Part shown: piece by piece, positions 1-46,926 of the stretch
Layout: every line of letters starts with the position of its first letter
Numbering within the stretch: position 1 is the stretch's first letter
Origin: a virus
Virus record (IMG/VR): IMGVR_UViG_3300027513_000025
Location: 1 to 46,926 of that record
Direction: 5' to 3' (one strand)
Length of the DNA stretch: 46,926 nt
Translations under genes and position numbers: made by a program
The notes under the pieces: model-generated
The model's database searches: none
What the model was told of the DNA's origin: nothing
Seen by the model: only the letters and a program-made list of their open reading frames with translations

Positions 1-144
1 CCACCGCCACCACCGCCCACCCCGACCCCGACCCCGACGCCGACTCCCACACCCAGTCCTACCCCGACGCCCAGCCCGACCCCCACCGGCACCCCGCCGC
101 AGGCCGAGCAGTTCAGCGTCACCGTCTGTCCACTGGATGCCACC
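1..144. repeat. Terminal direct repeat, left copy (contig closes to a circle)
   Basis: Bases 1-144 reappear as the last 150 bases of the window (46777-46926). The only difference I see is one ACCCCG hexamer missing here. The repeat lies inside a protein gene that reads in frame from the right end into the left end, so it marks an assembled circle (circular or circularly permuted genome) rather than a functional terminus. The hexamer tract encodes Thr-Pro pairs, so the difference stays in frame. Confidence 0.9.
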
Positions 145-579
145 GCCTCGACCAACTTCACGGCTGGCATGACCGCACTAGAGATCCCTGATGGCCAGAG
201 CGCCATCCGCTTCAGCGCACGCCGCGCACTGCTGCTGATCATCCTGCTCAACGTGCGGGTGGACGGTCAGCTGGTCACCCTGCAGAACACCTTTGGTGAC
301 GGCACCGTCGGTGACGTGATCGTGTCACCGGGGACGCACGCGTGGTCGATCAGCAACGCGGCTGACACCGAAGTGCTGGCCTCGGGGGTGGTGGACTGCC
401 CGGTCTGCAACGCGGCTGCGGTCAGCCCGACACCCAGCGCAGTACCGCCTGCAGTGCCACTGGTTCCCAACACCGCACTACCGGTGGTGCAGGGCGTGGG
501 GCTGGTGGCCGGGACGGCGCTGATGCTGTTGGGCGCACTGCTGCTGCTCAACGCTCGGACCCGCGCCAGACGGAGGTAG
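1..579 (+). CDS. Exported Thr-Pro-rich surface protein, C-terminal part (gene continues from 46489)
   Basis: This is the 3' part of a gene that begins at 46489 and crosses the contig join; the joined product is about 290 residues. Base 1 is already in frame, without a start codon. This part holds the PTPTPT stalk, a second small domain containing two cysteines in a CPVC motif, and a C-terminal hydrophobic helix followed by the basic tail RTRARRR. Just before the helix is VPNTA, which resembles a degenerate sortase signal (LPXTG/LPXTA family). A plain membrane anchor is equally possible. The product is inferred to sit on the host surface through a rigid stalk. It is transcribed opposite to the neighbouring late genes, like a moron (independently expressed accessory gene). 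Function is unknown. Confidence 0.85.
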   Translation, partial: PPPPPPTPTPTPTPTPTPSPTPTPSPTPTGTPPQAEQFSVTVCPLDATASTNFTAGMTALEIPDGQSAIRFSARRALLLIILLNVRVDGQLVTLQNTFGDGTVGDVIVSPGTHAWSISNAADTEVLASGVVDCPVCNAAAVSPTPSAVPPAVPLVPNTALPVVQGVGLVAGTALMLLGALLLLNARTRARRR

Positions 580-588
580 GCTTGTGCG

Positions 589-843
589 GTGACTGTCCCA
601 CCGCACCGCGCCCAACTACTGGTCTGTCACCAGCAGATCGCGGTCGGCCATCAGGGGCCGCTGGAAAGCCGCGCCGATTGGGAGCACAGCCGCAAGCAGT
701 TCTGCGAGCTGGGTGCGTACGCGTGGTGCTTCGATGACGACATGTACGTGTGCGACATCCACCTGAACAGCCGCCACCGGGACCACGACCACTACGTCGA
801 GTTCCCTACGGTGCGACGTAGGGCTGCTGGGCCAGCTGGCTGA
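589..843 (+). CDS. Small Cys/His-rich protein, 84 aa
   Basis: This GTG-start gene follows the surface-protein gene by 9 bases. A GGAGG sits upstream, though at about 12 bases its spacing is long. The product has three cysteines (in LVCHQ, AWCFD and YVCDIH) and many histidines, which fits a small zinc-binding fold. I do not recognise a family. Its last 38 bases overlap, tail to tail, the end of the giant minus-strand gene. It is probably co-transcribed with the surface protein as a two-gene accessory unit. A competing TTG frame at 583 gives a less protein-like product. Confidence 0.55.
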   Translation: MTVPPHRAQLLVCHQQIAVGHQGPLESRADWEHSRKQFCELGAYAWCFDDDMYVCDIHLNSRHRDHDHYVEFPTVRRRAAGPAG

Positions 844-3800
844 AGGCCTCCTCCGGCTCGACCGCCTCGGGCGGCACGAATGGTGCGGCCTGCTGGCTGA
901 TCGGCACCCCGGTGTGACCGGCGTTCAGGATGTTGCTGATCTGGTTGCTGGCCTGCTGAAACACGGCATCGCCCAGCCCGAAGGCTTGGCTGATGCCAGC
1001 CGTGGCGGTGGTGGCCGCACTAGCCGGGCCGAAGGCGTAGTTGCCCATCTCCCTGACCGTCTCGCCGAAGGTTTCGAGGTTCTGTAGCGGAGCGTCCGGG
1101 TCACCTGAGGCCATCGCCTGCACATGCTCGGCATCCGCCTCGGCCACGCGGCGCGCCCACAGCGGGGCGTTGACCGGGATCTCCCACGGTAGGGCCGGGG
1201 TCAGCATGGCCAGCAGGTGGAAGAAGTCCTCGCGCTCCACCATCTCGCGCCGGAAGTCCTCGTCGTACTGCTGCTGCATCATCACCTGCCGGTAGATGTT
1301 GTTGGACAGCGCCAGCCCACCCAGCGGGGCCTCGATGCCGAACGGGGTGCGCACGAGGAAGCGGGTCAGCTCGGGCAGGATCTTGCCCCACATGTATGAC
1401 GCCGGGTACAGCCCGAGGTAGGGGTGGTTGATGGAGCGCTCCAGCGTGTTGCGCCCGCGTCGGTAGTAGTGCAGCGCGAAGGCGTTGTCCTCGGCAGCGC
1501 TGAACGCGTACTTGGCCGACTGGTACAGCGCCTCCTCCTGCAGGTTGTAGTGGGTGCCGATGTCGATGGATGAGCCGGGGCCGGTCTTGGGCAGCTCGGG
1601 CCGGGCCGGGATGGTCAGCTCGTCACCCAGCTTGCGCATGGCATCGCTGATCGGAGCGAGGCTGACCGATGCCGGAGGTGGCTTGCTGGGCATGGCCCGC
1701 CCCTCCTCCAGCGTCTTGGCCGCACGATCCGCCGCGTCCTGTGCCTTGGCCTGCTTGGCCGCTGCCTTGATGCGCGCCTCGCTGGCGGCCTTGGCCTTCT
1801 GTTCCAGATCGGTGAGCGGCGTACGACGCCGGGCACCGCGCATCTTGGCTCCCGTGTCGCTGGTCGCCTTGCGGGCACGCTTGAGTTCGCCCTTCAGGCG
1901 CTTGATCTCGGCTGAAGCGGCTTCAGCTGAAGCGCGGCGACGGGCCGCAGTGCGGCCAAGGTTGCCCGCACTACGGGTTCCAGCTGCCGCTTGCCGCCGG
2001 GCTTCAGCCTGCGCGGCTTCAGCTTCAGCCGTGCGTAGTGCGCCCTCGGCGTTCTTGGCCGCTTCCTCCAGCTGGGTCAGGCGGTCCATGGCCTCACCGT
2101 GGCGTGCCTCCAGCACATCGGCCTGTGTCCGTCGCCGGGCCCGGGTCAGCGCGGTGCGCTCATTGGCCTCGATCCGTTCAGCTGCACGGAGTTCGTTGTT
2201 GGCCTCGCGCAGCGGAGCCTTGGTGCGCTCTACCGCCCGGCGGCCCTTGGCAATCGCCTGATTGCGGGCCCGCTGGGTCTGGGCCGACAGGAAGCGCTGC
2301 TGTGCGGTCTTGTCCATCCGATTCCACTGGCGGCGCACGTACTCGAACGGGCCACGCAGCGGATGGCCAGCCTGCATGCTGCGCAGGTAGACCTCCATCT
2401 GGTCCGCGAACCACTCGCTCATGTCGGGGTGCCACACCCGCCGCTGGCTGCCAGTGGCCGCACGGAACTCGTTGATGATGACCTGCTTCTGGGACGGATC
2501 GAGCGTGGCCTCCAGCGCGTGGGTGATCTCGTGCAGACCGGTCTTGGCGTTGGTCTTCTGGGTAGCCAGCAGGATGCGGCGGGCGTCATCCATCATCACG
2601 TTGGCCCCCAGATAGGCACCGTCCTGCTCGTGGAACAGCATCGAGAACGACGGGTCTTGCGGGCTGCGGCGGCGGGTCAGGCCGATGCTCTGGTCGAGGT
2701 CATACGGTGAGCGCTTGGGCATGGACTCGATGCCCCGCGTGATCGACACGTGCGGGTCGAACGGGATGCCCTGATCACCGCGCACGTGGTCGAACTTGAG
2801 CCACTGCCACTGGCCACCCGGCAGCTGGGCCACGTCGTCGGCAGCCGCCTCGTAGCCCGCACCACGCAGGCGATCCACCTCGTGCTGGCGCAGCGGGCCG
2901 TCGAAGTAGTCCCACATCCGCTGGTAGTCGCCACCCCACTCCATGACCTTGCCGTTGGTGGCCGCCACGTGGCGCAGCACGTCCTCGTTGTCATACATCT
3001 CGCGCTTGGCGCTGTCGCTGATCAGGCCCAGCCGCGAGCGCATGTGGGCCAGCTTCTCGGGGCCCCACTCCATCTTGAGGTACTTGCCGCTGACGAGGCT
3101 GATGTTGCGAGCCTCGGGCGACGGAAAGGCCGACTTGCCACCGGCCAGCACCCGGTCCAGCTCGTCGTGCAGGCGGCGGGCGTAGCCACGGGACAGGCCA
3201 TCGGTCAGGCCCGGCGGGCCAAAGCCCTTCTTCCACTCGTTGATGGCCCACGCGTAGTCGGGGTCGTCCAGCATGTAGTCGAACTGGCTGGCATCGACGC
3301 CCTCGCCGGGTGGCACGTTCTCGTCCAGATAGCGCGCACGCTGGTAGCGCGGACGGCTGACGGTGGTGAAGCGGCGCGGCTTGATCTGTGCGGTCTTGAC
3401 CGTGAAGTTGCTGCTGCGAGCGTGCATCAGGTCGATCTGCTCCTGAATCTGCTCAGGCGTGAAGCGGTCGGCATAGCGCGGATCGAACATGCCTCCCGCC
3501 GGTGAGCCGATGTCCACCTCGGACGGGTCGATCCAGACCTCCACGAAGTTGGTGCTGTCGGGATCGGGCATGGCGGTGCTGAACCAGATGGCGTTGGGCT
3601 CGCCATACGTCTCGCCCTTGGCGTGCTTCACGTCCAGCCCGTTGCGCTGCACGGCGTCGATGTCGCGGGTGTAGTGGTACGCCCGGATCTTGCCGGGGCG
3701 GGCCTTGCTGCTGCCGGGCGGATCGGGCAGCGGGTAGCGTCCCAGCTCGCCGCGCTTGTGCGCCATGCTGACCGTGTAGCGCACGCCGTGGGTATCCAAG

Positions 3801-6800
3801 GCCGCACGGGTCATGCCCGCCGGGCTGACGGTCTGGCCCGCCAGCAGTGCGGTCTTCATGTCGATGCCGGGCAGCACGCTGGCCATGCGCATCACGTACT
3901 GGTCCATGCTCTCCCAGTCCTGCTGCTGCAGGAACAGCTGCACCTCCTCCGACTCGTCGGTCCACGGCCCCTCGGTCAGCCACTTGATGACCCGACCCCA
4001 CGTGCGGGAGGTGTTGCTGCCCCGGTAGCGCAGGTTCGGATTGGCGACCGCCACGAAGTCGGATAGCTCGGATTCAGCGTACATGCCGGTGGTGATGGTG
4101 GCGGTCGGGTAGGGAGTGACCGTCACGCTCAGGCTGCGGCTGGACTTGTTCAGCCCGTCAGCGCTGTCCAGCTGGGCCTGCAGGGTGCGAGCCACTTGCT
4201 CGCGCTGCTCGTCGCTGGTGGCCGCACGCATGCGCTCGTTGGCGTTGCGGGCGAAGTCATCGACGGCGGTGCGCTGCTCGGCGTCCAGCCAGCGCATGTG
4301 AGCGGTGTGCAGCGATGGCATGTAGCCACCCTCGTCCAGCTGGAAGGCCATGCCCAGCGCCGACTCGTCGCTCTTGTAGGCGGGCGGCAGCGTGTTGCGG
4401 ATGCGGATGGCGCGGTCGAACTCGTCGCCCATGCCACCGACCAGCATGCGCTGGCGGGCAAAGGCACCCTCGGTGGCCTCCAGCCCAGCATTGGCGGTGT
4501 GTGCCGCCCAGCCGAACATGTTGAAGCGGGCGTGGCTGCCGGAGATGTTCTTGGCCACGCTATCCCACACGCCGTGCATGAGGTCCAGCCACAGGTCAGG
4601 GTCAGAGCTGTACACCTGCGACGGGTTGGGGCGCTGGGACTTGTAGCCCTGCTTGTCCCACAGCGTCATGCGCCCCCGGTTCCTTACCCAGTCTCGCCCT
4701 CCGTAGAGGTGGAGGGTGGGACGCCCGGCGAGGGGCTGGGCGGCGTACTCGCCGGGGACTCGGAAGTCGGGGACGGACTGGCCGCTGGCACGGAGTTCGG
4801 CGATGCGGGCGTCGAAGGCGTCGGGCGCTTGGCGGCGGATGGCGTCGCCGAGGACGTTGGTGAACCTTTCGCCGAGCCCACGTTCCAGTTGCCCCGCCAC
4901 GTCTGGGGCGTACTGACGGATCTCCGCGAGGAGAGCTTGCCCACTCGGATCTGCCTCCCAGTCATGTGAGACGCGGGTGAAGTCCACCACGTCAGGATTG
5001 ACCTCGACACTGTAGTCGAACGCTGACAGATCAGCCGTCAGCAGTTCGGCCTCCAGCTCGTCGGTGTAGAAGTCATCCAGCACCACGCTGCCTTCGGTGC
5101 GGTCGATGTCGCGGATGAACTGGATGGCAGTGCGGCCATCAGTCCGTGTGACCACCATGCTGCCCTGTCCGCGCAGTGCGGGTGTGGCCTTGGAGATGGC
5201 CCGCTGCAACTCGCTGGCCTCGGCATCGGTCAGCGCCCGGTCGGCGGTGTAGTGCAGCGCCCAGCGCTCGCCGACCGCATGGTTAGCCACCGTGCGCCCG
5301 GCCTTGACCCGCGAGCCGTATACCTCGGCCTGCCGCAGCAGGTAGGTCAGCGAGGCGGCGTAGGCGCGCTCACCCTCGCGTGAGCCGAACACCTCGTGCA
5401 CGCTGTTGACGTTCTCGTAGAAGTCACCGGGTGGCGAGATCCAACCACCCTCCGCTCGCCGCACGTCGGCCACCCCCACGTGCAGGGCCGGAGCCAGCTC
5501 GGCACGCATGAAGTTCTCGACCGTATCCATCGCCACCCGCTTGCCGTCATCGGGCAGGTCGATCAGCCAGTCCAGATACTTGGTGTCGTACTCGAAGGCG
5601 GTGGTCTGCCCGGCCAGCGGGTGGACCTCGGGTGGCAGCGAGGCGAAGTGGGCCGGGTACTTCTGGGCCAGATGCACCGGCGGGTTGGCGGCGAAGGCAC
5701 GGTGCGCCTCGGCCAGCTCGACCGGATCGGTGGGCAGGTTGAAGTCGCGCACGGCCTGATACTCCCAGCCCAGCTGGTCGGCCACGCGCTGCACGCCGGA
5801 GGTGGTGGCGATGGAGTCGAAGCCCGCCAGCCAGTCCTCGTCGGGGTCACCGTAGTAGTAGTTGCTGGTGGCGCGCAGGTGGCGGTAGTCGGCGTTGGCC
5901 GCAGCGCGCCACTCGGTGTTGATCCAGCTGCGCACCTCGTTCCAGTACTCGTCGGCACTGTCCATGGTGGCCATCGCCTCGTCCAGCGACAGGCCGGTGG
6001 GCGGCACATCAGGCGGCACCTCGCCGATGATGTCCTCCAGCCCTTCACGGAAGCTGCCGCGTCCGAACAGGCCCTGCGGTGGCAGCAGGCGGTGGGTCAC
6101 GCCGGGAGCGGTGATCCACAGCTCGGCAGCGTCGTACTGGGCGGCAGTGCCCATGTCGGCGGGGGAGAACGGATTGAGGGATGGGTGGTTGTGGATCAGG
6201 ATGTGGTTGCCCTCGCGCAGCAACGGCAGGTGCGGGTTGATCTCGTCTCCCAAGCCCGCACCAGTCACCATGCCGTTGGGGTGCTGCAGCCAGCCCTCGT
6301 CCTGCAGGCCCTCGGCGAGGATGTTGCCGTCGCTGTCGATGATGGCGAAGTGCTCGCGGTCGGCGAAGCGGGTCTTCTTCCTGAAGTTGTCGATGGCGGC
6401 TGACACGCTGGTCGGCACGCCCTCGCTGGCATCGGCGGCCCGGTGCATGAACTGGAACACCTTGCGCTGGGTGGCGTCCAGTGCGGCCAGTGCCCGCTCG
6501 TCAATGCCCATCGGCACGTCGGCCATCAGGGTCGCCAGCAGCTCATGCTCGGGCTTGCCCATGGTGGCTGCCCGGGCGGTGAAGAAGGCACGGGCCGACT
6601 CGGTGGCCTTGGGGTCGCTCAGGCCCAGCGTGTCGGTGTAGTGCGCCCACCACTCCTCGGGGCTGTACGGCGAGCTGGCGGTGCTCCATGCCCGGTTGAC
6701 GTACTCGGGATGTGCGCCCTTCTCGATCATCCGGTTGCGGAAGATGTCCTGCGTCAGCTCGCCGGAGCGCACCCGCAGCTGCAGGTCGGCAACCGTATCG

Positions 6801-9800
6801 ACATCCTCGAACATGGTGACCACACCATCGAGGTCGATGGCCGCACGCTCGCCCAGATCGGGAGCCTTGAGCAGTTCGATGAAGTTGTCGTAGTTCTGCA
6901 GGTCCGGCCCAGCCAAGCCGCGACTGGCCTTCTCCAGCAGCCAGCGCACGCCGACCTCACCGGCATCGTCGGTCTTGTAGTGGGCCATCATCTTGGGCAT
7001 GAAGCTGGGGTCCACCTGTGCCCAGCTGTCAGTCAGGCGCTTGCCCAGCTCACGGCGCAGGGCACGCGCCGTGTTGACTTCCTTGACCCGCTTCACATTC
7101 AGGCGACCGCCCACCGACAGCATATTGCCCAGCTTGCCCAGCCGGGTGCTGGGGCCCATCAGCTTGCGACCGGCCTCGGCTCCCCACAGCGCACTGCGCC
7201 CGTACTCGATCTGGTCAGCTGGCGCGTACTTGGAGTCGCGGAACAGCATGTCGGCCAGATGCAGGGTCTGCTCGTCGTAGCTGAACTTCTCGCCGTTGAC
7301 CATCACCGTGTCAGGCTGGAAGCCGGGCTTCACGCCGCGCATGATGTTGAGGATGAAGGGCTCCATCAGCTCCTGCATCTGGAACAGCGGGTTGAGCGTG
7401 AAGCGCACCAGCGGGTAGATCTTCTCGGTCATCACCCCCAGCCAGTTTGTCTGGCCACCCATGCCCGACTTGAGCTTGCCGGTGAACTTCTGGGTGGCAC
7501 CCACGTGGCGGGTGCGGCCCTCGAAGGCGATGTTCAGGGCCTCGACCGCACCGCGATGGCCGATGGCGTCTTGTATGTCCTGCGGCAGCCCATGAGTGCG
7601 CACCAGATTCCAGATCTGCTCGCCGTCCAGACCGCGTGGCGTGACGTTGTTCTCACGCGAGAAGCGGATGACGCGGCTGAACAAGGCATTGGCGCGGTCC
7701 TGTGGGATGCCGTACTTACTGGACAGGTGCTGGGCCATGCGGATGCGAGCGTCGTTCATGATCCGCGTGCCACGCACCTCGTGGAACAGGAAGTCCTTGG
7801 CCACCGTGAAGCGGTTGTAGGGCTTGATGTCGGAGGCGGTGCCGATCAGCTCGGTCCATGCCGAGATGCCGACCACCTGCCCATCGGCTTCTGTGACCCT
7901 CCACATCTGCTCGGGACGCAGGGCGGGGCGGTAGCCGAGGTCAGAGTTGCGAGCCACCCAGTCGCCCAGCCCGGGGCCCAGCTTGGCGATCTGGGCATCG
8001 GTCAGCTCGGCGGGCAGCGCGTTGTTGTCGATCCAGTCAGTCAGCAGTGCGGTCACCTGCTGGCGCAGATCGGCGTCGCTCTGGTCGGCAGCCACGTTGC
8101 TGAACAGGTCGCCATAGCGTTCCACGTCTGCGCGCACTGCATCCATGTCGCCGTTGTCCAGCTTGTCGAGCACACCACGTGCGCCCTGCATGGTCAGCTG
8201 GCGGGGGCCAATCGGGGTCAGCCGCTCGGCATCGGGCAGTGCGCTCTTGATGGCCATGTCACGTGCGGCCAAGAACTCCTCGGTGGTGTGCCCGAAGTAG
8301 GCGGCGTCGATCAAGGCCGCACCATCCCGATCCAGCTTGGCACTCAGCTCGACTGCCTCGTCGGGACTGGCTCCCAGCAGCTCCAGCCGCTTGCGCGCCT
8401 CCTCGCGTGCCCGCACCAGCCCGCCCTCGGTGCGGTCCAGATACAGCGGCTTGACGCGCAGCGCCAGCTGCTCGATGTCGTCAGCCACGTCCTTGCCGCG
8501 CACGCCACGCTGGCCCGCCTCGATCAGCTCGTCAGGCGTGTGTGCGAAGTCAACCGTGCCGCGCCGCCGGATGTCGTCCACCAGCCCGTTGCGGAAGTAG
8601 GTGCGGGTCAGGTTGCTGACGTACACGCCCAGCCCACGCTGGGCACGCGCACCCGTCTCGTTGGGCAGCGCGTTGAGCGCATCACGGACCCCAACGAAGG
8701 TGTCCAGATCGTAGGCACGCAGCACACCCTCGGCGGTGTGCGAGCTGAAGATGGTGTCGGCCAGCTTGCCGGGTGCACCGACCCCGAACAGGCGCTGCGG
8801 ATCGTTGAGGGTGCGGATGGTGGCCATCACCGGTCGCAGTGCGGGCTCCCACGTCTGGTTCCACTTCTGGATGTAGCTGGCCGCATCCATGGCCTCGTTG
8901 AACTGCGAGGCGTACTTGCTCTGGCTGCCCACCTCACGCATGGCTTGGAACTGCAGCCCCGGATCGGCCTGCATGGCCGCACGCGCACGGTTGACATCAC
9001 CCAGCTGCGGCACCAACCGCACCGCCGCCTCGGCCATCTCCTGCTCGACTGCCGCCGGATCACCGAACAGCTGCAGGAACTTGGCGGAGCGCGCCATCTG
9101 CCCGGCCTTGAGCGACTTGCTGGCAAGGCCGCTGACCCCACCCAGAATCAGCCATGGGTCGGTGGCCAGTGACACGGCGATGTCGGCGAGGCCCTGCCCG
9201 GTGACCAGCCCTTCCTGATCGGGGTCGCCAGCGTCACGCAGCAGCTGGTTGCGGACCACGATCTCGTCCATCAGCTTGTCTCGCGTGGTGCGCGCACCGA
9301 TGGTGCCGAAGTCGCCACGCTCCAGCCGCTGCTGCAGCTCCTGATAGAAGGGGTTGCTGATCTCCTCGTCGGGACCGGCGCTGCGGGCGGCCTCCTCGAT
9401 GGCCTCGATGGACGGCAGTGCCGCGCCACCGAAGGCACGCATGATGGCCTGCTGTGGCTTGGCCAGCAGCACCTGCATGGCCAGTCCCAGCTGGTCGGTC
9501 AGCGCCACCGCTGGCCCCACGTCACCCATCAGGCCTGTCATACGCCCGGCCTGCACATCACGCGACCACTGGCTCTTGGCGGCGTGGCTGTACATCAGGA
9601 TGCCGTTGAGCGGGTTGTCGCGGGTGCTCTGGTTGTACTGCTCCATGATGTCGGGGTCGATGCCGCCCGGGCGCATGTGGACCGGCAGGCTGGACAGCAC
9701 CGCCAGCGGCAGGCCAGCCACGTTGCCGATGGCCTCCATCGGCAGATCCACCACGCTGCCCACGAAGCGGCCCAGTCCGGCGACCGCCTCGTTGCCGGTG

Positions 9801-10165
9801 AAACCGGCCACGCCGCCCAGCAGTCCCTCGAAGAAGCCAGCCTCCTCGAATGGCTGACGCGGCATGGATGGTGCGGCCAAGTTCATGGCGTCCGGTCGCC
9901 CCGGCCCGTGGGCCGGTGGCATCAGGTTGACCCCGAACTTGCCGATGTTCTGGTAGGCGCGGCCCTTGTCGAACTGGTAGATGTCCAGCGGCCCGGGCAC
10001 GATGGGCTTGGTGGGCACGCTGCTGGTGCCATACGGCACGCCCTGCGCCGGAGCACTGAACTGGCTCTGGCTCTGCTGCAGGAAGGGGGTCGGGAAGCGG
10101 ACCCGATACGGGTTGCCGCCACTGCCGCCCCGGCCCGGGAAGCGAGGACCGCCGTAGCCACCCAT
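806..10165 (-). CDS. Giant multidomain 'polyvalent' virion protein, 3119 aa (JAMM, ART-like, zincin, coiled coil)
   Basis: The largest gene, about one fifth of the genome. The N-terminus is Gly/Pro-rich, then glycine-rich hydrophobic stretches at about 110-170 and long helical regions. A JAMM/MPN metalloprotease motif lies at residues 1325-1328 (HNHP, followed by SPADM). An ADP-ribosyltransferase-like segment begins YHYT at 2163-2166, with NGL and then IWFS following. A zincin motif HEITH is at 2545-2549, with SEWFADQ downstream as a plausible third-ligand region. A charged Ala/Arg/Glu coiled coil spans about 2630-2770. The C-terminus has further hydrophobic segments. Large chains mixing these domains match the published class of polyvalent proteins, thought to enter the cell with phage DNA. 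Its place after the portal, where MuF-type proteins usually lie, fits a head-packaged ejected protein. The start overlaps the upstream stop (TGATG), implying translational coupling. N4-type virion RNA polymerase motifs were looked for and not seen. Confidence 0.9.
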   Translation of the reverse strand: MGGYGGPRFPGRGGSGGNPYRVRFPTPFLQQSQSQFSAPAQGVPYGTSSVPTKPIVPGPLDIYQFDKGRAYQNIGKFGVNLMPPAHGPGRPDAMNLAAPSMPRQPFEEAGFFEGLLGGVAGFTGNEAVAGLGRFVGSVVDLPMEAIGNVAGLPLAVLSSLPVHMRPGGIDPDIMEQYNQSTRDNPLNGILMYSHAAKSQWSRDVQAGRMTGLMGDVGPAVALTDQLGLAMQVLLAKPQQAIMRAFGGAALPSIEAIEEAARSAGPDEEISNPFYQELQQRLERGDFGTIGARTTRDKLMDEIVVRNQLLRDAGDPDQEGLVTGQGLADIAVSLATDPWLILGGVSGLASKSLKAGQMARSAKFLQLFGDPAAVEQEMAEAAVRLVPQLGDVNRARAAMQADPGLQFQAMREVGSQSKYASQFNEAMDAASYIQKWNQTWEPALRPVMATIRTLNDPQRLFGVGAPGKLADTIFSSHTAEGVLRAYDLDTFVGVRDALNALPNETGARAQRGLGVYVSNLTRTYFRNGLVDDIRRRGTVDFAHTPDELIEAGQRGVRGKDVADDIEQLALRVKPLYLDRTEGGLVRAREEARKRLELLGASPDEAVELSAKLDRDGAALIDAAYFGHTTEEFLAARDMAIKSALPDAERLTPIGPRQLTMQGARGVLDKLDNGDMDAVRADVERYGDLFSNVAADQSDADLRQQVTALLTDWIDNNALPAELTDAQIAKLGPGLGDWVARNSDLGYRPALRPEQMWRVTEADGQVVGISAWTELIGTASDIKPYNRFTVAKDFLFHEVRGTRIMNDARIRMAQHLSSKYGIPQDRANALFSRVIRFSRENNVTPRGLDGEQIWNLVRTHGLPQDIQDAIGHRGAVEALNIAFEGRTRHVGATQKFTGKLKSGMGGQTNWLGVMTEKIYPLVRFTLNPLFQMQELMEPFILNIMRGVKPGFQPDTVMVNGEKFSYDEQTLHLADMLFRDSKYAPADQIEYGRSALWGAEAGRKLMGPSTRLGKLGNMLSVGGRLNVKRVKEVNTARALRRELGKRLTDSWAQVDPSFMPKMMAHYKTDDAGEVGVRWLLEKASRGLAGPDLQNYDNFIELLKAPDLGERAAIDLDGVVTMFEDVDTVADLQLRVRSGELTQDIFRNRMIEKGAHPEYVNRAWSTASSPYSPEEWWAHYTDTLGLSDPKATESARAFFTARAATMGKPEHELLATLMADVPMGIDERALAALDATQRKVFQFMHRAADASEGVPTSVSAAIDNFRKKTRFADREHFAIIDSDGNILAEGLQDEGWLQHPNGMVTGAGLGDEINPHLPLLREGNHILIHNHPSLNPFSPADMGTAAQYDAAELWITAPGVTHRLLPPQGLFGRGSFREGLEDIIGEVPPDVPPTGLSLDEAMATMDSADEYWNEVRSWINTEWRAAANADYRHLRATSNYYYGDPDEDWLAGFDSIATTSGVQRVADQLGWEYQAVRDFNLPTDPVELAEAHRAFAANPPVHLAQKYPAHFASLPPEVHPLAGQTTAFEYDTKYLDWLIDLPDDGKRVAMDTVENFMRAELAPALHVGVADVRRAEGGWISPPGDFYENVNSVHEVFGSREGERAYAASLTYLLRQAEVYGSRVKAGRTVANHAVGERWALHYTADRALTDAEASELQRAISKATPALRGQGSMVVTRTDGRTAIQFIRDIDRTEGSVVLDDFYTDELEAELLTADLSAFDYSVEVNPDVVDFTRVSHDWEADPSGQALLAEIRQYAPDVAGQLERGLGERFTNVLGDAIRRQAPDAFDARIAELRASGQSVPDFRVPGEYAAQPLAGRPTLHLYGGRDWVRNRGRMTLWDKQGYKSQRPNPSQVYSSDPDLWLDLMHGVWDSVAKNISGSHARFNMFGWAAHTANAGLEATEGAFARQRMLVGGMGDEFDRAIRIRNTLPPAYKSDESALGMAFQLDEGGYMPSLHTAHMRWLDAEQRTAVDDFARNANERMRAATSDEQREQVARTLQAQLDSADGLNKSSRSLSVTVTPYPTATITTGMYAESELSDFVAVANPNLRYRGSNTSRTWGRVIKWLTEGPWTDESEEVQLFLQQQDWESMDQYVMRMASVLPGIDMKTALLAGQTVSPAGMTRAALDTHGVRYTVSMAHKRGELGRYPLPDPPGSSKARPGKIRAYHYTRDIDAVQRNGLDVKHAKGETYGEPNAIWFSTAMPDPDSTNFVEVWIDPSEVDIGSPAGGMFDPRYADRFTPEQIQEQIDLMHARSSNFTVKTAQIKPRRFTTVSRPRYQRARYLDENVPPGEGVDASQFDYMLDDPDYAWAINEWKKGFGPPGLTDGLSRGYARRLHDELDRVLAGGKSAFPSPEARNISLVSGKYLKMEWGPEKLAHMRSRLGLISDSAKREMYDNEDVLRHVAATNGKVMEWGGDYQRMWDYFDGPLRQHEVDRLRGAGYEAAADDVAQLPGGQWQWLKFDHVRGDQGIPFDPHVSITRGIESMPKRSPYDLDQSIGLTRRRSPQDPSFSMLFHEQDGAYLGANVMMDDARRILLATQKTNAKTGLHEITHALEATLDPSQKQVIINEFRAATGSQRRVWHPDMSEWFADQMEVYLRSMQAGHPLRGPFEYVRRQWNRMDKTAQQRFLSAQTQRARNQAIAKGRRAVERTKAPLREANNELRAAERIEANERTALTRARRRTQADVLEARHGEAMDRLTQLEEAAKNAEGALRTAEAEAAQAEARRQAAAGTRSAGNLGRTAARRRASAEAASAEIKRLKGELKRARKATSDTGAKMRGARRRTPLTDLEQKAKAASEARIKAAAKQAKAQDAADRAAKTLEEGRAMPSKPPPASVSLAPISDAMRKLGDELTIPARPELPKTGPGSSIDIGTHYNLQEEALYQSAKYAFSAAEDNAFALHYYRRGRNTLERSINHPYLGLYPASYMWGKILPELTRFLVRTPFGIEAPLGGLALSNNIYRQVMMQQQYDEDFRREMVEREDFFHLLAMLTPALPWEIPVNAPLWARRVAEADAEHVQAMASGDPDAPLQNLETFGETVREMGNYAFGPASAATTATAGISQAFGLGDAVFQQASNQISNILNAGHTGVPISQQAAPFVPPEAVEPEEAFSQLAQQPYVAP

Positions 10166-13158
10166 CAGCGCAGGGTGTAGCTGGTGCCGGTGCCCCGCCG
10201 CGTCTTGAGCTTGGGCGCGGTGGTCGGCGAGGTCAGGCGACGCGTCTCCTCGTCACGCTCGTCCTCGTCAATCGGGCGCGGCGCGGTGGGCACCAAGCGC
10301 GGCGCGATGGGCGCACGAGCTGCGGTGCGTGGTGCGGACAACGCCGGGCGTGCGACGGGCGGCGCGTACTGGGCCGGGGTGAGCGGCAGGTTGACGTTGA
10401 CCGGCGAGCGCGGGCCGGGTGCCGCTGCCGGGCCGGGCAGTGCGGTCTTGGGCGGCTTGCTGGTGGTGGTGCGGGCCTGCTGTGCGGCCTGCATGGCTCG
10501 GAACTGGGGCGACATGTAGGCGCTCAGGTCGCCGAAGGTGGGCAGCTTCATCTCCGGCTGGCGAATGGTCGGTGCGTTCAGTGCGCCCATGTCCAGTCGG
10601 CTGCGCGTGTTCTCCAGCATGACCTGCTTGCGGCTGGCCTCCCAGTCGGCAACCTGACGCTCGGTGCGCGGCGTCACACCTTCCTCGATGGTGCTGGCGG
10701 TTGGCTTGAACAGCTGCTCGAAACGACCGTTGGTGCGGCCAGCCAGCTCGGGATCGGGGCCCATGCGCTGCTTGGCGTTCTCCAGCTGGATGATGCCGTA
10801 CTCCCGATTGGCCAGCCCGACGCCGGTATCACGCATCAGTCGCCAGTCGGCCCACGCCGCAGCGGCAGCCTCCTCGTCGCCCTGATACTGGATCTGCAGC
10901 CACTTGGCCATCTGCTGGTCGGGCGTGTTCAGCAGCTCGCGCAGGCCAGCCATGTCGCTGTAGTAGTAGGCCTCCGCACCCTGACCGAAGCGCTCGCTGT
11001 GGAACAGGTTGTCATCGACCGCCGCCGGATCGACGGCTGGCCCGGTCATGCTGGCAGGCACCACCCGCTCCGCGCCCGTCTGGCCGGGCAGGCCACCACG
11101 CTGGCTGGACACCGGCACGCCACGCAGCCGCTCCGCCAGCCCGCCACGTCCGACCCGGGACTGGGTTGGCAGGATGTCGGTCTGCAGGCCGCGCTGCTCG
11201 GCACGTGCGCCGTATGGCCCGAAGGGCTGATCGACCGGTCCACCGATGTCGCCCAGCACGTTGCCCACCGCACCCGCCACGTCACCCACCAGCTCGAAAC
11301 CGGGCGACAGCCCAGCCAAGCGGCGGCGGCCACGCTCGGCAGCATGCTGGCGCGCTCGCTCCAGCACTGCCTCACGGTCATCATCGACGCTGGGGCCCGC
11401 CTGCTGGGCGGCGGCGCGGCGCTCCAGTGCGGCCCCGGTGAAGCCACCGAAGATGCCGCGCATGCCGGTCGGCACGGTGATGATCTCGCTGTTGGGGTTG
11501 AACGGCGCGTTGGGATCGGAGCCAGCCGCCAGCGGCACGGTCATGGTGATGGCACCCGTGTTCTGGTCGGTGCGGCGTTGGCTGGCAGGCACGTTGAACG
11601 GGTCGCGGGTGAAGAAGTCCATGCTGGTGCCGTTGTTGGTGGCCCAGTACTGCTTGCCGTTGACGGTGTAGGTCACACCGATCTGCTGCGGCTGGCCAGT
11701 GCTGATGCTGCCGGGCGAGCCCTGTGCCTGATCGGCCACCGTCTGCTCGGCGTAGATGGGCGTGAAGTTGACGTAGGTGTACTGCCCGCGCTGACCCTTC
11801 ACGCCGGTGGGCATGACCACCATCATGCCGCTGCTCTTGTCGGGCAGGCGCGGGTCGTTGCTGGCCACGATGTCGAACACTTCGTTGCGCAGTGAATCGT
11901 TGGACAGGGCGAGGAAGGCGCGCCCGGCGTTGATCTCGTCAATCATGAAGTTGGCGGCTTCGTAGCTCTGGCCGACCAGCAGCGCATCACTGGGCTGGCC
12001 CTCACCGCCGTACTCCTGCAGCGAACGCCCCGCACCCAGCACCGTCGGATCGCGCCCGATCATGCGCTCGTTATTGACGAAGCCCTTGGTTTCGTCGCTG
12101 ACATTGGGGTTGGCGGCCAGCTGGTCCAGATAGCCGAAGTAGTCGTCCAGCTTGGACTTCATGGCGAACGGGTTGGTGTACGAGCGGCCATCCTCGGTCA
12201 CCGCGCCCAGCATGGGGTCGATGATGTCGTGGCGCATGGTCTGGTAGGCGGCGATCTCGTCAATGTCGCCCCAGCGCGCACGGGAGGTGACCTGATCGGC
12301 GATGTCGTCCTCCAGATCGCTGGCCATGCCCTTCTCACCTGCCGCACGCGCCAGATTGAGGCGACCGCGCAGGCCGTCCAGCTTGGAGTCACCCAGCTGG
12401 ATGTAGGAGCCGTAGGTCAGGCCACCCAGCCCCTCCTCGGCCAGATAGGCCTTGATGTCGGCGAAGTTGGGATCGGTGTTGATCTGGTCGAACAGGTTGA
12501 GGGTGCGGGCGTGGTCGGCCTGCGCACCGCCGCGCAGGTCGTTGAAGTCCTCGCCGCTCTCGCTGATGGTCGGATCGAGGATGCCCGCCCGGATGGCAGC
12601 CGCCGTCAGCGCATCGGTGGCGATGTCGTACTGGCGCTCGTTGCGGTCATACACCGCCTGCAGGTCGGCATCGCTGACCCCGCTGCCACCGCCGCCTCGG
12701 CCACCGCCGCCTCCGCCACCACCACCGCCAGCGCGCTGCTTGGCGGCGTCGATGAACTGGGCGGCGCTGCGCATCAGGTTGCGGTAGGCCTCGGAGTTGA
12801 CCGGCAGCTTCTTGGCCCACTTGGTGTAGAAGGTCGCCATCTGCGTCTCGTTGACCTTGTGCTGGGCATAGCTCAGGGTCATCTTGGATTCCTCGATGGC
12901 GAAGCCGTACTCGTCCAGCCGGATGTCCCACTCCTCCCACAGCGGGTCATCCTTGCTGATCGCGTCACGCCGCTGGCGCATGTGCTTGAGCAGGATCTGG
13001 TCGGTGACCGGCTTGCCCTCGAACTCGCCGCCCTCCTCCCACGCCTTGATGATGTTGGCGTCCTGCTGGCTGTTGTACTCCTGCGCCATCGACACGATGA
13101 CGCTGGTGAGGTCAGGCGCAGCGCGTGGCAGACGACCGAAGCGCCCGGAGCGAGCCAC
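10165..13158 (-). CDS. Large virion protein, 997 aa, function unknown
   Basis: This protein lies between the portal and the giant polyvalent protein and overlaps both by one base (TAGTG at its GTG start, TGATG at its end), so the three are probably made in fixed proportion. The first 135 residues look helical. A nearly pure glycine linker follows at about 143-160, then a long mixed region, then a Pro/Ala-rich, basic C-terminal tail after about residue 880. No catalytic motif is evident. Its position and size suggest an internal or ejected virion protein working with the giant protein. A tape-measure role cannot be excluded but is not favoured, because it is separated from the tail genes and lacks long coiled coil. 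Confidence 0.85.
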   Translation of the reverse strand: MARSGRFGRLPRAAPDLTSVIVSMAQEYNSQQDANIIKAWEEGGEFEGKPVTDQILLKHMRQRRDAISKDDPLWEEWDIRLDEYGFAIEESKMTLSYAQHKVNETQMATFYTKWAKKLPVNSEAYRNLMRSAAQFIDAAKQRAGGGGGGGGGGRGGGGSGVSDADLQAVYDRNERQYDIATDALTAAAIRAGILDPTISESGEDFNDLRGGAQADHARTLNLFDQINTDPNFADIKAYLAEEGLGGLTYGSYIQLGDSKLDGLRGRLNLARAAGEKGMASDLEDDIADQVTSRARWGDIDEIAAYQTMRHDIIDPMLGAVTEDGRSYTNPFAMKSKLDDYFGYLDQLAANPNVSDETKGFVNNERMIGRDPTVLGAGRSLQEYGGEGQPSDALLVGQSYEAANFMIDEINAGRAFLALSNDSLRNEVFDIVASNDPRLPDKSSGMMVVMPTGVKGQRGQYTYVNFTPIYAEQTVADQAQGSPGSISTGQPQQIGVTYTVNGKQYWATNNGTSMDFFTRDPFNVPASQRRTDQNTGAITMTVPLAAGSDPNAPFNPNSEIITVPTGMRGIFGGFTGAALERRAAAQQAGPSVDDDREAVLERARQHAAERGRRRLAGLSPGFELVGDVAGAVGNVLGDIGGPVDQPFGPYGARAEQRGLQTDILPTQSRVGRGGLAERLRGVPVSSQRGGLPGQTGAERVVPASMTGPAVDPAAVDDNLFHSERFGQGAEAYYYSDMAGLRELLNTPDQQMAKWLQIQYQGDEEAAAAAWADWRLMRDTGVGLANREYGIIQLENAKQRMGPDPELAGRTNGRFEQLFKPTASTIEEGVTPRTERQVADWEASRKQVMLENTRSRLDMGALNAPTIRQPEMKLPTFGDLSAYMSPQFRAMQAAQQARTTTSKPPKTALPGPAAAPGPRSPVNVNLPLTPAQYAPPVARPALSAPRTAARAPIAPRLVPTAPRPIDEDERDEETRRLTSPTTAPKLKTRRGTGTSYTLR

Positions 13159-15092
13159 TAGCCGCCGCCTGCGATCTGGGTCTTCTGCACCAGACGCGAC
13201 TGCGGCTCACCCTCGATGGTCATGGTCTGCGCTTCCAGATCAGGCTGCATCAGCTCGGTGCCCGGCGGTGGCGCATTGGCAGGCAGCCCCTCGGGCGGGG
13301 TGATGGGCTGCTCCTCCGGCGCGTTCAGGGACGGCACGCCCTGCCCACCACCCAGCATGCCCCGGAAGTCGGCGAGGCTCTGGGCCTGCTGGCCCAGCTG
13401 CTCGGCAGCGCCCGGCGGCTGGCCGTAGCCCAGCGACTGCAGCACCGTCATCAGCTGGGCCATGACCTGCACGCTCTCGGGGAACATGGCCGCGTCGGTG
13501 CGCTCATCGCGGATGGTGTCGGACTCCGACTCGGGATCATCGACGCCCACCCGATCCATGCCGCGCTTCTGGCTCCACAGCTTGGAGTTGACGAGGTTGG
13601 TGGCCATCGCCGAAGTCTCCATGTCGTCACGCGGGGTCAGCGATGGTGCGGTCTGCTGCAGGCGGGCCAGCCCCTCCAGCATGGGAGCCAGCTCGGGAAC
13701 CTTCTTGGCCCACACGTGCGCGGCCAGCTCCCACACCTCGCGCCGCCACTTGTAGAACAGATCGCGCTTGATGCGGATGCGAGCCTCGTAGTTGGCCACC
13801 AGTGCGGTGATGGCCTTGCTGCTGGACAGCACGGTGGCCGGGGCCAGACCGCGCAGCAGATCGTTCAGGCCGGACACGTCAGCCAGCTCACGGTCGATGC
13901 GCGACAAATAAGCCTCCAGCTGGAACTCGGGCATCCACGGCTCGATCTTCTCGACCCGGTTGCCCGCACCGGGGGCGATGACCTTGTTGGCCTTGGGGAT
14001 CACGCCGGACGGCACGGTGTCGGGAGCTTCCGGTCCCACCAGCTGCCAGAACTGGCCGTCGATGGTGCGGGCAAGCATCTGTGCGCCCTCGCTCAGGCGC
14101 TCGTCCTTCTCCCGCAGCAGCGGCTCGATGTCGAACAGCTCAGGTCGGCCATTGGGCACGCCGGGCACGTAGGTGTTGAACAGCACCCGGTACGGCAGCT
14201 GGCCCTCGTACTCGGCGTGCTGGGTGTTCTTGACCATCACGTTGCCGACGAAGATGGCGTTCCACGTCTCCATCACCACGCCGACGTACGACTTGCGCTT
14301 GGGCTGCTTGGCCTTGGGCACCCGATACCAGTAGTCGTACACCTCGACCTCAAGGTTCTGCCAGTCGAGGTTGGGGCGGGCACTGGTGGTCATCGACGCG
14401 TAGCCCATGGGCTGCACGTACGGGATCAGCTTGCCGTCAGCATCCTCGGCAGCCTCGACGTACAGGCCCCACTCCTCCAGCACCTGCTCGCCTGACTGGC
14501 GGTAGGTGTACAGCGCCCAGTTGAGCTTGGTGTAGTCGGAGCTGCCCCAGCCGAGGTACAGGTTGCGAGGCTGGTCCACCACCGTCACGCACGGGCGGGC
14601 CTTCTCCTCGTCCCAGTACACCTTGGCCGCAGTGCGCCCATACAGGCCCTTGGTGATGCAGGCCTGATGGCATTTGAGGTCGTAGTCCTCCTCGTCCTTC
14701 CACGCGAAGTACATGCGCTCCACCAGCGAGGCCAGCAGCCGGGTCTGCTCGTCGGGCAGGTTGGCCACCATGTTCTCGACCGGCGGCACCGACTGCAGGC
14801 TGGCGGGCACGTCCACGTACACCGGCGGCACGTTGAGGCTGACGTGCGACCTGCCCGGGGTGACCGCACTGGGATGCCACGCCCAGTGGCTGGCACCGGC
14901 ATGCGCCAGCACATCGTCGGGGTAGTACAGGTTGTCCCAGCGATCACACAGCTGCGCGAAGTGGTCCTGCTCGGGCTGCACCGAATACTTGCGGTCGGCA
15001 ATCTCGCGCAGCAGCGCCTGCTCCTCCTCGGACGAGCCCAGCTCACGGCTGTAGGCCACTGCCCGTCCTACATCGAGGATCGCCACCGTCAC
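13158..15092 (-). CDS. Portal protein, 644 aa
   Basis: This gene forms the dodecameric channel through which DNA enters and leaves the capsid. The call rests on its position directly after the large terminase, its usual portal length, and a portal-like body: an aromatic-rich N-terminal half, a long central helix (about 390-480, including the ELADVSGLNDLLRG stretch), and a Gln/Pro-rich, flexible C-terminus. It starts with GTG five bases after the terminase stop. Its TAG overlaps the GTG of the next gene. It resembles portals of short-tailed phages more than HK97-type portals, but I cannot name the family from the sequence alone. Confidence 0.85.
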   Translation of the reverse strand: MTVAILDVGRAVAYSRELGSSEEEQALLREIADRKYSVQPEQDHFAQLCDRWDNLYYPDDVLAHAGASHWAWHPSAVTPGRSHVSLNVPPVYVDVPASLQSVPPVENMVANLPDEQTRLLASLVERMYFAWKDEEDYDLKCHQACITKGLYGRTAAKVYWDEEKARPCVTVVDQPRNLYLGWGSSDYTKLNWALYTYRQSGEQVLEEWGLYVEAAEDADGKLIPYVQPMGYASMTTSARPNLDWQNLEVEVYDYWYRVPKAKQPKRKSYVGVVMETWNAIFVGNVMVKNTQHAEYEGQLPYRVLFNTYVPGVPNGRPELFDIEPLLREKDERLSEGAQMLARTIDGQFWQLVGPEAPDTVPSGVIPKANKVIAPGAGNRVEKIEPWMPEFQLEAYLSRIDRELADVSGLNDLLRGLAPATVLSSSKAITALVANYEARIRIKRDLFYKWRREVWELAAHVWAKKVPELAPMLEGLARLQQTAPSLTPRDDMETSAMATNLVNSKLWSQKRGMDRVGVDDPESESDTIRDERTDAAMFPESVQVMAQLMTVLQSLGYGQPPGAAEQLGQQAQSLADFRGMLGGGQGVPSLNAPEEQPITPPEGLPANAPPPGTELMQPDLEAQTMTIEGEPQSRLVQKTQIAGGG

Positions 15093-15096
15093 GTGT

Positions 15097-16686
15097 TCAC
15101 TCTCGCTCGGTCAGGTTCAGGCGTCCCACCGTCACACGGCGCTGGCCGAAGTGCTGCAAGGGTACTCCTGCTTGTCGAACCGGCTCGACCGTTCCGGCGT
15201 AGAAGTCGAAGGTGGTGTCGTCAGCCACCTTGCTCGGCTGGCGCATGACCTCGTGCCACGCCACCGCCAAGGCCATCACCGCGTCCGTCTGGATCTTGCG
15301 GTCGTTGAGCTTGTAGCCCAGCAGCTGGCGGCGCAGGGCCAGCCAGATGCCGTGGCGCGGCAGGCGCATGCGGCCCTTCTCGATGCCAGCCTTGAGGTCC
15401 AGCAGCAGGCGCAGCTTCTTGGAGCGCGCCCCGCCGAACTCGACCGCCCGCATGGGGTGCAGCCCGTTGAGCAGGTCGTAGAACACCTTGCCGCCGAAGC
15501 CAGTGGCGTCGATGGCGGTGTAGCACATGGCGCGCTGGGTGGTGAAGGTGCGGTGGCCCTCAGCCACCAGTGCCGACACGCTCAAGGTGGTCTGGCGACC
15601 GGTCTTGCGGCGGGCGCGAACGCCGATGATCTGCTCGGGGTTGGTCATGTCCAGCGTCACCGCCCACGTGGAATCGAAGGTCAGGGCGGGGTCCACGCCC
15701 TGCGCGTAGCGGTGGCCGTCCTGCGGCATGTCGTCCTCGGGCAGCGCCTTGGTGAACATGGCGTCCACCGACTGTGCGCCGAAGAAGGCCGACTTGGCCT
15801 CGATGGCGTAGCCGTCGATGTTCTGCGGGATCAGGTACGGCGGCATGCCCTGCAGCAGGCGTCCGAAGGTCACCTCGTCCAGCCCGTAGCCCACGTTGTC
15901 GCGGGTCGAGATGCGCAGCGACATGGCCTCCGGTGAGCGATCCGGCGCGGACGGATCGCCGAGGTTCCAACGGTCGGTGAAGGCGGTCAGGCCCTCGGTG
16001 CTGGTGCTGATCAGGATGAGCTGGCCACCCGATCCGAGGCGGCGGTTGTGCAGCACCTCGTCTACCACGAAGTCAAAATCTGAGCTGAAGGCGCACTCGT
16101 CCCAGCTGATGCCGTTCATCTCCTTGCCCAGCGAGCCCAGCGCCCGCTCACTGGTGGAGCGGAAGTGGATCTGGCCACCGCCCAGTGCCGGATGCAGCTG
16201 CACCCACGGGTAGTCGCCGCGCTCCTTGGTGGTGGTGTTGGCCACCTCGGGGCCCAGCGCCTCGGCCAGCAGGCAGCCGCGCCCCTTCTGGGCGGGGTGG
16301 GTGCCAGACAGGATGCGGGTCAGCTCCAGATGCACCAGCTCGGCCACCTCGCCCTGCAGCCCGAAGTGCCACCAGTCGTAGGGCGTCTTGAGCCACGCCA
16401 TCAGCGAGCGGTCCTTGTCGCCCAGCGGTGCGGGCAGACCCAGCTTGAACAGGGTCGAGTGCAGGATGTAGACGGCCAGCCCCAGCGTCTTGCCCGCACG
16501 GTTGCCCGCACTGACCGCGATGGTCAGGTAGGCGGCGCGCCAGCCATCCTCCAGCCGCATGAGGCCGGTGTTCCAGAAGCGCTGCTGGCCGGGGTGGCCT
16601 TGGATGCCCAGAAAGCGGAGCGCGAAGTAGTCGATGTCCCAGCGGGCGCGCTGCAGCGCAACCCGGAAGTCGTCGTCATCGACCAC
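15097..16686 (-). CDS. terL: Terminase large subunit, 529 aa
   Basis: ATP-driven DNA packaging motor and nuclease. The Walker A motif GNRAGKT is at residues 61-67. The Walker B motif ISWDECAF has D196 and E197 as the acidic pair, and the coupling motif LISTSTEG lies shortly downstream. The C-terminal half has an RNase H-like nuclease layout with acidic residues in GVDPALTFD and AIDATGFGG. The length is typical of the family. It starts with GTG inside the last codons of the small subunit gene (11-base overlap), the classic arrangement of packaging genes. All motifs needed for activity appear intact. Confidence 0.95.
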   Translation of the reverse strand: MVDDDDFRVALQRARWDIDYFALRFLGIQGHPGQQRFWNTGLMRLEDGWRAAYLTIAVSAGNRAGKTLGLAVYILHSTLFKLGLPAPLGDKDRSLMAWLKTPYDWWHFGLQGEVAELVHLELTRILSGTHPAQKGRGCLLAEALGPEVANTTTKERGDYPWVQLHPALGGGQIHFRSTSERALGSLGKEMNGISWDECAFSSDFDFVVDEVLHNRRLGSGGQLILISTSTEGLTAFTDRWNLGDPSAPDRSPEAMSLRISTRDNVGYGLDEVTFGRLLQGMPPYLIPQNIDGYAIEAKSAFFGAQSVDAMFTKALPEDDMPQDGHRYAQGVDPALTFDSTWAVTLDMTNPEQIIGVRARRKTGRQTTLSVSALVAEGHRTFTTQRAMCYTAIDATGFGGKVFYDLLNGLHPMRAVEFGGARSKKLRLLLDLKAGIEKGRMRLPRHGIWLALRRQLLGYKLNDRKIQTDAVMALAVAWHEVMRQPSKVADDTTFDFYAGTVEPVRQAGVPLQHFGQRRVTVGRLNLTERE

Positions 16687-17191
16687 TGAACACCGGGCGC
16701 ATGGCGGGCAGCATCAGGTCGTCTTGTTCCAGCAGATCGGGGTCTGCTGAATCAGTGGGCCCGTCGATGACCGTAGCCCGCACCATCAGGGTGTCGGGTG
16801 GCCGCACTGTGCCCAGCTTGCCCGCACCACTCAGCAGCCGGGCCATCTCCACGAGGAGAACCCGGTCGGCGGCCTTCTCGGCGCGGCGATCCAGCAGGCC
16901 TTGTGCGGTCAAACCATCAGTGGTGCGCACCTTGAGCTGGCCCGCTTCGAGCTGCCTGACCGCTTCGTTTCGCACAGCGGTGGCGAAGTCGGTGTTGCTG
17001 GACAGCGAGCGCTGCAGCACCTCGGTGGTCAGGCACCTGCTGCGGTGGCGGGTGACGGTGGCGGCCTTGGTGGGCTGGCCGAGGCGCTTCATCTCGCGCT
17101 CGATGGCGTACGGTCCACGCCCGGCAGCCAGCAGGCTGTTGATGATGCTGACCCGCTCGCTGTTGCAGATGCCGCAGTCAGGGCTGCCCAA
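16676..17191 (-). CDS. terS: Probable terminase small subunit, 171 aa
   Basis: This gene sits immediately before the large terminase and overlaps it by 11 bases, the usual place for the DNA-recognition subunit. The product opens with a CGIC motif and a helical region that could form a helix-turn-helix (about residues 10-55, ERVSIINSLL through TVTRHRSRC). Helical and acidic C-terminal parts follow. The chosen TTG start at 17191 overlaps the end of the upstream gene by 14 bases. The open frame extends further upstream but overlaps another coupled gene and looks unlike protein there. The family assignment comes from context rather than a diagnostic motif. Confidence 0.65.
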   Translation of the reverse strand: MGSPDCGICNSERVSIINSLLAAGRGPYAIEREMKRLGQPTKAATVTRHRSRCLTTEVLQRSLSSNTDFATAVRNEAVRQLEAGQLKVRTTDGLTAQGLLDRRAEKAADRVLLVEMARLLSGAGKLGTVRPPDTLMVRATVIDGPTDSADPDLLEQDDLMLPAMRPVFSGR

Positions 17192-17441
17192 TGTCGGTCC
17201 ACCCCTGCACTGTCTCGATGCTGACCTTGCGGCTGTCCAGCCGGGTGTCACTGCCCCAGCGCATGCGCGGCAGGCCCCAGCTGGCGGTGCCCGAGATGGG
17301 GCGGCTATGCAGGCCGGAGCCCGCCCAGCTGACGGGTGCCATCCGCCAGCTGGCCGGGCCAGTGGTGGGAGCCGAGTTGACGCCCGAGCCGGACCACGCC
17401 GCACGGGGTGCCGCCCAGCGGCTGGGCCACGGGGTGGACAT
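17178..17441 (-). CDS. Small Trp/Gly/Ser-rich repeat protein, 87 aa
   Basis: Translationally coupled to the upstream gene: its ATG overlaps that stop as TGATG at 17441. The product contains two imperfect tandem copies of a roughly 23-residue unit. One copy begins WSGSGVNSAP and the other WAGSGLHSRP, and each is followed by ASW. The composition (Trp, Gly, Ser, Pro; few acidic residues) is unusual for an enzyme and suggests a structural or surface decoration role on the virion. I recognise no family. Coding is supported by the coupling and the tight packing rather than by homology. Confidence 0.6.
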   Translation of the reverse strand: MSTPWPSRWAAPRAAWSGSGVNSAPTTGPASWRMAPVSWAGSGLHSRPISGTASWGLPRMRWGSDTRLDSRKVSIETVQGWTDIGQP

Positions 17442-17857
17442 CAGAAGCCCTTGGGCACCACGAACACCAGCGACGACACGCTGACCGGCTGGCCGACCAC
17501 CAGCGCGATGGAGTTCAGGATCAGGTTGGGCGCGTCGTCAATCAGGCCGACTGAACCGTCGAACAGCTTGGTTGTGCCGTCCGACTTGAGGATGCGGCAC
17601 CACGCCGCGTTGCCACTGGCGTTGGCCGCACTGTCGGCCACGATGGCGTTGGCGGTCAGGACTCCTGCTACCGGAGCAGGGAAGGCGGTAGCAGCAAATC
17701 GCAGCTCTGCTAGCAGGATCTGGTCGGTGATGGCGTCATCGGCAGTGGCGGGCTGCAGCTTGTCGTAGATGCGCAGGTAGCCCGAGTTGCACTGCGCCGC
17801 CACCGCGTTGGCCATGGTGTTGGCCAGCAGGTCGGTGTAGGTGCCGGTGTCGGGCAT
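17441..17857 (-). CDS. Hypothetical head-region protein, 138 aa
   Basis: An ATG-start gene three bases beyond the stop of the basic protein gene. The product is Ala/Val-rich and predicted largely beta, with segments such as GYLRIYDKL and LILNSIALVVG, and reads like a small decoration or stabilising subunit of a capsid or tail. It ends in VPKGF with the TGATG coupling to the next gene. The family is not recognised. Its place among packaging genes supports a virion-related role. Confidence 0.75.
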   Translation of the reverse strand: MPDTGTYTDLLANTMANAVAAQCNSGYLRIYDKLQPATADDAITDQILLAELRFAATAFPAPVAGVLTANAIVADSAANASGNAAWCRILKSDGTTKLFDGSVGLIDDAPNLILNSIALVVGQPVSVSSLVFVVPKGF

Positions 17858-17860
17858 CGG

Positions 17861-18337
17861 CTAGCGGAAGCTGGCGCGCTGGCTGGGCCGTCGCTTGAGC
17901 TGTGCGGCGCGCACCACGGTCGGCTTGGGCGACGTGTCACGGGGTGCCACGCGCTTGACCGTGCCGGAGCGCATGCCGGGCAGAGCAGCCGCACCGCCGC
18001 CAGACCGCACGCCGGAGCGGTTGGTCAGATCCTTGGCCTGTCGCCCGATCCACGCCGCCTGCGTCGGTCGGCTGGCGGGGCGGGTTTCCCAGCCGGGTCC
18101 GGGCGAGCGTGGTGTTGGCGGCTTGGGCGCAGCAGGCGCACGGGTTGCGGCGCGTGGCGTGCCTGCCATACGCGGCAGGGCGGCCTTGCGAGTGAAGATG
18201 CCACCCAGCACGCGTCCCACGCCGACCGCCACGTTGCCCGGGGCGGGCAGCGCACCGCCCATGATCGGGCCGCGACGGCGCATGCCGGGGCCGATGGTCT
18301 TCTTGGCTCGACTGCGCTTGCGCTTGGGTGCGGGCAT
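17861..18337 (-). CDS. Basic, Pro/Gly/Arg-rich hypothetical protein, 158 aa
   Basis: The N-terminus is strongly positive (MPAPKRKRSRAKK), and the rest is low-complexity Arg/Pro/Gly/Ala with no hydrophobic core that I can see. Such proteins can bind DNA or RNA or be disordered virion components. Its ATG overlaps the upstream stop as TGATG at 18337-18339, which supports coding. No family is recognised. The high Arg/Pro content may partly reflect high GC, so a functional reading is uncertain. Confidence 0.65.
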   Translation of the reverse strand: MPAPKRKRSRAKKTIGPGMRRRGPIMGGALPAPGNVAVGVGRVLGGIFTRKAALPRMAGTPRAATRAPAAPKPPTPRSPGPGWETRPASRPTQAAWIGRQAKDLTNRSGVRSGGGAAALPGMRSGTVKRVAPRDTSPKPTVVRAAQLKRRPSQRASFR

Positions 18338-18480
18338 CAGGTCTTCCTCCGCTTCTTGGCGTGCTTGGAGGCCTCGATGGCCCGTCCCTGCTTGGCGGCC
18401 TTGGCCTTGGACGCGTAGACCTTGCCGGTCGAGCCGTACTTGTAGCCGCCGCTGACCTTACGGATCGGCACGGTCGTCAC
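18337..18480 (-). CDS. Small Lys-rich protein, 47 aa
   Basis: The likely start is GTG at 18480, giving a 47-residue product with IRKVSGGYKYGSTGKVY near the N-terminus and a very basic C-terminus (HAKKRRKT). Small proteins of this type, with a 'GGYKYGSTGKVY' hairpin and a Lys-rich tail, are common near phage head and packaging genes, but their role is not known to me. It overlaps the end of the upstream 101-residue gene by 23 bases and is coupled to the next gene. A longer frame starting at 18588 would add an unprotein-like Cys/Arg-rich extension, so I reject that start. Confidence 0.65.
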   Translation of the reverse strand: MTTVPIRKVSGGYKYGSTGKVYASKAKAAKQGRAIEASKHAKKRRKT

Positions 18481-18763
18481 CGCCCGAGCCGTACTTGTCG
18501 GCGAAGTAGCCCGCGAAGCCGTCATACGCGGCGTCCTGCACCGTGATCTCGTCAGGGAACATCGACAGCCGCGTGCCACGCACGCCACCGAAGAAGCCGT
18601 ACTCGACGCGCAGGTTCCAGCCCGGCATGTGGGACTCGACCTCGTGACGGATCTCGGCCAGCAGCGGATCGCGGGGATGCAGGTCGGTGGTCACGTTGGG
18701 CGCATAGCCGCGCACCAGCTGCAGGGCGATCTCGTCGGCCTTGGAGATGGTGTCGATGCTCAT
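18458..18763 (-). CDS. Hypothetical protein, 101 aa, first gene of late block 1
   Basis: This is the first minus-strand gene before the packaging genes. It lacks a clear Shine-Dalgarno sequence, but a TAGACT hexamer lies exactly six bases before the ATG, the spacing expected for a leaderless transcript. The product is acidic-neutral and well-balanced, with VESHMPGWNLRVEYGFFGG near its middle. The family is not recognised. As the leading cistron it may define where late block 1 transcription begins. Confidence 0.75.
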   Translation of the reverse strand: MSIDTISKADEIALQLVRGYAPNVTTDLHPRDPLLAEIRHEVESHMPGWNLRVEYGFFGGVRGTRLSMFPDEITVQDAAYDGFAGYFADKYGSGGDDRADP

Positions 18764-18769
18764 GCCGGG

Positions 18770-18775
18770 AGTCTA
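18770..18775 (-). promoter_or_regulatory. Probable leaderless promoter -10 box (TAGACT)
   Basis: On the minus strand TAGACT is followed by six bases and then the ATG at 18763. This matches the TANNNT-6/7-start layout of leaderless promoters in actinobacteria. The same TA(G/T)ACT hexamer precedes at least three other transcription units in this genome. No convincing -35 element is visible. The gap to the divergent gene at 18790 is only 26 bases. Confidence 0.45.
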
Positions 18776-18789
18776 CGCTGTGCGGGCAA

Positions 18790-19002
18790 GTGAGCCGCAT
18801 CCAGATCGACCTCGACCCGGACGACGCCCATCCGCACCGCCGCCATTACGAGACGGATCGCTTCCTCGTGTTCTGGCGCGACCAGTTCGGCACCATCCGC
18901 TTCGTGGCGTCACCGGTCGAGGAGGAGGAGTGGGCGAGCCTGATGGACGACATCAGCGATGGCCAGATCGGTGTGTTCGAGGAGGACGAGCCCGACCCGT
19001 AG
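18790..19002 (+). CDS. Acidic hypothetical protein, 70 aa
   Basis: A single plus-strand gene, divergent from late block 1, starting with GTG at 18790 only 26 bases from the opposing ATG. The product is strongly acidic (VEEEEWASLMDD and a C-terminal EEDEPDP) with a beta-like core (RFLVFWRDQFGTIRFVAS). The family is not recognised. Small acidic phage proteins often act as inhibitors or DNA mimics, but nothing here shows that. Its frame has balanced, protein-like composition, unlike the antisense frame. Confidence 0.65.
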   Translation: MSRIQIDLDPDDAHPHRRHYETDRFLVFWRDQFGTIRFVASPVEEEEWASLMDDISDGQIGVFEEDEPDP

Positions 19003-19133
19003 TGCGGTCCATCCCTCGGAATCGACTGCAACCGTGCAACCGCTGTATGTACTGATGTACCGGTCTTGGATCGGCGTGTACCGGTACTCCAAGCCGAGTA
19101 CAGCTCAACCCGGCACGGCGGCGATGGTGCGGT

Positions 19134-19259
19134 CTAGCGCAGCGGCCAGACCCTGAACAGCTGGTGGCACCAGCCGCACTCGATGCCGACCCACGGCCAG
19201 TTGAACAGGCGCAGGCGCGCCATGTCGGCGGGGTGCGCGCAGCGGATGCGGAAGGTCAT
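19134..19259 (-). CDS. Small Cys/His protein, 41 aa, probably leaderless
   Basis: A 41-residue product with one cysteine and one histidine near the N-terminus (IRCAHP) and a CGWC pair later, followed by HQLFRVW; the spacing suggests a single zinc site. There is no Shine-Dalgarno sequence, but TATACT sits six bases before the ATG, as in the other leaderless-type start at 18763. It converges with the plus-strand gene ending at 19002, leaving about 130 bases in which I see only short repeats, including TGTACCGGT twice. The gene is short, so coding status is moderately supported. Confidence 0.5.
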   Translation of the reverse strand: MTFRIRCAHPADMARLRLFNWPWVGIECGWCHQLFRVWPLR

Positions 19260-19265
19260 GGCGCG

Positions 19266-19271
19266 AGTATA
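19266..19271 (-). promoter_or_regulatory. Probable leaderless promoter -10 box (TATACT)
   Basis: Minus-strand TATACT, a near-perfect -10 box, is followed by six bases and the ATG of the 41-residue gene. The architecture is identical to the TAGACT site at 18770-18775. No clear -35 element is seen. Confidence 0.45.
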
Positions 19272-19292
19272 GGGGTGGCCTGTCCCTGTTCG

Positions 19293-19326
19293 CCGAGGGT
19301 GAGACGCCGCAGCGTCGAACCCTCGG
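19293..19326. other. Perfect long hairpin with tandem GA internal loop
   Basis: An 8-bp stem (CCGAGGGT with ACCCTCGG) encloses a symmetric GA/GA internal loop, then a second 5-bp stem (GACGC with GCGTC) closed by the tetraloop CGCA. Every position pairs as described. Tandem G-A mismatches usually stabilise RNA helices, so this looks like a folded RNA element rather than a chance repeat. No U-rich tail follows on either strand, which argues against a simple terminator. Confidence 0.6.
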
Positions 19327-19889
19327 TACGACTGGGGGAGGTGAACTCAACCCCGGGACTCGTTCCTCGGTCCCCTCGGTCGCCTGCGGGCCTCACGGCC
19401 CTCCGGCTCCCTCGGGAACCTCCGAACGGGACCGATTCTACACAGGTCTGTCAATCCCCAGTCGCGCCGCTCGCTCCGTCTCGGCTCGCTACGCTCGCCT
19501 CCGACGAGCTTCGCGGGAAGGTCAACTGACCGTCTCAGGGGCCCGTTTCACGCTCAAATGTTCCAGAGAGGCAGACTTCCCCCACCCCCCTGCACTCGGC
19601 CAGAATCCCCGGGGGGACCGGTCTATGGTCCGTCTCCGTGCCCCCGGCAGGGGGGGCCATACGTGCAGACCTTGGCACCCCACCCTGCTTACCTACGGGC
19701 CGGGTCGGAGGGCTGCGGACATGCACCCTTCACTACTGCCAGCCCATGGCCGCACAGGATGACGAGCGCTACCCGACCGACCTTCGACCTGACCGACTGA
19801 GCGTGAACCACGCACGCTGCGCCAGCCAGCCGGTGCGTGACCGCACCACATTCTCCGGCCAGATCACTGCCGCGTGCTTGGCACCCGAC

Positions 19890-19918
19890 TTGCGCCCTGA
19901 CCGCACAGGCCCTAGACT
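19890..19918 (+). promoter_or_regulatory. Probable early promoter (-35 TTGCGC, -10 TAGACT)
   Basis: TTGCGC at 19890-19895 and TAGACT at 19913-19918 are separated by exactly 17 bases, a standard primary-sigma layout. The predicted transcript begins about 75 bases before the AAA+ ATPase start at 19999, the first gene of the plus-strand early operon. The -10 hexamer is the same as that of the leaderless site at 18770. Confidence 0.55.
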
Positions 19919-19998
19919 GAGCGCCTACGGCGCGACCAAGCGCCGGGGCCGGGGCCGTGATGGGCACCGGGACAACCACGGACAGGAGACACGCACCA

Positions 19999-21453
19999 AT
20001 GCCACGGATCGTCTACCCCACACTCGCTGACCTGCAGCACGTGGCCACCACCAAGGGTGGCGGCAGCACCGCGCAGGTTGACCAGCACAGCGTGCTGGCT
20101 GTCGGGGCCGCTGCCCTGACCCTGACCGTCACCAGCACCGACCACGCGGTGAGCGTCGAGGTTCACACCACGCTGCCGGGATCGGCACGAGCGCTGACGG
20201 TCAACACCTACGACTACGGCAAGAGCGCTGCCCGCACCAGCATCCCGGCTGAGGTCGTGCAGCGGCTCAACGCCCTGCTGCGCGACGAGGGCGTCGAGGT
20301 CCGCCGCGACTGGCGCACTGGTGGCCACGACCTGCGCTGGGGTCAGGCACTGAAAGCCCCGCTGCTGGCTGGTGGTGCGGTCAGGCTGGTGGCACCCGGT
20401 GCCACCGGCCCCGGCGGCTGGTCGGGCAAGTCAACCGCCAAGCGCCGCACGGCTGGCACGCTCCGCACGACGAGGGCTGCCAGCACGGTGCCCGCACCGG
20501 CCACGGCGGCTGCTGCGGTGCCACCGCTGACGGCCAGCGTGGCCACCCCATCGGTGGGCGTGGCTCAGGCACCGGCTGCCAAGCCCGCACCGGCCAAGCG
20601 TGCTGCCAAGCCCGCACAGTCTGACGTGATCATCTCGAAGGACATGCGCGAGGCGTGGGCTGAGGCCCGGGCCATGGCCGCTGACGGTGACCCGTGCGTG
20701 CTGTTCCTGACCGGGCCGACTGGCACCGGCAAGACAACCACCGTCGAGGCTCTGGCTGAGGCTGAGGGCCTGCGCCTGATCAAGGTCAACGGTGACGGCA
20801 AGGTCGAGCCTGCCGAATGGTTCGGCGGCATGGCCCAGAGCGTCACCGACGAGAACGGCCAGCGCTACTACACCTTCGCCCCGACCGAGTTCTGGGAGGC
20901 CCTGACCAGCCCAGAGCCCAGCGTCGTGCTGGTTGACGAAGTGAACCGTGCCAGCGTGCAGGCTGCGGTGGCGCTGCTGCCGGTGTTCGACTACACCGGC
21001 ACCGTGACCGTGCCCCAGACCGGGCGCTCTGAGCGCGTCAACAAGCAGGTGCAGATCGTGTGCACTGCCAACGTGGGCAGCGAGTACAGCGTCGGCACCC
21101 AGCCGCTGGACCCCGCACTGAGCGACCGGCTTGAGTACCGGGTGCCGTTCGACTACCTGAGCGAGACCGACGAGGCGGGGCTGATGATGACCCGGTTTGG
21201 GCATCTGGGCCTGCAGGCCGATCAGGCTGCCAAGGTCGCACGCTGTGCGGCCCAGATCAGGCAGAGCGCCAAGTCTGGCCTGCACGCTCCCCTCAGCACG
21301 CGGCTGGCACTGCGCTGGGCGCACGCCATCGCCAAGGGTGCCGATCCTCGCCGCGCTGCAGAGCGCGCCGTGCTTCGCCACTACAGCCACGAGGGCGGCG
21401 GCTCGTCTGAGCAGGCCAAGGTCAGGACCATCCTGTCAGGCGTGGTCTGGTAG
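19999..21453 (+). CDS. MoxR/CobS-type AAA+ ATPase, 484 aa
   Basis: An AAA+ motor of the MoxR/CobS type, which usually works with a VWA-domain partner to remodel or metallate proteins; the next gene encodes such a partner. Walker A GPTGTGKT is at 239-246. Walker B VVLVDE is at 309-314. A sensor-1-like CTANVGSEY and an arginine-finger region DPALSDRLEYRV follow. The first 210 residues are an Ala/Pro-rich N-terminal extension not needed for ATPase activity. The ATG at 19999 is chosen because AGGAGACACG precedes it; an upstream in-frame ATG lacks this. No cobalamin genes are present, so cobalt chelation is unlikely as its real role. Confidence 0.9.
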   Translation: MPRIVYPTLADLQHVATTKGGGSTAQVDQHSVLAVGAAALTLTVTSTDHAVSVEVHTTLPGSARALTVNTYDYGKSAARTSIPAEVVQRLNALLRDEGVEVRRDWRTGGHDLRWGQALKAPLLAGGAVRLVAPGATGPGGWSGKSTAKRRTAGTLRTTRAASTVPAPATAAAAVPPLTASVATPSVGVAQAPAAKPAPAKRAAKPAQSDVIISKDMREAWAEARAMAADGDPCVLFLTGPTGTGKTTTVEALAEAEGLRLIKVNGDGKVEPAEWFGGMAQSVTDENGQRYYTFAPTEFWEALTSPEPSVVLVDEVNRASVQAAVALLPVFDYTGTVTVPQTGRSERVNKQVQIVCTANVGSEYSVGTQPLDPALSDRLEYRVPFDYLSETDEAGLMMTRFGHLGLQADQAAKVARCAAQIRQSAKSGLHAPLSTRLALRWAHAIAKGADPRRAAERAVLRHYSHEGGGSSEQAKVRTILSGVVW

Positions 21454-21471
21454 GCCGCACCAACTGTCGAA

Positions 21472-21489
21472 ACCGGGCTGAGGCCCGGT
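21472..21489 (+). terminator. Hairpin after AAA+ ATPase gene
   Basis: ACCGGGC and GCCCGGT pair around a TGAG loop, 18 bases after the stop codon. There is no T-run, so it may be a weak terminator, a processing site or an mRNA stabiliser. Similar hairpins follow the next two genes. Confidence 0.4.
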
Positions 21490-21551
21490 CTGCGTCGGGT
21501 GGCTCCCGGCGCACTGACGACGACAAGCCAAGACAACCACAGGAGACACCG

Positions 21552-23711
21552 ATGACCGCACAGGGACCAAGCGCCGACTCGACGCTCGACAGGACGCACG
21601 CGCCTGCCGTGATCGAGGCGGTGGACAACATCTGGTTCGGCTGGGACCACGACGACAGCACCACCGTCGAGGCCACTGAGGCCGCACTACGCCAGACCAG
21701 CAGCATCGTGAACGCCCTGACCGGCGGGCACGCCTACAGCGTCGGGCTGGCCACTGGTGGCACCGCCTACACCGACTTCGACAACCGCGTGGTGAAGGTC
21801 ACCGGCGCAGCGCTGCGCGACCTTCGACTGAGCATGGCAGAGCGGCTGGGCGTGACCAGCGCGCTGGCAGTGCATGAGGCTGGGCATGCCCGCCTCAGCG
21901 GTGCCATCAGCCGTGCGATCCAGAAGCACTACGGCGTGCGGCCTATGGCTGACCGCGTGCTGGCCCAGCGCTTCTCGAACCTGATCGAGGACGTGCGGCT
22001 GGAAGCCCGCACTGTCGAGACGTTCCCGGCCTTCGCTGGCCTGTTCGACCTCGCACTGTGGTGGGTGGCCCAGCGCTACCCGGCTGGCAGCATCACCCGG
22101 CTGCCGGGTTCGCGTGACGAGGCCTTCTCGCTGGCGCTGGCTGCCAACCGCTACGACCTGCACACCACGTGGGCTGCGGACGCAGCGCTGCAGGCAGAGC
22201 GCACGTGGTGGCAGGATTGGGCCAAGCGTGCCACCAGCGGCAAGGCCAGCGACAAGAGCCCGCACCATCTGGCAGCCGTGGCTGAGGCGCTGGATCGCAT
22301 CAGCGGCCTGCCGGTCGAGGCTCCGGTGGTGCAGCCGGGAACGCAGCCGCAGCCCAGCGAGGGCGACGGTGACGGTGAGGCTGGCGACGAGGGCGACGAC
22401 GAGTACGATCCTGACGCCCCGGCCACCATCGACGAGGCTGGCGACGAGGCGCAGCGTGCCGACGAGCAGGGCGACCAGCGCGACGAGCAGGGCGAGGCTG
22501 ACGGCAGCGCTGAGGGCGAGGCTGACGGCAGCGCTGAGGCTGAGGGTGAGGGCAGCGAGGCCAGCCCTGACGCCAAGCCGGAAGGGCCTGCAGGCAAGCC
22601 CAGCGAGGGTGCCAGCCAGAACCCTGACACGCTCAAGGGTGCCGACCGCCCGACCGAAACCAACAGCGTCGAGGCTGAGACTGACCGCGACGCGCTGGCA
22701 GAGCCGCTGCCCGCACACGTCACCGATGCGCTGACCCACGACGAGCGCACCACCGACGCGGCCATGGCCAGCCAGATTGCCCGCACGCGTGCTGCACGTG
22801 GCGGCATGAGCGAGAACCGGGTCGAGCGCCTGACGGTGACCCATCCTGACGGCAGCACCGCCACGGTCGATATCACCGACCGCGTGCCGACCACCCCCAG
22901 CGCTGATGGTGCGGCCTTCATGGCCTTCGCCAGTGGCACCGATCCTGACAACGACGGCCTGAACCTGCGGCCCTCGTACAGCGCACGGCCTGAGGTCGCG
23001 GTGGATATGGGCGCTGCGGCCATGGTGCGGGCTGCCTTCGTCCAGACCCGCACCCACCGCACCAACCGCAGCATCGCGGCCAGCGGCTCACGCCTGCTGG
23101 ATCGCAAGGTGGCAGCCACCGCGTGGGGTGACCCGCAGGTGTTCGTGCGCCGTGGTGCGCCCAGCCCTGATCAACTCAACGTGCACCTGCTGATCGACGC
23201 GTCGGGCAGCATGCACGGGGCCAACATGACAAAGGCCATCCGCATCGGGGCCACGCTGGTCGAGGGCCTGCGCCGCATCCCCGGCACCCGCGTGACGGTG
23301 TGGTCGCACAACACGGCCAGCGGTGCTGACGCCAGCGTCAACCTGCGGCTGGACACCCGGCGCGGGGACAGCGTGGCCAAACTGGCCAGCATCGGTGCCG
23401 GTGGTGCCAACCGCGACGGCACCGCCATTGCCGCACTGACACAGGGCCGCATCATTCCCGGCACTGAGGCCCGGGAGCGGGCGCTGCTCATCGTCATCAG
23501 CGACGGTGCGCCGTGCGAGAGCGAGTCCTACGTGGCCGGTGCGGTCAACACCGCACGCAAGGCTGGCGTCGGGGTCATCAGCGTGGCTATCGACAACGGC
23601 CTGACCGAAACGCAGCAGCAGTGCTACGGACGCGAGAACGTGGTCGAGTGGAAGGGCAACTGGATGCTGGCCACGCGGACCATGGCCCAGATCATGGGGC
23701 GGCTGGCCTGA
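21552..23711 (+). CDS. VWA-domain protein with HEAGH zincin motif (CobT-like), 719 aa
   Basis: Partner of the upstream AAA+ ATPase. The C-terminal von Willebrand A domain has a MIDAS motif DASGS (D549, S551, S553) and continues to the end. The N-terminal third has a metalloprotease-like HEAGH at 108-112, with E146 in NLIEDVRLEA as a plausible third zinc ligand. The middle (about 260-375) is a highly acidic, Asp/Glu/Gly/Ala low-complexity linker, with DGSAEGEADGSAEAEGEG as its core repeat. This order matches CobT-type proteins in outline, but an intact HEXXH suggests proteolysis or metal-dependent remodelling. Start chosen at the ATG after AGGAGACACCG. Substrate unknown; host protein remodelling during takeover is one possibility. 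Confidence 0.9.
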   Translation: MTAQGPSADSTLDRTHAPAVIEAVDNIWFGWDHDDSTTVEATEAALRQTSSIVNALTGGHAYSVGLATGGTAYTDFDNRVVKVTGAALRDLRLSMAERLGVTSALAVHEAGHARLSGAISRAIQKHYGVRPMADRVLAQRFSNLIEDVRLEARTVETFPAFAGLFDLALWWVAQRYPAGSITRLPGSRDEAFSLALAANRYDLHTTWAADAALQAERTWWQDWAKRATSGKASDKSPHHLAAVAEALDRISGLPVEAPVVQPGTQPQPSEGDGDGEAGDEGDDEYDPDAPATIDEAGDEAQRADEQGDQRDEQGEADGSAEGEADGSAEAEGEGSEASPDAKPEGPAGKPSEGASQNPDTLKGADRPTETNSVEAETDRDALAEPLPAHVTDALTHDERTTDAAMASQIARTRAARGGMSENRVERLTVTHPDGSTATVDITDRVPTTPSADGAAFMAFASGTDPDNDGLNLRPSYSARPEVAVDMGAAAMVRAAFVQTRTHRTNRSIAASGSRLLDRKVAATAWGDPQVFVRRGAPSPDQLNVHLLIDASGSMHGANMTKAIRIGATLVEGLRRIPGTRVTVWSHNTASGADASVNLRLDTRRGDSVAKLASIGAGGANRDGTAIAALTQGRIIPGTEARERALLIVISDGAPCESESYVAGAVNTARKAGVGVISVAIDNGLTETQQQCYGRENVVEWKGNWMLATRTMAQIMGRLA

Positions 23712-23736
23712 GGCCAGCCAGCCCCGCAGCCGGGGC
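23701..23736 (+). terminator. Two adjacent hairpins after VWA gene
   Basis: GGCTGGCC and GGCCAGCC (23701-23719) pair around the VWA gene's own TGA stop. A second hairpin, GCCCCG-CAGC-CGGGGC, follows at 23721-23736. Neither has a T-run. They probably attenuate or protect the transcript between the ATPase/VWA pair and the small-protein cluster. Confidence 0.45.
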
Positions 23737-23818
23737 CGGTGCGTTCGTGGTTGTCCGCACCAGCCCCGGCCATTCAACCCGCACAACCATCACCCCACCA
23801 CCAGCAGGAGACACGACG

Positions 23819-24037
23819 ATGATCAGCCTCGACACCAACGCCACCAGCAACCCGCACGCTCACGACTGGATCGTGGCCAAGGACGGCAGCGGCAAGTACT
23901 GCCCGCGCTGCAACCACTACAAGTGCGAGGCGTGCGACTACGCCGCCCGACCGGGCGACACGTACTGCAAGGGCCACGCACGGCTCATGGAGTACACCGA
24001 CCACGAGGCCAGCGGCGGCATCGCCGCCAACGACTAG
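23819..24037 (+). CDS. Small zinc-ribbon protein, 72 aa
   Basis: The product has two clear CxxC pairs (CPRC and CEAC) and a further cysteine and histidine (YCKGHARL), fitting a compact zinc ribbon. The ATG is preceded by AGGAGACACGACG, the leader motif shared by the early genes. It is followed by a short palindromic hairpin. No specific family is recognised. It is the first of a run of tiny Cys-rich proteins. Confidence 0.75.
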   Translation: MISLDTNATSNPHAHDWIVAKDGSGKYCPRCNHYKCEACDYAARPGDTYCKGHARLMEYTDHEASGGIAAND

Positions 24038-24044
24038 CCGAAAC

Positions 24045-24061
24045 GCCCGCACTGTGCGGGC
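24045..24061 (+). terminator. Palindromic hairpin after zinc-ribbon gene
   Basis: GCCCGCA and TGCGGGC pair around a CTG loop, preceded by GAAAC and followed by TTCC. It is terminator-like, and it also contains the genome's over-represented GTGCGG hexamer on both strands. Confidence 0.45.
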
Positions 24062-24115
24062 TTCCGCTGGGGCTGATCGCCCAGCGCTGATGAGGCAGAT
24101 CACACAGGAGACACG

Positions 24116-24322
24116 ATGAACGCAAGCGACGACTACTTGGAATCCAACTGCCCGGTCGGGCAGATCGAGGTCCAGACCACCACCGGCACGATGGTGTGCA
24201 TCGACCAGCCGCACAGCGGTGCGGCCAGCGGCGGCTCCGCGCTGGGGCCGATCATCATGGTGGTGGTGCTGGTTCTCGCTGGCATCGCGGCGCTGTCCAG
24301 CCGACAGGCGGTGAGCGCATGA
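24116..24322 (+). CDS. Small single-pass membrane protein, 68 aa
   Basis: A polar N-terminal half with two cysteines (SNCPVGQ and MVCIDQP) is followed by a Gly/Ser hinge and one hydrophobic helix (GPIIMVVVLVLAGIAAL) near residues 44-62, with a short tail. Start ATG after AGGAGACACG. The stop overlaps the next ATG. No family is recognised. It could alter the host membrane early in infection, but that is inference. Confidence 0.7.
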   Translation: MNASDDYLESNCPVGQIEVQTTTGTMVCIDQPHSGAASGGSALGPIIMVVVLVLAGIAALSSRQAVSA

Positions 24323-24774
24323 CGCAGCACGACTGGTGGCAGGACGTGTACGAGGGCCACGTGGTCCCGGTCGAGAGCCACCCCGACGGCCTGATCAAGG
24401 GGCTGGCGGTGCGGGCGTGGTACGCGGACGGTGAGCGCGCCGTGCGCATCGTGCCCGCCAATGGCGAGGACGAGATCATCGGCATCGCTGGCATGTGGCG
24501 GCAAGACCCCGAAGGTGCGGACGAGCCAAGCCCCGGCGACGTGGCAGCCGACCAGATCGAGGCCGAGTTGCCGGGCGCTCAGGTCGGCAGCCCCACCGTC
24601 ACCGCACTGGCGAACCAGACGGTGCGGGCATGGGCCACGGTGGACACCGCCACCGGGCTGGTGGTCGGGCTGCACGAGGGTGCGGCCACTGCCCGGGCAG
24701 CCGCACGTCGAGCGGTCGCCAACGGCGGGCTGGTGCGAGCTGAACACCTGACCCTGATCGTGGTGCGGTCATGA
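24319..24774 (+). CDS. Hypothetical protein, 151 aa
   Basis: Coupled to the membrane-protein gene by a 4-base ATGA overlap. The N-terminal half is mixed (WWQDVYEGHVVPVESHPDG and IVPANGEDEIIGI). The C-terminal half has TVRAWATVDTATGLVVGLHE, beta-like, ending with an Ala/Arg-rich helix. No motif or family is recognised. It is well-balanced in composition and certainly reads like protein. Confidence 0.7.
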   Translation: MTQHDWWQDVYEGHVVPVESHPDGLIKGLAVRAWYADGERAVRIVPANGEDEIIGIAGMWRQDPEGADEPSPGDVAADQIEAELPGAQVGSPTVTALANQTVRAWATVDTATGLVVGLHEGAATARAAARRAVANGGLVRAEHLTLIVVRS

Positions 24775-25001
24775 CCCCAGCCAGCGAGATGATCCAGCGC
24801 TCCCGGCAGCAGGCAGCCAACCGGCTGCTGGAGTGGGCCGAGACGACGCACGGCGAGCGCTTCGGCCACGACCACCACTGCAAGGTGCAGGTGCCTGCCG
24901 GTCGGGAGTGGGTCGAAGTGCCCAAGCCCGACGATGGCTGCACCTGCGGCTGGTCGGCCTTCCTGCTGGCGTACGACGCCATCCCCCGGGCACGCCCATG
25001 A
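24771..25001 (+). CDS. Hypothetical Cys/His protein, 76 aa
   Basis: Coupled by ATGA to the genes on both sides. A helical N-terminus (MIQRSRQQAANRLLEWAE) is followed by HDHHCK and, later, a CTCGW motif, giving a possible single zinc site. No family is recognised. Part of the compact cluster of tiny Cys-rich proteins. Confidence 0.65.
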   Translation: MTPASEMIQRSRQQAANRLLEWAETTHGERFGHDHHCKVQVPAGREWVEVPKPDDGCTCGWSAFLLAYDAIPRARP

Positions 25002-25207
25002 CCGACGAGAGCGAGGACACCCTCGCGCGACGAGCGCTGGCTCACCTGCGTGAGCATGGCTGTGCGGGTAGCGGATACCCGCACGTCAGCCACACCTGCG
25101 AGTGGCAGAAGCCCAGCCAGCGCCTGCTGCTGGCAGTCCAGCGTGAATCAGACGAGCGCTGGTTCCGTGACCACCACCACCCAACACCTGACGAGAGGAT
25201 TCACTGA
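24998..25207 (+). CDS. Hypothetical Cys/His protein, 69 aa
   Basis: ATGA overlap with the previous gene. It has HGCAGSG, HVSHTCEW and a C-terminal HHHP, with a helical N-terminus (DTLARRALAHLREH). A zinc site is possible but not certain. No family is recognised. Confidence 0.6.
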   Translation: MTDESEDTLARRALAHLREHGCAGSGYPHVSHTCEWQKPSQRLLLAVQRESDERWFRDHHHPTPDERIH

Positions 25208-25208
25208 C

Positions 25209-25565
25209 ATGGCCACCACCACACCCGATCCCGAGGCGATCCGTGCAGTGCGGCTTGCCGAGAGCATGCTGCGCATCCGCATTGACGAGGCCCGCTCTGG
25301 CCTCCATCGCGGCAGCCGCATGCACAAGGAACTGACCAACCTGCTGGATCAGGCCCGCGACCTGTCGCACGACCTCGACTACATCGTGCGCATGACCGAG
25401 GCGAGGGCAGGTCTAGGCAGCACCGAGCCGCAGCACCTGCGGCAGGGCAAGCCCGCACCGCCCGAGGGCTGGCCGTACGGGGCGCTGCATGATCCCGACT
25501 GCCCGGCCTGCATCGGCACCCCGTACACCGCTTCGCCGCGAAGCGAATCGTATTGGAGTTCGTGA
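25209..25565 (+). CDS. Hypothetical helical protein with C-terminal CPAC, 118 aa
   Basis: An ATG with a GAGAGGA ribosome site and only one base after the previous stop. Residues 10-70 form a long amphipathic helix or coiled coil (EAIRAVRLAESMLRIRIDE and onward). The last third contains HDPDCPACIG, a half zinc knuckle. The stop overlaps the next start as TGATG. Function unknown. Confidence 0.7.
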   Translation: MATTTPDPEAIRAVRLAESMLRIRIDEARSGLHRGSRMHKELTNLLDQARDLSHDLDYIVRMTEARAGLGSTEPQHLRQGKPAPPEGWPYGALHDPDCPACIGTPYTASPRSESYWSS

Positions 25566-25915
25566 TGCCCGCACCCACCCGACCCCACCTGTGGCAGGGC
25601 CACTACGGCAACTACGACGACAGTGGGCACACCGAACTGTTCACCAACCCGGTCGAGTGCCTGAAAGCGATGGGCTGGATCGAGCGAGACGGTCGGCCCC
25701 GCGACCCGGGGCGAAGCGACCTCATCTATTGGGACTTGTCTGCCATGCCGGTGTACGAGAACGTGGAGCAGGCGGCGCACGACAAGTTCGACTGGTTCGA
25801 CTACGCGTGGCAGGCGGCATGGGAACACCACCGCCTGCCGCTGATGATCTGGAAGTACGACAACGAGAGGCGGCTCGACGTGCACGAGCAGCGAGCGTTG
25901 GGCCTGCGGCCATGA
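25565..25915 (+). CDS. Aromatic-rich hypothetical protein, 116 aa
   Basis: The ATG at 25565 overlaps the previous TGA; an upstream in-frame TTG is less likely. The product is unusually rich in Trp, Tyr and Phe (HLWQGHYGNYDD, DKFDWFDYAWQAAWEHH), suggesting a small, tightly packed domain. No family recognised. Coupled by ATGA to the next gene. Confidence 0.7.
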   Translation: MPAPTRPHLWQGHYGNYDDSGHTELFTNPVECLKAMGWIERDGRPRDPGRSDLIYWDLSAMPVYENVEQAAHDKFDWFDYAWQAAWEHHRLPLMIWKYDNERRLDVHEQRALGLRP

Positions 25916-26100
25916 CCGTCCTGACCTGTGCGTGCGGCCACCCCATTGCCGCGCACATCACCAACATGCGCACCTACGACGAGGCCGTGCGCCCCACCTT
26001 CGGGGCGTGCGGCTACGCCGCTTGTGTGTGCCGAGAGGGCTGGCCGGTAGCCGACGACGAGGAAGTCGTGCTGGTCATCCTCGACCATGACCCGCGATAG
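25912..26100 (+). CDS. Small Cys-rich protein, 62 aa
   Basis: The N-terminus has CACGHPIAAH, and later CGYAACVC, together enough for one zinc site. The C-terminus is acidic and hydrophobic (DDEEVVLVILDHD). ATGA overlap upstream, and the next gene starts within its last 14 bases. The CACGH...H start resembles the recurring 'C.CGH....H' signature of small phage zinc proteins. No specific function is known to me. Confidence 0.65.
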   Translation: MTVLTCACGHPIAAHITNMRTYDEAVRPTFGACGYAACVCREGWPVADDEEVVLVILDHDPR

Positions 26101-26455
26101 GGTCCGCAACAGGTGGCCCGCTCCCGGGGTGGTGTGGTCGGAGGACACGTGGGCCGCGATGGGCGGCTCATGGGCCACCACCACCAAGTGGTATCACACG
26201 TGGGAGTGGCCGCAGTACCTGACCTGCGAACAGTGCGGCGGCGGGCTGGGCTACTCGGTGCAGAGCATGATCCACTTCGATCACCCAGCGCTGTGCGGCA
26301 GCTGCGCATGGGCGCACCAGCAGGTGACCGCACCATCCCCGGATCTCGACATCCCGGTCGGCGACATCCTCGACTGGATCTTCGACTCGTTCGCCGATCC
26401 CGCCAACCGAGACATTCCCCGGCTCAACTTCTACGCATGGGAGGGCGAGGACTAG
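26087..26455 (+). CDS. Small zinc-binding protein, 122 aa
   Basis: Two CxxC motifs (CEQC and CGSC) about 28 residues apart form a likely zinc-binding domain, between a Trp-rich N-terminus (WYHTWEWPQY) and an acidic C-terminus (DILDWIFDSF). The start overlaps the previous gene by 14 bases. No family is recognised. Confidence 0.7.
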   Translation: MTRDRVRNRWPAPGVVWSEDTWAAMGGSWATTTKWYHTWEWPQYLTCEQCGGGLGYSVQSMIHFDHPALCGSCAWAHQQVTAPSPDLDIPVGDILDWIFDSFADPANRDIPRLNFYAWEGED

Positions 26456-26458
26456 GCG

Positions 26459-26611
26459 ATGTGGATATGGGAGTGGCGCTGCCACGGCTGGCTGTGGGAA
26501 CTGATCGCCGCACGTCGGCACGATGGTGATGATGTGCTGCCACGGTGCCCAACCTGCAATCGGAAACTGAAACTGTCGGAGCGTCGGCGGGTGTGGATCA
26601 CCCGCCGATAA
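26459..26611 (+). CDS. Tiny Trp-rich zinc protein, 50 aa
   Basis: The product begins MWIWEWRCHGWLWEL and carries CPTC before a very basic C-terminus (RKLKLSERRR). The 3' end of the gene is itself a 9-bp GC hairpin, so the last codons double as a terminator stem. The ATG is three bases after the previous stop. It is the last member of the small Cys-rich cluster. The basic tail would suit nucleic-acid binding, but that is inference. Confidence 0.6.
   Translation: MWIWEWRCHGWLWELIAARRHDGDDVLPRCPTCNRKLKLSERRRVWITRR
26585..26607 (+). terminator. Strong hairpin ending the first early unit
   Basis: CGGCGGGTG and CACCCGCCG pair perfectly (9 bp) around TGGAT, overlapping the end of the 50-residue gene. 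There is no T-run, but the position directly before a new promoter suggests it ends or attenuates the first early transcript. Confidence 0.55.
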
Positions 26612-26613
26612 CT

Positions 26614-26651
26614 GCTTGATTACTGCCGGAGCGTGGTATACTTCTCCGGCA
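26614..26651 (+). promoter_or_regulatory. Promoter with operator-like dyad (extended -10 TGGTATACT)
   Basis: TATACT at 26637-26642 has an upstream TGG, giving an extended -10. TTGATT lies at 26616-26621 (15-base spacer), and GCTTGA at 26614 would give 17. An 8-bp perfect inverted repeat, TGCCGGAG at 26624-26631 and CTCCGGCA at 26644-26651, brackets the -10 box with centres about two helical turns apart, as in repressor operators. It would drive the second early unit beginning at 26685. Confidence 0.6.
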
Positions 26652-26684
26652 CACTACTTCCTCAGAGACACGAAGGAATCTGAT

Positions 26685-27008
26685 ATGAACGATGACCTTG
26701 CCGCCACGCACGTGGTCCTGCGACCGGGTGCCGAGGGGCCAGAGATTGCCTACGACGGACCACCTGACTATCCCGGGCTGGTTGACCTGCTGGGTGGCTA
26801 CCCGGTGCAGGTCGTGCCGCTGCTCAACGGACAGGTCGAACTGAACCTGTACGAGGGCGAGGGCCGAGACTCCAACCTGCTGGCCTCACGTCTGGTGGCT
26901 GACACAGGCCGCACCGAACCACACGGAGTGGCCGTCATCACCGGGCGCAACGGCACCAGCATCGACAGCCAAGTGCTGGCTGATCTGGTGGGGCTGATGC
27001 AGGGATGA
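26685..27008 (+). CDS. DUF3846-like protein, 107 aa
   Basis: The central part (DLLGGYPVQVVPLLNGQVEL through VAVITGRNG) resembles DUF3846, a small family common in phages and plasmids with no assigned function. The match is by eye and tentative. It is the first gene after the dyad promoter. AAGGA lies eight bases before the ATG. The stop overlaps the next ATG. As first cistron under a regulated promoter it is a candidate early regulator or host-takeover factor. Confidence 0.65.
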   Translation: MNDDLAATHVVLRPGAEGPEIAYDGPPDYPGLVDLLGGYPVQVVPLLNGQVELNLYEGEGRDSNLLASRLVADTGRTEPHGVAVITGRNGTSIDSQVLADLVGLMQG

Positions 27009-27529
27009 CTGACACCCCAACCCCGGTGACGCCACGGACAGATAGAGCCGCCCTGTACGTCGCATTGATGCGCTTAGGGCGTTCGGTTCAACGATGGAGA
27101 TGGTGGGACGAGAAGGCTGAATCATGGGTGGAGACTGACAGCGCCGACTTCGGGGATGCCATCGCGGACAGGTGCGACGGCATACTGGCCGAGCGCGAGG
27201 CCGCTGTCCCGGCTGCCACAGAGGCGCTGCGACGGATCGCGGACGAGGGATGGGAGCGAAGCCGCAAGCCCGGTGACGATGCGGCCGTGCTGGCGGAGAT
27301 GGCCGAAACCGCCCTCGCCTCCCCTGAGCCCACCCCAGATAGCGGACTGGACGTGGAGCGGCTGGCGGCACCGCTTCACGATTGGTTGCTCGTCTACAAC
27401 AAGGACCGCCAGCCGTATCCCGGTCAATGCACCGGCACCCATATGATCGGCATGGGCGATTGTCAGTTCGCAGCCCGCGCCATCCGCGCCCGCCTCTCAT
27501 CCGCCGATCCCAGCGAGTCGAGCGCATGA
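27005..27529 (+). CDS. Hypothetical protein, 174 aa
   Basis: ATGA overlap at both ends. The N-terminus contains RWRWWDEKAESWVETDS and a helical middle (LAEREAAVPAATEALRRIADEGW), then a Pro-linked C-terminal part with CTGTHMIGMGDCQFAARAI. No family recognised. Codon use is a little less GC-biased than its neighbours, which may mean recent acquisition. Confidence 0.65.
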   Translation: MTDTPTPVTPRTDRAALYVALMRLGRSVQRWRWWDEKAESWVETDSADFGDAIADRCDGILAEREAAVPAATEALRRIADEGWERSRKPGDDAAVLAEMAETALASPEPTPDSGLDVERLAAPLHDWLLVYNKDRQPYPGQCTGTHMIGMGDCQFAARAIRARLSSADPSESSA

Positions 27530-27867
27530 CCGCACAGCCCTCCGATCTGGAAGCGGCCATGGCTGGCTCGTTGCGGATCAACGGTCTGCCCGAGCCAGCC
27601 GCCGAGTACCCGTTCGCCCAGCAGTTGAAGCGCAAGTGGCGCTTCGACTTCGCGTATCCCGAGGTCAAGGTGGCCATCGAGGTCGAGGGCGGCGGCTACG
27701 TGCAGGGCAGGCACAGCCGGGGTGCGGGCATGGCCAAGGACATGGAGAAGTACAACTTCGCCGCACTGCTGGGCTGGGTGGTGCTGCGCTTCGACAATCG
27801 CATGATCGAGGACAACACGGCAGCCGACACGGTGCGCACCGCACTGCTGCAGCGGGGTGGCCTGTGA
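27526..27867 (+). CDS. Probable PD-(D/E)XK endonuclease, 113 aa
   Basis: A small nuclease of a type common in phages. The core reads RFDFAYPEVKVAIEVEGG: D41 is followed by E52 and E54, the acidic set of a PD-(D/E)XK fold, in the order expected. Downstream are GRHSRGAGM and a D..KYN motif. It probably cuts branched or foreign DNA during replication or recombination. Coupled by ATGA and TGATG to its neighbours. Confidence 0.75.
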   Translation: MTAQPSDLEAAMAGSLRINGLPEPAAEYPFAQQLKRKWRFDFAYPEVKVAIEVEGGGYVQGRHSRGAGMAKDMEKYNFAALLGWVVLRFDNRMIEDNTAADTVRTALLQRGGL

Positions 27868-28094
27868 TGCCGACCCTGCCAGCCGCCGAAGACACGCCGG
27901 TGTCGGTGACCAGCCGGGTGGCAGAGGCCGCACGACGTACTGGTGCGGCCATCGGTGGCGGCGTCAGTGTCCGGCTGCTGCTGCTGTTCACGGCAGCCGC
28001 ACTCGGATCGTCCATGGCTCCCATCCCGTGGGCACAGATCGCACTGGTCGCACTGCTGGGCATCGCCATCGACGTGGCAAGGAGACGAACGTGA
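27867..28094 (+). CDS. Small two-helix membrane protein, 75 aa
   Basis: A polar N-terminal third is followed by two hydrophobic segments (VRLLLLFTAAALG and IALVALLGIAIDV) and a basic end (ARRRT). The topology is holin-like. However, it sits among early nuclease genes, far from the lysis cassette on the other strand, so an early membrane function is at least as likely. Coupled by TGATG upstream and GTGA downstream. Confidence 0.65.
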   Translation: MPTLPAAEDTPVSVTSRVAEAARRTGAAIGGGVSVRLLLLFTAAALGSSMAPIPWAQIALVALLGIAIDVARRRT

Positions 28095-28390
28095 ACGACG
28101 AGATGAATCCCGAGGTCACCACGGTGCGGGCACTGGCCTTCGAGGAAGTGGACCGGGATTGGACCGAGCAGCTGCTGATGAAGCGCGGCGGGCCCCGCTA
28201 TGGTGCGGCCATCGAGGCCCTGCTGGGTGGCAAGAGCCTGTTCGTGGCGGGCATGGGCAAGGTCGAACTGGAATCGCTGCGCGCCTCGCTGCGCTACCGC
28301 ACCGACCGCACCCTGCGCAGCACCCGCGCCAACGTCAACGGCGTGGCGGGCCGACGCCTGCTGCTGGAGGACAAGGTGGAGTCGTCATGA
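28091..28390 (+). CDS. Hypothetical protein, 99 aa
   Basis: A GTG start with a good AAGGAG site, overlapping the previous stop by four bases. The product is mixed alpha/beta, basic near the C-terminus (YRTDRTLRSTRANVNG). No motif or family is recognised. Coupled to the next gene by ATGA. Confidence 0.65.
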   Translation: MNDEMNPEVTTVRALAFEEVDRDWTEQLLMKRGGPRYGAAIEALLGGKSLFVAGMGKVELESLRASLRYRTDRTLRSTRANVNGVAGRRLLLEDKVESS

Positions 28391-28716
28391 CCCCGGTGAA
28401 GCGACCGCCTGACTCGCCCATCATCGTCAGCGTCTCGCGCCGGGTGGACAAGCCCGGGCTGTGCGACGTGCCCGACTGCGTGGGCTGGCCATGGCTGCAG
28501 GTCCAGACGCAGTACGCCAACGTCATCGGCGCACAGAACAGCAACCTGTGCGACCTGCACGGTCGCGCCTTCCTGATGGGCATGGGCGAGATGTGGCAGG
28601 ACACAGAAACGCCTGCCACCCGGAGGCGACAGGCGAGACTGCGCTCTGAGGACAATCCCGTTGATGCAATCGCGGGGACCGAAACCAGAGACGGGGAGAT
28701 TACGGCGCATGACTAA
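28387..28716 (+). CDS. Hypothetical zinc-binding protein, 109 aa
   Basis: It contains CDVPDCVGWPW and, later, NLCDLHGRAF, giving three cysteines and a histidine in a likely zinc site. The C-terminal third is charged and probably disordered. It overlaps the exonuclease start by eight bases. No family is recognised. Confidence 0.65.
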   Translation: MTPVKRPPDSPIIVSVSRRVDKPGLCDVPDCVGWPWLQVQTQYANVIGAQNSNLCDLHGRAFLMGMGEMWQDTETPATRRRQARLRSEDNPVDAIAGTETRDGEITAHD

Positions 28717-29596
28717 CCCTGTCAATGCCCGCACCGATCCCGAGACGGGGCTGCGTTTCTACGAGTGGAACGGAGTGCTGTACCCCAGCGTCACCACCCT
28801 GCGCCGACTGGTGGGCATGCCCTTCCGGCTCCACAACTGGTCGCTGTCGCAGGTCATCAACCGCGCCATCGAGGAACACAAGGTGGTGGACGCCATGCTC
28901 ACCCGCCCTGTGCGCAAGCGCGAGCGGGTGCGCGATAAGAACGTGGCCAAGGAGGTCGGCACCTACCTGCGGCTGGCTGCCACCGAGCAGCGCGATCTGG
29001 CTGGCGACCGGGGCACCGCCATCCATGACGCCATTCGTGCGGGCGCACCACTGGCCAGCATCACCGACCCCGAGGTCCGCCAGTACGTGGCGCAGTACCT
29101 CGACTTCCTAGAGCGCACCAAGGCACAGGTCATCTGGCAGGAGAAGCAGATCTGGAACCTGACCTTGGGCTACGCCGGATCAGCCGACGCCATGCTGTAC
29201 CTGCCCGCCTCTGAATACTTCGACGTTGGGCATCTGGCGCTGGTCGATTACAAGTCCAGCGGCGGGGTGTACCTCGACCACGCCGTGCAGGTCATGGCCT
29301 ACGCCATGGGTGAGTTCGTCGGCAGCGACAACGTGCGTGACGAGGAAGCCACCCAGCAACTGCTCGCCGCCGAGCGCATGGGCCTGCTGCATCTGGCTCC
29401 CGAGTCGTGGGAGTACGTCGAAGTGCGGCCTACCAATCAACTGTTCGCTGGATTCGCTGGGCAGCTGGCCTTCGCCCGCTTCCTCAACGATCACCAGAAC
29501 AGCATCGAGCCGCTGGTCGCACACCGTGCGACCGGTGGCACCACCCTGATCGGTGCGCCCAGCACCGTGACCCTCATCAAAGGAGGACGACCCTAA
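28709..29596 (+). CDS. RecB/Cas4-type PD-(D/E)XK exonuclease, 295 aa
   Basis: Exonuclease for recombination and end processing. The RecB-family core is visible: GSAD with D160, then LVDYKSS with D180 and K182, followed by HAVQVMAYA, the conserved Gln helix. An N-terminal RGTAIHD supplies the motif I histidine. The gene ends exactly where the Rad52-type annealing gene begins (TAATG overlap), the classic exonuclease/annealase pair analogous to lambda Red. The length fits the family. Confidence 0.85.
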   Translation: MTNPVNARTDPETGLRFYEWNGVLYPSVTTLRRLVGMPFRLHNWSLSQVINRAIEEHKVVDAMLTRPVRKRERVRDKNVAKEVGTYLRLAATEQRDLAGDRGTAIHDAIRAGAPLASITDPEVRQYVAQYLDFLERTKAQVIWQEKQIWNLTLGYAGSADAMLYLPASEYFDVGHLALVDYKSSGGVYLDHAVQVMAYAMGEFVGSDNVRDEEATQQLLAAERMGLLHLAPESWEYVEVRPTNQLFAGFAGQLAFARFLNDHQNSIEPLVAHRATGGTTLIGAPSTVTLIKGGRP

Positions 29597-30429
29597 TGGC
29601 CACCCAACCACCCGGCACCCTCGTCGCAGACGGCGAGGACGTTGAGCCGCCTGCCGAGGCGTACGACAACCCGCCACAGGAGGGCGCGGAGGAGAACGAG
29701 AACGAGGACCACTGGATCAGCGTGCTGCAGGCACCCACGCCGCAGTCCGAGATTCACCAGAAGGGCGTGTGGGCCAACCGCCAGCCGGTCATGAACCCTG
29801 ACGGCACGGCCAAGACGCTGGCCTACGTGACCGCACGCTTCGTGCAGGATCGACTGGACGAAGCAGTCGGCCCGGCCAACTGGCAGGTCGTGTTCGAGTC
29901 GGTGCCCAACTCAACCGCCGTTCGTGCGGGCATCGGCCTCAACGTCGGCGACGGCGAGGACTGGATCTGGAAGTGGGACGTGGGCGTGCCGTCATCCATC
30001 GAGGCTGACAAGGGCGCACACTCCGACGCCTTCAAGCGCGCCGGTGTGCAGTGGGGCATCGCCCGTGATCTGTACGACGAGCGCGACGACAAGGACTTCC
30101 ACTACGACGTGCCGCAGGCACAGCAGGCACAGGCCGCACCGATGCAGCCGTACCCGCCCAACATGGACGCACCGCCCGCCGTGCTGCCGCGTGGTGCTGG
30201 CCAGACCATCCAGCAGCAGGTGCAGGGCCCGCCGATGCAGGGCCAGCCGCAGCAGCAGTACGCCCAGCAGCCGTACGTCGAGAACGGACAGGCTCCGGCA
30301 TGGGCGTGCCCGATCCACAACGACGTGAAGGTCGTGCCCGGTGGCATCAGCAAGCGCACCGGTCGCCAGTACAACGCCTTCTACGCCTGCCCGGTGCCCG
30401 GCTGCGACCAGAAGGGACCGAGCGCCTAG
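29596..30429 (+). CDS. Rad52/Rad22-type single-strand annealing protein with zinc tail, 277 aa
   Basis: Residues about 30-165 match the Rad52/22 fold of phage annealing proteins, with LAYVTARFVQDRLDEAVGP, KWDVGVPSSIEADKGAHSD and FKRAGVQWGIARDLYD. A Gln/Pro-rich linker follows (about 170-235), then a C-terminal domain with CPIH and CPVPGC, likely zinc-binding. It anneals complementary strands made by the neighbouring exonuclease. AGGAGG precedes the ATG, which overlaps the exonuclease stop. The zinc tail is a less common addition and might bind ssDNA or a partner. Confidence 0.85.
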   Translation: MATQPPGTLVADGEDVEPPAEAYDNPPQEGAEENENEDHWISVLQAPTPQSEIHQKGVWANRQPVMNPDGTAKTLAYVTARFVQDRLDEAVGPANWQVVFESVPNSTAVRAGIGLNVGDGEDWIWKWDVGVPSSIEADKGAHSDAFKRAGVQWGIARDLYDERDDKDFHYDVPQAQQAQAAPMQPYPPNMDAPPAVLPRGAGQTIQQQVQGPPMQGQPQQQYAQQPYVENGQAPAWACPIHNDVKVVPGGISKRTGRQYNAFYACPVPGCDQKGPSA

Positions 30430-30520
30430 ACAACCGGGCGGGTGGCCGGTCGAACCGAAGCCGGACTAAGAGGCGTACAACGTCGCCGCCCGTCCACACC
30501 AATCGAGAGGAGACACGATC

Positions 30521-31639
30521 ATGGTTGTAGCCACACTTCCCGACTTCCTACGCTCACCCGCCAGCCAAGGCCTATACGAGGAGATTCGCAACCTGCCCCT
30601 GAGGGACGGCATGCGCGTCATCCCACCCTATGACCCCACCGCCTCGCGCACCCAGCGTGGTTGGTCGGGTGACATGGCTGCCAAGTTCAACATGTCCACC
30701 GCGTGGACTGCCGCCACCCTCGCAGGCTGGGAGCGCAGCGGGCGCATCACCATCGTGCGCGAGGACAAGCGCTTCGTCGGCATCAGGCTGCCCGAGGACG
30801 AGCAGCCAGCCGAGGTAGGCCGCAGCCTCAGGGATCAGGTGCATGACCTGATGAAGCGCGAGGCTGACGACAAGGGCAGGGTCCATAAGGAAACCGACGA
30901 GATGCGGCGCGAGCTGGGCGTTAGCCCGCACGACTTCATCAAGGCGGTGTGGGATCTACAGAAGCAGGGCATCGTCACCTTCCGCCAGACCGGCTCAGGC
31001 AGCAGCGCCAACCTGATCAACTACCGGCTGCGCGGCTACCGCACCAACGTGGTGGCCTTCGATGATGCCGAGAACCCGCTGACCACCAAGCCGTGGGACA
31101 TCTGCCCCGACTGCCACAACACGCGCAAGCAGCACACCCTCGCCAACGACAACACGGGCCTGATCTGTCCGGCTCCCAAGGAGGGCAGCCCCTTGGCGGC
31201 GCGGCTCGCCGAGGAGGAGAAGGAGAAGCAGGCAGCCAAGGGCAACGGAGACAGCACAGTGCGGTCTAAGCCCATCGTGCCGCAGCTCAACAACTACGTC
31301 GAGTGCCCGGACTGCGGCTCGACCTTCGCCGATGACATGTCGCTGACCATGCACCGCAAGGCCAAGCACGCACCACCGCCCGCACCAACCATCCTGCATC
31401 CGGCTTCCGTGAAGCGGGCTGTGGAACTTGGCGCAGACCGGGAGCCCATCGACTGGTCGAAGTACCCGCTGCTGACCGAGATGGTCAAGCGCTACCACGC
31501 CCGGCTGGCTGCCATCACCGCACTGCAGATGGCAGGCGAGGACGCGATGGGGCAGACCCTGCTGGACAAGGAGGAGACGCTGCCCAAGGAGACACGCGAA
31601 GTGATCGCACTGCTGACGGCGCTGGGGTACGAGGGATGA
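30521..31639 (+). CDS. Winged-helix plus C2H2 zinc-finger protein, 372 aa
   Basis: The N-terminal half looks like two winged-helix or helix-turn-helix parts (AAKFNMSTAWTAATLAGWE and later DFIKAVWDLQKQGIVTFR). A CPDC...H region follows at about 195-205, and a C2H2 finger (CPDCGSTFADDMSLTMHRKA ending in KH) at about 265-287. The C-terminus is helical. It is probably a DNA-binding replication or regulatory protein; position next to the recombination and primase genes fits an origin-binding role, which I cannot show. AGGAGACACG precedes the start. Confidence 0.75.
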   Translation: MVVATLPDFLRSPASQGLYEEIRNLPLRDGMRVIPPYDPTASRTQRGWSGDMAAKFNMSTAWTAATLAGWERSGRITIVREDKRFVGIRLPEDEQPAEVGRSLRDQVHDLMKREADDKGRVHKETDEMRRELGVSPHDFIKAVWDLQKQGIVTFRQTGSGSSANLINYRLRGYRTNVVAFDDAENPLTTKPWDICPDCHNTRKQHTLANDNTGLICPAPKEGSPLAARLAEEEKEKQAAKGNGDSTVRSKPIVPQLNNYVECPDCGSTFADDMSLTMHRKAKHAPPPAPTILHPASVKRAVELGADREPIDWSKYPLLTEMVKRYHARLAAITALQMAGEDAMGQTLLDKEETLPKETREVIALLTALGYEG

Positions 31640-31839
31640 TCGGCCTCGGCCCCGGCGAGGGCACATGGACCTGCCACGTCTGTAAGCGCGTGCGCCCTGA
31701 CGCGCTGATCAGCGTGCAGAAGAACGTGCGGCATGACCCGGTGCTGGGCACCTTCACCGAGAACGTGCGCTACTGCAACGACACCCCGGCCTGCGCCGAG
31801 GGGGCCAAGGACTACACCTTTCTCCCGGCCCTGCCATGA
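31636..31839 (+). CDS. Small zinc-ribbon protein, 67 aa
   Basis: CHVCKR near the N-terminus and YCNDTPAC later give four cysteines in a zinc-ribbon arrangement. ATGA overlaps link it to both neighbours. No family is recognised. Confidence 0.7.
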   Translation: MIGLGPGEGTWTCHVCKRVRPDALISVQKNVRHDPVLGTFTENVRYCNDTPACAEGAKDYTFLPALP

Positions 31840-31946
31840 GGGACGTTCTGGTGTCACCGCTGGAACTGCTGGCGCTGATGGCGTGGTCGATGGCATGGGG
31901 TGCGGTGGCGTGGTCGATCATCCACTCCACCCGCAGGCACCGATGA
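31836..31946 (+). CDS. Tiny membrane peptide, 36 aa
   Basis: The whole product is essentially one hydrophobic helix (LLALMAWSMAWGAVAWSII) with a basic end (STRRHR). ATGA overlaps with both the upstream and downstream genes make a chance frame unlikely. A single-pass inner-membrane peptide is inferred; its role is unknown. Confidence 0.55.
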   Translation: MRDVLVSPLELLALMAWSMAWGAVAWSIIHSTRRHR

Positions 31947-32122
31947 CCCCCGAGCAGGAGGAGGCGGCGATGCTGGCGGTCGCCTTCCCCAAGGCCATCA
32001 TCGGCACCGAGGCGGTGCAGCACGAGTACGTCTGTGATCCCGACCGCCCATGCGTGTGCAACACCGTCGTCTACCGGCTGGAGGCCGACGGCTGGATCGT
32101 GGTCAAGGGCACAGAGCAGTGA
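31943..32122 (+). CDS. Small hypothetical protein, 59 aa
   Basis: Acidic, with a CDPDRPCVC motif in the middle and a beta-like C-terminus (VVYRLEADGWIVVKG). ATGA overlap upstream and TGATG downstream. It may bind one metal ion. No family is recognised. Confidence 0.6.
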   Translation: MTPEQEEAAMLAVAFPKAIIGTEAVQHEYVCDPDRPCVCNTVVYRLEADGWIVVKGTEQ

Positions 32123-32487
32123 TGCTGCTGGTGACCGGCTCCCGCAAGTGGAAGAACGCACACCTGCTGCACGCCACCCTAGAGGAGCTGCACGCCCGCT
32201 ACGGCATCGTGGGCATCATCCATGGTGCGGCCATCGGAGCCGACTCCATGGCCGGGGCGTGGGCCCAGAGCAAGGGCCTGATCGAGATGACGGTGCCCTA
32301 CGCGGGGGCCTTCGGCAACCGGGGTGGCTCCGTCCGCAACCAGTGGATGGTGGACATCGTGAGTCTGTTCGATGCCCCGTTCTGTGTCGCGTTCCCGACA
32401 CCCGACGCCAGCGGCACGTGGGATTGCGTGCAGAAAGCCAAGGCCCGAGGCCTGCCTGTTCGGATCGTGAAAGGAGGCGTAGAGTAG
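32122..32487 (+). CDS. SLOG-family (DUF2493/YspA-like) nucleotide-binding protein, 121 aa
   Basis: A Rossmann-like SLOG domain: it opens MLLVTGSRKWKN, with the nucleotide-binding loop, then GIIHGAAIGADSMAGAWA, and ends with a typical VRIVKGG. Many phages and plasmids carry such single-domain SLOG proteins, thought to sense or process nucleotide-derived signals, although their phage role is not settled. TGATG coupling upstream. Confidence 0.8.
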   Translation: MLLVTGSRKWKNAHLLHATLEELHARYGIVGIIHGAAIGADSMAGAWAQSKGLIEMTVPYAGAFGNRGGSVRNQWMVDIVSLFDAPFCVAFPTPDASGTWDCVQKAKARGLPVRIVKGGVE

Positions 32488-32533
32488 GCGGTCCCGGGCA
32501 CCACACCACCCGACCACACGACGCGGAGACACG

Positions 32534-33451
32534 ATGCAACCTAGCGACCCTGATTGGGGCGATGACACCATCGTCGCCGTCTATATCGCCACCTTCGCAG
32601 CACGCCTCGACCTGTACGTGGCCAACGGTGCGGGCGTCCTGCGCGAGCCACTGGAACCGGACGTGGTGCGCCGCGCCATCAGCCACCACTACCCGGTCAG
32701 CGCCTACCTCGGCAGCGAGGATGGCCACACCCCGGTGGGGGCCATCGACTTCGACACCCCCGACGGGCTGGAGCAGGCGCACAAGGTGGCTGCCTTCCTC
32801 GATGACCAGCACGACATTCCCTCGCTGGTGTGCGAGTCCCGGCGCGGCGCTCACCTGTGGGTGGTCAGCCTCGATGAAGTGACCACCGGCCAGATGCACC
32901 GCATGCTGCGTGCGGCCATCGCACTGGCGCTCGATGACAAGACCGCACGTGATCCACTGGTCGAGATCTTCCCGCACATCGGTGACGGACTGGCGGTGGG
33001 CGCACTGCGTCTGCCCGGCATGCCGCACCACAAGACCCAGCAGGTCTACCCGATGTGGGACAGCCACAAGCAGGACGTGGAACCCGGCTTCCGCTCCCTG
33101 ATCGAGCGCACGCAGTTGACGACAGGGACCAGTATCAAGCGGCTGGCAGGTAGTCAAACCCCTCAGCTGCCTGCCAGCTATCCGAAGCACCGCACCCTCG
33201 GCAACTTCTTCGGCTTCCGCAAGCCGTACGACGGCCCCAACGTCAGCGCCAGCGAGGTACTGATCCAGCGTTGGGGCATTGCTAATGCCCGCCCGGGCAC
33301 CACCGTCAAGTGCCCGCTGCATGACGACCGCGTGCGCAGCCTGACGATCATGAAGGACGACAGCCGCGTGTACTGCGGCTCGCCCTCGTGCGGCCTCAAC
33401 AACGGTGGCCACGGGCTGGGCTCCATCCAACTGGAGAAGATCGCATCATGA
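32534..33451 (+). CDS. Archaeo-eukaryotic-type primase with zinc domain, 305 aa
   Basis: Primase or primase-polymerase of the AEP superfamily. The catalytic metal pair is visible in GAIDFDTPD (D72 and D74), and the nucleotide-contacting histidine in RRGAHLWVV (H107). A C-terminal zinc domain follows, with CPLH (from C260) and later CGSPSC. The RecA-fold helicase gene two positions downstream completes a primase/helicase replication module. GGAGACACG precedes the start. Because no phage DNA polymerase is seen, it may do more than priming, but that is conjecture. Confidence 0.8.
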   Translation: MQPSDPDWGDDTIVAVYIATFAARLDLYVANGAGVLREPLEPDVVRRAISHHYPVSAYLGSEDGHTPVGAIDFDTPDGLEQAHKVAAFLDDQHDIPSLVCESRRGAHLWVVSLDEVTTGQMHRMLRAAIALALDDKTARDPLVEIFPHIGDGLAVGALRLPGMPHHKTQQVYPMWDSHKQDVEPGFRSLIERTQLTTGTSIKRLAGSQTPQLPASYPKHRTLGNFFGFRKPYDGPNVSASEVLIQRWGIANARPGTTVKCPLHDDRVRSLTIMKDDSRVYCGSPSCGLNNGGHGLGSIQLEKIAS

Positions 33452-33705
33452 GCATCACCGACCAGATCCCCGAGCTGACCGAGGACAGCAAGCACTGCCC
33501 GATGTGCGGCCAAGCACTGGAGGCAACGTGGGACGAACACACCGAGTCACTGGAACTGACCGCACCCGGCATCCAGCGTGAACTGGCACGTGCACTGGAG
33601 CGCACCTGCACCGAGATGGGTTGGGCCATCCGCACCCAGAAGGGCGTGACCTTCGATCACGTGGCGTCTGCGTTGCTGGTGAGGCTCACGTCCGGCACAG
33701 GCTGA
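33448..33705 (+). CDS. Small zinc-knuckle protein, 85 aa
   Basis: CPMCGQALEATWDEH gives a CxxC near the N-terminus, and a helical C-terminal half (IQRELARALERTCTEMGW) follows. Sandwiched between primase and helicase with ATGA and TGATG overlaps, it is probably an accessory factor of the replication module. Family not recognised. Confidence 0.65.
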   Translation: MSITDQIPELTEDSKHCPMCGQALEATWDEHTESLELTAPGIQRELARALERTCTEMGWAIRTQKGVTFDHVASALLVRLTSGTG

Positions 33706-35003
33706 TGGACTCTCGACTGACGAGTACGGGCCTTGGATACCGTTACGTGCTGGGTGACGACTACGAGCCTGACCTGCTGACCATCGACGTGACCCAGATC
33801 CGCATGCGCAGCGGCAGCATGTACGCGCTGCTTGGCACCAGCACCCTGATCAACACAGCCCGCACCATCCCCAACACCAACAGCGTGCTGATTGCGGAGT
33901 GCTGGCTCCTCAGCGAGCGCAGCCGGAAGGACTACGCCACCGCACTGGAGCGCCTGATCCCGTCCCAAGGTGGTGCGGTCATCGACTTCTCGGCCATCCT
34001 CGAACAGCTGGCGCAGATGGTGGTCGAGGCCGAGAACACGCCGGTCGAAGTGGTCAGCCTGCGCAACACGGTCATTCCCACCTCGCCGACCCTGTTCCTG
34101 CTGGAGGGGCTGATCCCGGCAGGCAAGCCGACCATCCTGTACGGGGCGGGCGGGGTGGGCAAGAGCATCCTCGCCGCCACGCTGGCGGTGTGCGTGCAGA
34201 CCGGCACCGGCTTCCTGCACATGGCCGCACGCCAGCGCGAGGTCTTGTACCTCGATTGGGAAACCGACGAGGTGGACATCGCGGCCCGGGTACAAGCGGC
34301 GGCCCGAGGGTTGAAAGTCCCGATGCCGGAGGTCCGTTACTCCTCGTTGGTGCGGCCTATCGAGGATCGCATCAACCAGCTGGCGGCCTACATCGCCGAC
34401 AACGAGATCGGGCTGGTCATCATCGACAGTGTGGGCATGGCCATGAACAGCGCCAAGGATGGATCGGATGCCAGCGAAGGCGCGATCCGCTTCTTCCGGG
34501 CGCTGCGTGCGCTGGATTGTGCGGTCTTGGCCATTGACCACGTGAGCGGGGATGACATCCGCCGCCGGGCAACCGGCGCGGCAAAGCCGTACGGCTCGGT
34601 GTACAAGTGGAACTCGGCGCGCAACGCGTTTGAGTTGCGCGAACTGCGCTCACCCGACAGCCGTGGATCGCACCTGACGCTGGTGCATCGCAAGTCGAAC
34701 CTCGGGCCGTACATGCCCGAGCAGCACATACGGCTGGAGTGGACCAACAGCGGGGCCTTCTTCTATCCCGAGGCCATGGCCGCACCAACCACTCGTGCTC
34801 CGCTGACTGAGCAGATCCTCGACGTGCTAGCCACCGGCCCAGCCACCGCCAATCGACTTGCCGACCTGCTCAGTGACGAGGAGGTGACGTACGGCGAACT
34901 GGACATTCGACGTGCGGCCAAGGCCCTGCTGGGTGAGAACAAGTTATCCACATCAGCCGACGGCACGCTGCGAATCGTTGTGCAAACGGTGGATAACGTG
35001 TAA
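33705..35003 (+). CDS. RepA/DnaB-like RecA-fold helicase ATPase, 432 aa
   Basis: A RecA-fold ATPase close to phage RepA-type helicases (AAA_25). Walker A GAGGVGKS is at 147-154, and Walker B GLVIIDSV has D241. Following motifs include VLYLDWETDE and AIDHVSGDD. The C-terminal 90 residues look like a winged helix (LDVLATGPATANRLADLL). The N-terminal 110 residues are a separate domain. Together with the primase it would open and prime the phage DNA. It is the last gene of the early region, followed by the bidirectional terminator. Confidence 0.8.
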   Translation: MDSRLTSTGLGYRYVLGDDYEPDLLTIDVTQIRMRSGSMYALLGTSTLINTARTIPNTNSVLIAECWLLSERSRKDYATALERLIPSQGGAVIDFSAILEQLAQMVVEAENTPVEVVSLRNTVIPTSPTLFLLEGLIPAGKPTILYGAGGVGKSILAATLAVCVQTGTGFLHMAARQREVLYLDWETDEVDIAARVQAAARGLKVPMPEVRYSSLVRPIEDRINQLAAYIADNEIGLVIIDSVGMAMNSAKDGSDASEGAIRFFRALRALDCAVLAIDHVSGDDIRRRATGAAKPYGSVYKWNSARNAFELRELRSPDSRGSHLTLVHRKSNLGPYMPEQHIRLEWTNSGAFFYPEAMAAPTTRAPLTEQILDVLATGPATANRLADLLSDEEVTYGELDIRRAAKALLGENKLSTSADGTLRIVVQTVDNV

Positions 35004-35060
35004 CTTCTCAGCTGACGCCAAGGTCTGCGTGTCTCCGTGGTGTGGTGTCAGTGAACGGCA

Positions 35061-35087
35061 AAGCCCCCGGCTCATCACCGGGGGCTT
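35061..35087. terminator. Bidirectional transcription terminator
   Basis: AAGCCCCCGG and CCGGGGGCTT form a perfect 10-bp stem around CTCATCA, with A- and T-flanks on each side. It lies in the 111-base gap between the convergent early (plus) and late (minus) gene ends, so it can stop transcription from both directions. Confidence 0.85.
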
Positions 35088-35114
35088 CGTCGTAGGACAG
35101 ACGAGGAGAGGCGG

Positions 35115-35537
35115 TTACTCGTCGTCCTTCTTGTCGGCCTTGGCAGCAGGCCCGCCGTTGTTCTTCTCGGCTGCCTCCTCCTGCTCCTCCGGCGTCTTGC
35201 TCATGTCGGGAATGTTCTCGACCAGCGTGCCGAGTGACTGCGGCTCGCCCTCCTTGGGCGGCACGTACTCGGCGGACACGGTGGTGTTGTGCGGCTTCTC
35301 GGAGCCAGCCGACTGAGCTGCGACGGAGGTGCCCGCGCCGGTCAGCGCTTCCTGCTGCTCAGGCGAGACGGTCTTCATCGCCGCCGGAATGTAGGTGGTG
35401 CCACCCTCGTCGGTGACCCCGACCTTCTCCACCATGTCCTCGGCTGGCTTGGGCGCAGCCTCGTTGGCGGTGGTGGTGGCCGACTTGGTGCCGCTGGTGG
35501 GCTTCTGCTCCGTCGCCTTGGTCTGCTCCGTCGTCAC
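35115..35537 (-). CDS. Acidic low-complexity protein, 140 aa
   Basis: The GTG at 35537 is preceded by AGAAGGAG at good spacing; a longer upstream frame lacks this. The product is Thr/Ala/Glu/Lys-rich and probably disordered, with PEEQEEAAEKNNGGPAAK near the end and a charged KKDDE tail. It is the last gene of late block 2. Function unknown; low-complexity acidic proteins can be virion linkers or chaperones. Confidence 0.7.
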   Translation of the reverse strand: MTTEQTKATEQKPTSGTKSATTTANEAAPKPAEDMVEKVGVTDEGGTTYIPAAMKTVSPEQQEALTGAGTSVAAQSAGSEKPHNTTVSAEYVPPKEGEPQSLGTLVENIPDMSKTPEEQEEAAEKNNGGPAAKADKKDDE

Positions 35538-35605
35538 GGGATCTCCTTCTCGAAGTGGATGTCGGGATGTCAATGGTGCGGCCATCATACGGCGGCCCGT
35601 CCAGC

Positions 35606-35677
35606 TCAGAGCTGTCCGAACAGCCACATGGCGATCAGTGCGGCCAGCATGCCAATCATGATCAGCAGCAGCATCAT
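35606..35677 (-). CDS. Possible 23-residue membrane peptide
   Basis: MMLLLIMIGMLAALIAMW plus FGQL is one hydrophobic helix. Its ATG overlaps the stop of the 46-residue gene as TGATG. Coupling supports it, but the length makes the call tentative. The same bases end a longer alternative frame beginning at 35824. Confidence 0.4.
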   Translation of the reverse strand: MMLLLIMIGMLAALIAMWLFGQL

Positions 35678-35817
35678 CAGGTCAGCAGGCTGAGAACCCA
35701 CAGTGCGAGGCCGAGCCAGCCGAGGTGGGGCTGGCTTGGGAGGTTGACCCAGCCACGGATCGTCTCGATCAGGAAGCAGATCAACGCGCCGATCAGGAGA
35801 AGTTGGTCCGTCGTCAT
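35677..35817 (-). CDS. Small two-helix membrane protein, 46 aa
   Basis: Preceded by a strong GGAGGGTG site, it encodes two short hydrophobic helices (LLLIGALICFLIETI and WLGLALWVLSLL) joined by a polar turn (NLPSQPH). It directly follows the endolysin gene and is a plausible second holin, antiholin or spanin-like accessory. A competing 72-residue frame has no comparable ribosome site. Confidence 0.6.
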   Translation of the reverse strand: MTTDQLLLIGALICFLIETIRGWVNLPSQPHLGWLGLALWVLSLLT

Positions 35818-35844
35818 CGCTCACCCTCCACGCTACGTCCTGTT

Positions 35845-36768
35845 CTAGCTAGCGCCATATCGCTTGGCCGCCACCTTGGCTGCCTCCAGCACGGCATCCG
35901 CGCCCTGCGTCTGGCCCGCCTTGGTGGCGGCTGTCACGTTGGGTGAGCCGACGATACGCGGCCCGGGGTTGGTGAGCCCGCCGCGCGCGATGGTCAGCGC
36001 CTCGTGCTTGGTGCCGTAGTCCAGCAGGCGCACGTCATTGCCGTCGATGGTGCCCTCGGCGATGGTCTTGACGCGCTCCTTGGCAGAGAAGTAGCCGGTG
36101 GTGCCATCCGGTCGGGTGAAGGTCGAGGCCTTACCGGGAACGGTGTCCCACTCCTGCGTCACGATGGGGGTGCGAAAGATCATGTCGTCAGCCGAGCCTC
36201 CTCCTGCTGCCTGATTCTGCGCGAGGCGTGGCCATGGATCGACCCGCGTGCCGTTGTAGGTGGTGTCGAAGTGTAGGTGCGGGCCAGTCACCCAGCCGGT
36301 CGAGTCCAGCGTGCCCAGCTGCTGACCCTTGCTGACGGTCTGGCCGACCCGCACATCGAGCCGGTTCATGTGCGCGTAGCCACTGGTCCAGCCGCCACCG
36401 TGGTTGATGCGCACGATGCCCGCACCACCCGAGCCGCTGTCGAACAAGGACTGGTACACGGTGCCGGGGTCGATGGCGATGATCGGATCACCAGCCGGTC
36501 CACCGTTGTCGATGTCCAGCCCGTCATGCGTCCCGTACTGCGGCAGCGAACCGTCGCCGAAGGCACGGGTGACCACGAAGCGGCTGATCGGATCGGGCTG
36601 GCCGGGTGGACCGATGCGACCCTTGACCGGGTTGCCGAACGAGGCCAGTGGAGCCGGGCTGCGGGTGCTCCCGATGTTGGGGATAGTGCGCCCTGCCGGT
36701 GCGTCCGGGTGGTCGGGGTCGATGTCAGGGAAGGTCGGTAGCTCGTCAGGCGGGAAAGTCACGGTCAC
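35845..36768 (-). CDS. M23-family endolysin (LytM-like peptidase), 307 aa
   Basis: Zinc endopeptidase that cuts peptidoglycan cross-links for lysis. The M23 core shows THDGLDID (H81 and D85 as ligands), then YAHMNRLDVRVGQTVSKG, and GPHLHFD with the ligand H166. The C-terminal third (about 200-307) may be a cell-wall-binding part. No signal peptide is seen, so export would need the holin. The GTG start overlaps the holin-candidate stop by four bases; a TAGACT hexamer seven bases upstream may give a separate leaderless transcript. Confidence 0.85.
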   Translation of the reverse strand: MTVTFPPDELPTFPDIDPDHPDAPAGRTIPNIGSTRSPAPLASFGNPVKGRIGPPGQPDPISRFVVTRAFGDGSLPQYGTHDGLDIDNGGPAGDPIIAIDPGTVYQSLFDSGSGGAGIVRINHGGGWTSGYAHMNRLDVRVGQTVSKGQQLGTLDSTGWVTGPHLHFDTTYNGTRVDPWPRLAQNQAAGGGSADDMIFRTPIVTQEWDTVPGKASTFTRPDGTTGYFSAKERVKTIAEGTIDGNDVRLLDYGTKHEALTIARGGLTNPGPRIVGSPNVTAATKAGQTQGADAVLEAAKVAAKRYGAS

Positions 36769-37034
36769 GAGTCCGAGTCTACGTCATCGTCTTCGTCATC
36801 CCGGGGTGCGCGGGGTGGCCTGCGCCCGCTGGCGTTCATACCCATGTAGGCGGCTAGGATGGCCACCAGCCCGCCTCCGATGGCAGACAGCAGTTGACCC
36901 TGTGCTTCGCTGATGGGCGGCGTCCTTGGCCCTGCCACGAGCAGCATGGTGCCCGCCCAGCCGAGCCCGAGCGCGGCGGCGATGAGGACGATGGCCCATC
37001 CGGTGTAGTCCCAGCGGTGGCGCATGCGGCTCAT
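36765..37034 (-). CDS. Holin candidate, two-helix membrane protein, 89 aa
   Basis: The ATG at 37034 is chosen because it overlaps the previous stop (ATGA); an upstream frame extension is Arg/Gly-rich and unlikely. Two hydrophobic helices (WAIVLIAAALGLGWAGTMLL and LLSAIGGGLVAILAAYMG) are followed by a highly charged C-terminus (RDDEDDDVDSDS). This topology, and the place immediately before the endolysin, make it the best holin candidate. Confidence 0.7.
   Translation of the reverse strand: MSRMRHRWDYTGWAIVLIAAALGLGWAGTMLLVAGPRTPPISEAQGQLLSAIGGGLVAILAAYMGMNASGRRPPRAPRDDEDDDVDSDS
36776..36781 (-). promoter_or_regulatory. Possible leaderless promoter -10 box for the endolysin (TAGACT)
   Basis: Minus-strand TAGACT is followed by seven bases and then the endolysin GTG at 36768. 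It lies inside the end of the holin-candidate gene. The same hexamer and similar spacing occur at 18770 and 19266. It may be chance, since the endolysin is also coupled to the gene upstream. Confidence 0.35.
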
Positions 37035-37132
37035 TGTGCCGCGAGTTCCAGCGCCAGCCCGACCGCGATGATGGCCAGTACCACGACGGCCCCGACCAGC
37101 CACAGCACCTCAGTGTCGGTCAGGTGGATCAT
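37031..37132 (-). CDS. Tiny single-pass membrane peptide, 33 aa
   Basis: A short polar start (MIHLTDTEV) leads into one hydrophobic helix (LWLVGAVVVLAIIAVGLAL) and a short end. It overlaps both neighbours by ATGA, between a 121-residue gene and the holin candidate. Position in the lysis cassette suggests a lysis-timing role, for example antiholin, by inference. Confidence 0.6.
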   Translation of the reverse strand: MIHLTDTEVLWLVGAVVVLAIIAVGLALELAAQ

Positions 37133-37494
37133 GCGTCTTGCTGGTCGCGCCGGATGTACTCGATCACGTCAGCCAGCGCGTGGGCCGTGCGCTGCCGGAA
37201 CTCGGCTGTCGTCCACGAGGTCATCGTGCCGTCGCGCTCCGCATCGCGGTAGGCCTTGAGGTGGTCCTTGTGCGGCCTGAGTTCAGGCGGCACGTACACG
37301 TACTCACCGCGTGCCGCCGTCGGCTCGAACCCCTCCAGTGCGGCCTCGATCTCAGCATCGCTATCGGTGGTCGAAGCGATGTGCATGGCGTCGCCAATGA
37401 CGCTGGTGCTGACCTCGCCGACACCATGCTCGATCAGCCACGTGCTGACCTCGACTCCATCCGCATCGGCAAGGTCAGAACGAATGACTGTCAC
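37129..37494 (-). CDS. Hypothetical protein, 121 aa
   Basis: A GTG start overlapping the stop of the fibre gene by four bases. The product is acidic, with a beta-like N-terminus (GVEVSTWLIEHGVGEVS) and a helical C-terminus (RTAHALADVIEYIRRD). It links the tail-fibre and lysis genes. No family is recognised. It could be a fibre chaperone or an accessory lysis protein. Confidence 0.7.
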   Translation of the reverse strand: MTVIRSDLADADGVEVSTWLIEHGVGEVSTSVIGDAMHIASTTDSDAEIEAALEGFEPTAARGEYVYVPPELRPHKDHLKAYRDAERDGTMTSWTTAEFRQRTAHALADVIEYIRRDQQDA

Positions 37495-39932
37495 AGCTCA
37501 GTCCAGTAGCCAATCACGCGGACGTAGTAGGTCAGCGTGGCAGCCGATCCCTGAGTGGCTCGCACGGTGTACTGCATCTGGCGGTTGTTTGTACCACCCG
37601 TTGTGATCAGGAACAAAGATGCAGTCAACGTCGCTGTCGTCGCATACACGATAGCGCCAACCCCACCTCCGCCCCAGTTCTGAACGTAGACATACGAGCC
37701 CGACACAGCCACCGAGGACTGGCCCAAGATGCCCCCGACGATGGCCTTGACCCCAGTGGTCGGCAGCACCGTTATCTCTGGTGAACTGGCGGGCACTTCC
37801 ACGTTGCTGGTGGTGGTCGCGGCGCTGGCTACGTTGTAGATGGGGATGAGCGGGATGTAGCGCAGGCGGCTCACCAGCTGATCCAGCTCGGCAGTGCGGC
37901 CATCAGTGGTGCGCAGGCGCATGATGCCACCCGCGCTGGCATCGACCTGCACGCCACCGGCATCGACCACCGCACCCGCACCCAGCAGGCCGGGCACCCA
38001 CGGCGAGGCCACCCGGCCCGGCTCCAGCTTGAGGCCATCGAACAGTGCGGCTGTGCCGACCGCACCGGTGACTTGTGCGGCCACGTACACCTGCGTCCGT
38101 GGGCCCGAGTTCCAGTACGTCCCGGTCATGGTCATGAACGACTGATCGGCGGTCACCCCACCAGTGCCGCTGATGGCCGCACCAGCTGCGCTGTCAGCCA
38201 CGATGATCTGGGCTCCCGAGTTGCCGATGCTCAGGATGCGGCCCTGCAGGATGTAGTCGGTATCCGGCTCGACATCCACCAGCTCGTATACCCGGCGCGT
38301 GCCGCCGCTGCCCTCGATGCGCAGCGACTGGGTGCCGAACACCTTGGCCGAGGCCTCGATGGAGGCACCGATGCTGGCCAGTGGACTGGGCTGCCACAGG
38401 TCAGGCTGCACCACACCCAGCGTGGTGTTGATGGTGATGCCATCCAGCGCGGGCGTGCTGGCCGCACTACCCCAGCCGAACAGCCAGACGCGGTAGAACA
38501 ACCACTGCCGCTTGGTGACGCTGGCCAGCGACGAACGCCACGGATCAGTCGGCAGTGCGGAGCTGGTATTGGAGTTGTATTCGAGGGTGACGGCTTGGTT
38601 GGCCGCAGTGTTGGTAACCACCGTGACCGCACCGTAGGCGGTTGGCACGCTGCCCAGATCCTTGCGATAGATGGCCACCGCCCAGCGCATGCGCACCCGC
38701 CGCGCCGTTGTCCACAGGCTCCACTCCATCCCGTCGAACACGCGGACCCGGGCCCAGTAGTAACTGCCCTCCACGAAGGTGGCCGCACAGGCCCGTTCCT
38801 TGGCGCTGCTGGTGATCTCACCCGAGCCGTAGAACAGTGCGCCCTGCACCCCGGCGCTGTCGCTGTAGATCTCGACCTGATACTTGGTCTGGGCTTGGCC
38901 GTCGGCGTCGCTATAGCCCCATCGCACCATCATGTAGGGGCTGGCCTGACCGGCACCGGCCACGTAGTACGGGGTGGCGATGCCGGGACTGCCGACCGGT
39001 TCGGTCAGGGTGGCAACCGGCAGCGAGTTGACGAAGAAACTGGACGAGTTGTAGGGCACATTCCACGGGCCCCACAGGCCAGATGGATCACGGGTGCGTA
39101 CCCGCCAGAAGTAACGAGGCCCACGGGCAAGGGCCGTACCGACCACAACCTGCGTATTGCTGCTGACTACCTGACCCGATGCCCACACCGGCGAGGCGAA
39201 GGAGTTGCTGTCGGCATCGACCTGCACCTCGTAGGCGCTCTGCGCGTCACCGTCGGGGTCGTTGTGCGTCCAGTCCAGCGTGGGGGTCAGGGTATTGACG
39301 ACGACGCCGCCGATTGGGCTGGCAAGGGAGGCCGTGGTGGGTGCGACGTTGGTGGTGTAGTCGATCCAGATGTAGGGAGCCTTGCCGCTGGAGCGGCGCG
39401 AGTAGAACTCCTTGCCATAGGCGGCATTGCTCTCACTGGTGGCGTTGATGAGCAGGATGCCGTAGACGGTGCTGCCCGCCTTCCACGCCCGAACAATGCC
39501 GGTGATGGGGATGTACACCCACGTGCCATCGCCACCATCGTCAACGTTGGCGAAGTCGCCAGCCACCAGCGCCGCGTAGTTGGCCTCGACCAGACTGGAG
39601 GACGCGCCCGAGTTCCACGTCTCGTCGGTGGCGGTGCTGCCGCCGCTGGCCTCGCTCCAGTCCGCCGTCTTGCGATGGGCGTAGATGGTGGCGGTGCTGG
39701 TGCCCTTGGCGTGGTAACCGGCGGCAGTGTGGCGGTACAGGTACAGGCGCGCCTCGGTGATGGCCACCATGCCGCTGAGATTGACCGATGCCCCCAGCAG
39801 CACCCGGGTGGCCCATGTCAGGCCGGTGCCCGCCGCCCAGCGCCCAACTGGCAGGTGCAGGTCACCGGCATTGGCCTCGCTGCTCAGGTTGACTGGCAGG
39901 TTCTCATTGACGGGGTAGGTGGCGGTGGCCAT
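37491..39932 (-). CDS. Tail fibre / receptor-binding protein, 813 aa
   Basis: A modular adhesin. Residues 1-205 resemble a DNRLRE domain (aromatic beta-sandwich, starting MATATYPVNENLPVN). Two fibronectin-like modules follow at about 205-410 (TPTLDWTHNDPDGDAQSAY and a similar repeat). A carbohydrate-binding-like domain lies at about 505-660 (SLRIEGSGGTRRVYELVD). The C-terminal 130 residues are beta-rich and Ser/Thr/Val-rich, like a fibre tip. It is expected to bind a cell-surface glycan. Coupled to the hub gene by TGATG. Confidence 0.75.
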   Translation of the reverse strand: MATATYPVNENLPVNLSSEANAGDLHLPVGRWAAGTGLTWATRVLLGASVNLSGMVAITEARLYLYRHTAAGYHAKGTSTATIYAHRKTADWSEASGGSTATDETWNSGASSSLVEANYAALVAGDFANVDDGGDGTWVYIPITGIVRAWKAGSTVYGILLINATSESNAAYGKEFYSRRSSGKAPYIWIDYTTNVAPTTASLASPIGGVVVNTLTPTLDWTHNDPDGDAQSAYEVQVDADSNSFASPVWASGQVVSSNTQVVVGTALARGPRYFWRVRTRDPSGLWGPWNVPYNSSSFFVNSLPVATLTEPVGSPGIATPYYVAGAGQASPYMMVRWGYSDADGQAQTKYQVEIYSDSAGVQGALFYGSGEITSSAKERACAATFVEGSYYWARVRVFDGMEWSLWTTARRVRMRWAVAIYRKDLGSVPTAYGAVTVVTNTAANQAVTLEYNSNTSSALPTDPWRSSLASVTKRQWLFYRVWLFGWGSAASTPALDGITINTTLGVVQPDLWQPSPLASIGASIEASAKVFGTQSLRIEGSGGTRRVYELVDVEPDTDYILQGRILSIGNSGAQIIVADSAAGAAISGTGGVTADQSFMTMTGTYWNSGPRTQVYVAAQVTGAVGTAALFDGLKLEPGRVASPWVPGLLGAGAVVDAGGVQVDASAGGIMRLRTTDGRTAELDQLVSRLRYIPLIPIYNVASAATTTSNVEVPASSPEITVLPTTGVKAIVGGILGQSSVAVSGSYVYVQNWGGGGVGAIVYATTATLTASLFLITTGGTNNRQMQYTVRATQGSAATLTYYVRVIGYWTEL

Positions 39933-42900
39933 CAGAAGGCCAGATTGGTGATGGTCAAGGTCGATGCCCCGGTGGTCAGATTGGTGGTGCTCACCTGCGA
40001 TGCGGTCCAGTCAGCGGCCAAGGTCCACAGGTTGGCGGCCACCACCGAGGTGAAGCCAGCCAGCTCGAAACTGGAGTTGGGGATCATGTTGCCGCCGCCG
40101 GGCAGCGCACCGAAGTTGATGGCCGAGGCGTTGATGCCATCCGGGGTGATGGTGGTGGTCGGAACTCCATCGCGGTAGATGGAGATGCCACCACCCTCGA
40201 TCTGCAGGTAGTCGCCGGAGTCCGTCTCGTCGTAGATGTACAGGCCCGTCTCGTCCCAGCGCCCGACCACCGTGCCACCCGGGCCGTAGACCCAGATGCC
40301 GTCCATCATGCTGGTGTCGGAGGTGTTGATGCGCAGCGTGCCGCCGGTGATGACCGCAGCATCGAGGCCGCTGGCCACGATGTGCTCGAAGGTGATCGAG
40401 CCGGGCAGGATGTCATCGCCCCCCACCAGCGTGGTGTCGGCGCTGACTTGGGCGCACCAACCCGTCTCGGGGTGGGTGATGAAGTCCATGGCCGAGATGG
40501 GCGGGCCCTGATCCTCGACGTTGCCGGTGGCATCCACCGCTCGCACCTGCACCCAGTAGCGGATCTCGGGCAGCAGGCCGCCGATGTAGATGGCGTTGGT
40601 GCGGGCACGGTAGATGGTCCAGCTCGGATCAGCGCCCGGCCCGCTGCCCGCACCAGCATCCGGCGCGAAGCGGATCTCGTAGAACTTCAGGTCGCGTGCC
40701 TCGCTTACGTCCCACTCGGCGATGAGGGCCTTGACCGCACCACTGGCCTTGAGGCTGGTGGGCGTACTGGGCGCGGTGCTGTCCACCGAGGCCCGGGTGC
40801 TGACCGGCAGCGTCCACGCCGAGGTCTGGCCCCAGTTGGTTTCGCTGGCTGCACGGGCGTAATACTCGGTGCCACCTGCCACCCCATCGTGGCTGGCCTG
40901 CGTGCCATCAGCCGGGATGAACAGGCTGATGGGGTTGTCCCACTGCGGGACGGGATTGGTCGGATTGTTGTCGGTGATGTCGGTGATCTGCACGAAGCTG
41001 CCCAGCAGGCCGTCACCGACCGGCTGGGTCAGGCTGGCGGTCAGCATTGAGACGGTGGTGCCATCGACTTGCAGCTGCTGGGAACTGGACAAACTGAGGC
41101 CAGTTGGTGCGGCCAAGGCGTTGGGGTTGTCGAGCACCGTCCAGCTGCCATCCGGCTGCTGCTCGTAGGTGATGCCGGTGTTGAGGTCGAGGTACAGCTT
41201 GGCCTCTGACTCGGAAGGGCCCGGCGGCTGGTAGCCGATCTTCCACTCTGAGCCGGGGAAGATCTCTTGTGCGGGCAACAGGTCGAGGTTGGGTGCCGTC
41301 GGGCTCTCCAACGGCAGCAGGACCAGCGTGTTCTCCATGTGGCCGTCGGGGTAGACCTTGAACTCGACGCCCTCGATAACCCACCAGCCCGAGCCGTAGC
41401 GGGTGGTGTCGATGGCCCCGCGCTTGATGTGGACCGGCAGCCAGTCGCAGATGTTGTAGCCATCCAGCGGCAGCAGGGTGTCCACCCGCAGCCCCAGCGC
41501 CACCCGCTTGCCGATGCGGCCCACCGTGGAGGCAGCCTGCTTGGTGCGGCGGTTCAGGTCGTTCTGGTCATACACGTCGGGCCACACGCGTGCCGTCTCC
41601 AGCTGGCCCCACTGGTCAGCCTTGAGGCCCGGGGTGGGGGCGTTGGAGTAGAACGGCTTGAGGCCGGTGGTCGAGCGACCGATGCCGTACACCCGGGTCG
41701 AGAAGTCACCGAAGGCGGTCAGCCGGAAGCCCTGCACCAACCCGCCATACTCCATCTTCAGGTTGGCGCGCTGGCTGCCCGCGTTGTTCCTGAGTCTGGC
41801 GGTGAAGGTGCTGCCCGAGCCGTCCACCGAGAAGCGGGTGCGCACCCCGGTGCCCGCACGGTGCGACTCGATCAGGCCGGTGATGGTGCTGAGGTGGTTG
41901 GCGTAGGTGGTCCAGATGCTGGCCTTCTCGGCCCACGACGGCCACGTGGCGGTGTCGATCTTGAGGAAGTGCAGCGGGCCGTACAGCTTGGCCACTGCCT
42001 GCTTGACCTGATCCAGCAGGATGGCGGACAGGCTCACGTCGCTGTACTTGCTGCCGCCACTGGCGTATGACAGGTCCGGCTTGCCCGCCACGAAGCGGCT
42101 GTCGATGATCTTCTCGAACATGCCGAGGTAGTCCACGCCGTAGATCACGATGTCGTTGTCGGTGGCGTCGAAGTCGGTGATCAGCCCGTTGAAGCGCTCC
42201 TGCCAACTGCCAGCAATCCAGATCTGGACGGCGTAGTGGGTACGCCACGGTTCGATGGCACCCAGCTGCTGGTGGTTGCCGGGCAGGGTCATGTAGAACT
42301 CGCCGGGGCTGTTGTGGTACAGGCTGGCCCCGATGTTGGCGGCGTCCTCGATGATGGCGGTGATGGAGCCCGGCGCTCGGTTGGGGCCCAGATTGCGCAG
42401 CACCACCCGCACCGGTGGGTGCTTGTCACGGAAGCCAGAGGTGAAGTCGATGGCGTCGGGATCGTCGGTCCAGTCGCTCAGGATGCTGATGCTGCCGTAG
42501 GCCCACGCGCTGCTGGCACCACGCCCATCGCGTACCGCCGCCCGCCACGAGTAGTCACCCGCAGCCAGCGGTGCTCCGCTATAGGGGCGGTCGAACTCGC
42601 TGTTGGTGACCTCAGGAGCGAGGGCGGGTATCCAGCCGGTGTCCCACAGGAGGGCGTCCGACTCCCATGCGGGGTCGCCATTCGGTGTCAGGGGCAGCAA
42701 CTGGATGCGGAGGGAGCCCAGCTGATCTTGGGGATCGGGGTCCGAGAACTCCCCACGGAAGCGGACTCCGGCCATGGACTGCTCCGAGAACAGCGGGCGC
42801 AGCACCACGCTGGGTGACGCGTTCGGCTGGCGGAAGAAGATGTAGTTGCTGACCGGACTCCACGCCCCCAGCTGATCCGCCACGCTGGCCGTCCAAACGT

Positions 42901-43159
42901 AGTCGGTCAGCGATTTGACCTGCCCGGGGATCGGGACCGAGAAGGCGCTGGCGTCCCGCTCGGAGGCCGTTACTTCGGTGGTTGTGCTCCAGATCAGGGT
43001 CCATACACCCTCCACTTGCTGCAGTATCTCGATGCGAACCTGCGTCAGCCGGTCGTTGGGATCGGGGTCAGTGAAGTTGCCCGTGAAGTGCGAGGCGGTC
43101 TTGGCCAGCACACCATCTGGGGCGAGGTTGGAGGGGACGTTGGGCGCACTGTTGGCCAC
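39932..43159 (-). CDS. Tail hub / minor tail protein with fibronectin-like domains, 1075 aa
   Basis: Central tail protein. Fibronectin-like modules open the chain (about 1-225, FTDPDPNDRLTQVRIEIL). A hub-like domain (about 240-600) resembles ReqiPepy6 Gp37-type tail proteins, with NSPGEFYMTLPG and DNDIVIYGVDYLG. More fibronectin-like modules lie at about 680-880 (RARTNAIYIGGLLPEIRYW). Near 1025 a carbohydrate-binding-like domain starts (GGNMIPNSSFELAGF). GTG start; TGATG coupling to the fibre gene. The hub match is by eye. It probably joins the tail tube or nozzle to the fibre. Confidence 0.75.
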   Translation of the reverse strand: MANSAPNVPSNLAPDGVLAKTASHFTGNFTDPDPNDRLTQVRIEILQQVEGVWTLIWSTTTEVTASERDASAFSVPIPGQVKSLTDYVWTASVADQLGAWSPVSNYIFFRQPNASPSVVLRPLFSEQSMAGVRFRGEFSDPDPQDQLGSLRIQLLPLTPNGDPAWESDALLWDTGWIPALAPEVTNSEFDRPYSGAPLAAGDYSWRAAVRDGRGASSAWAYGSISILSDWTDDPDAIDFTSGFRDKHPPVRVVLRNLGPNRAPGSITAIIEDAANIGASLYHNSPGEFYMTLPGNHQQLGAIEPWRTHYAVQIWIAGSWQERFNGLITDFDATDNDIVIYGVDYLGMFEKIIDSRFVAGKPDLSYASGGSKYSDVSLSAILLDQVKQAVAKLYGPLHFLKIDTATWPSWAEKASIWTTYANHLSTITGLIESHRAGTGVRTRFSVDGSGSTFTARLRNNAGSQRANLKMEYGGLVQGFRLTAFGDFSTRVYGIGRSTTGLKPFYSNAPTPGLKADQWGQLETARVWPDVYDQNDLNRRTKQAASTVGRIGKRVALGLRVDTLLPLDGYNICDWLPVHIKRGAIDTTRYGSGWWVIEGVEFKVYPDGHMENTLVLLPLESPTAPNLDLLPAQEIFPGSEWKIGYQPPGPSESEAKLYLDLNTGITYEQQPDGSWTVLDNPNALAAPTGLSLSSSQQLQVDGTTVSMLTASLTQPVGDGLLGSFVQITDITDNNPTNPVPQWDNPISLFIPADGTQASHDGVAGGTEYYARAASETNWGQTSAWTLPVSTRASVDSTAPSTPTSLKASGAVKALIAEWDVSEARDLKFYEIRFAPDAGAGSGPGADPSWTIYRARTNAIYIGGLLPEIRYWVQVRAVDATGNVEDQGPPISAMDFITHPETGWCAQVSADTTLVGGDDILPGSITFEHIVASGLDAAVITGGTLRINTSDTSMMDGIWVYGPGGTVVGRWDETGLYIYDETDSGDYLQIEGGGISIYRDGVPTTTITPDGINASAINFGALPGGGNMIPNSSFELAGFTSVVAANLWTLAADWTASQVSTTNLTTGASTLTITNLAF

Positions 43160-43160
43160 G

Positions 43161-44078
43161 TCAGGCCCAGCTACTGCGGAACCACAACCGTGAGCCAGCT
43201 GCCAGCGGGTGCATGTAGTGGCCGTACAGCATCGAGTGCGAGCCGGGCGGCACGTACAGTGCGGTCTTGGCGGTCTTCCACGTCATGATGTCCATGCGCA
43301 GCGCTTCGACCCCACCCACCGTGTCGGTGATCAGGCGCTCGGCGGCGCTGTATTCCACCATCGCCGCCTTGGTGGTGGCACCAACCAAGATGGTGGCATC
43401 GGCCCCGGCAAGGACGACGCGCATGGCGCTGACGCGGTTGCGGTTGCCCGCCGTCCATGACAGCTGGATGTTGACCGGTGCTGGGTAGTCACCCTTGTTG
43501 ACCAGCGTGACGGTGGCCGACGGAGTGTGGGCCGACGGGATCAGGATGGTGGTCAAGTCATACGCGTACACCCGGGGATCACGCGCCTCGAACACCACGT
43601 CCCACGTGGCAGCCAGTGCGTCCTGATCCTTGCCGCCCGAGGCATCGGAGATGAAGGTGATCGACGGCTGGGCCGCTGGCCGCACGTAGATCAGCTTGTG
43701 GATCTGGCCGGACGGCCAGACCGCCTTGTCTGCGGTCGGCACCCAGAAGTCGAGCGGCAGGAAGCCGCGATCTCCGGGGCTGGCGTTGTAGGCGTTGGTC
43801 GGGGTCAGTGCGGTCACCAACGCCTGCCACAGATCGTAGAACTCACCCCGGTTGCGACCGTACAGCGCACCACCCATGCCCAGCATGCGCTTGGACAGAT
43901 ACACGTCGCTGAAGTCGTGGCCGTCCGACATGGCCCGCTTCTCGTCGTAGCCGACGCCGGGCACGCCCTGCCACTCGACGCGCTTGACCTCGCAGCCCAC
44001 CGCGTCGTTGCTGCCAGCGTTCAGGGTCAGCGAGTTGAGGTCGAAGCCTCGATAGCCGATGGTGCGGGTTAGATCCAC
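43161..44078 (-). CDS. Distal tail (Dit-like) protein, 305 aa
   Basis: Position before the hub gene, and the length and style of the chain, fit a Dit-type (Sipho_tail) baseplate protein: an N-terminal beta domain, then a galectin-like C-terminal half (PAPVNIQLSWTAGNRNRVS). GTG start, three bases after the adaptor stop. Dit-like proteins connect the tail body to the hub and fibres. Its presence without a recognisable tail-tube or tape-measure gene is unusual. Confidence 0.6.
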   Translation of the reverse strand: MDLTRTIGYRGFDLNSLTLNAGSNDAVGCEVKRVEWQGVPGVGYDEKRAMSDGHDFSDVYLSKRMLGMGGALYGRNRGEFYDLWQALVTALTPTNAYNASPGDRGFLPLDFWVPTADKAVWPSGQIHKLIYVRPAAQPSITFISDASGGKDQDALAATWDVVFEARDPRVYAYDLTTILIPSAHTPSATVTLVNKGDYPAPVNIQLSWTAGNRNRVSAMRVVLAGADATILVGATTKAAMVEYSAAERLITDTVGGVEALRMDIMTWKTAKTALYVPPGSHSMLYGHYMHPLAAGSRLWFRSSWA

Positions 44079-44081
44079 GGG

Positions 44082-44702
44082 TCAGACCCGCCGCAACTTG
44101 CGCAGGTAGTTCCGGGTGCGATCCCACTCACTGGTGAAGAAGCCGACCATCTGGGTCAGCTGGTTGGGCGACAGGTCGGTGGCCTGCGACATGGCCTGCC
44201 ACTGCTTGAACAGGGCACGGTCGGACTGCATCAGCTGGAAGGCGGTGGCCCGGCTGTAGTGGCGCACGCCCCACTCGCCCGGCACGTCCAGCTCGGCCAC
44301 CTGTGCGTCGGCCAGCAGCTGGGCGCGGTCGGCGTAGCCCCACACTCGGATCGAGTCGCGGGCCGGGAGCATGGCTCGGATGCTGCCGTCGGTCAGGATG
44401 AACTCGCCGCCCCACAGATCCCAGCCGCTGCCGGGGATGTCGGAGTCTTGTGCGGTCAAGGTCGAGTACAGCTTGCCGTCACGCCACAGCTCGGCGCGGA
44501 AGGCGGTGGTGCACTCGGTGGGATAGGCGGTCTGGTTGACGACCGGCACGATGCTGTCGATCACCTCGCGTGGGTAGACCCGGCTGATCTCCTCGATGCC
44601 CGAGTTGATCAGGTCGTCCACGTACACCGGCAGGAATACGGAGTTCAGCGGGTCACGCAGGTCACGTGAAACCTTCGTCCGCAGCTCGGCCAGCGTGGTC
44701 AT
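44082..44702 (-). CDS. Head-tail adaptor / connector protein, 206 aa
   Basis: The N-terminus (TLAELRTKVSRDLRDP, then YVDDLINSGIEEISRVYP) has the style of short-tailed-phage adaptors of the P22 gp4 type, which attach under the portal. The C-terminal third is helical and basic (RTRNYLRKLRRV). GGAGG lies before the ATG. It follows the major capsid gene, separated by a hairpin, and precedes the tail genes. The adaptor call is by resemblance and position. Confidence 0.65.
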   Translation of the reverse strand: MTTLAELRTKVSRDLRDPLNSVFLPVYVDDLINSGIEEISRVYPREVIDSIVPVVNQTAYPTECTTAFRAELWRDGKLYSTLTAQDSDIPGSGWDLWGGEFILTDGSIRAMLPARDSIRVWGYADRAQLLADAQVAELDVPGEWGVRHYSRATAFQLMQSDRALFKQWQAMSQATDLSPNQLTQMVGFFTSEWDRTRNYLRKLRRV

Positions 44703-44719
44703 GACGCCTCCATGAATCC

Positions 44720-44753
44720 TCGGGCGGAGGGCAACTGCCCACCCCCCGCCCGA
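44720..44753 (-). terminator. Hairpin between capsid and adaptor genes
   Basis: TCGGGCGG (44720-44727) pairs with CCGCCCGA (44746-44753), enclosing a smaller GGGC/GCCC hairpin. It occupies most of the 57-base gap after the capsid gene on the minus strand. Without a T-run it is probably a partial terminator that lets capsid mRNA exceed downstream tail mRNA. Confidence 0.55.
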
Positions 44754-44759
44754 AGGACT

Positions 44760-45761
44760 CTAGTTTGCGCCGATTGACGACGCGGACTCGATGCGCAGGT
44801 ACTTGTTGCCTGCGCCGGTGATGCCCATGAGCTTGGTGCCGAACATGGCCTTCCAGCCCACCAGCGCCTTCTGGGCCAGCGGGTCGGTGTGGTCGCCACC
44901 GGGGCTGACCAGATAGGCCTGCACGGACTGCAGATCGCCGAACGCGAAGGCGTTGGGGCCGAAGATGAACGTGCTGTACACGTCCACCGTGCCGCCCACG
45001 CCGGTGTTGGCGAAGTTGGTGCCGATGTTGGTTTCGATGAAGCGCACGCCCATGTAGCGCCCCACCTCTCCCGTCAGGAAGTTCTCAGGCGTCGCATAGC
45101 GTGCGGCGTCGATCCAGCCGCCCGCAGCGGTGTCACCCTGCAGGTCGAACAGGACCATGGGGCTGATGAAGGCGTGGTAGTAGCCGTCGGGGAACGGCTC
45201 CACGTTGGCGGTGCGCAGCACGGCCACGGCGCGCCGGATGAGCGCACCGGTCAGGATGTGGGTGGCGGCCACGGTGACCCGGGTGGTGGCCGCACCGGCG
45301 TACAGCACCCGGGCGGTGCCCGCGTGCAGCACGTTGGCCACGAACAGGTCGATGGTCTGTGCGGCGTTGATGCCGACCCGCTCGGCGGCGACGGTCATCA
45401 GCTGGTGCGGGGACTGGGCCAGCGCCACGTCGGTGATGGCCACAGTGCGGCCAGCCTGCTGTGCGCCGTACTCCTCCCACAGGATCGCAAGCGATTCCTC
45501 GGTGGGCGGCACACCCTCAGTCAGCCACGGCGTGGTGCCGGGGACGACGGTGTTGTTGTTGGTGCTGACCGACAGGTCGCTGTAGGCGATGTGCCGGATG
45601 AGGTTGGTGCCCGGGATCAGCTGACCCCGTACGAAGGCACCCTCCTGCATGTACACCGCGTTGTCACGCAGGTTCTCCTCGATTCGACGCAGCACCAAGG
45701 CGGTGACGGTCTTGTCGAAGTTGGTGGTGGCGCTGCCACCGGTGGCGGTGAGGACAGCCAT
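44760..45761 (-). CDS. Major capsid protein, N4 gp56 family, 333 aa
   Basis: The chain matches the N4-gp56 type of HK97-fold capsid proteins by eye: N-terminal LIRHIAYSDLSVST and EESLAILWEEYGAQQAGRTV, a central GINAAQTIDLFVANVLHAGT, and the C-terminal NKYLRIESASS. AGGAG precedes the ATG. Directly upstream is the scaffold gene, as expected. It should be the most abundant virion protein. Confidence 0.85.
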   Translation of the reverse strand: MAVLTATGGSATTNFDKTVTALVLRRIEENLRDNAVYMQEGAFVRGQLIPGTNLIRHIAYSDLSVSTNNNTVVPGTTPWLTEGVPPTEESLAILWEEYGAQQAGRTVAITDVALAQSPHQLMTVAAERVGINAAQTIDLFVANVLHAGTARVLYAGAATTRVTVAATHILTGALIRRAVAVLRTANVEPFPDGYYHAFISPMVLFDLQGDTAAGGWIDAARYATPENFLTGEVGRYMGVRFIETNIGTNFANTGVGGTVDVYSTFIFGPNAFAFGDLQSVQAYLVSPGGDHTDPLAQKALVGWKAMFGTKLMGITGAGNKYLRIESASSIGAN

Positions 45762-45807
45762 GTTCCGAAACTCCTGAAGCCGTTGGACTCCCTGAGTTCC
45801 GGTCGCC

Positions 45808-46401
45808 CTACCCTCGCTGGTCGAGCTGCTGCCGGTACTCAGGCTCTAGCCGTTTCAGGTCCGACTCCAGCTCGGCGACCGTCTTCTCCCGCAGCGGGGA
45901 CGGTGGCGCTGAAGACCGTTTCGGCGCACTGTTCGGGTCCACCCGGGGAGGCGGCGGCGCATCTGGGTCGCCCGTCAGACGGGCGTTCAGTGCGGCCAAG
46001 CGCGCTTCATCCATGGCTGCCAGCTCGGTCGGGTCCAAGAGTTCGGCGGCTGCTGTGTACTTCAGGCTGCGGATGTCAACGGATCGCTGACGTTCCGCCT
46101 CCGCTGCACGCTGTTCAGCTGCGTCTGCTCGGGCTTTCTCGCGTTCGACATCGCTCATGGTCGCCTGATCGGCTGCCTGCTTGCCCGCGTTCTGACGATT
46201 CAACTCGTCAATCTGGGATCGCAGTGCGGCCTCGGCGGCGGCGTGCGCTCTGTCTTTCTGGCTGACCCGGTTCTTCCAGATGGCTTCGACCTGTTCAGCC
46301 GTGTGCTGCTCCTCAACGACCGTGCCCTCCTCGGCGGGGGGCTCGGTGGCCTCGGGTTCTACAGACGACTGCTCAGGATCGGGGGACGATCCTTCGAGCA
46401 C
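45808..46401 (-). CDS. Capsid scaffolding protein, 197 aa
   Basis: Glu/Ala/Arg-rich and largely coiled coil (about 60-140, with EREKARADAAEQRAAEAERQ), with an acidic, Pro-rich N-terminus and a helical, basic C-terminus, the usual scaffold layout directly before the capsid gene. I prefer the GTG at 46401, which has AGGAG at good spacing; a GTG at 46443 would add 14 residues. It should guide shell assembly and then leave or be degraded. Confidence 0.75.
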   Translation of the reverse strand: MLEGSSPDPEQSSVEPEATEPPAEEGTVVEEQHTAEQVEAIWKNRVSQKDRAHAAAEAALRSQIDELNRQNAGKQAADQATMSDVEREKARADAAEQRAAEAERQRSVDIRSLKYTAAAELLDPTELAAMDEARLAALNARLTGDPDAPPPPRVDPNSAPKRSSAPPSPLREKTVAELESDLKRLEPEYRQQLDQRG

Positions 46402-46488
46402 CGATGACTCCTGTTCTATTGGGCGCACCATAGCACGCCGCACAAGTACACTCGTGCGATCTACGCCACCACACCACGGAGGGAATCC

Positions 46489-46926
46489 ATGCGTCGCGCC
46501 TCATTCACCAGCATGCTGCTCGGCCTCATCCTGATCCTGCTATCCATGCCGGTCGCCGCCACCGACAACGCCAAGTGGTTCGTGTGCAAGTACACGGGCA
46601 CGCCGGGCGTCAACGAGGTGCTGCAGACAGGCGACAACCCGATCAGCGTCAGCGAGAACGCGATCCCGGTCAGCCCGGTCAGCGTCGGAGTCATCTTCTC
46701 CGACGGTCAGGGCCGCAGCCTCGTCATCGAGGAGGACATCGGGCAGGCCGAACCAGCCGCCGAGTGCCCGGAAGTCCCACCGCCACCACCGCCCACCCCG
46801 ACCCCGACCCCGACCCCGACGCCGACTCCCACACCCAGTCCTACCCCGACGCCCAGCCCGACCCCCACCGGCACCCCGCCGCAGGCCGAGCAGTTCAGCG
46901 TCACCGTCTGTCCACTGGATGCCACC
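46489..46926 (+). CDS. Exported Thr-Pro-rich surface protein, N-terminal part (gene continues at base 145)
   Basis: A good GGAGGG site precedes the ATG at 46489. The product starts with a signal peptide (MRRASFTSMLLGLILILLSM followed by PVAA, the likely cleavage site). A small domain follows (WFVCKYTGTPGVNEVLQTG and onward) in the style of actinobacterial surface proteins. A Pro/Thr stalk then runs off the window and resumes in frame at base 145, for about 290 residues in all. It is divergent from the scaffold gene across an 87-base gap, in which TACACT at 46447-46452 is a possible -10 box. It was probably acquired from a host. Function unknown: superinfection exclusion, surface masking or attachment are options. 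Confidence 0.85.
   Translation, partial: MRRASFTSMLLGLILILLSMPVAATDNAKWFVCKYTGTPGVNEVLQTGDNPISVSENAIPVSPVSVGVIFSDGQGRSLVIEEDIGQAEPAAECPEVPPPPPPTPTPTPTPTPTPTPSPTPTPSPTPTGTPPQAEQFSVTVCPLDAT
46777..46926. repeat. Terminal direct repeat, right copy
   Basis: This 150-base copy equals bases 1-144 apart from one extra ACCCCG unit. The contig ends therefore overlap, and the true circle is about 46,776 bases. The extra unit adds one Thr-Pro pair to the surface-protein stalk. The difference may be a real variant or an assembly effect. Confidence 0.9.

Follow-up and report, generated by a model that had tools for sequence, protein, structure and literature searches.

The DNA analysed here (the window, 46,926 bases, the whole of one virus record) gives 19.9% of its length to a single gene, an uninterrupted open reading frame (ORF) of 3119 codons at 806-10165 on the minus strand. 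The encoded giant protein consists of a helical N-terminal core (the N-core, approximately residues 53-1244), a variable payload that usually includes a zincin, and a conserved C-terminal domain (residues 2858-3010), an overall plan that is common to about 60 relatives. The giant is probably a polyvalent protein that is packaged in the virion and accompanies the DNA, in a phage that has no recognisable tape-measure gene and is probably short-tailed. We favour this reading because of the fixed order of the genes for the portal, a partner protein (P2) and the giant, with their one-base overlaps, the conserved ends around a variable middle, the conserved zincin, the swapping of payload, a cassette common to MuF polyvalent proteins, the polyvalent-protein association of the viral protein whose predicted fold comes closest to the N-core model, and the precedent of N4 gp50. 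That the giant is virion-associated and ejected is likely. An earlier note on this DNA had described one chain of 3119 residues amounting to a fifth of the genome, which the ORF bears out; the main organising feature of the protein, a conserved N-core and C-terminal domain with variable payload between them, was absent from it.

Genomic setting and relatives

The late genes that place the giant in its genome are the following:

15097-16686, minus strand: large terminase, 529 residues (PHROG terminase, E 2e-10)
13158-15092, minus strand: portal protein, 644 residues (PHROG portal, E 1e-10)
10165-13158, minus strand: partner protein P2, 997 residues (conserved N-terminal part, then Gly-/Pro-rich sequence)
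806-10165, minus strand: giant polyvalent protein, 3119 residues (about 60 relatives with the same ends)
44760-45761, minus strand: major capsid protein (MCP), 333 residues (PHROG major head protein, E 5e-48)

The giant and P2 ORFs overlap by one base, as do those of P2 and the portal. The two ends of the record (1-150 and 46777-46926) overlap by about 150 bases in a near-identical, inexact repeat, which suggests that the genome is complete, about 46.8 kb long and either circular or circularly permuted, and contig L034, nearly identical to the window record, crosses the junction. Since the record closes into a circle in this way, the MCP gene lies downstream of the giant gene across the junction, and the minus-strand late genes can be read in the order terminase, portal, P2, giant, junction, a 211-residue protein (45808-46443), MCP, SU10-type adaptor and tail genes. 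The giant had been placed between portal and scaffold in the earlier note; its position between portal and MCP stands by way of the circle, but the scaffold does not, as the 211-residue protein matches no family.

A search with the portal retrieved 33 viral contigs, and a search with the C-terminal domain of the giant added 80 more, taken as the best of 195 matching viral-contig stretches. Terminase, portal, partner and giant form a fixed block in these uncultured viral contigs, and profiles made from the relatives recover the order portal, partner of 750-1115 residues and giant of 1433-3618 residues in every contig that spans the block. Among 50,697 named phage records, tblastn found no match to the giant, portal or terminase of the window, and searches with the relatives gave only a partial portal match, at 25% identity, in two Gordonia phages. 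Direct searches of Pfam, PHROG, NCBIfam and the PDB with the window giant were likewise without a match. Three genome bins also contain the portal; their labels, Anaeromyxobacter, Salinibacterium and Myxococcales, give no secure host assignment because stray viral contigs can sit in bins.

Two other explanations of the giant can be weighed against this gene order. As a large, helical protein present once per genome, it might be the tape-measure protein of a long tail, furnished with enzymatic insertions, and tape measures do occur among the lower-ranked viral fold matches of the N-core model. The gene, however, lies between portal and MCP rather than between tail-tube and distal tail genes, and the length of its product ranges from 1433 to 3618 residues through inserted cassettes; on position and length variation a tape-measure identity was rejected. 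In addition, a 206-residue late gene matches the SU10 adaptor, and the late proteins tested included none recognisable as a tail-tube protein, all of which makes a tape measure highly improbable. Alternatively, the enzyme domains would be equally sensible in a multidomain effector that is made in the infected cell and never packaged, with its gene merely situated among structural genes. The portal-to-MCP position is nevertheless fixed across a diverse family, and the conserved ends point to a constraint independent of the enzymes, so that a non-packaged effector seems a poor prospect.

Other regions of the window hold genes of more familiar types. An M23 peptidase (E 3e-25; 35845-36768, minus strand), probably the lysin, is encoded downstream of the tail genes. 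Two large tail proteins of 813 and 1075 residues with Rha78A-type immunoglobulin and fibronectin domains (37491-43159, minus strand) are likely to function in host recognition. On the plus strand are the replication and recombination genes, encoding Rad52-like (29407-30429), AEP-type primase-like (32534-33451, a weak match) and RecA-type AAA_25 ATPase (33621-35003) proteins, as well as a 719-residue CobT-like protein (21552-23711) with a VWA domain (E 3e-10) and a zincin-like HEAGH motif near residue 108, possibly a second metallopeptidase of the same phage.

The conserved ends

The two regions that recur at the ends of the relatives are located as follows:

6434-10009, minus strand: conserved helical N-terminal core, residues 53-1244 (kept in 20 giants of the first set)
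1136-1594, minus strand: conserved C-terminal domain, residues 2858-3010, ERSINHPYLGLYPASYMWGK (alignment A3)

Matches to the N-core profile add dozens more relatives beyond the first set of 20 giants. Between the conserved ends the relatives vary, with 122-1900 residues, and minimal relatives are made up of core and C-terminal domain with a payload of just 120-250 residues. Since the minimal relatives keep both ends around so short a payload, the ends should have a function of their own. The conserved N-core and C-terminal domain had no earlier recognition in the libraries searched, and the giant represents a new protein family.

A structural model of the N-core (residues 301 onward) is almost all helix, with a mean pLDDT of 73. 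When the model was compared with viral predictions, the top-ranked fold was that of a "large polyvalent protein associated domain" protein (E 1.5e-10, with a low TM-score). A PDB fold search returned only generic helical matches, none significant, and comparison with known ejection proteins gave no match in sequence or PDB fold. Matches of the model to minor capsid proteins in BFVD were set aside, since their TM-scores are low and the search output does not say which region aligns.

A helical N-core and the retention of both ends in minimal relatives would also suit a structural protein of the inner core or ejection channel, in which the ends build a portal core and an envelope conduit, as T7 gp15/gp16 or N4 gp51 do, and the enzymes mostly aid passage through the envelope instead of serving as host effectors. 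Yet the payloads of relatives, with DNA methylase, ParB, GNAT and ART domains, are directed at nucleic acids, NAD and proteins rather than wall or membrane, and the giant contains no strong hydrophobic or transmembrane segment; an inner-core role of this kind is therefore improbable. The "hydrophobic stretches" listed in the earlier note reduce to one marginal 19-residue window (residues 329-347, Kyte-Doolittle 1.41).

In some relatives the gene is interrupted. L003 and L042 are one circular record with a 144-base overlap, in which the gene is split immediately behind the JAMM domain (L003:19149; L042:1-3945) into two overlapping reading frames of different phase, one of 1518 and the other of about 1368 codons, possibly by fission, programmed frameshifting or an indel or sequencing error. 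In L009 (14948-15009) an in-frame TAG occurs just after the N-core, and beyond it the payload can be read on in that frame without a further stop; fission of the gene, readthrough or recoding, and sequencing error are all possible.

Zincin, JAMM and the mobile payload

The middle of the giant is exchangeable payload, which in the window comprises these segments:

5966-6388, minus strand: JAMM domain, residues 1260-1400, with E1271, H1325, H1327, S1334 and D1337 (invariant active-site residues)
3743-5797, minus strand: payload partly common to close relatives, residues 1457-2141 (comparison with relatives)
3200-3742, minus strand: ART-like mobile cassette, residues 2142-2322 (inserted by comparison with L041; L100, L069, L120 and L121 have homologues)
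2306-2668, minus strand: zincin metallopeptidase, residues 2500-2620, HExxH at 2545-2549, third ligand E2584 (conservation and model)
1646-2278, minus strand: coiled-coil-type charged segment, residues 2630-2840 (sequence, long helix ending the model, relatives L040-L042)

The HEITH sequence at residue 2545 is weak by itself, occurring in 6.7% of composition shuffles. The zincin is accepted because HExxH is conserved together with E2584: H2545, E2546, H2549 and E2584 are each conserved in 90% or more of 43 payload regions. The model (pLDDT about 72-94) shows three successive strands, then the helix that bears HExxH and, further on, a helix containing E2584, and the same order of elements has been described for zincins of polyvalent proteins (PMC5512222); a PDB fold search with the modelled segment gave no zincin match. 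In six relatives (L009, L012, L075, L077, L080 and L082) a long helical insert seemingly parts the two halves of the zincin, at a site where variable inserts are described for the zincin family of polyvalent proteins (PMC5512222). HExxH is present in the payload of all 31 giants whose payload is at least 500 residues, and about 23-25 relatives are without a zincin, the 25 giants that lack HExxH there having payloads of at most 470 residues; L100, also lacking HExxH, has extra sequence, but within the N-core. Strong as this pattern is, it represents few independent events, since only about four changes are needed on the tree of the C-terminal domain.

The JAMM motif HNHPSLNPFSPAD spans residues 1325-1337, and the complete active-site signature of JAMM/MPN+ proteins, E...HxHPx(n)SxxD with all catalytic residues, is found in the window giant and four close relatives. 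All five proteins with the domain have the same E, H, H, P, S and D, and such a motif turns up in only 0.15% of composition shuffles. The spacing from the second H to the S is six residues, in contrast to the seven of RadC-type JAMM domains. In profile and fold searches, a weak Prok-JAB Pfam match in the relative L043 (E 0.012) is below the cut-off, the window giant has no Pfam match to the JAB family, and the model contains alpha/beta elements at moderate confidence with no JAMM match in a PDB fold search. The JAMM segment alone, used as a query, found no relative in viral contigs.

The ART-like cassette is mobile. Closest relatives are without it, and in the nearest, L041, the flanking sequences meet within about 5 residues (2230/2235). 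Homologues are present in two distant giants, L069 and L100, and in two MuF-containing head proteins of other phages (L120 and L121). In L100 (3158-10711) it belongs to about 765 extra residues that lie inside the N-core and not after it. Invariant residues include YHYT and Y.EPN (the conserved Y of a YGEPN motif); the third ART catalytic position was not identified among the conserved residues. Foldseek against the PDB ranks Tpt1/KptA (tRNA 2'-phosphotransferases) 1-6 and PARPs lower, and Tpt1/KptA and PARPs all belong to the ART superfamily. The segment is called ART-like and not ART because these matches have E values of 0.38 or worse; Pfam gave no ART match. Residues from about 2630 to 2840 are charged, of low complexity and one long helix as far as modelled. 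Payloads of other relatives include ADPrib_exo_Tox (L053, E 4e-9; L063, E 2e-7) and GNAT (L056) domains, all above cut-off, a C5 DNA methylase (E 5e-36), ParB_N (E 3e-13) and matches to Alt-like ART profiles.

The earlier note had read JAMM, ART-like, zincin and coiled-coil segments in the chain. For JAMM and zincin the active-site residues hold up, as does the coiled coil as a charged, helical segment; of the ART-like claim, the mobile cassette is supported and the ART fold weakly supported. The suggested novelty of the domain order stands to the extent that no other protein seen has JAMM, ART and zincin in this order, but the ART-like cassette in it is simply inserted, and the closest relatives do without it.

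Comparison with known proteins and a proposed mechanism

Polyvalent proteins (Iyer et al. 2017, PMC5512222) join unrelated catalytic domains in one chain near virion genes, often with a zincin, and with ART and JAB-type domains and a mosaic payload. The giant is alike in combining unrelated catalytic or binding domains (JAMM, zincin and the ART-like cassette) and in being encoded among virion packaging genes, in conserved order between portal/P2 and MCP; it differs in matching no Pfam, PHROG or NCBIfam model. A polyvalent and probably packaged protein, as described earlier, is well supported by the conserved block, the exchangeable enzymes and the cassette common to MuF head proteins, but the MuF framing that accompanied it fails, and MuF identity was rejected, because Phage_Mu_F (PF04233) matches neither the giant, its aligned relatives nor P2. 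L120 and L121 do match PF04233. Like the giant, these head proteins combine the ART-like cassette, at 42-43% identity, with further effector domains, whereas they have a MuF domain and 2H phosphoesterase and are without its N-core, zincin and C-terminal domain. Both (L120:2437-6144, L121:2401-5217) have a PFIN-like region, and the phosphoesterase resembles anti-CBASS Acb1.

The closest parallel in layout is N4 gp50 and its Schitoviridae relatives: about 3500 residues, a large N-terminal helical region, an enzymatic middle, a zincin and a C-terminal region, with neighbouring genes for other ejection proteins. In N4 gp50 the N-terminal region serves injection and the C-terminal region is required for encapsidation (PMC5512222; PMC12633501), and the protein is reportedly packaged uncut (PMC5512222). 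The giant differs in having no RNA polymerase domain and in swapping payload between relatives, and no sequence or PDB-fold similarity was found; roles are read across by analogy. An N4-type virion RNA polymerase was rejected as its identity, as no polymerase profile matched either the window protein or its relatives. The cultured Microbacterium podoviruses Akoni and Burro, which have no tape measure, also encode a very large protein beside the portal gene (gp31 and gp27, >4400 residues), suggested to be processed and virion-associated (PMC8281081, PMC7302621). Their gene is upstream of the portal and ours downstream. In these two proteins, excepting the first 672 residues of Akoni gp31, which were left out, neither HExxH nor a JAMM motif occurs, and the profiles of the N-core, the C-terminal domain and the zincin do not match. 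Membership of their family was rejected, no sequence homology between the giants having been detected in this comparison.

For a packaged polyvalent protein, the following course may be proposed. The N-core would work with P2 at the portal and lead the chain through the tail, and the C-terminal domain would secure encapsidation. The zincin may cut the chain, either while it is still in the head or once it has entered the cell, to free payload enzymes, whose targets early in infection would be the defences or the metabolism of the host. A processing role for the zincin has somewhat less than an even chance; some other role is less likely, and a host-targeting protease a little less likely again. 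Counted against the packaged polyvalent reading are the 23-25 zincin-less relatives, the approximately four tree changes, the uncut N4 gp50, the low TM-scores and the want of sequence or PDB-fold matches between N-core and known ejection proteins. More tentatively, the family may represent a widespread uncultured phage lineage in which a conserved injectable chassis is a cartridge for exchanged enzyme cassettes that the zincin releases; the chassis would then be a novel delivery family with no relation to N4, T7 or MuF proteins.

The family provides a natural series in which an apparent delivery chassis occurs bare or loaded, with its payload swapped or its gene split, and it makes testable both the delivery of very large phage proteins and the role of zincins in polyvalent proteins. 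A chassis that tolerates the exchange of large cassettes would explain how phages gather counter-defence activities in one injected chain.

Follow-up and report, generated by a model that had tools for sequence, protein, structure and literature searches.

The cobS and cobT genes of phages figure in reports as auxiliary metabolic genes of the vitamin B12 pathway, and whether they encode a cobalt chelatase or an ATP-driven protease is the question raised by the locus described here. Liu et al. (2021) described viral cobST as a cobaltochelatase, proposed that the pair works with CobN of the host, and termed the peptidase annotation of cobT mistaken (PMC8651126). The window analyzed in this work (46,926 bases, 67% G+C; an IMG/VR virus record) contains a pair of genes encoding an AAA+ ATPase and a CobT-like protein with a von Willebrand factor A (VWA) domain, the same two-gene layout as in the viral cobST of tailed viruses from several host orders (PMC8651126). 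An initial annotation of this DNA had pointed to a HEAGH motif and the residue E146 in the VWA partner as a potentially active zinc-protease site. The gene pair is thus already known, and the reading of its site as intact appears to be new; among the papers searched, none links CobT with HEXXH.

The gene pair and its genomic setting

Both genes noticed in the initial annotation at positions 19999-23711 were confirmed there (Table 1), with a gap of 98 bases between the stop of the ATPase gene and the start of the CobT-like gene. Neighboring proteins of the window were scanned against Pfam and PHROGs, and the pair was found to be the first in a plus-strand block that includes an exonuclease, an Erf/Rad52-like annealing protein and a primase/helicase-like ATPase. 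The pair had been said to lead an early operon; its leading place in the block holds, and "operon" and "early" are provisional terms because no sigma-70-like promoter was detected for the window pair. CobN was not found in the window record, in agreement with the earlier remark that no cofactor genes lie nearby. By the capsid protein, Streptomyces phages come nearest, with an identity of about 31%, which makes an actinobacterial host no more than a conjecture. A PADLOC search for known defense systems yielded weak, AAA-level matches for the ATPase and none for the VWA protein, and the assignment of the pair to known defense-system proteins was rejected on this basis.

The ATPase matches AAA_5 (9e-14) and CbbQ_C (2e-9) in Pfam and phrog_249 (9e-27) in PHROGs, and it carries the complete signature of MoxR-clade AAA+ proteins of the NorQ/CbbQ type, comprising Walker A and B, sensor 1 and the arginine finger, where N358 and R377 have the probable roles expected from the family. 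NorQ and CbbQ chains are the best matches of the ATPase model, with NorQ-NorD VWA complexes coming first (Foldseek E of about 1e-17). Against TIGR01650, the CobS equivalog, the ATPase scores 19.7 bits, far below the cut-off of 558.55. The CobT-like protein consists of an N-terminal domain with the HEAGH motif, an acidic linker of a kind that is present in relatives too, and a C-terminal VWA domain; in Pfam, it matches VWA (41.2 bits) and CobT_C (PF11775; 26.4 bits against a cut-off of 21) and does not match PF06213, the CobT N-terminal domain.

Table 1. Features of the ATPase/CobT-like gene pair, in positions of the window and residues of the respective protein
Feature	Position	Strand	Residues	Remarks
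AAA+ ATPase gene	19999..21453	+	484 aa	NorQ/CbbQ/CobS-like, MoxR clade; ATG at 19999 with AGGAGA upstream, stop 21453; open alternative GTG 42 bases earlier
ATPase, beta-rich N-terminal domain			1-131	
ATPase, disordered linker			~136-206	
ATPase, AAA+ core			~207-482	
Walker A, GPTGTGKT	20713..20736	+	239-246	G239, G242, G244 and K245 invariant in 23 aligned sequences
Walker B acid pair	20935..20940	+	D313-E314	invariant in 23 aligned sequences
Probable sensor 1 (TAN)	21070..21072	+	N358	invariant in 23 aligned sequences
Probable arginine finger	21127..21129	+	R377	invariant in 23 aligned sequences
CobT-like protein gene	21552..23711	+	719 aa	CobT_C and VWA above Pfam cut-offs; ATG at 21552, stop 23711
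HEAGH	21873..21887	+	108-112	candidate zinc ligands H108 and H112, candidate general base E109; modeled helix 95-115
NLIEDVRLE	21978..22004	+	143-151	second half of the putative site, with N143 and D147; modeled helix 132-157
Low-complexity acidic linker	22335..22706	+	~262-385	from sequence
VWA domain	23178..23708	+	543-719	Pfam VWA 543-684; MIDAS DASGS 549-553 and D651

Distribution of the pair

Relatives were collected from named phages and from viral and genome collections scanned with profiles; the named ones include Bacteroides phage BS162P1, a fecal phage and a Jeotgalibacillus plasmid record, and the N-terminal domain of the window protein itself has no match among the named phages at an E-value of 1. 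Among 130 loci with a VWA ORF of at least 480 aa, the ATPase gene is found near the VWA gene in 112, and in 107 it lies upstream on the same strand, so the search proposed in the initial annotation recovers the pair widely, with HExxH conserved among most relatives. At 12 of the 18 loci where the ATPase is not nearby, no more than about 700 bases of contig precede the VWA gene. Six loci remain: L013, L121, L137, L116 and L124 (both Asgard-archaeal, with an ATPase match on the opposite strand), and L140, where the ATPase is 5.5 kb away from the VWA gene. DNA polymerase or ligase genes are located near the pair in the Jeotgalibacillus record and in the phages SSU5, nickie and RHEph10. A large clade of phages of about 120 kb retains the pair without the zinc site.

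Conservation and covariation of the putative zinc site

The chance expectation of HExxH in a 719-aa protein of the same composition is about 0.02, and the motif alone is weak evidence; it is made credible by its conservation down to 10-20% identity. In 68 N-terminal domains that are 10-44% identical to that of the window protein, H108, E109, H112 and D147 are invariant, and N143 and E146 are present in at least 90%. Because these domains were picked for HE..H and the scans used an HExxH peptide as one pattern and a VWA pattern as the other, the invariance of H108, E109 and H112 is partly selected; D147 was no selection criterion. Many members carry HEVGH, HETAH, HEKLH or HEIGH, which cannot be matched by the HExxH peptide and were recruited via the VWA pattern, and at five loci HExxxH stands in place of HExxH.

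Covariation was analyzed in an alignment of 90 rows, with HE..H in 65 and absent in 25, over 446 columns. The column of D147 ranks top (present in 65/65 rows with HE..H and 5/25 without) and that of N143 second (61/65 and 2/25), each with a Fisher p of about 1e-15, calculated with no correction for shared ancestry; E146 is found in 59 of the 65 rows and in 13 of the 25. The MIDAS residues D549, S551, S553 and D651 are constant in all 65 and all 25 rows, whether HE..H is present or not, and none of the 90 rows has both histidines without E109. By these counts, loss of the site takes away HExxH, N143 and, in most cases, D147, and leaves the MIDAS in place.

On the tree of the 90 rows, which comes from a quick search, has long terminal branches and carries no inferred root, the HE..H state requires six changes, and three of these are forced by starred branches, which provide three independent pairs only, too few for significance. 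In nearly all tree pairings, D147 shifts in the same way as HE..H, and E146 mostly shows no difference. Given that the tree has no inferred root, the direction of the change rests on the zincin-like fold and the comparison with DUF2201_N (see below).

E146 had been proposed in the initial annotation as the partner acid. The equivalent position is occupied by D (L167, L194 and L144), Q (L141), R (L008) or A (L007) in the nearest relatives and by V in Vibrio phage ICP2, and all of these keep D147. Since E146 varies in this way and follows the presence of HE..H much less closely than D147 does, it was rejected as the best candidate for the third ligand, and the covariation makes D147, invariant with HE..H, the likelier third metal ligand. 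As judged from these alignments, the putative zinc site is under selection.

Predicted fold of the N-terminal domain

The AlphaFold model of the N-terminal domain (mean pLDDT of 86) places HEAGH and N143-E151 on two helices (Table 1). Its matches in the PDB are mostly zincins, led by selecase, abylysin and jannalysin; the rows of VIA-align include HtpX, ZMPSTE24, an SPRTN-like entry, ArdC and IrrE, and among viral structures the model matches CobT proteins of phages and an ORF of a Haloarcula virus. These matches are individually modest (best Z of 7.0, best Foldseek E of 0.18), so that no single one is decisive for the zincin fold, and they could reflect a common arrangement. The modeled sheet, the HExxH helix and the second helix are alike in the minigluzincins (selecase, abylysin, jannalysin) and HtpX (M48), to which the matches are weak, whereas the solved entries of these proteins name no AAA+ or VWA partner.

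Proteins with DUF2201_N (PF13203), the "putative metallopeptidase domain" of Pfam, combine HExxH with a downstream NxxxD at matching register, and their ORFs also contain a VWA-type motif. PF13203 has no match in the window record, and membership in DUF2201_N was rejected for this reason; the profile-profile similarity is weak (29% probability, with three sequences only). The proposal that the VWA partner carries a zinc-protease site with the potential for activity finds support in the conservation of the site together with the ATPase in many phages and in the zincin-like modeled fold.

Relation to CobT and NorD

A profile of 26 family members matches the solved CobT 9uka_G (1e-53), NorD (1e-18) and midasin (6e-7), and five of the 26 match PF06213. 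The window pair shares with the cobaltochelatase subunits CobS/CobT (9uka; TIGR01650, PF06213, PF11775) the VWA domain, the CobT architecture and the partner AAA+ ATPase. NorQ/NorD and CbbQ, MoxR AAA+ proteins with a VWA partner, include the closest structural matches of the window ATPase; the NorD match to the family profile starts only after the N-terminal region.

Eleven PF06213-matching loci came from one bacterial class. Seven of them (L201, L203-L207 and L209), the sampled chromosomal CobT-type proteins, group in a single supported clade and lack HExxH; L202, which is the same Halomonas gene as L140 and matches PF06213 with 37.8 bits, keeps HExxH, as do L208 and L210, and L211 lacks it and falls on a long branch outside the CobT clade. 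The sampled chromosomal CobTs differ from the window protein in lacking HExxH and, usually, D147. The conserved HDA motif of the sampled CobTs was considered as an equivalent of HExxH and rejected, as the profile alignment does not superpose the two. HExxH is retained in phage proteins annotated as CobT or as porphyrin biosynthesis proteins, those of ICP2, SSU5, CRP-810 and RHEph10, and is missing from that of Pseudomonas phage nickie.

Two observations named in advance as refuting a protease were therefore made in part. HEXXH is degenerate in the clade of about 120 kb, in nickie and in the sampled chromosomal CobTs, but intact in most relatives; a clear match to true CobT exists at the level of the superfamily, but the sampled true CobTs have no zinc site. 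As for further cofactor genes, CobN was found in none of the 57 records searched, which are mostly viral and include some fragments; a CobN of the host is possible.

Discussion

On balance, the window pair belongs to the viral "CobST" family and is probably a zincin driven by ATP and a candidate protease, an assignment in which we place moderate confidence. The AAA+ protein would form a hexamer of the NorQ/CbbQ type, as suggested by its model and its family, and the VWA domain would dock on the ATPase ring via the metal site of its MIDAS, as NorD does on NorQ. The N-terminal domain would be a zincin-like metallohydrolase in which H108, H112 and probably D147 hold the metal and E109 activates water. 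ATP hydrolysis may then deform a target that the VWA protein has captured, or make it accessible, and the zincin domain would cleave this target. Several phages have the pair beside genes for replication and recombination, a position that suggests a role in replication, host takeover or counter-defense.

That the CobS/CobT pair instead inserts cobalt together with CobN of the host and raises cobalamin during infection is, in our estimate, quite improbable. The superfamily membership is clear from the CobT_C match and the profile match to solved CobT, and such a role is what Liu et al. propose for viral cobST (PMC8651126). However, most viral members keep a zinc site that is missing from the sampled chromosomal CobTs, the ATPase is far from the CobS cut-off, the N-terminal domain does not match PF06213, and CobN was found in none of the searched records, though the proposal assumes that of the host. 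A match to the large subunit of ribonucleotide reductase in 25 of 53 searched records was considered as support for a link to B12 and dropped as uninformative, since these records span both intact and lost zinc sites; the reductase was found neither in the window nor in its five nearest tree neighbors. Because the sampled CobTs belong to the same family and have no zinc site, cobalt chelation is an improbable role for the viral pair, as far as its sequences tell, and the conserved site suggests that the peptidase annotation disowned for viral cobST (PMC8651126) may be nearer the truth.

Less improbable, if still unlikely, is a chaperone-like remodeler that puts together or takes apart a complex of the phage or the host, with the zincin-like domain serving as a metal-stabilized module for substrate binding and not as a hydrolase. 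MoxR/VWA pairs have been described as chaperone and co-chaperone (PMC7159879), also as parts of ternary conflict systems whose third conserved component is VMAP, iSTAND, FtsH or a beta-propeller (PMC7159879). The phages of about 120 kb have the pair without the site, which implies that one or more of its functions can do without the site and that, in that clade if nowhere else, the pair has a non-proteolytic role. A structural metal site would not need E109, and yet both histidines are never kept without this residue in the 90 rows. The same co-retention of E109 speaks against a module that uses the HExxH/D site to carry cobalt, or some other metal, for insertion into a tetrapyrrole or an enzyme. 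Such a module would fit the family link to a metal chelatase and the metal-site signature, but chelation does not require the site, given that the sampled chromosomal CobTs have none, and we regard delivery as very improbable.

The reading of the window pair as an ATP-driven zincin can be extended only tentatively, as a possibility that falls short of probable, to the view that most viral CobS/CobT pairs are ATP-powered zinc proteases of phages and mobile elements, from which the cellular CobT arose by loss of the site. If most viral CobTs keep a working protease site that the sampled true CobTs have lost, the B12 annotations would need revision: many phage genes of "vitamin B12 biosynthesis" may be ATP-driven proteases, and the single residues E109 and D147 could discriminate between the functions of viral cobS/cobT.

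Variation and loss of the zinc site among relatives

In the relatives at loci L062, L069, L073, L074 and L084, the HExxH motif of the VWA protein is replaced by HExxxH (HECAGH or HEAAGH), with the downstream NxxED still present. The zinc site has been lost in a clade of ~120-kb phages, comprising many of the loci L009-L050, where QN..L or RN.. is found in place of HE..H, and these phages keep both the ATPase/VWA pair and the MIDAS of the VWA domain. In L007, a relative from the closest clade, the reading frame of the N-terminal part is not that of the VWA part; the switch, around 7416-7486, represents either an assembly error or a frameshift.

Other genes of the window and of the relatives' records

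Searches against PHROG and Pfam (both at E 0.01) returned no match for the tabulated 3119-aa open reading frame of the window or for the adjoining 997-aa open reading frame. Similarity to the TOTE archaeo-eukaryotic primase domain, also in the window, is weak and stays below the cut-off (23.3 bits against 27).

Coordinates of features in the window and in related records
Feature	Record	Position	Strand
3119-aa open reading frame	window	806-10165	-
TOTE primase domain match	window	32534-33451	+
Frame-disrupted VWA protein	L007	5671-8229	
Ribonucleotide reductase match	CP009417.1 (record of L006)	451914-453899	

The ribonucleotide reductase match contains 14 in-frame stops, possibly reflecting an intron or intein. 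The Firmicutes copy of the pair in Blautia (L099) is found near genes for SSB, a MazE/MraZ-like protein, a DNA methylase fragment and an NAD-dependent ligase.
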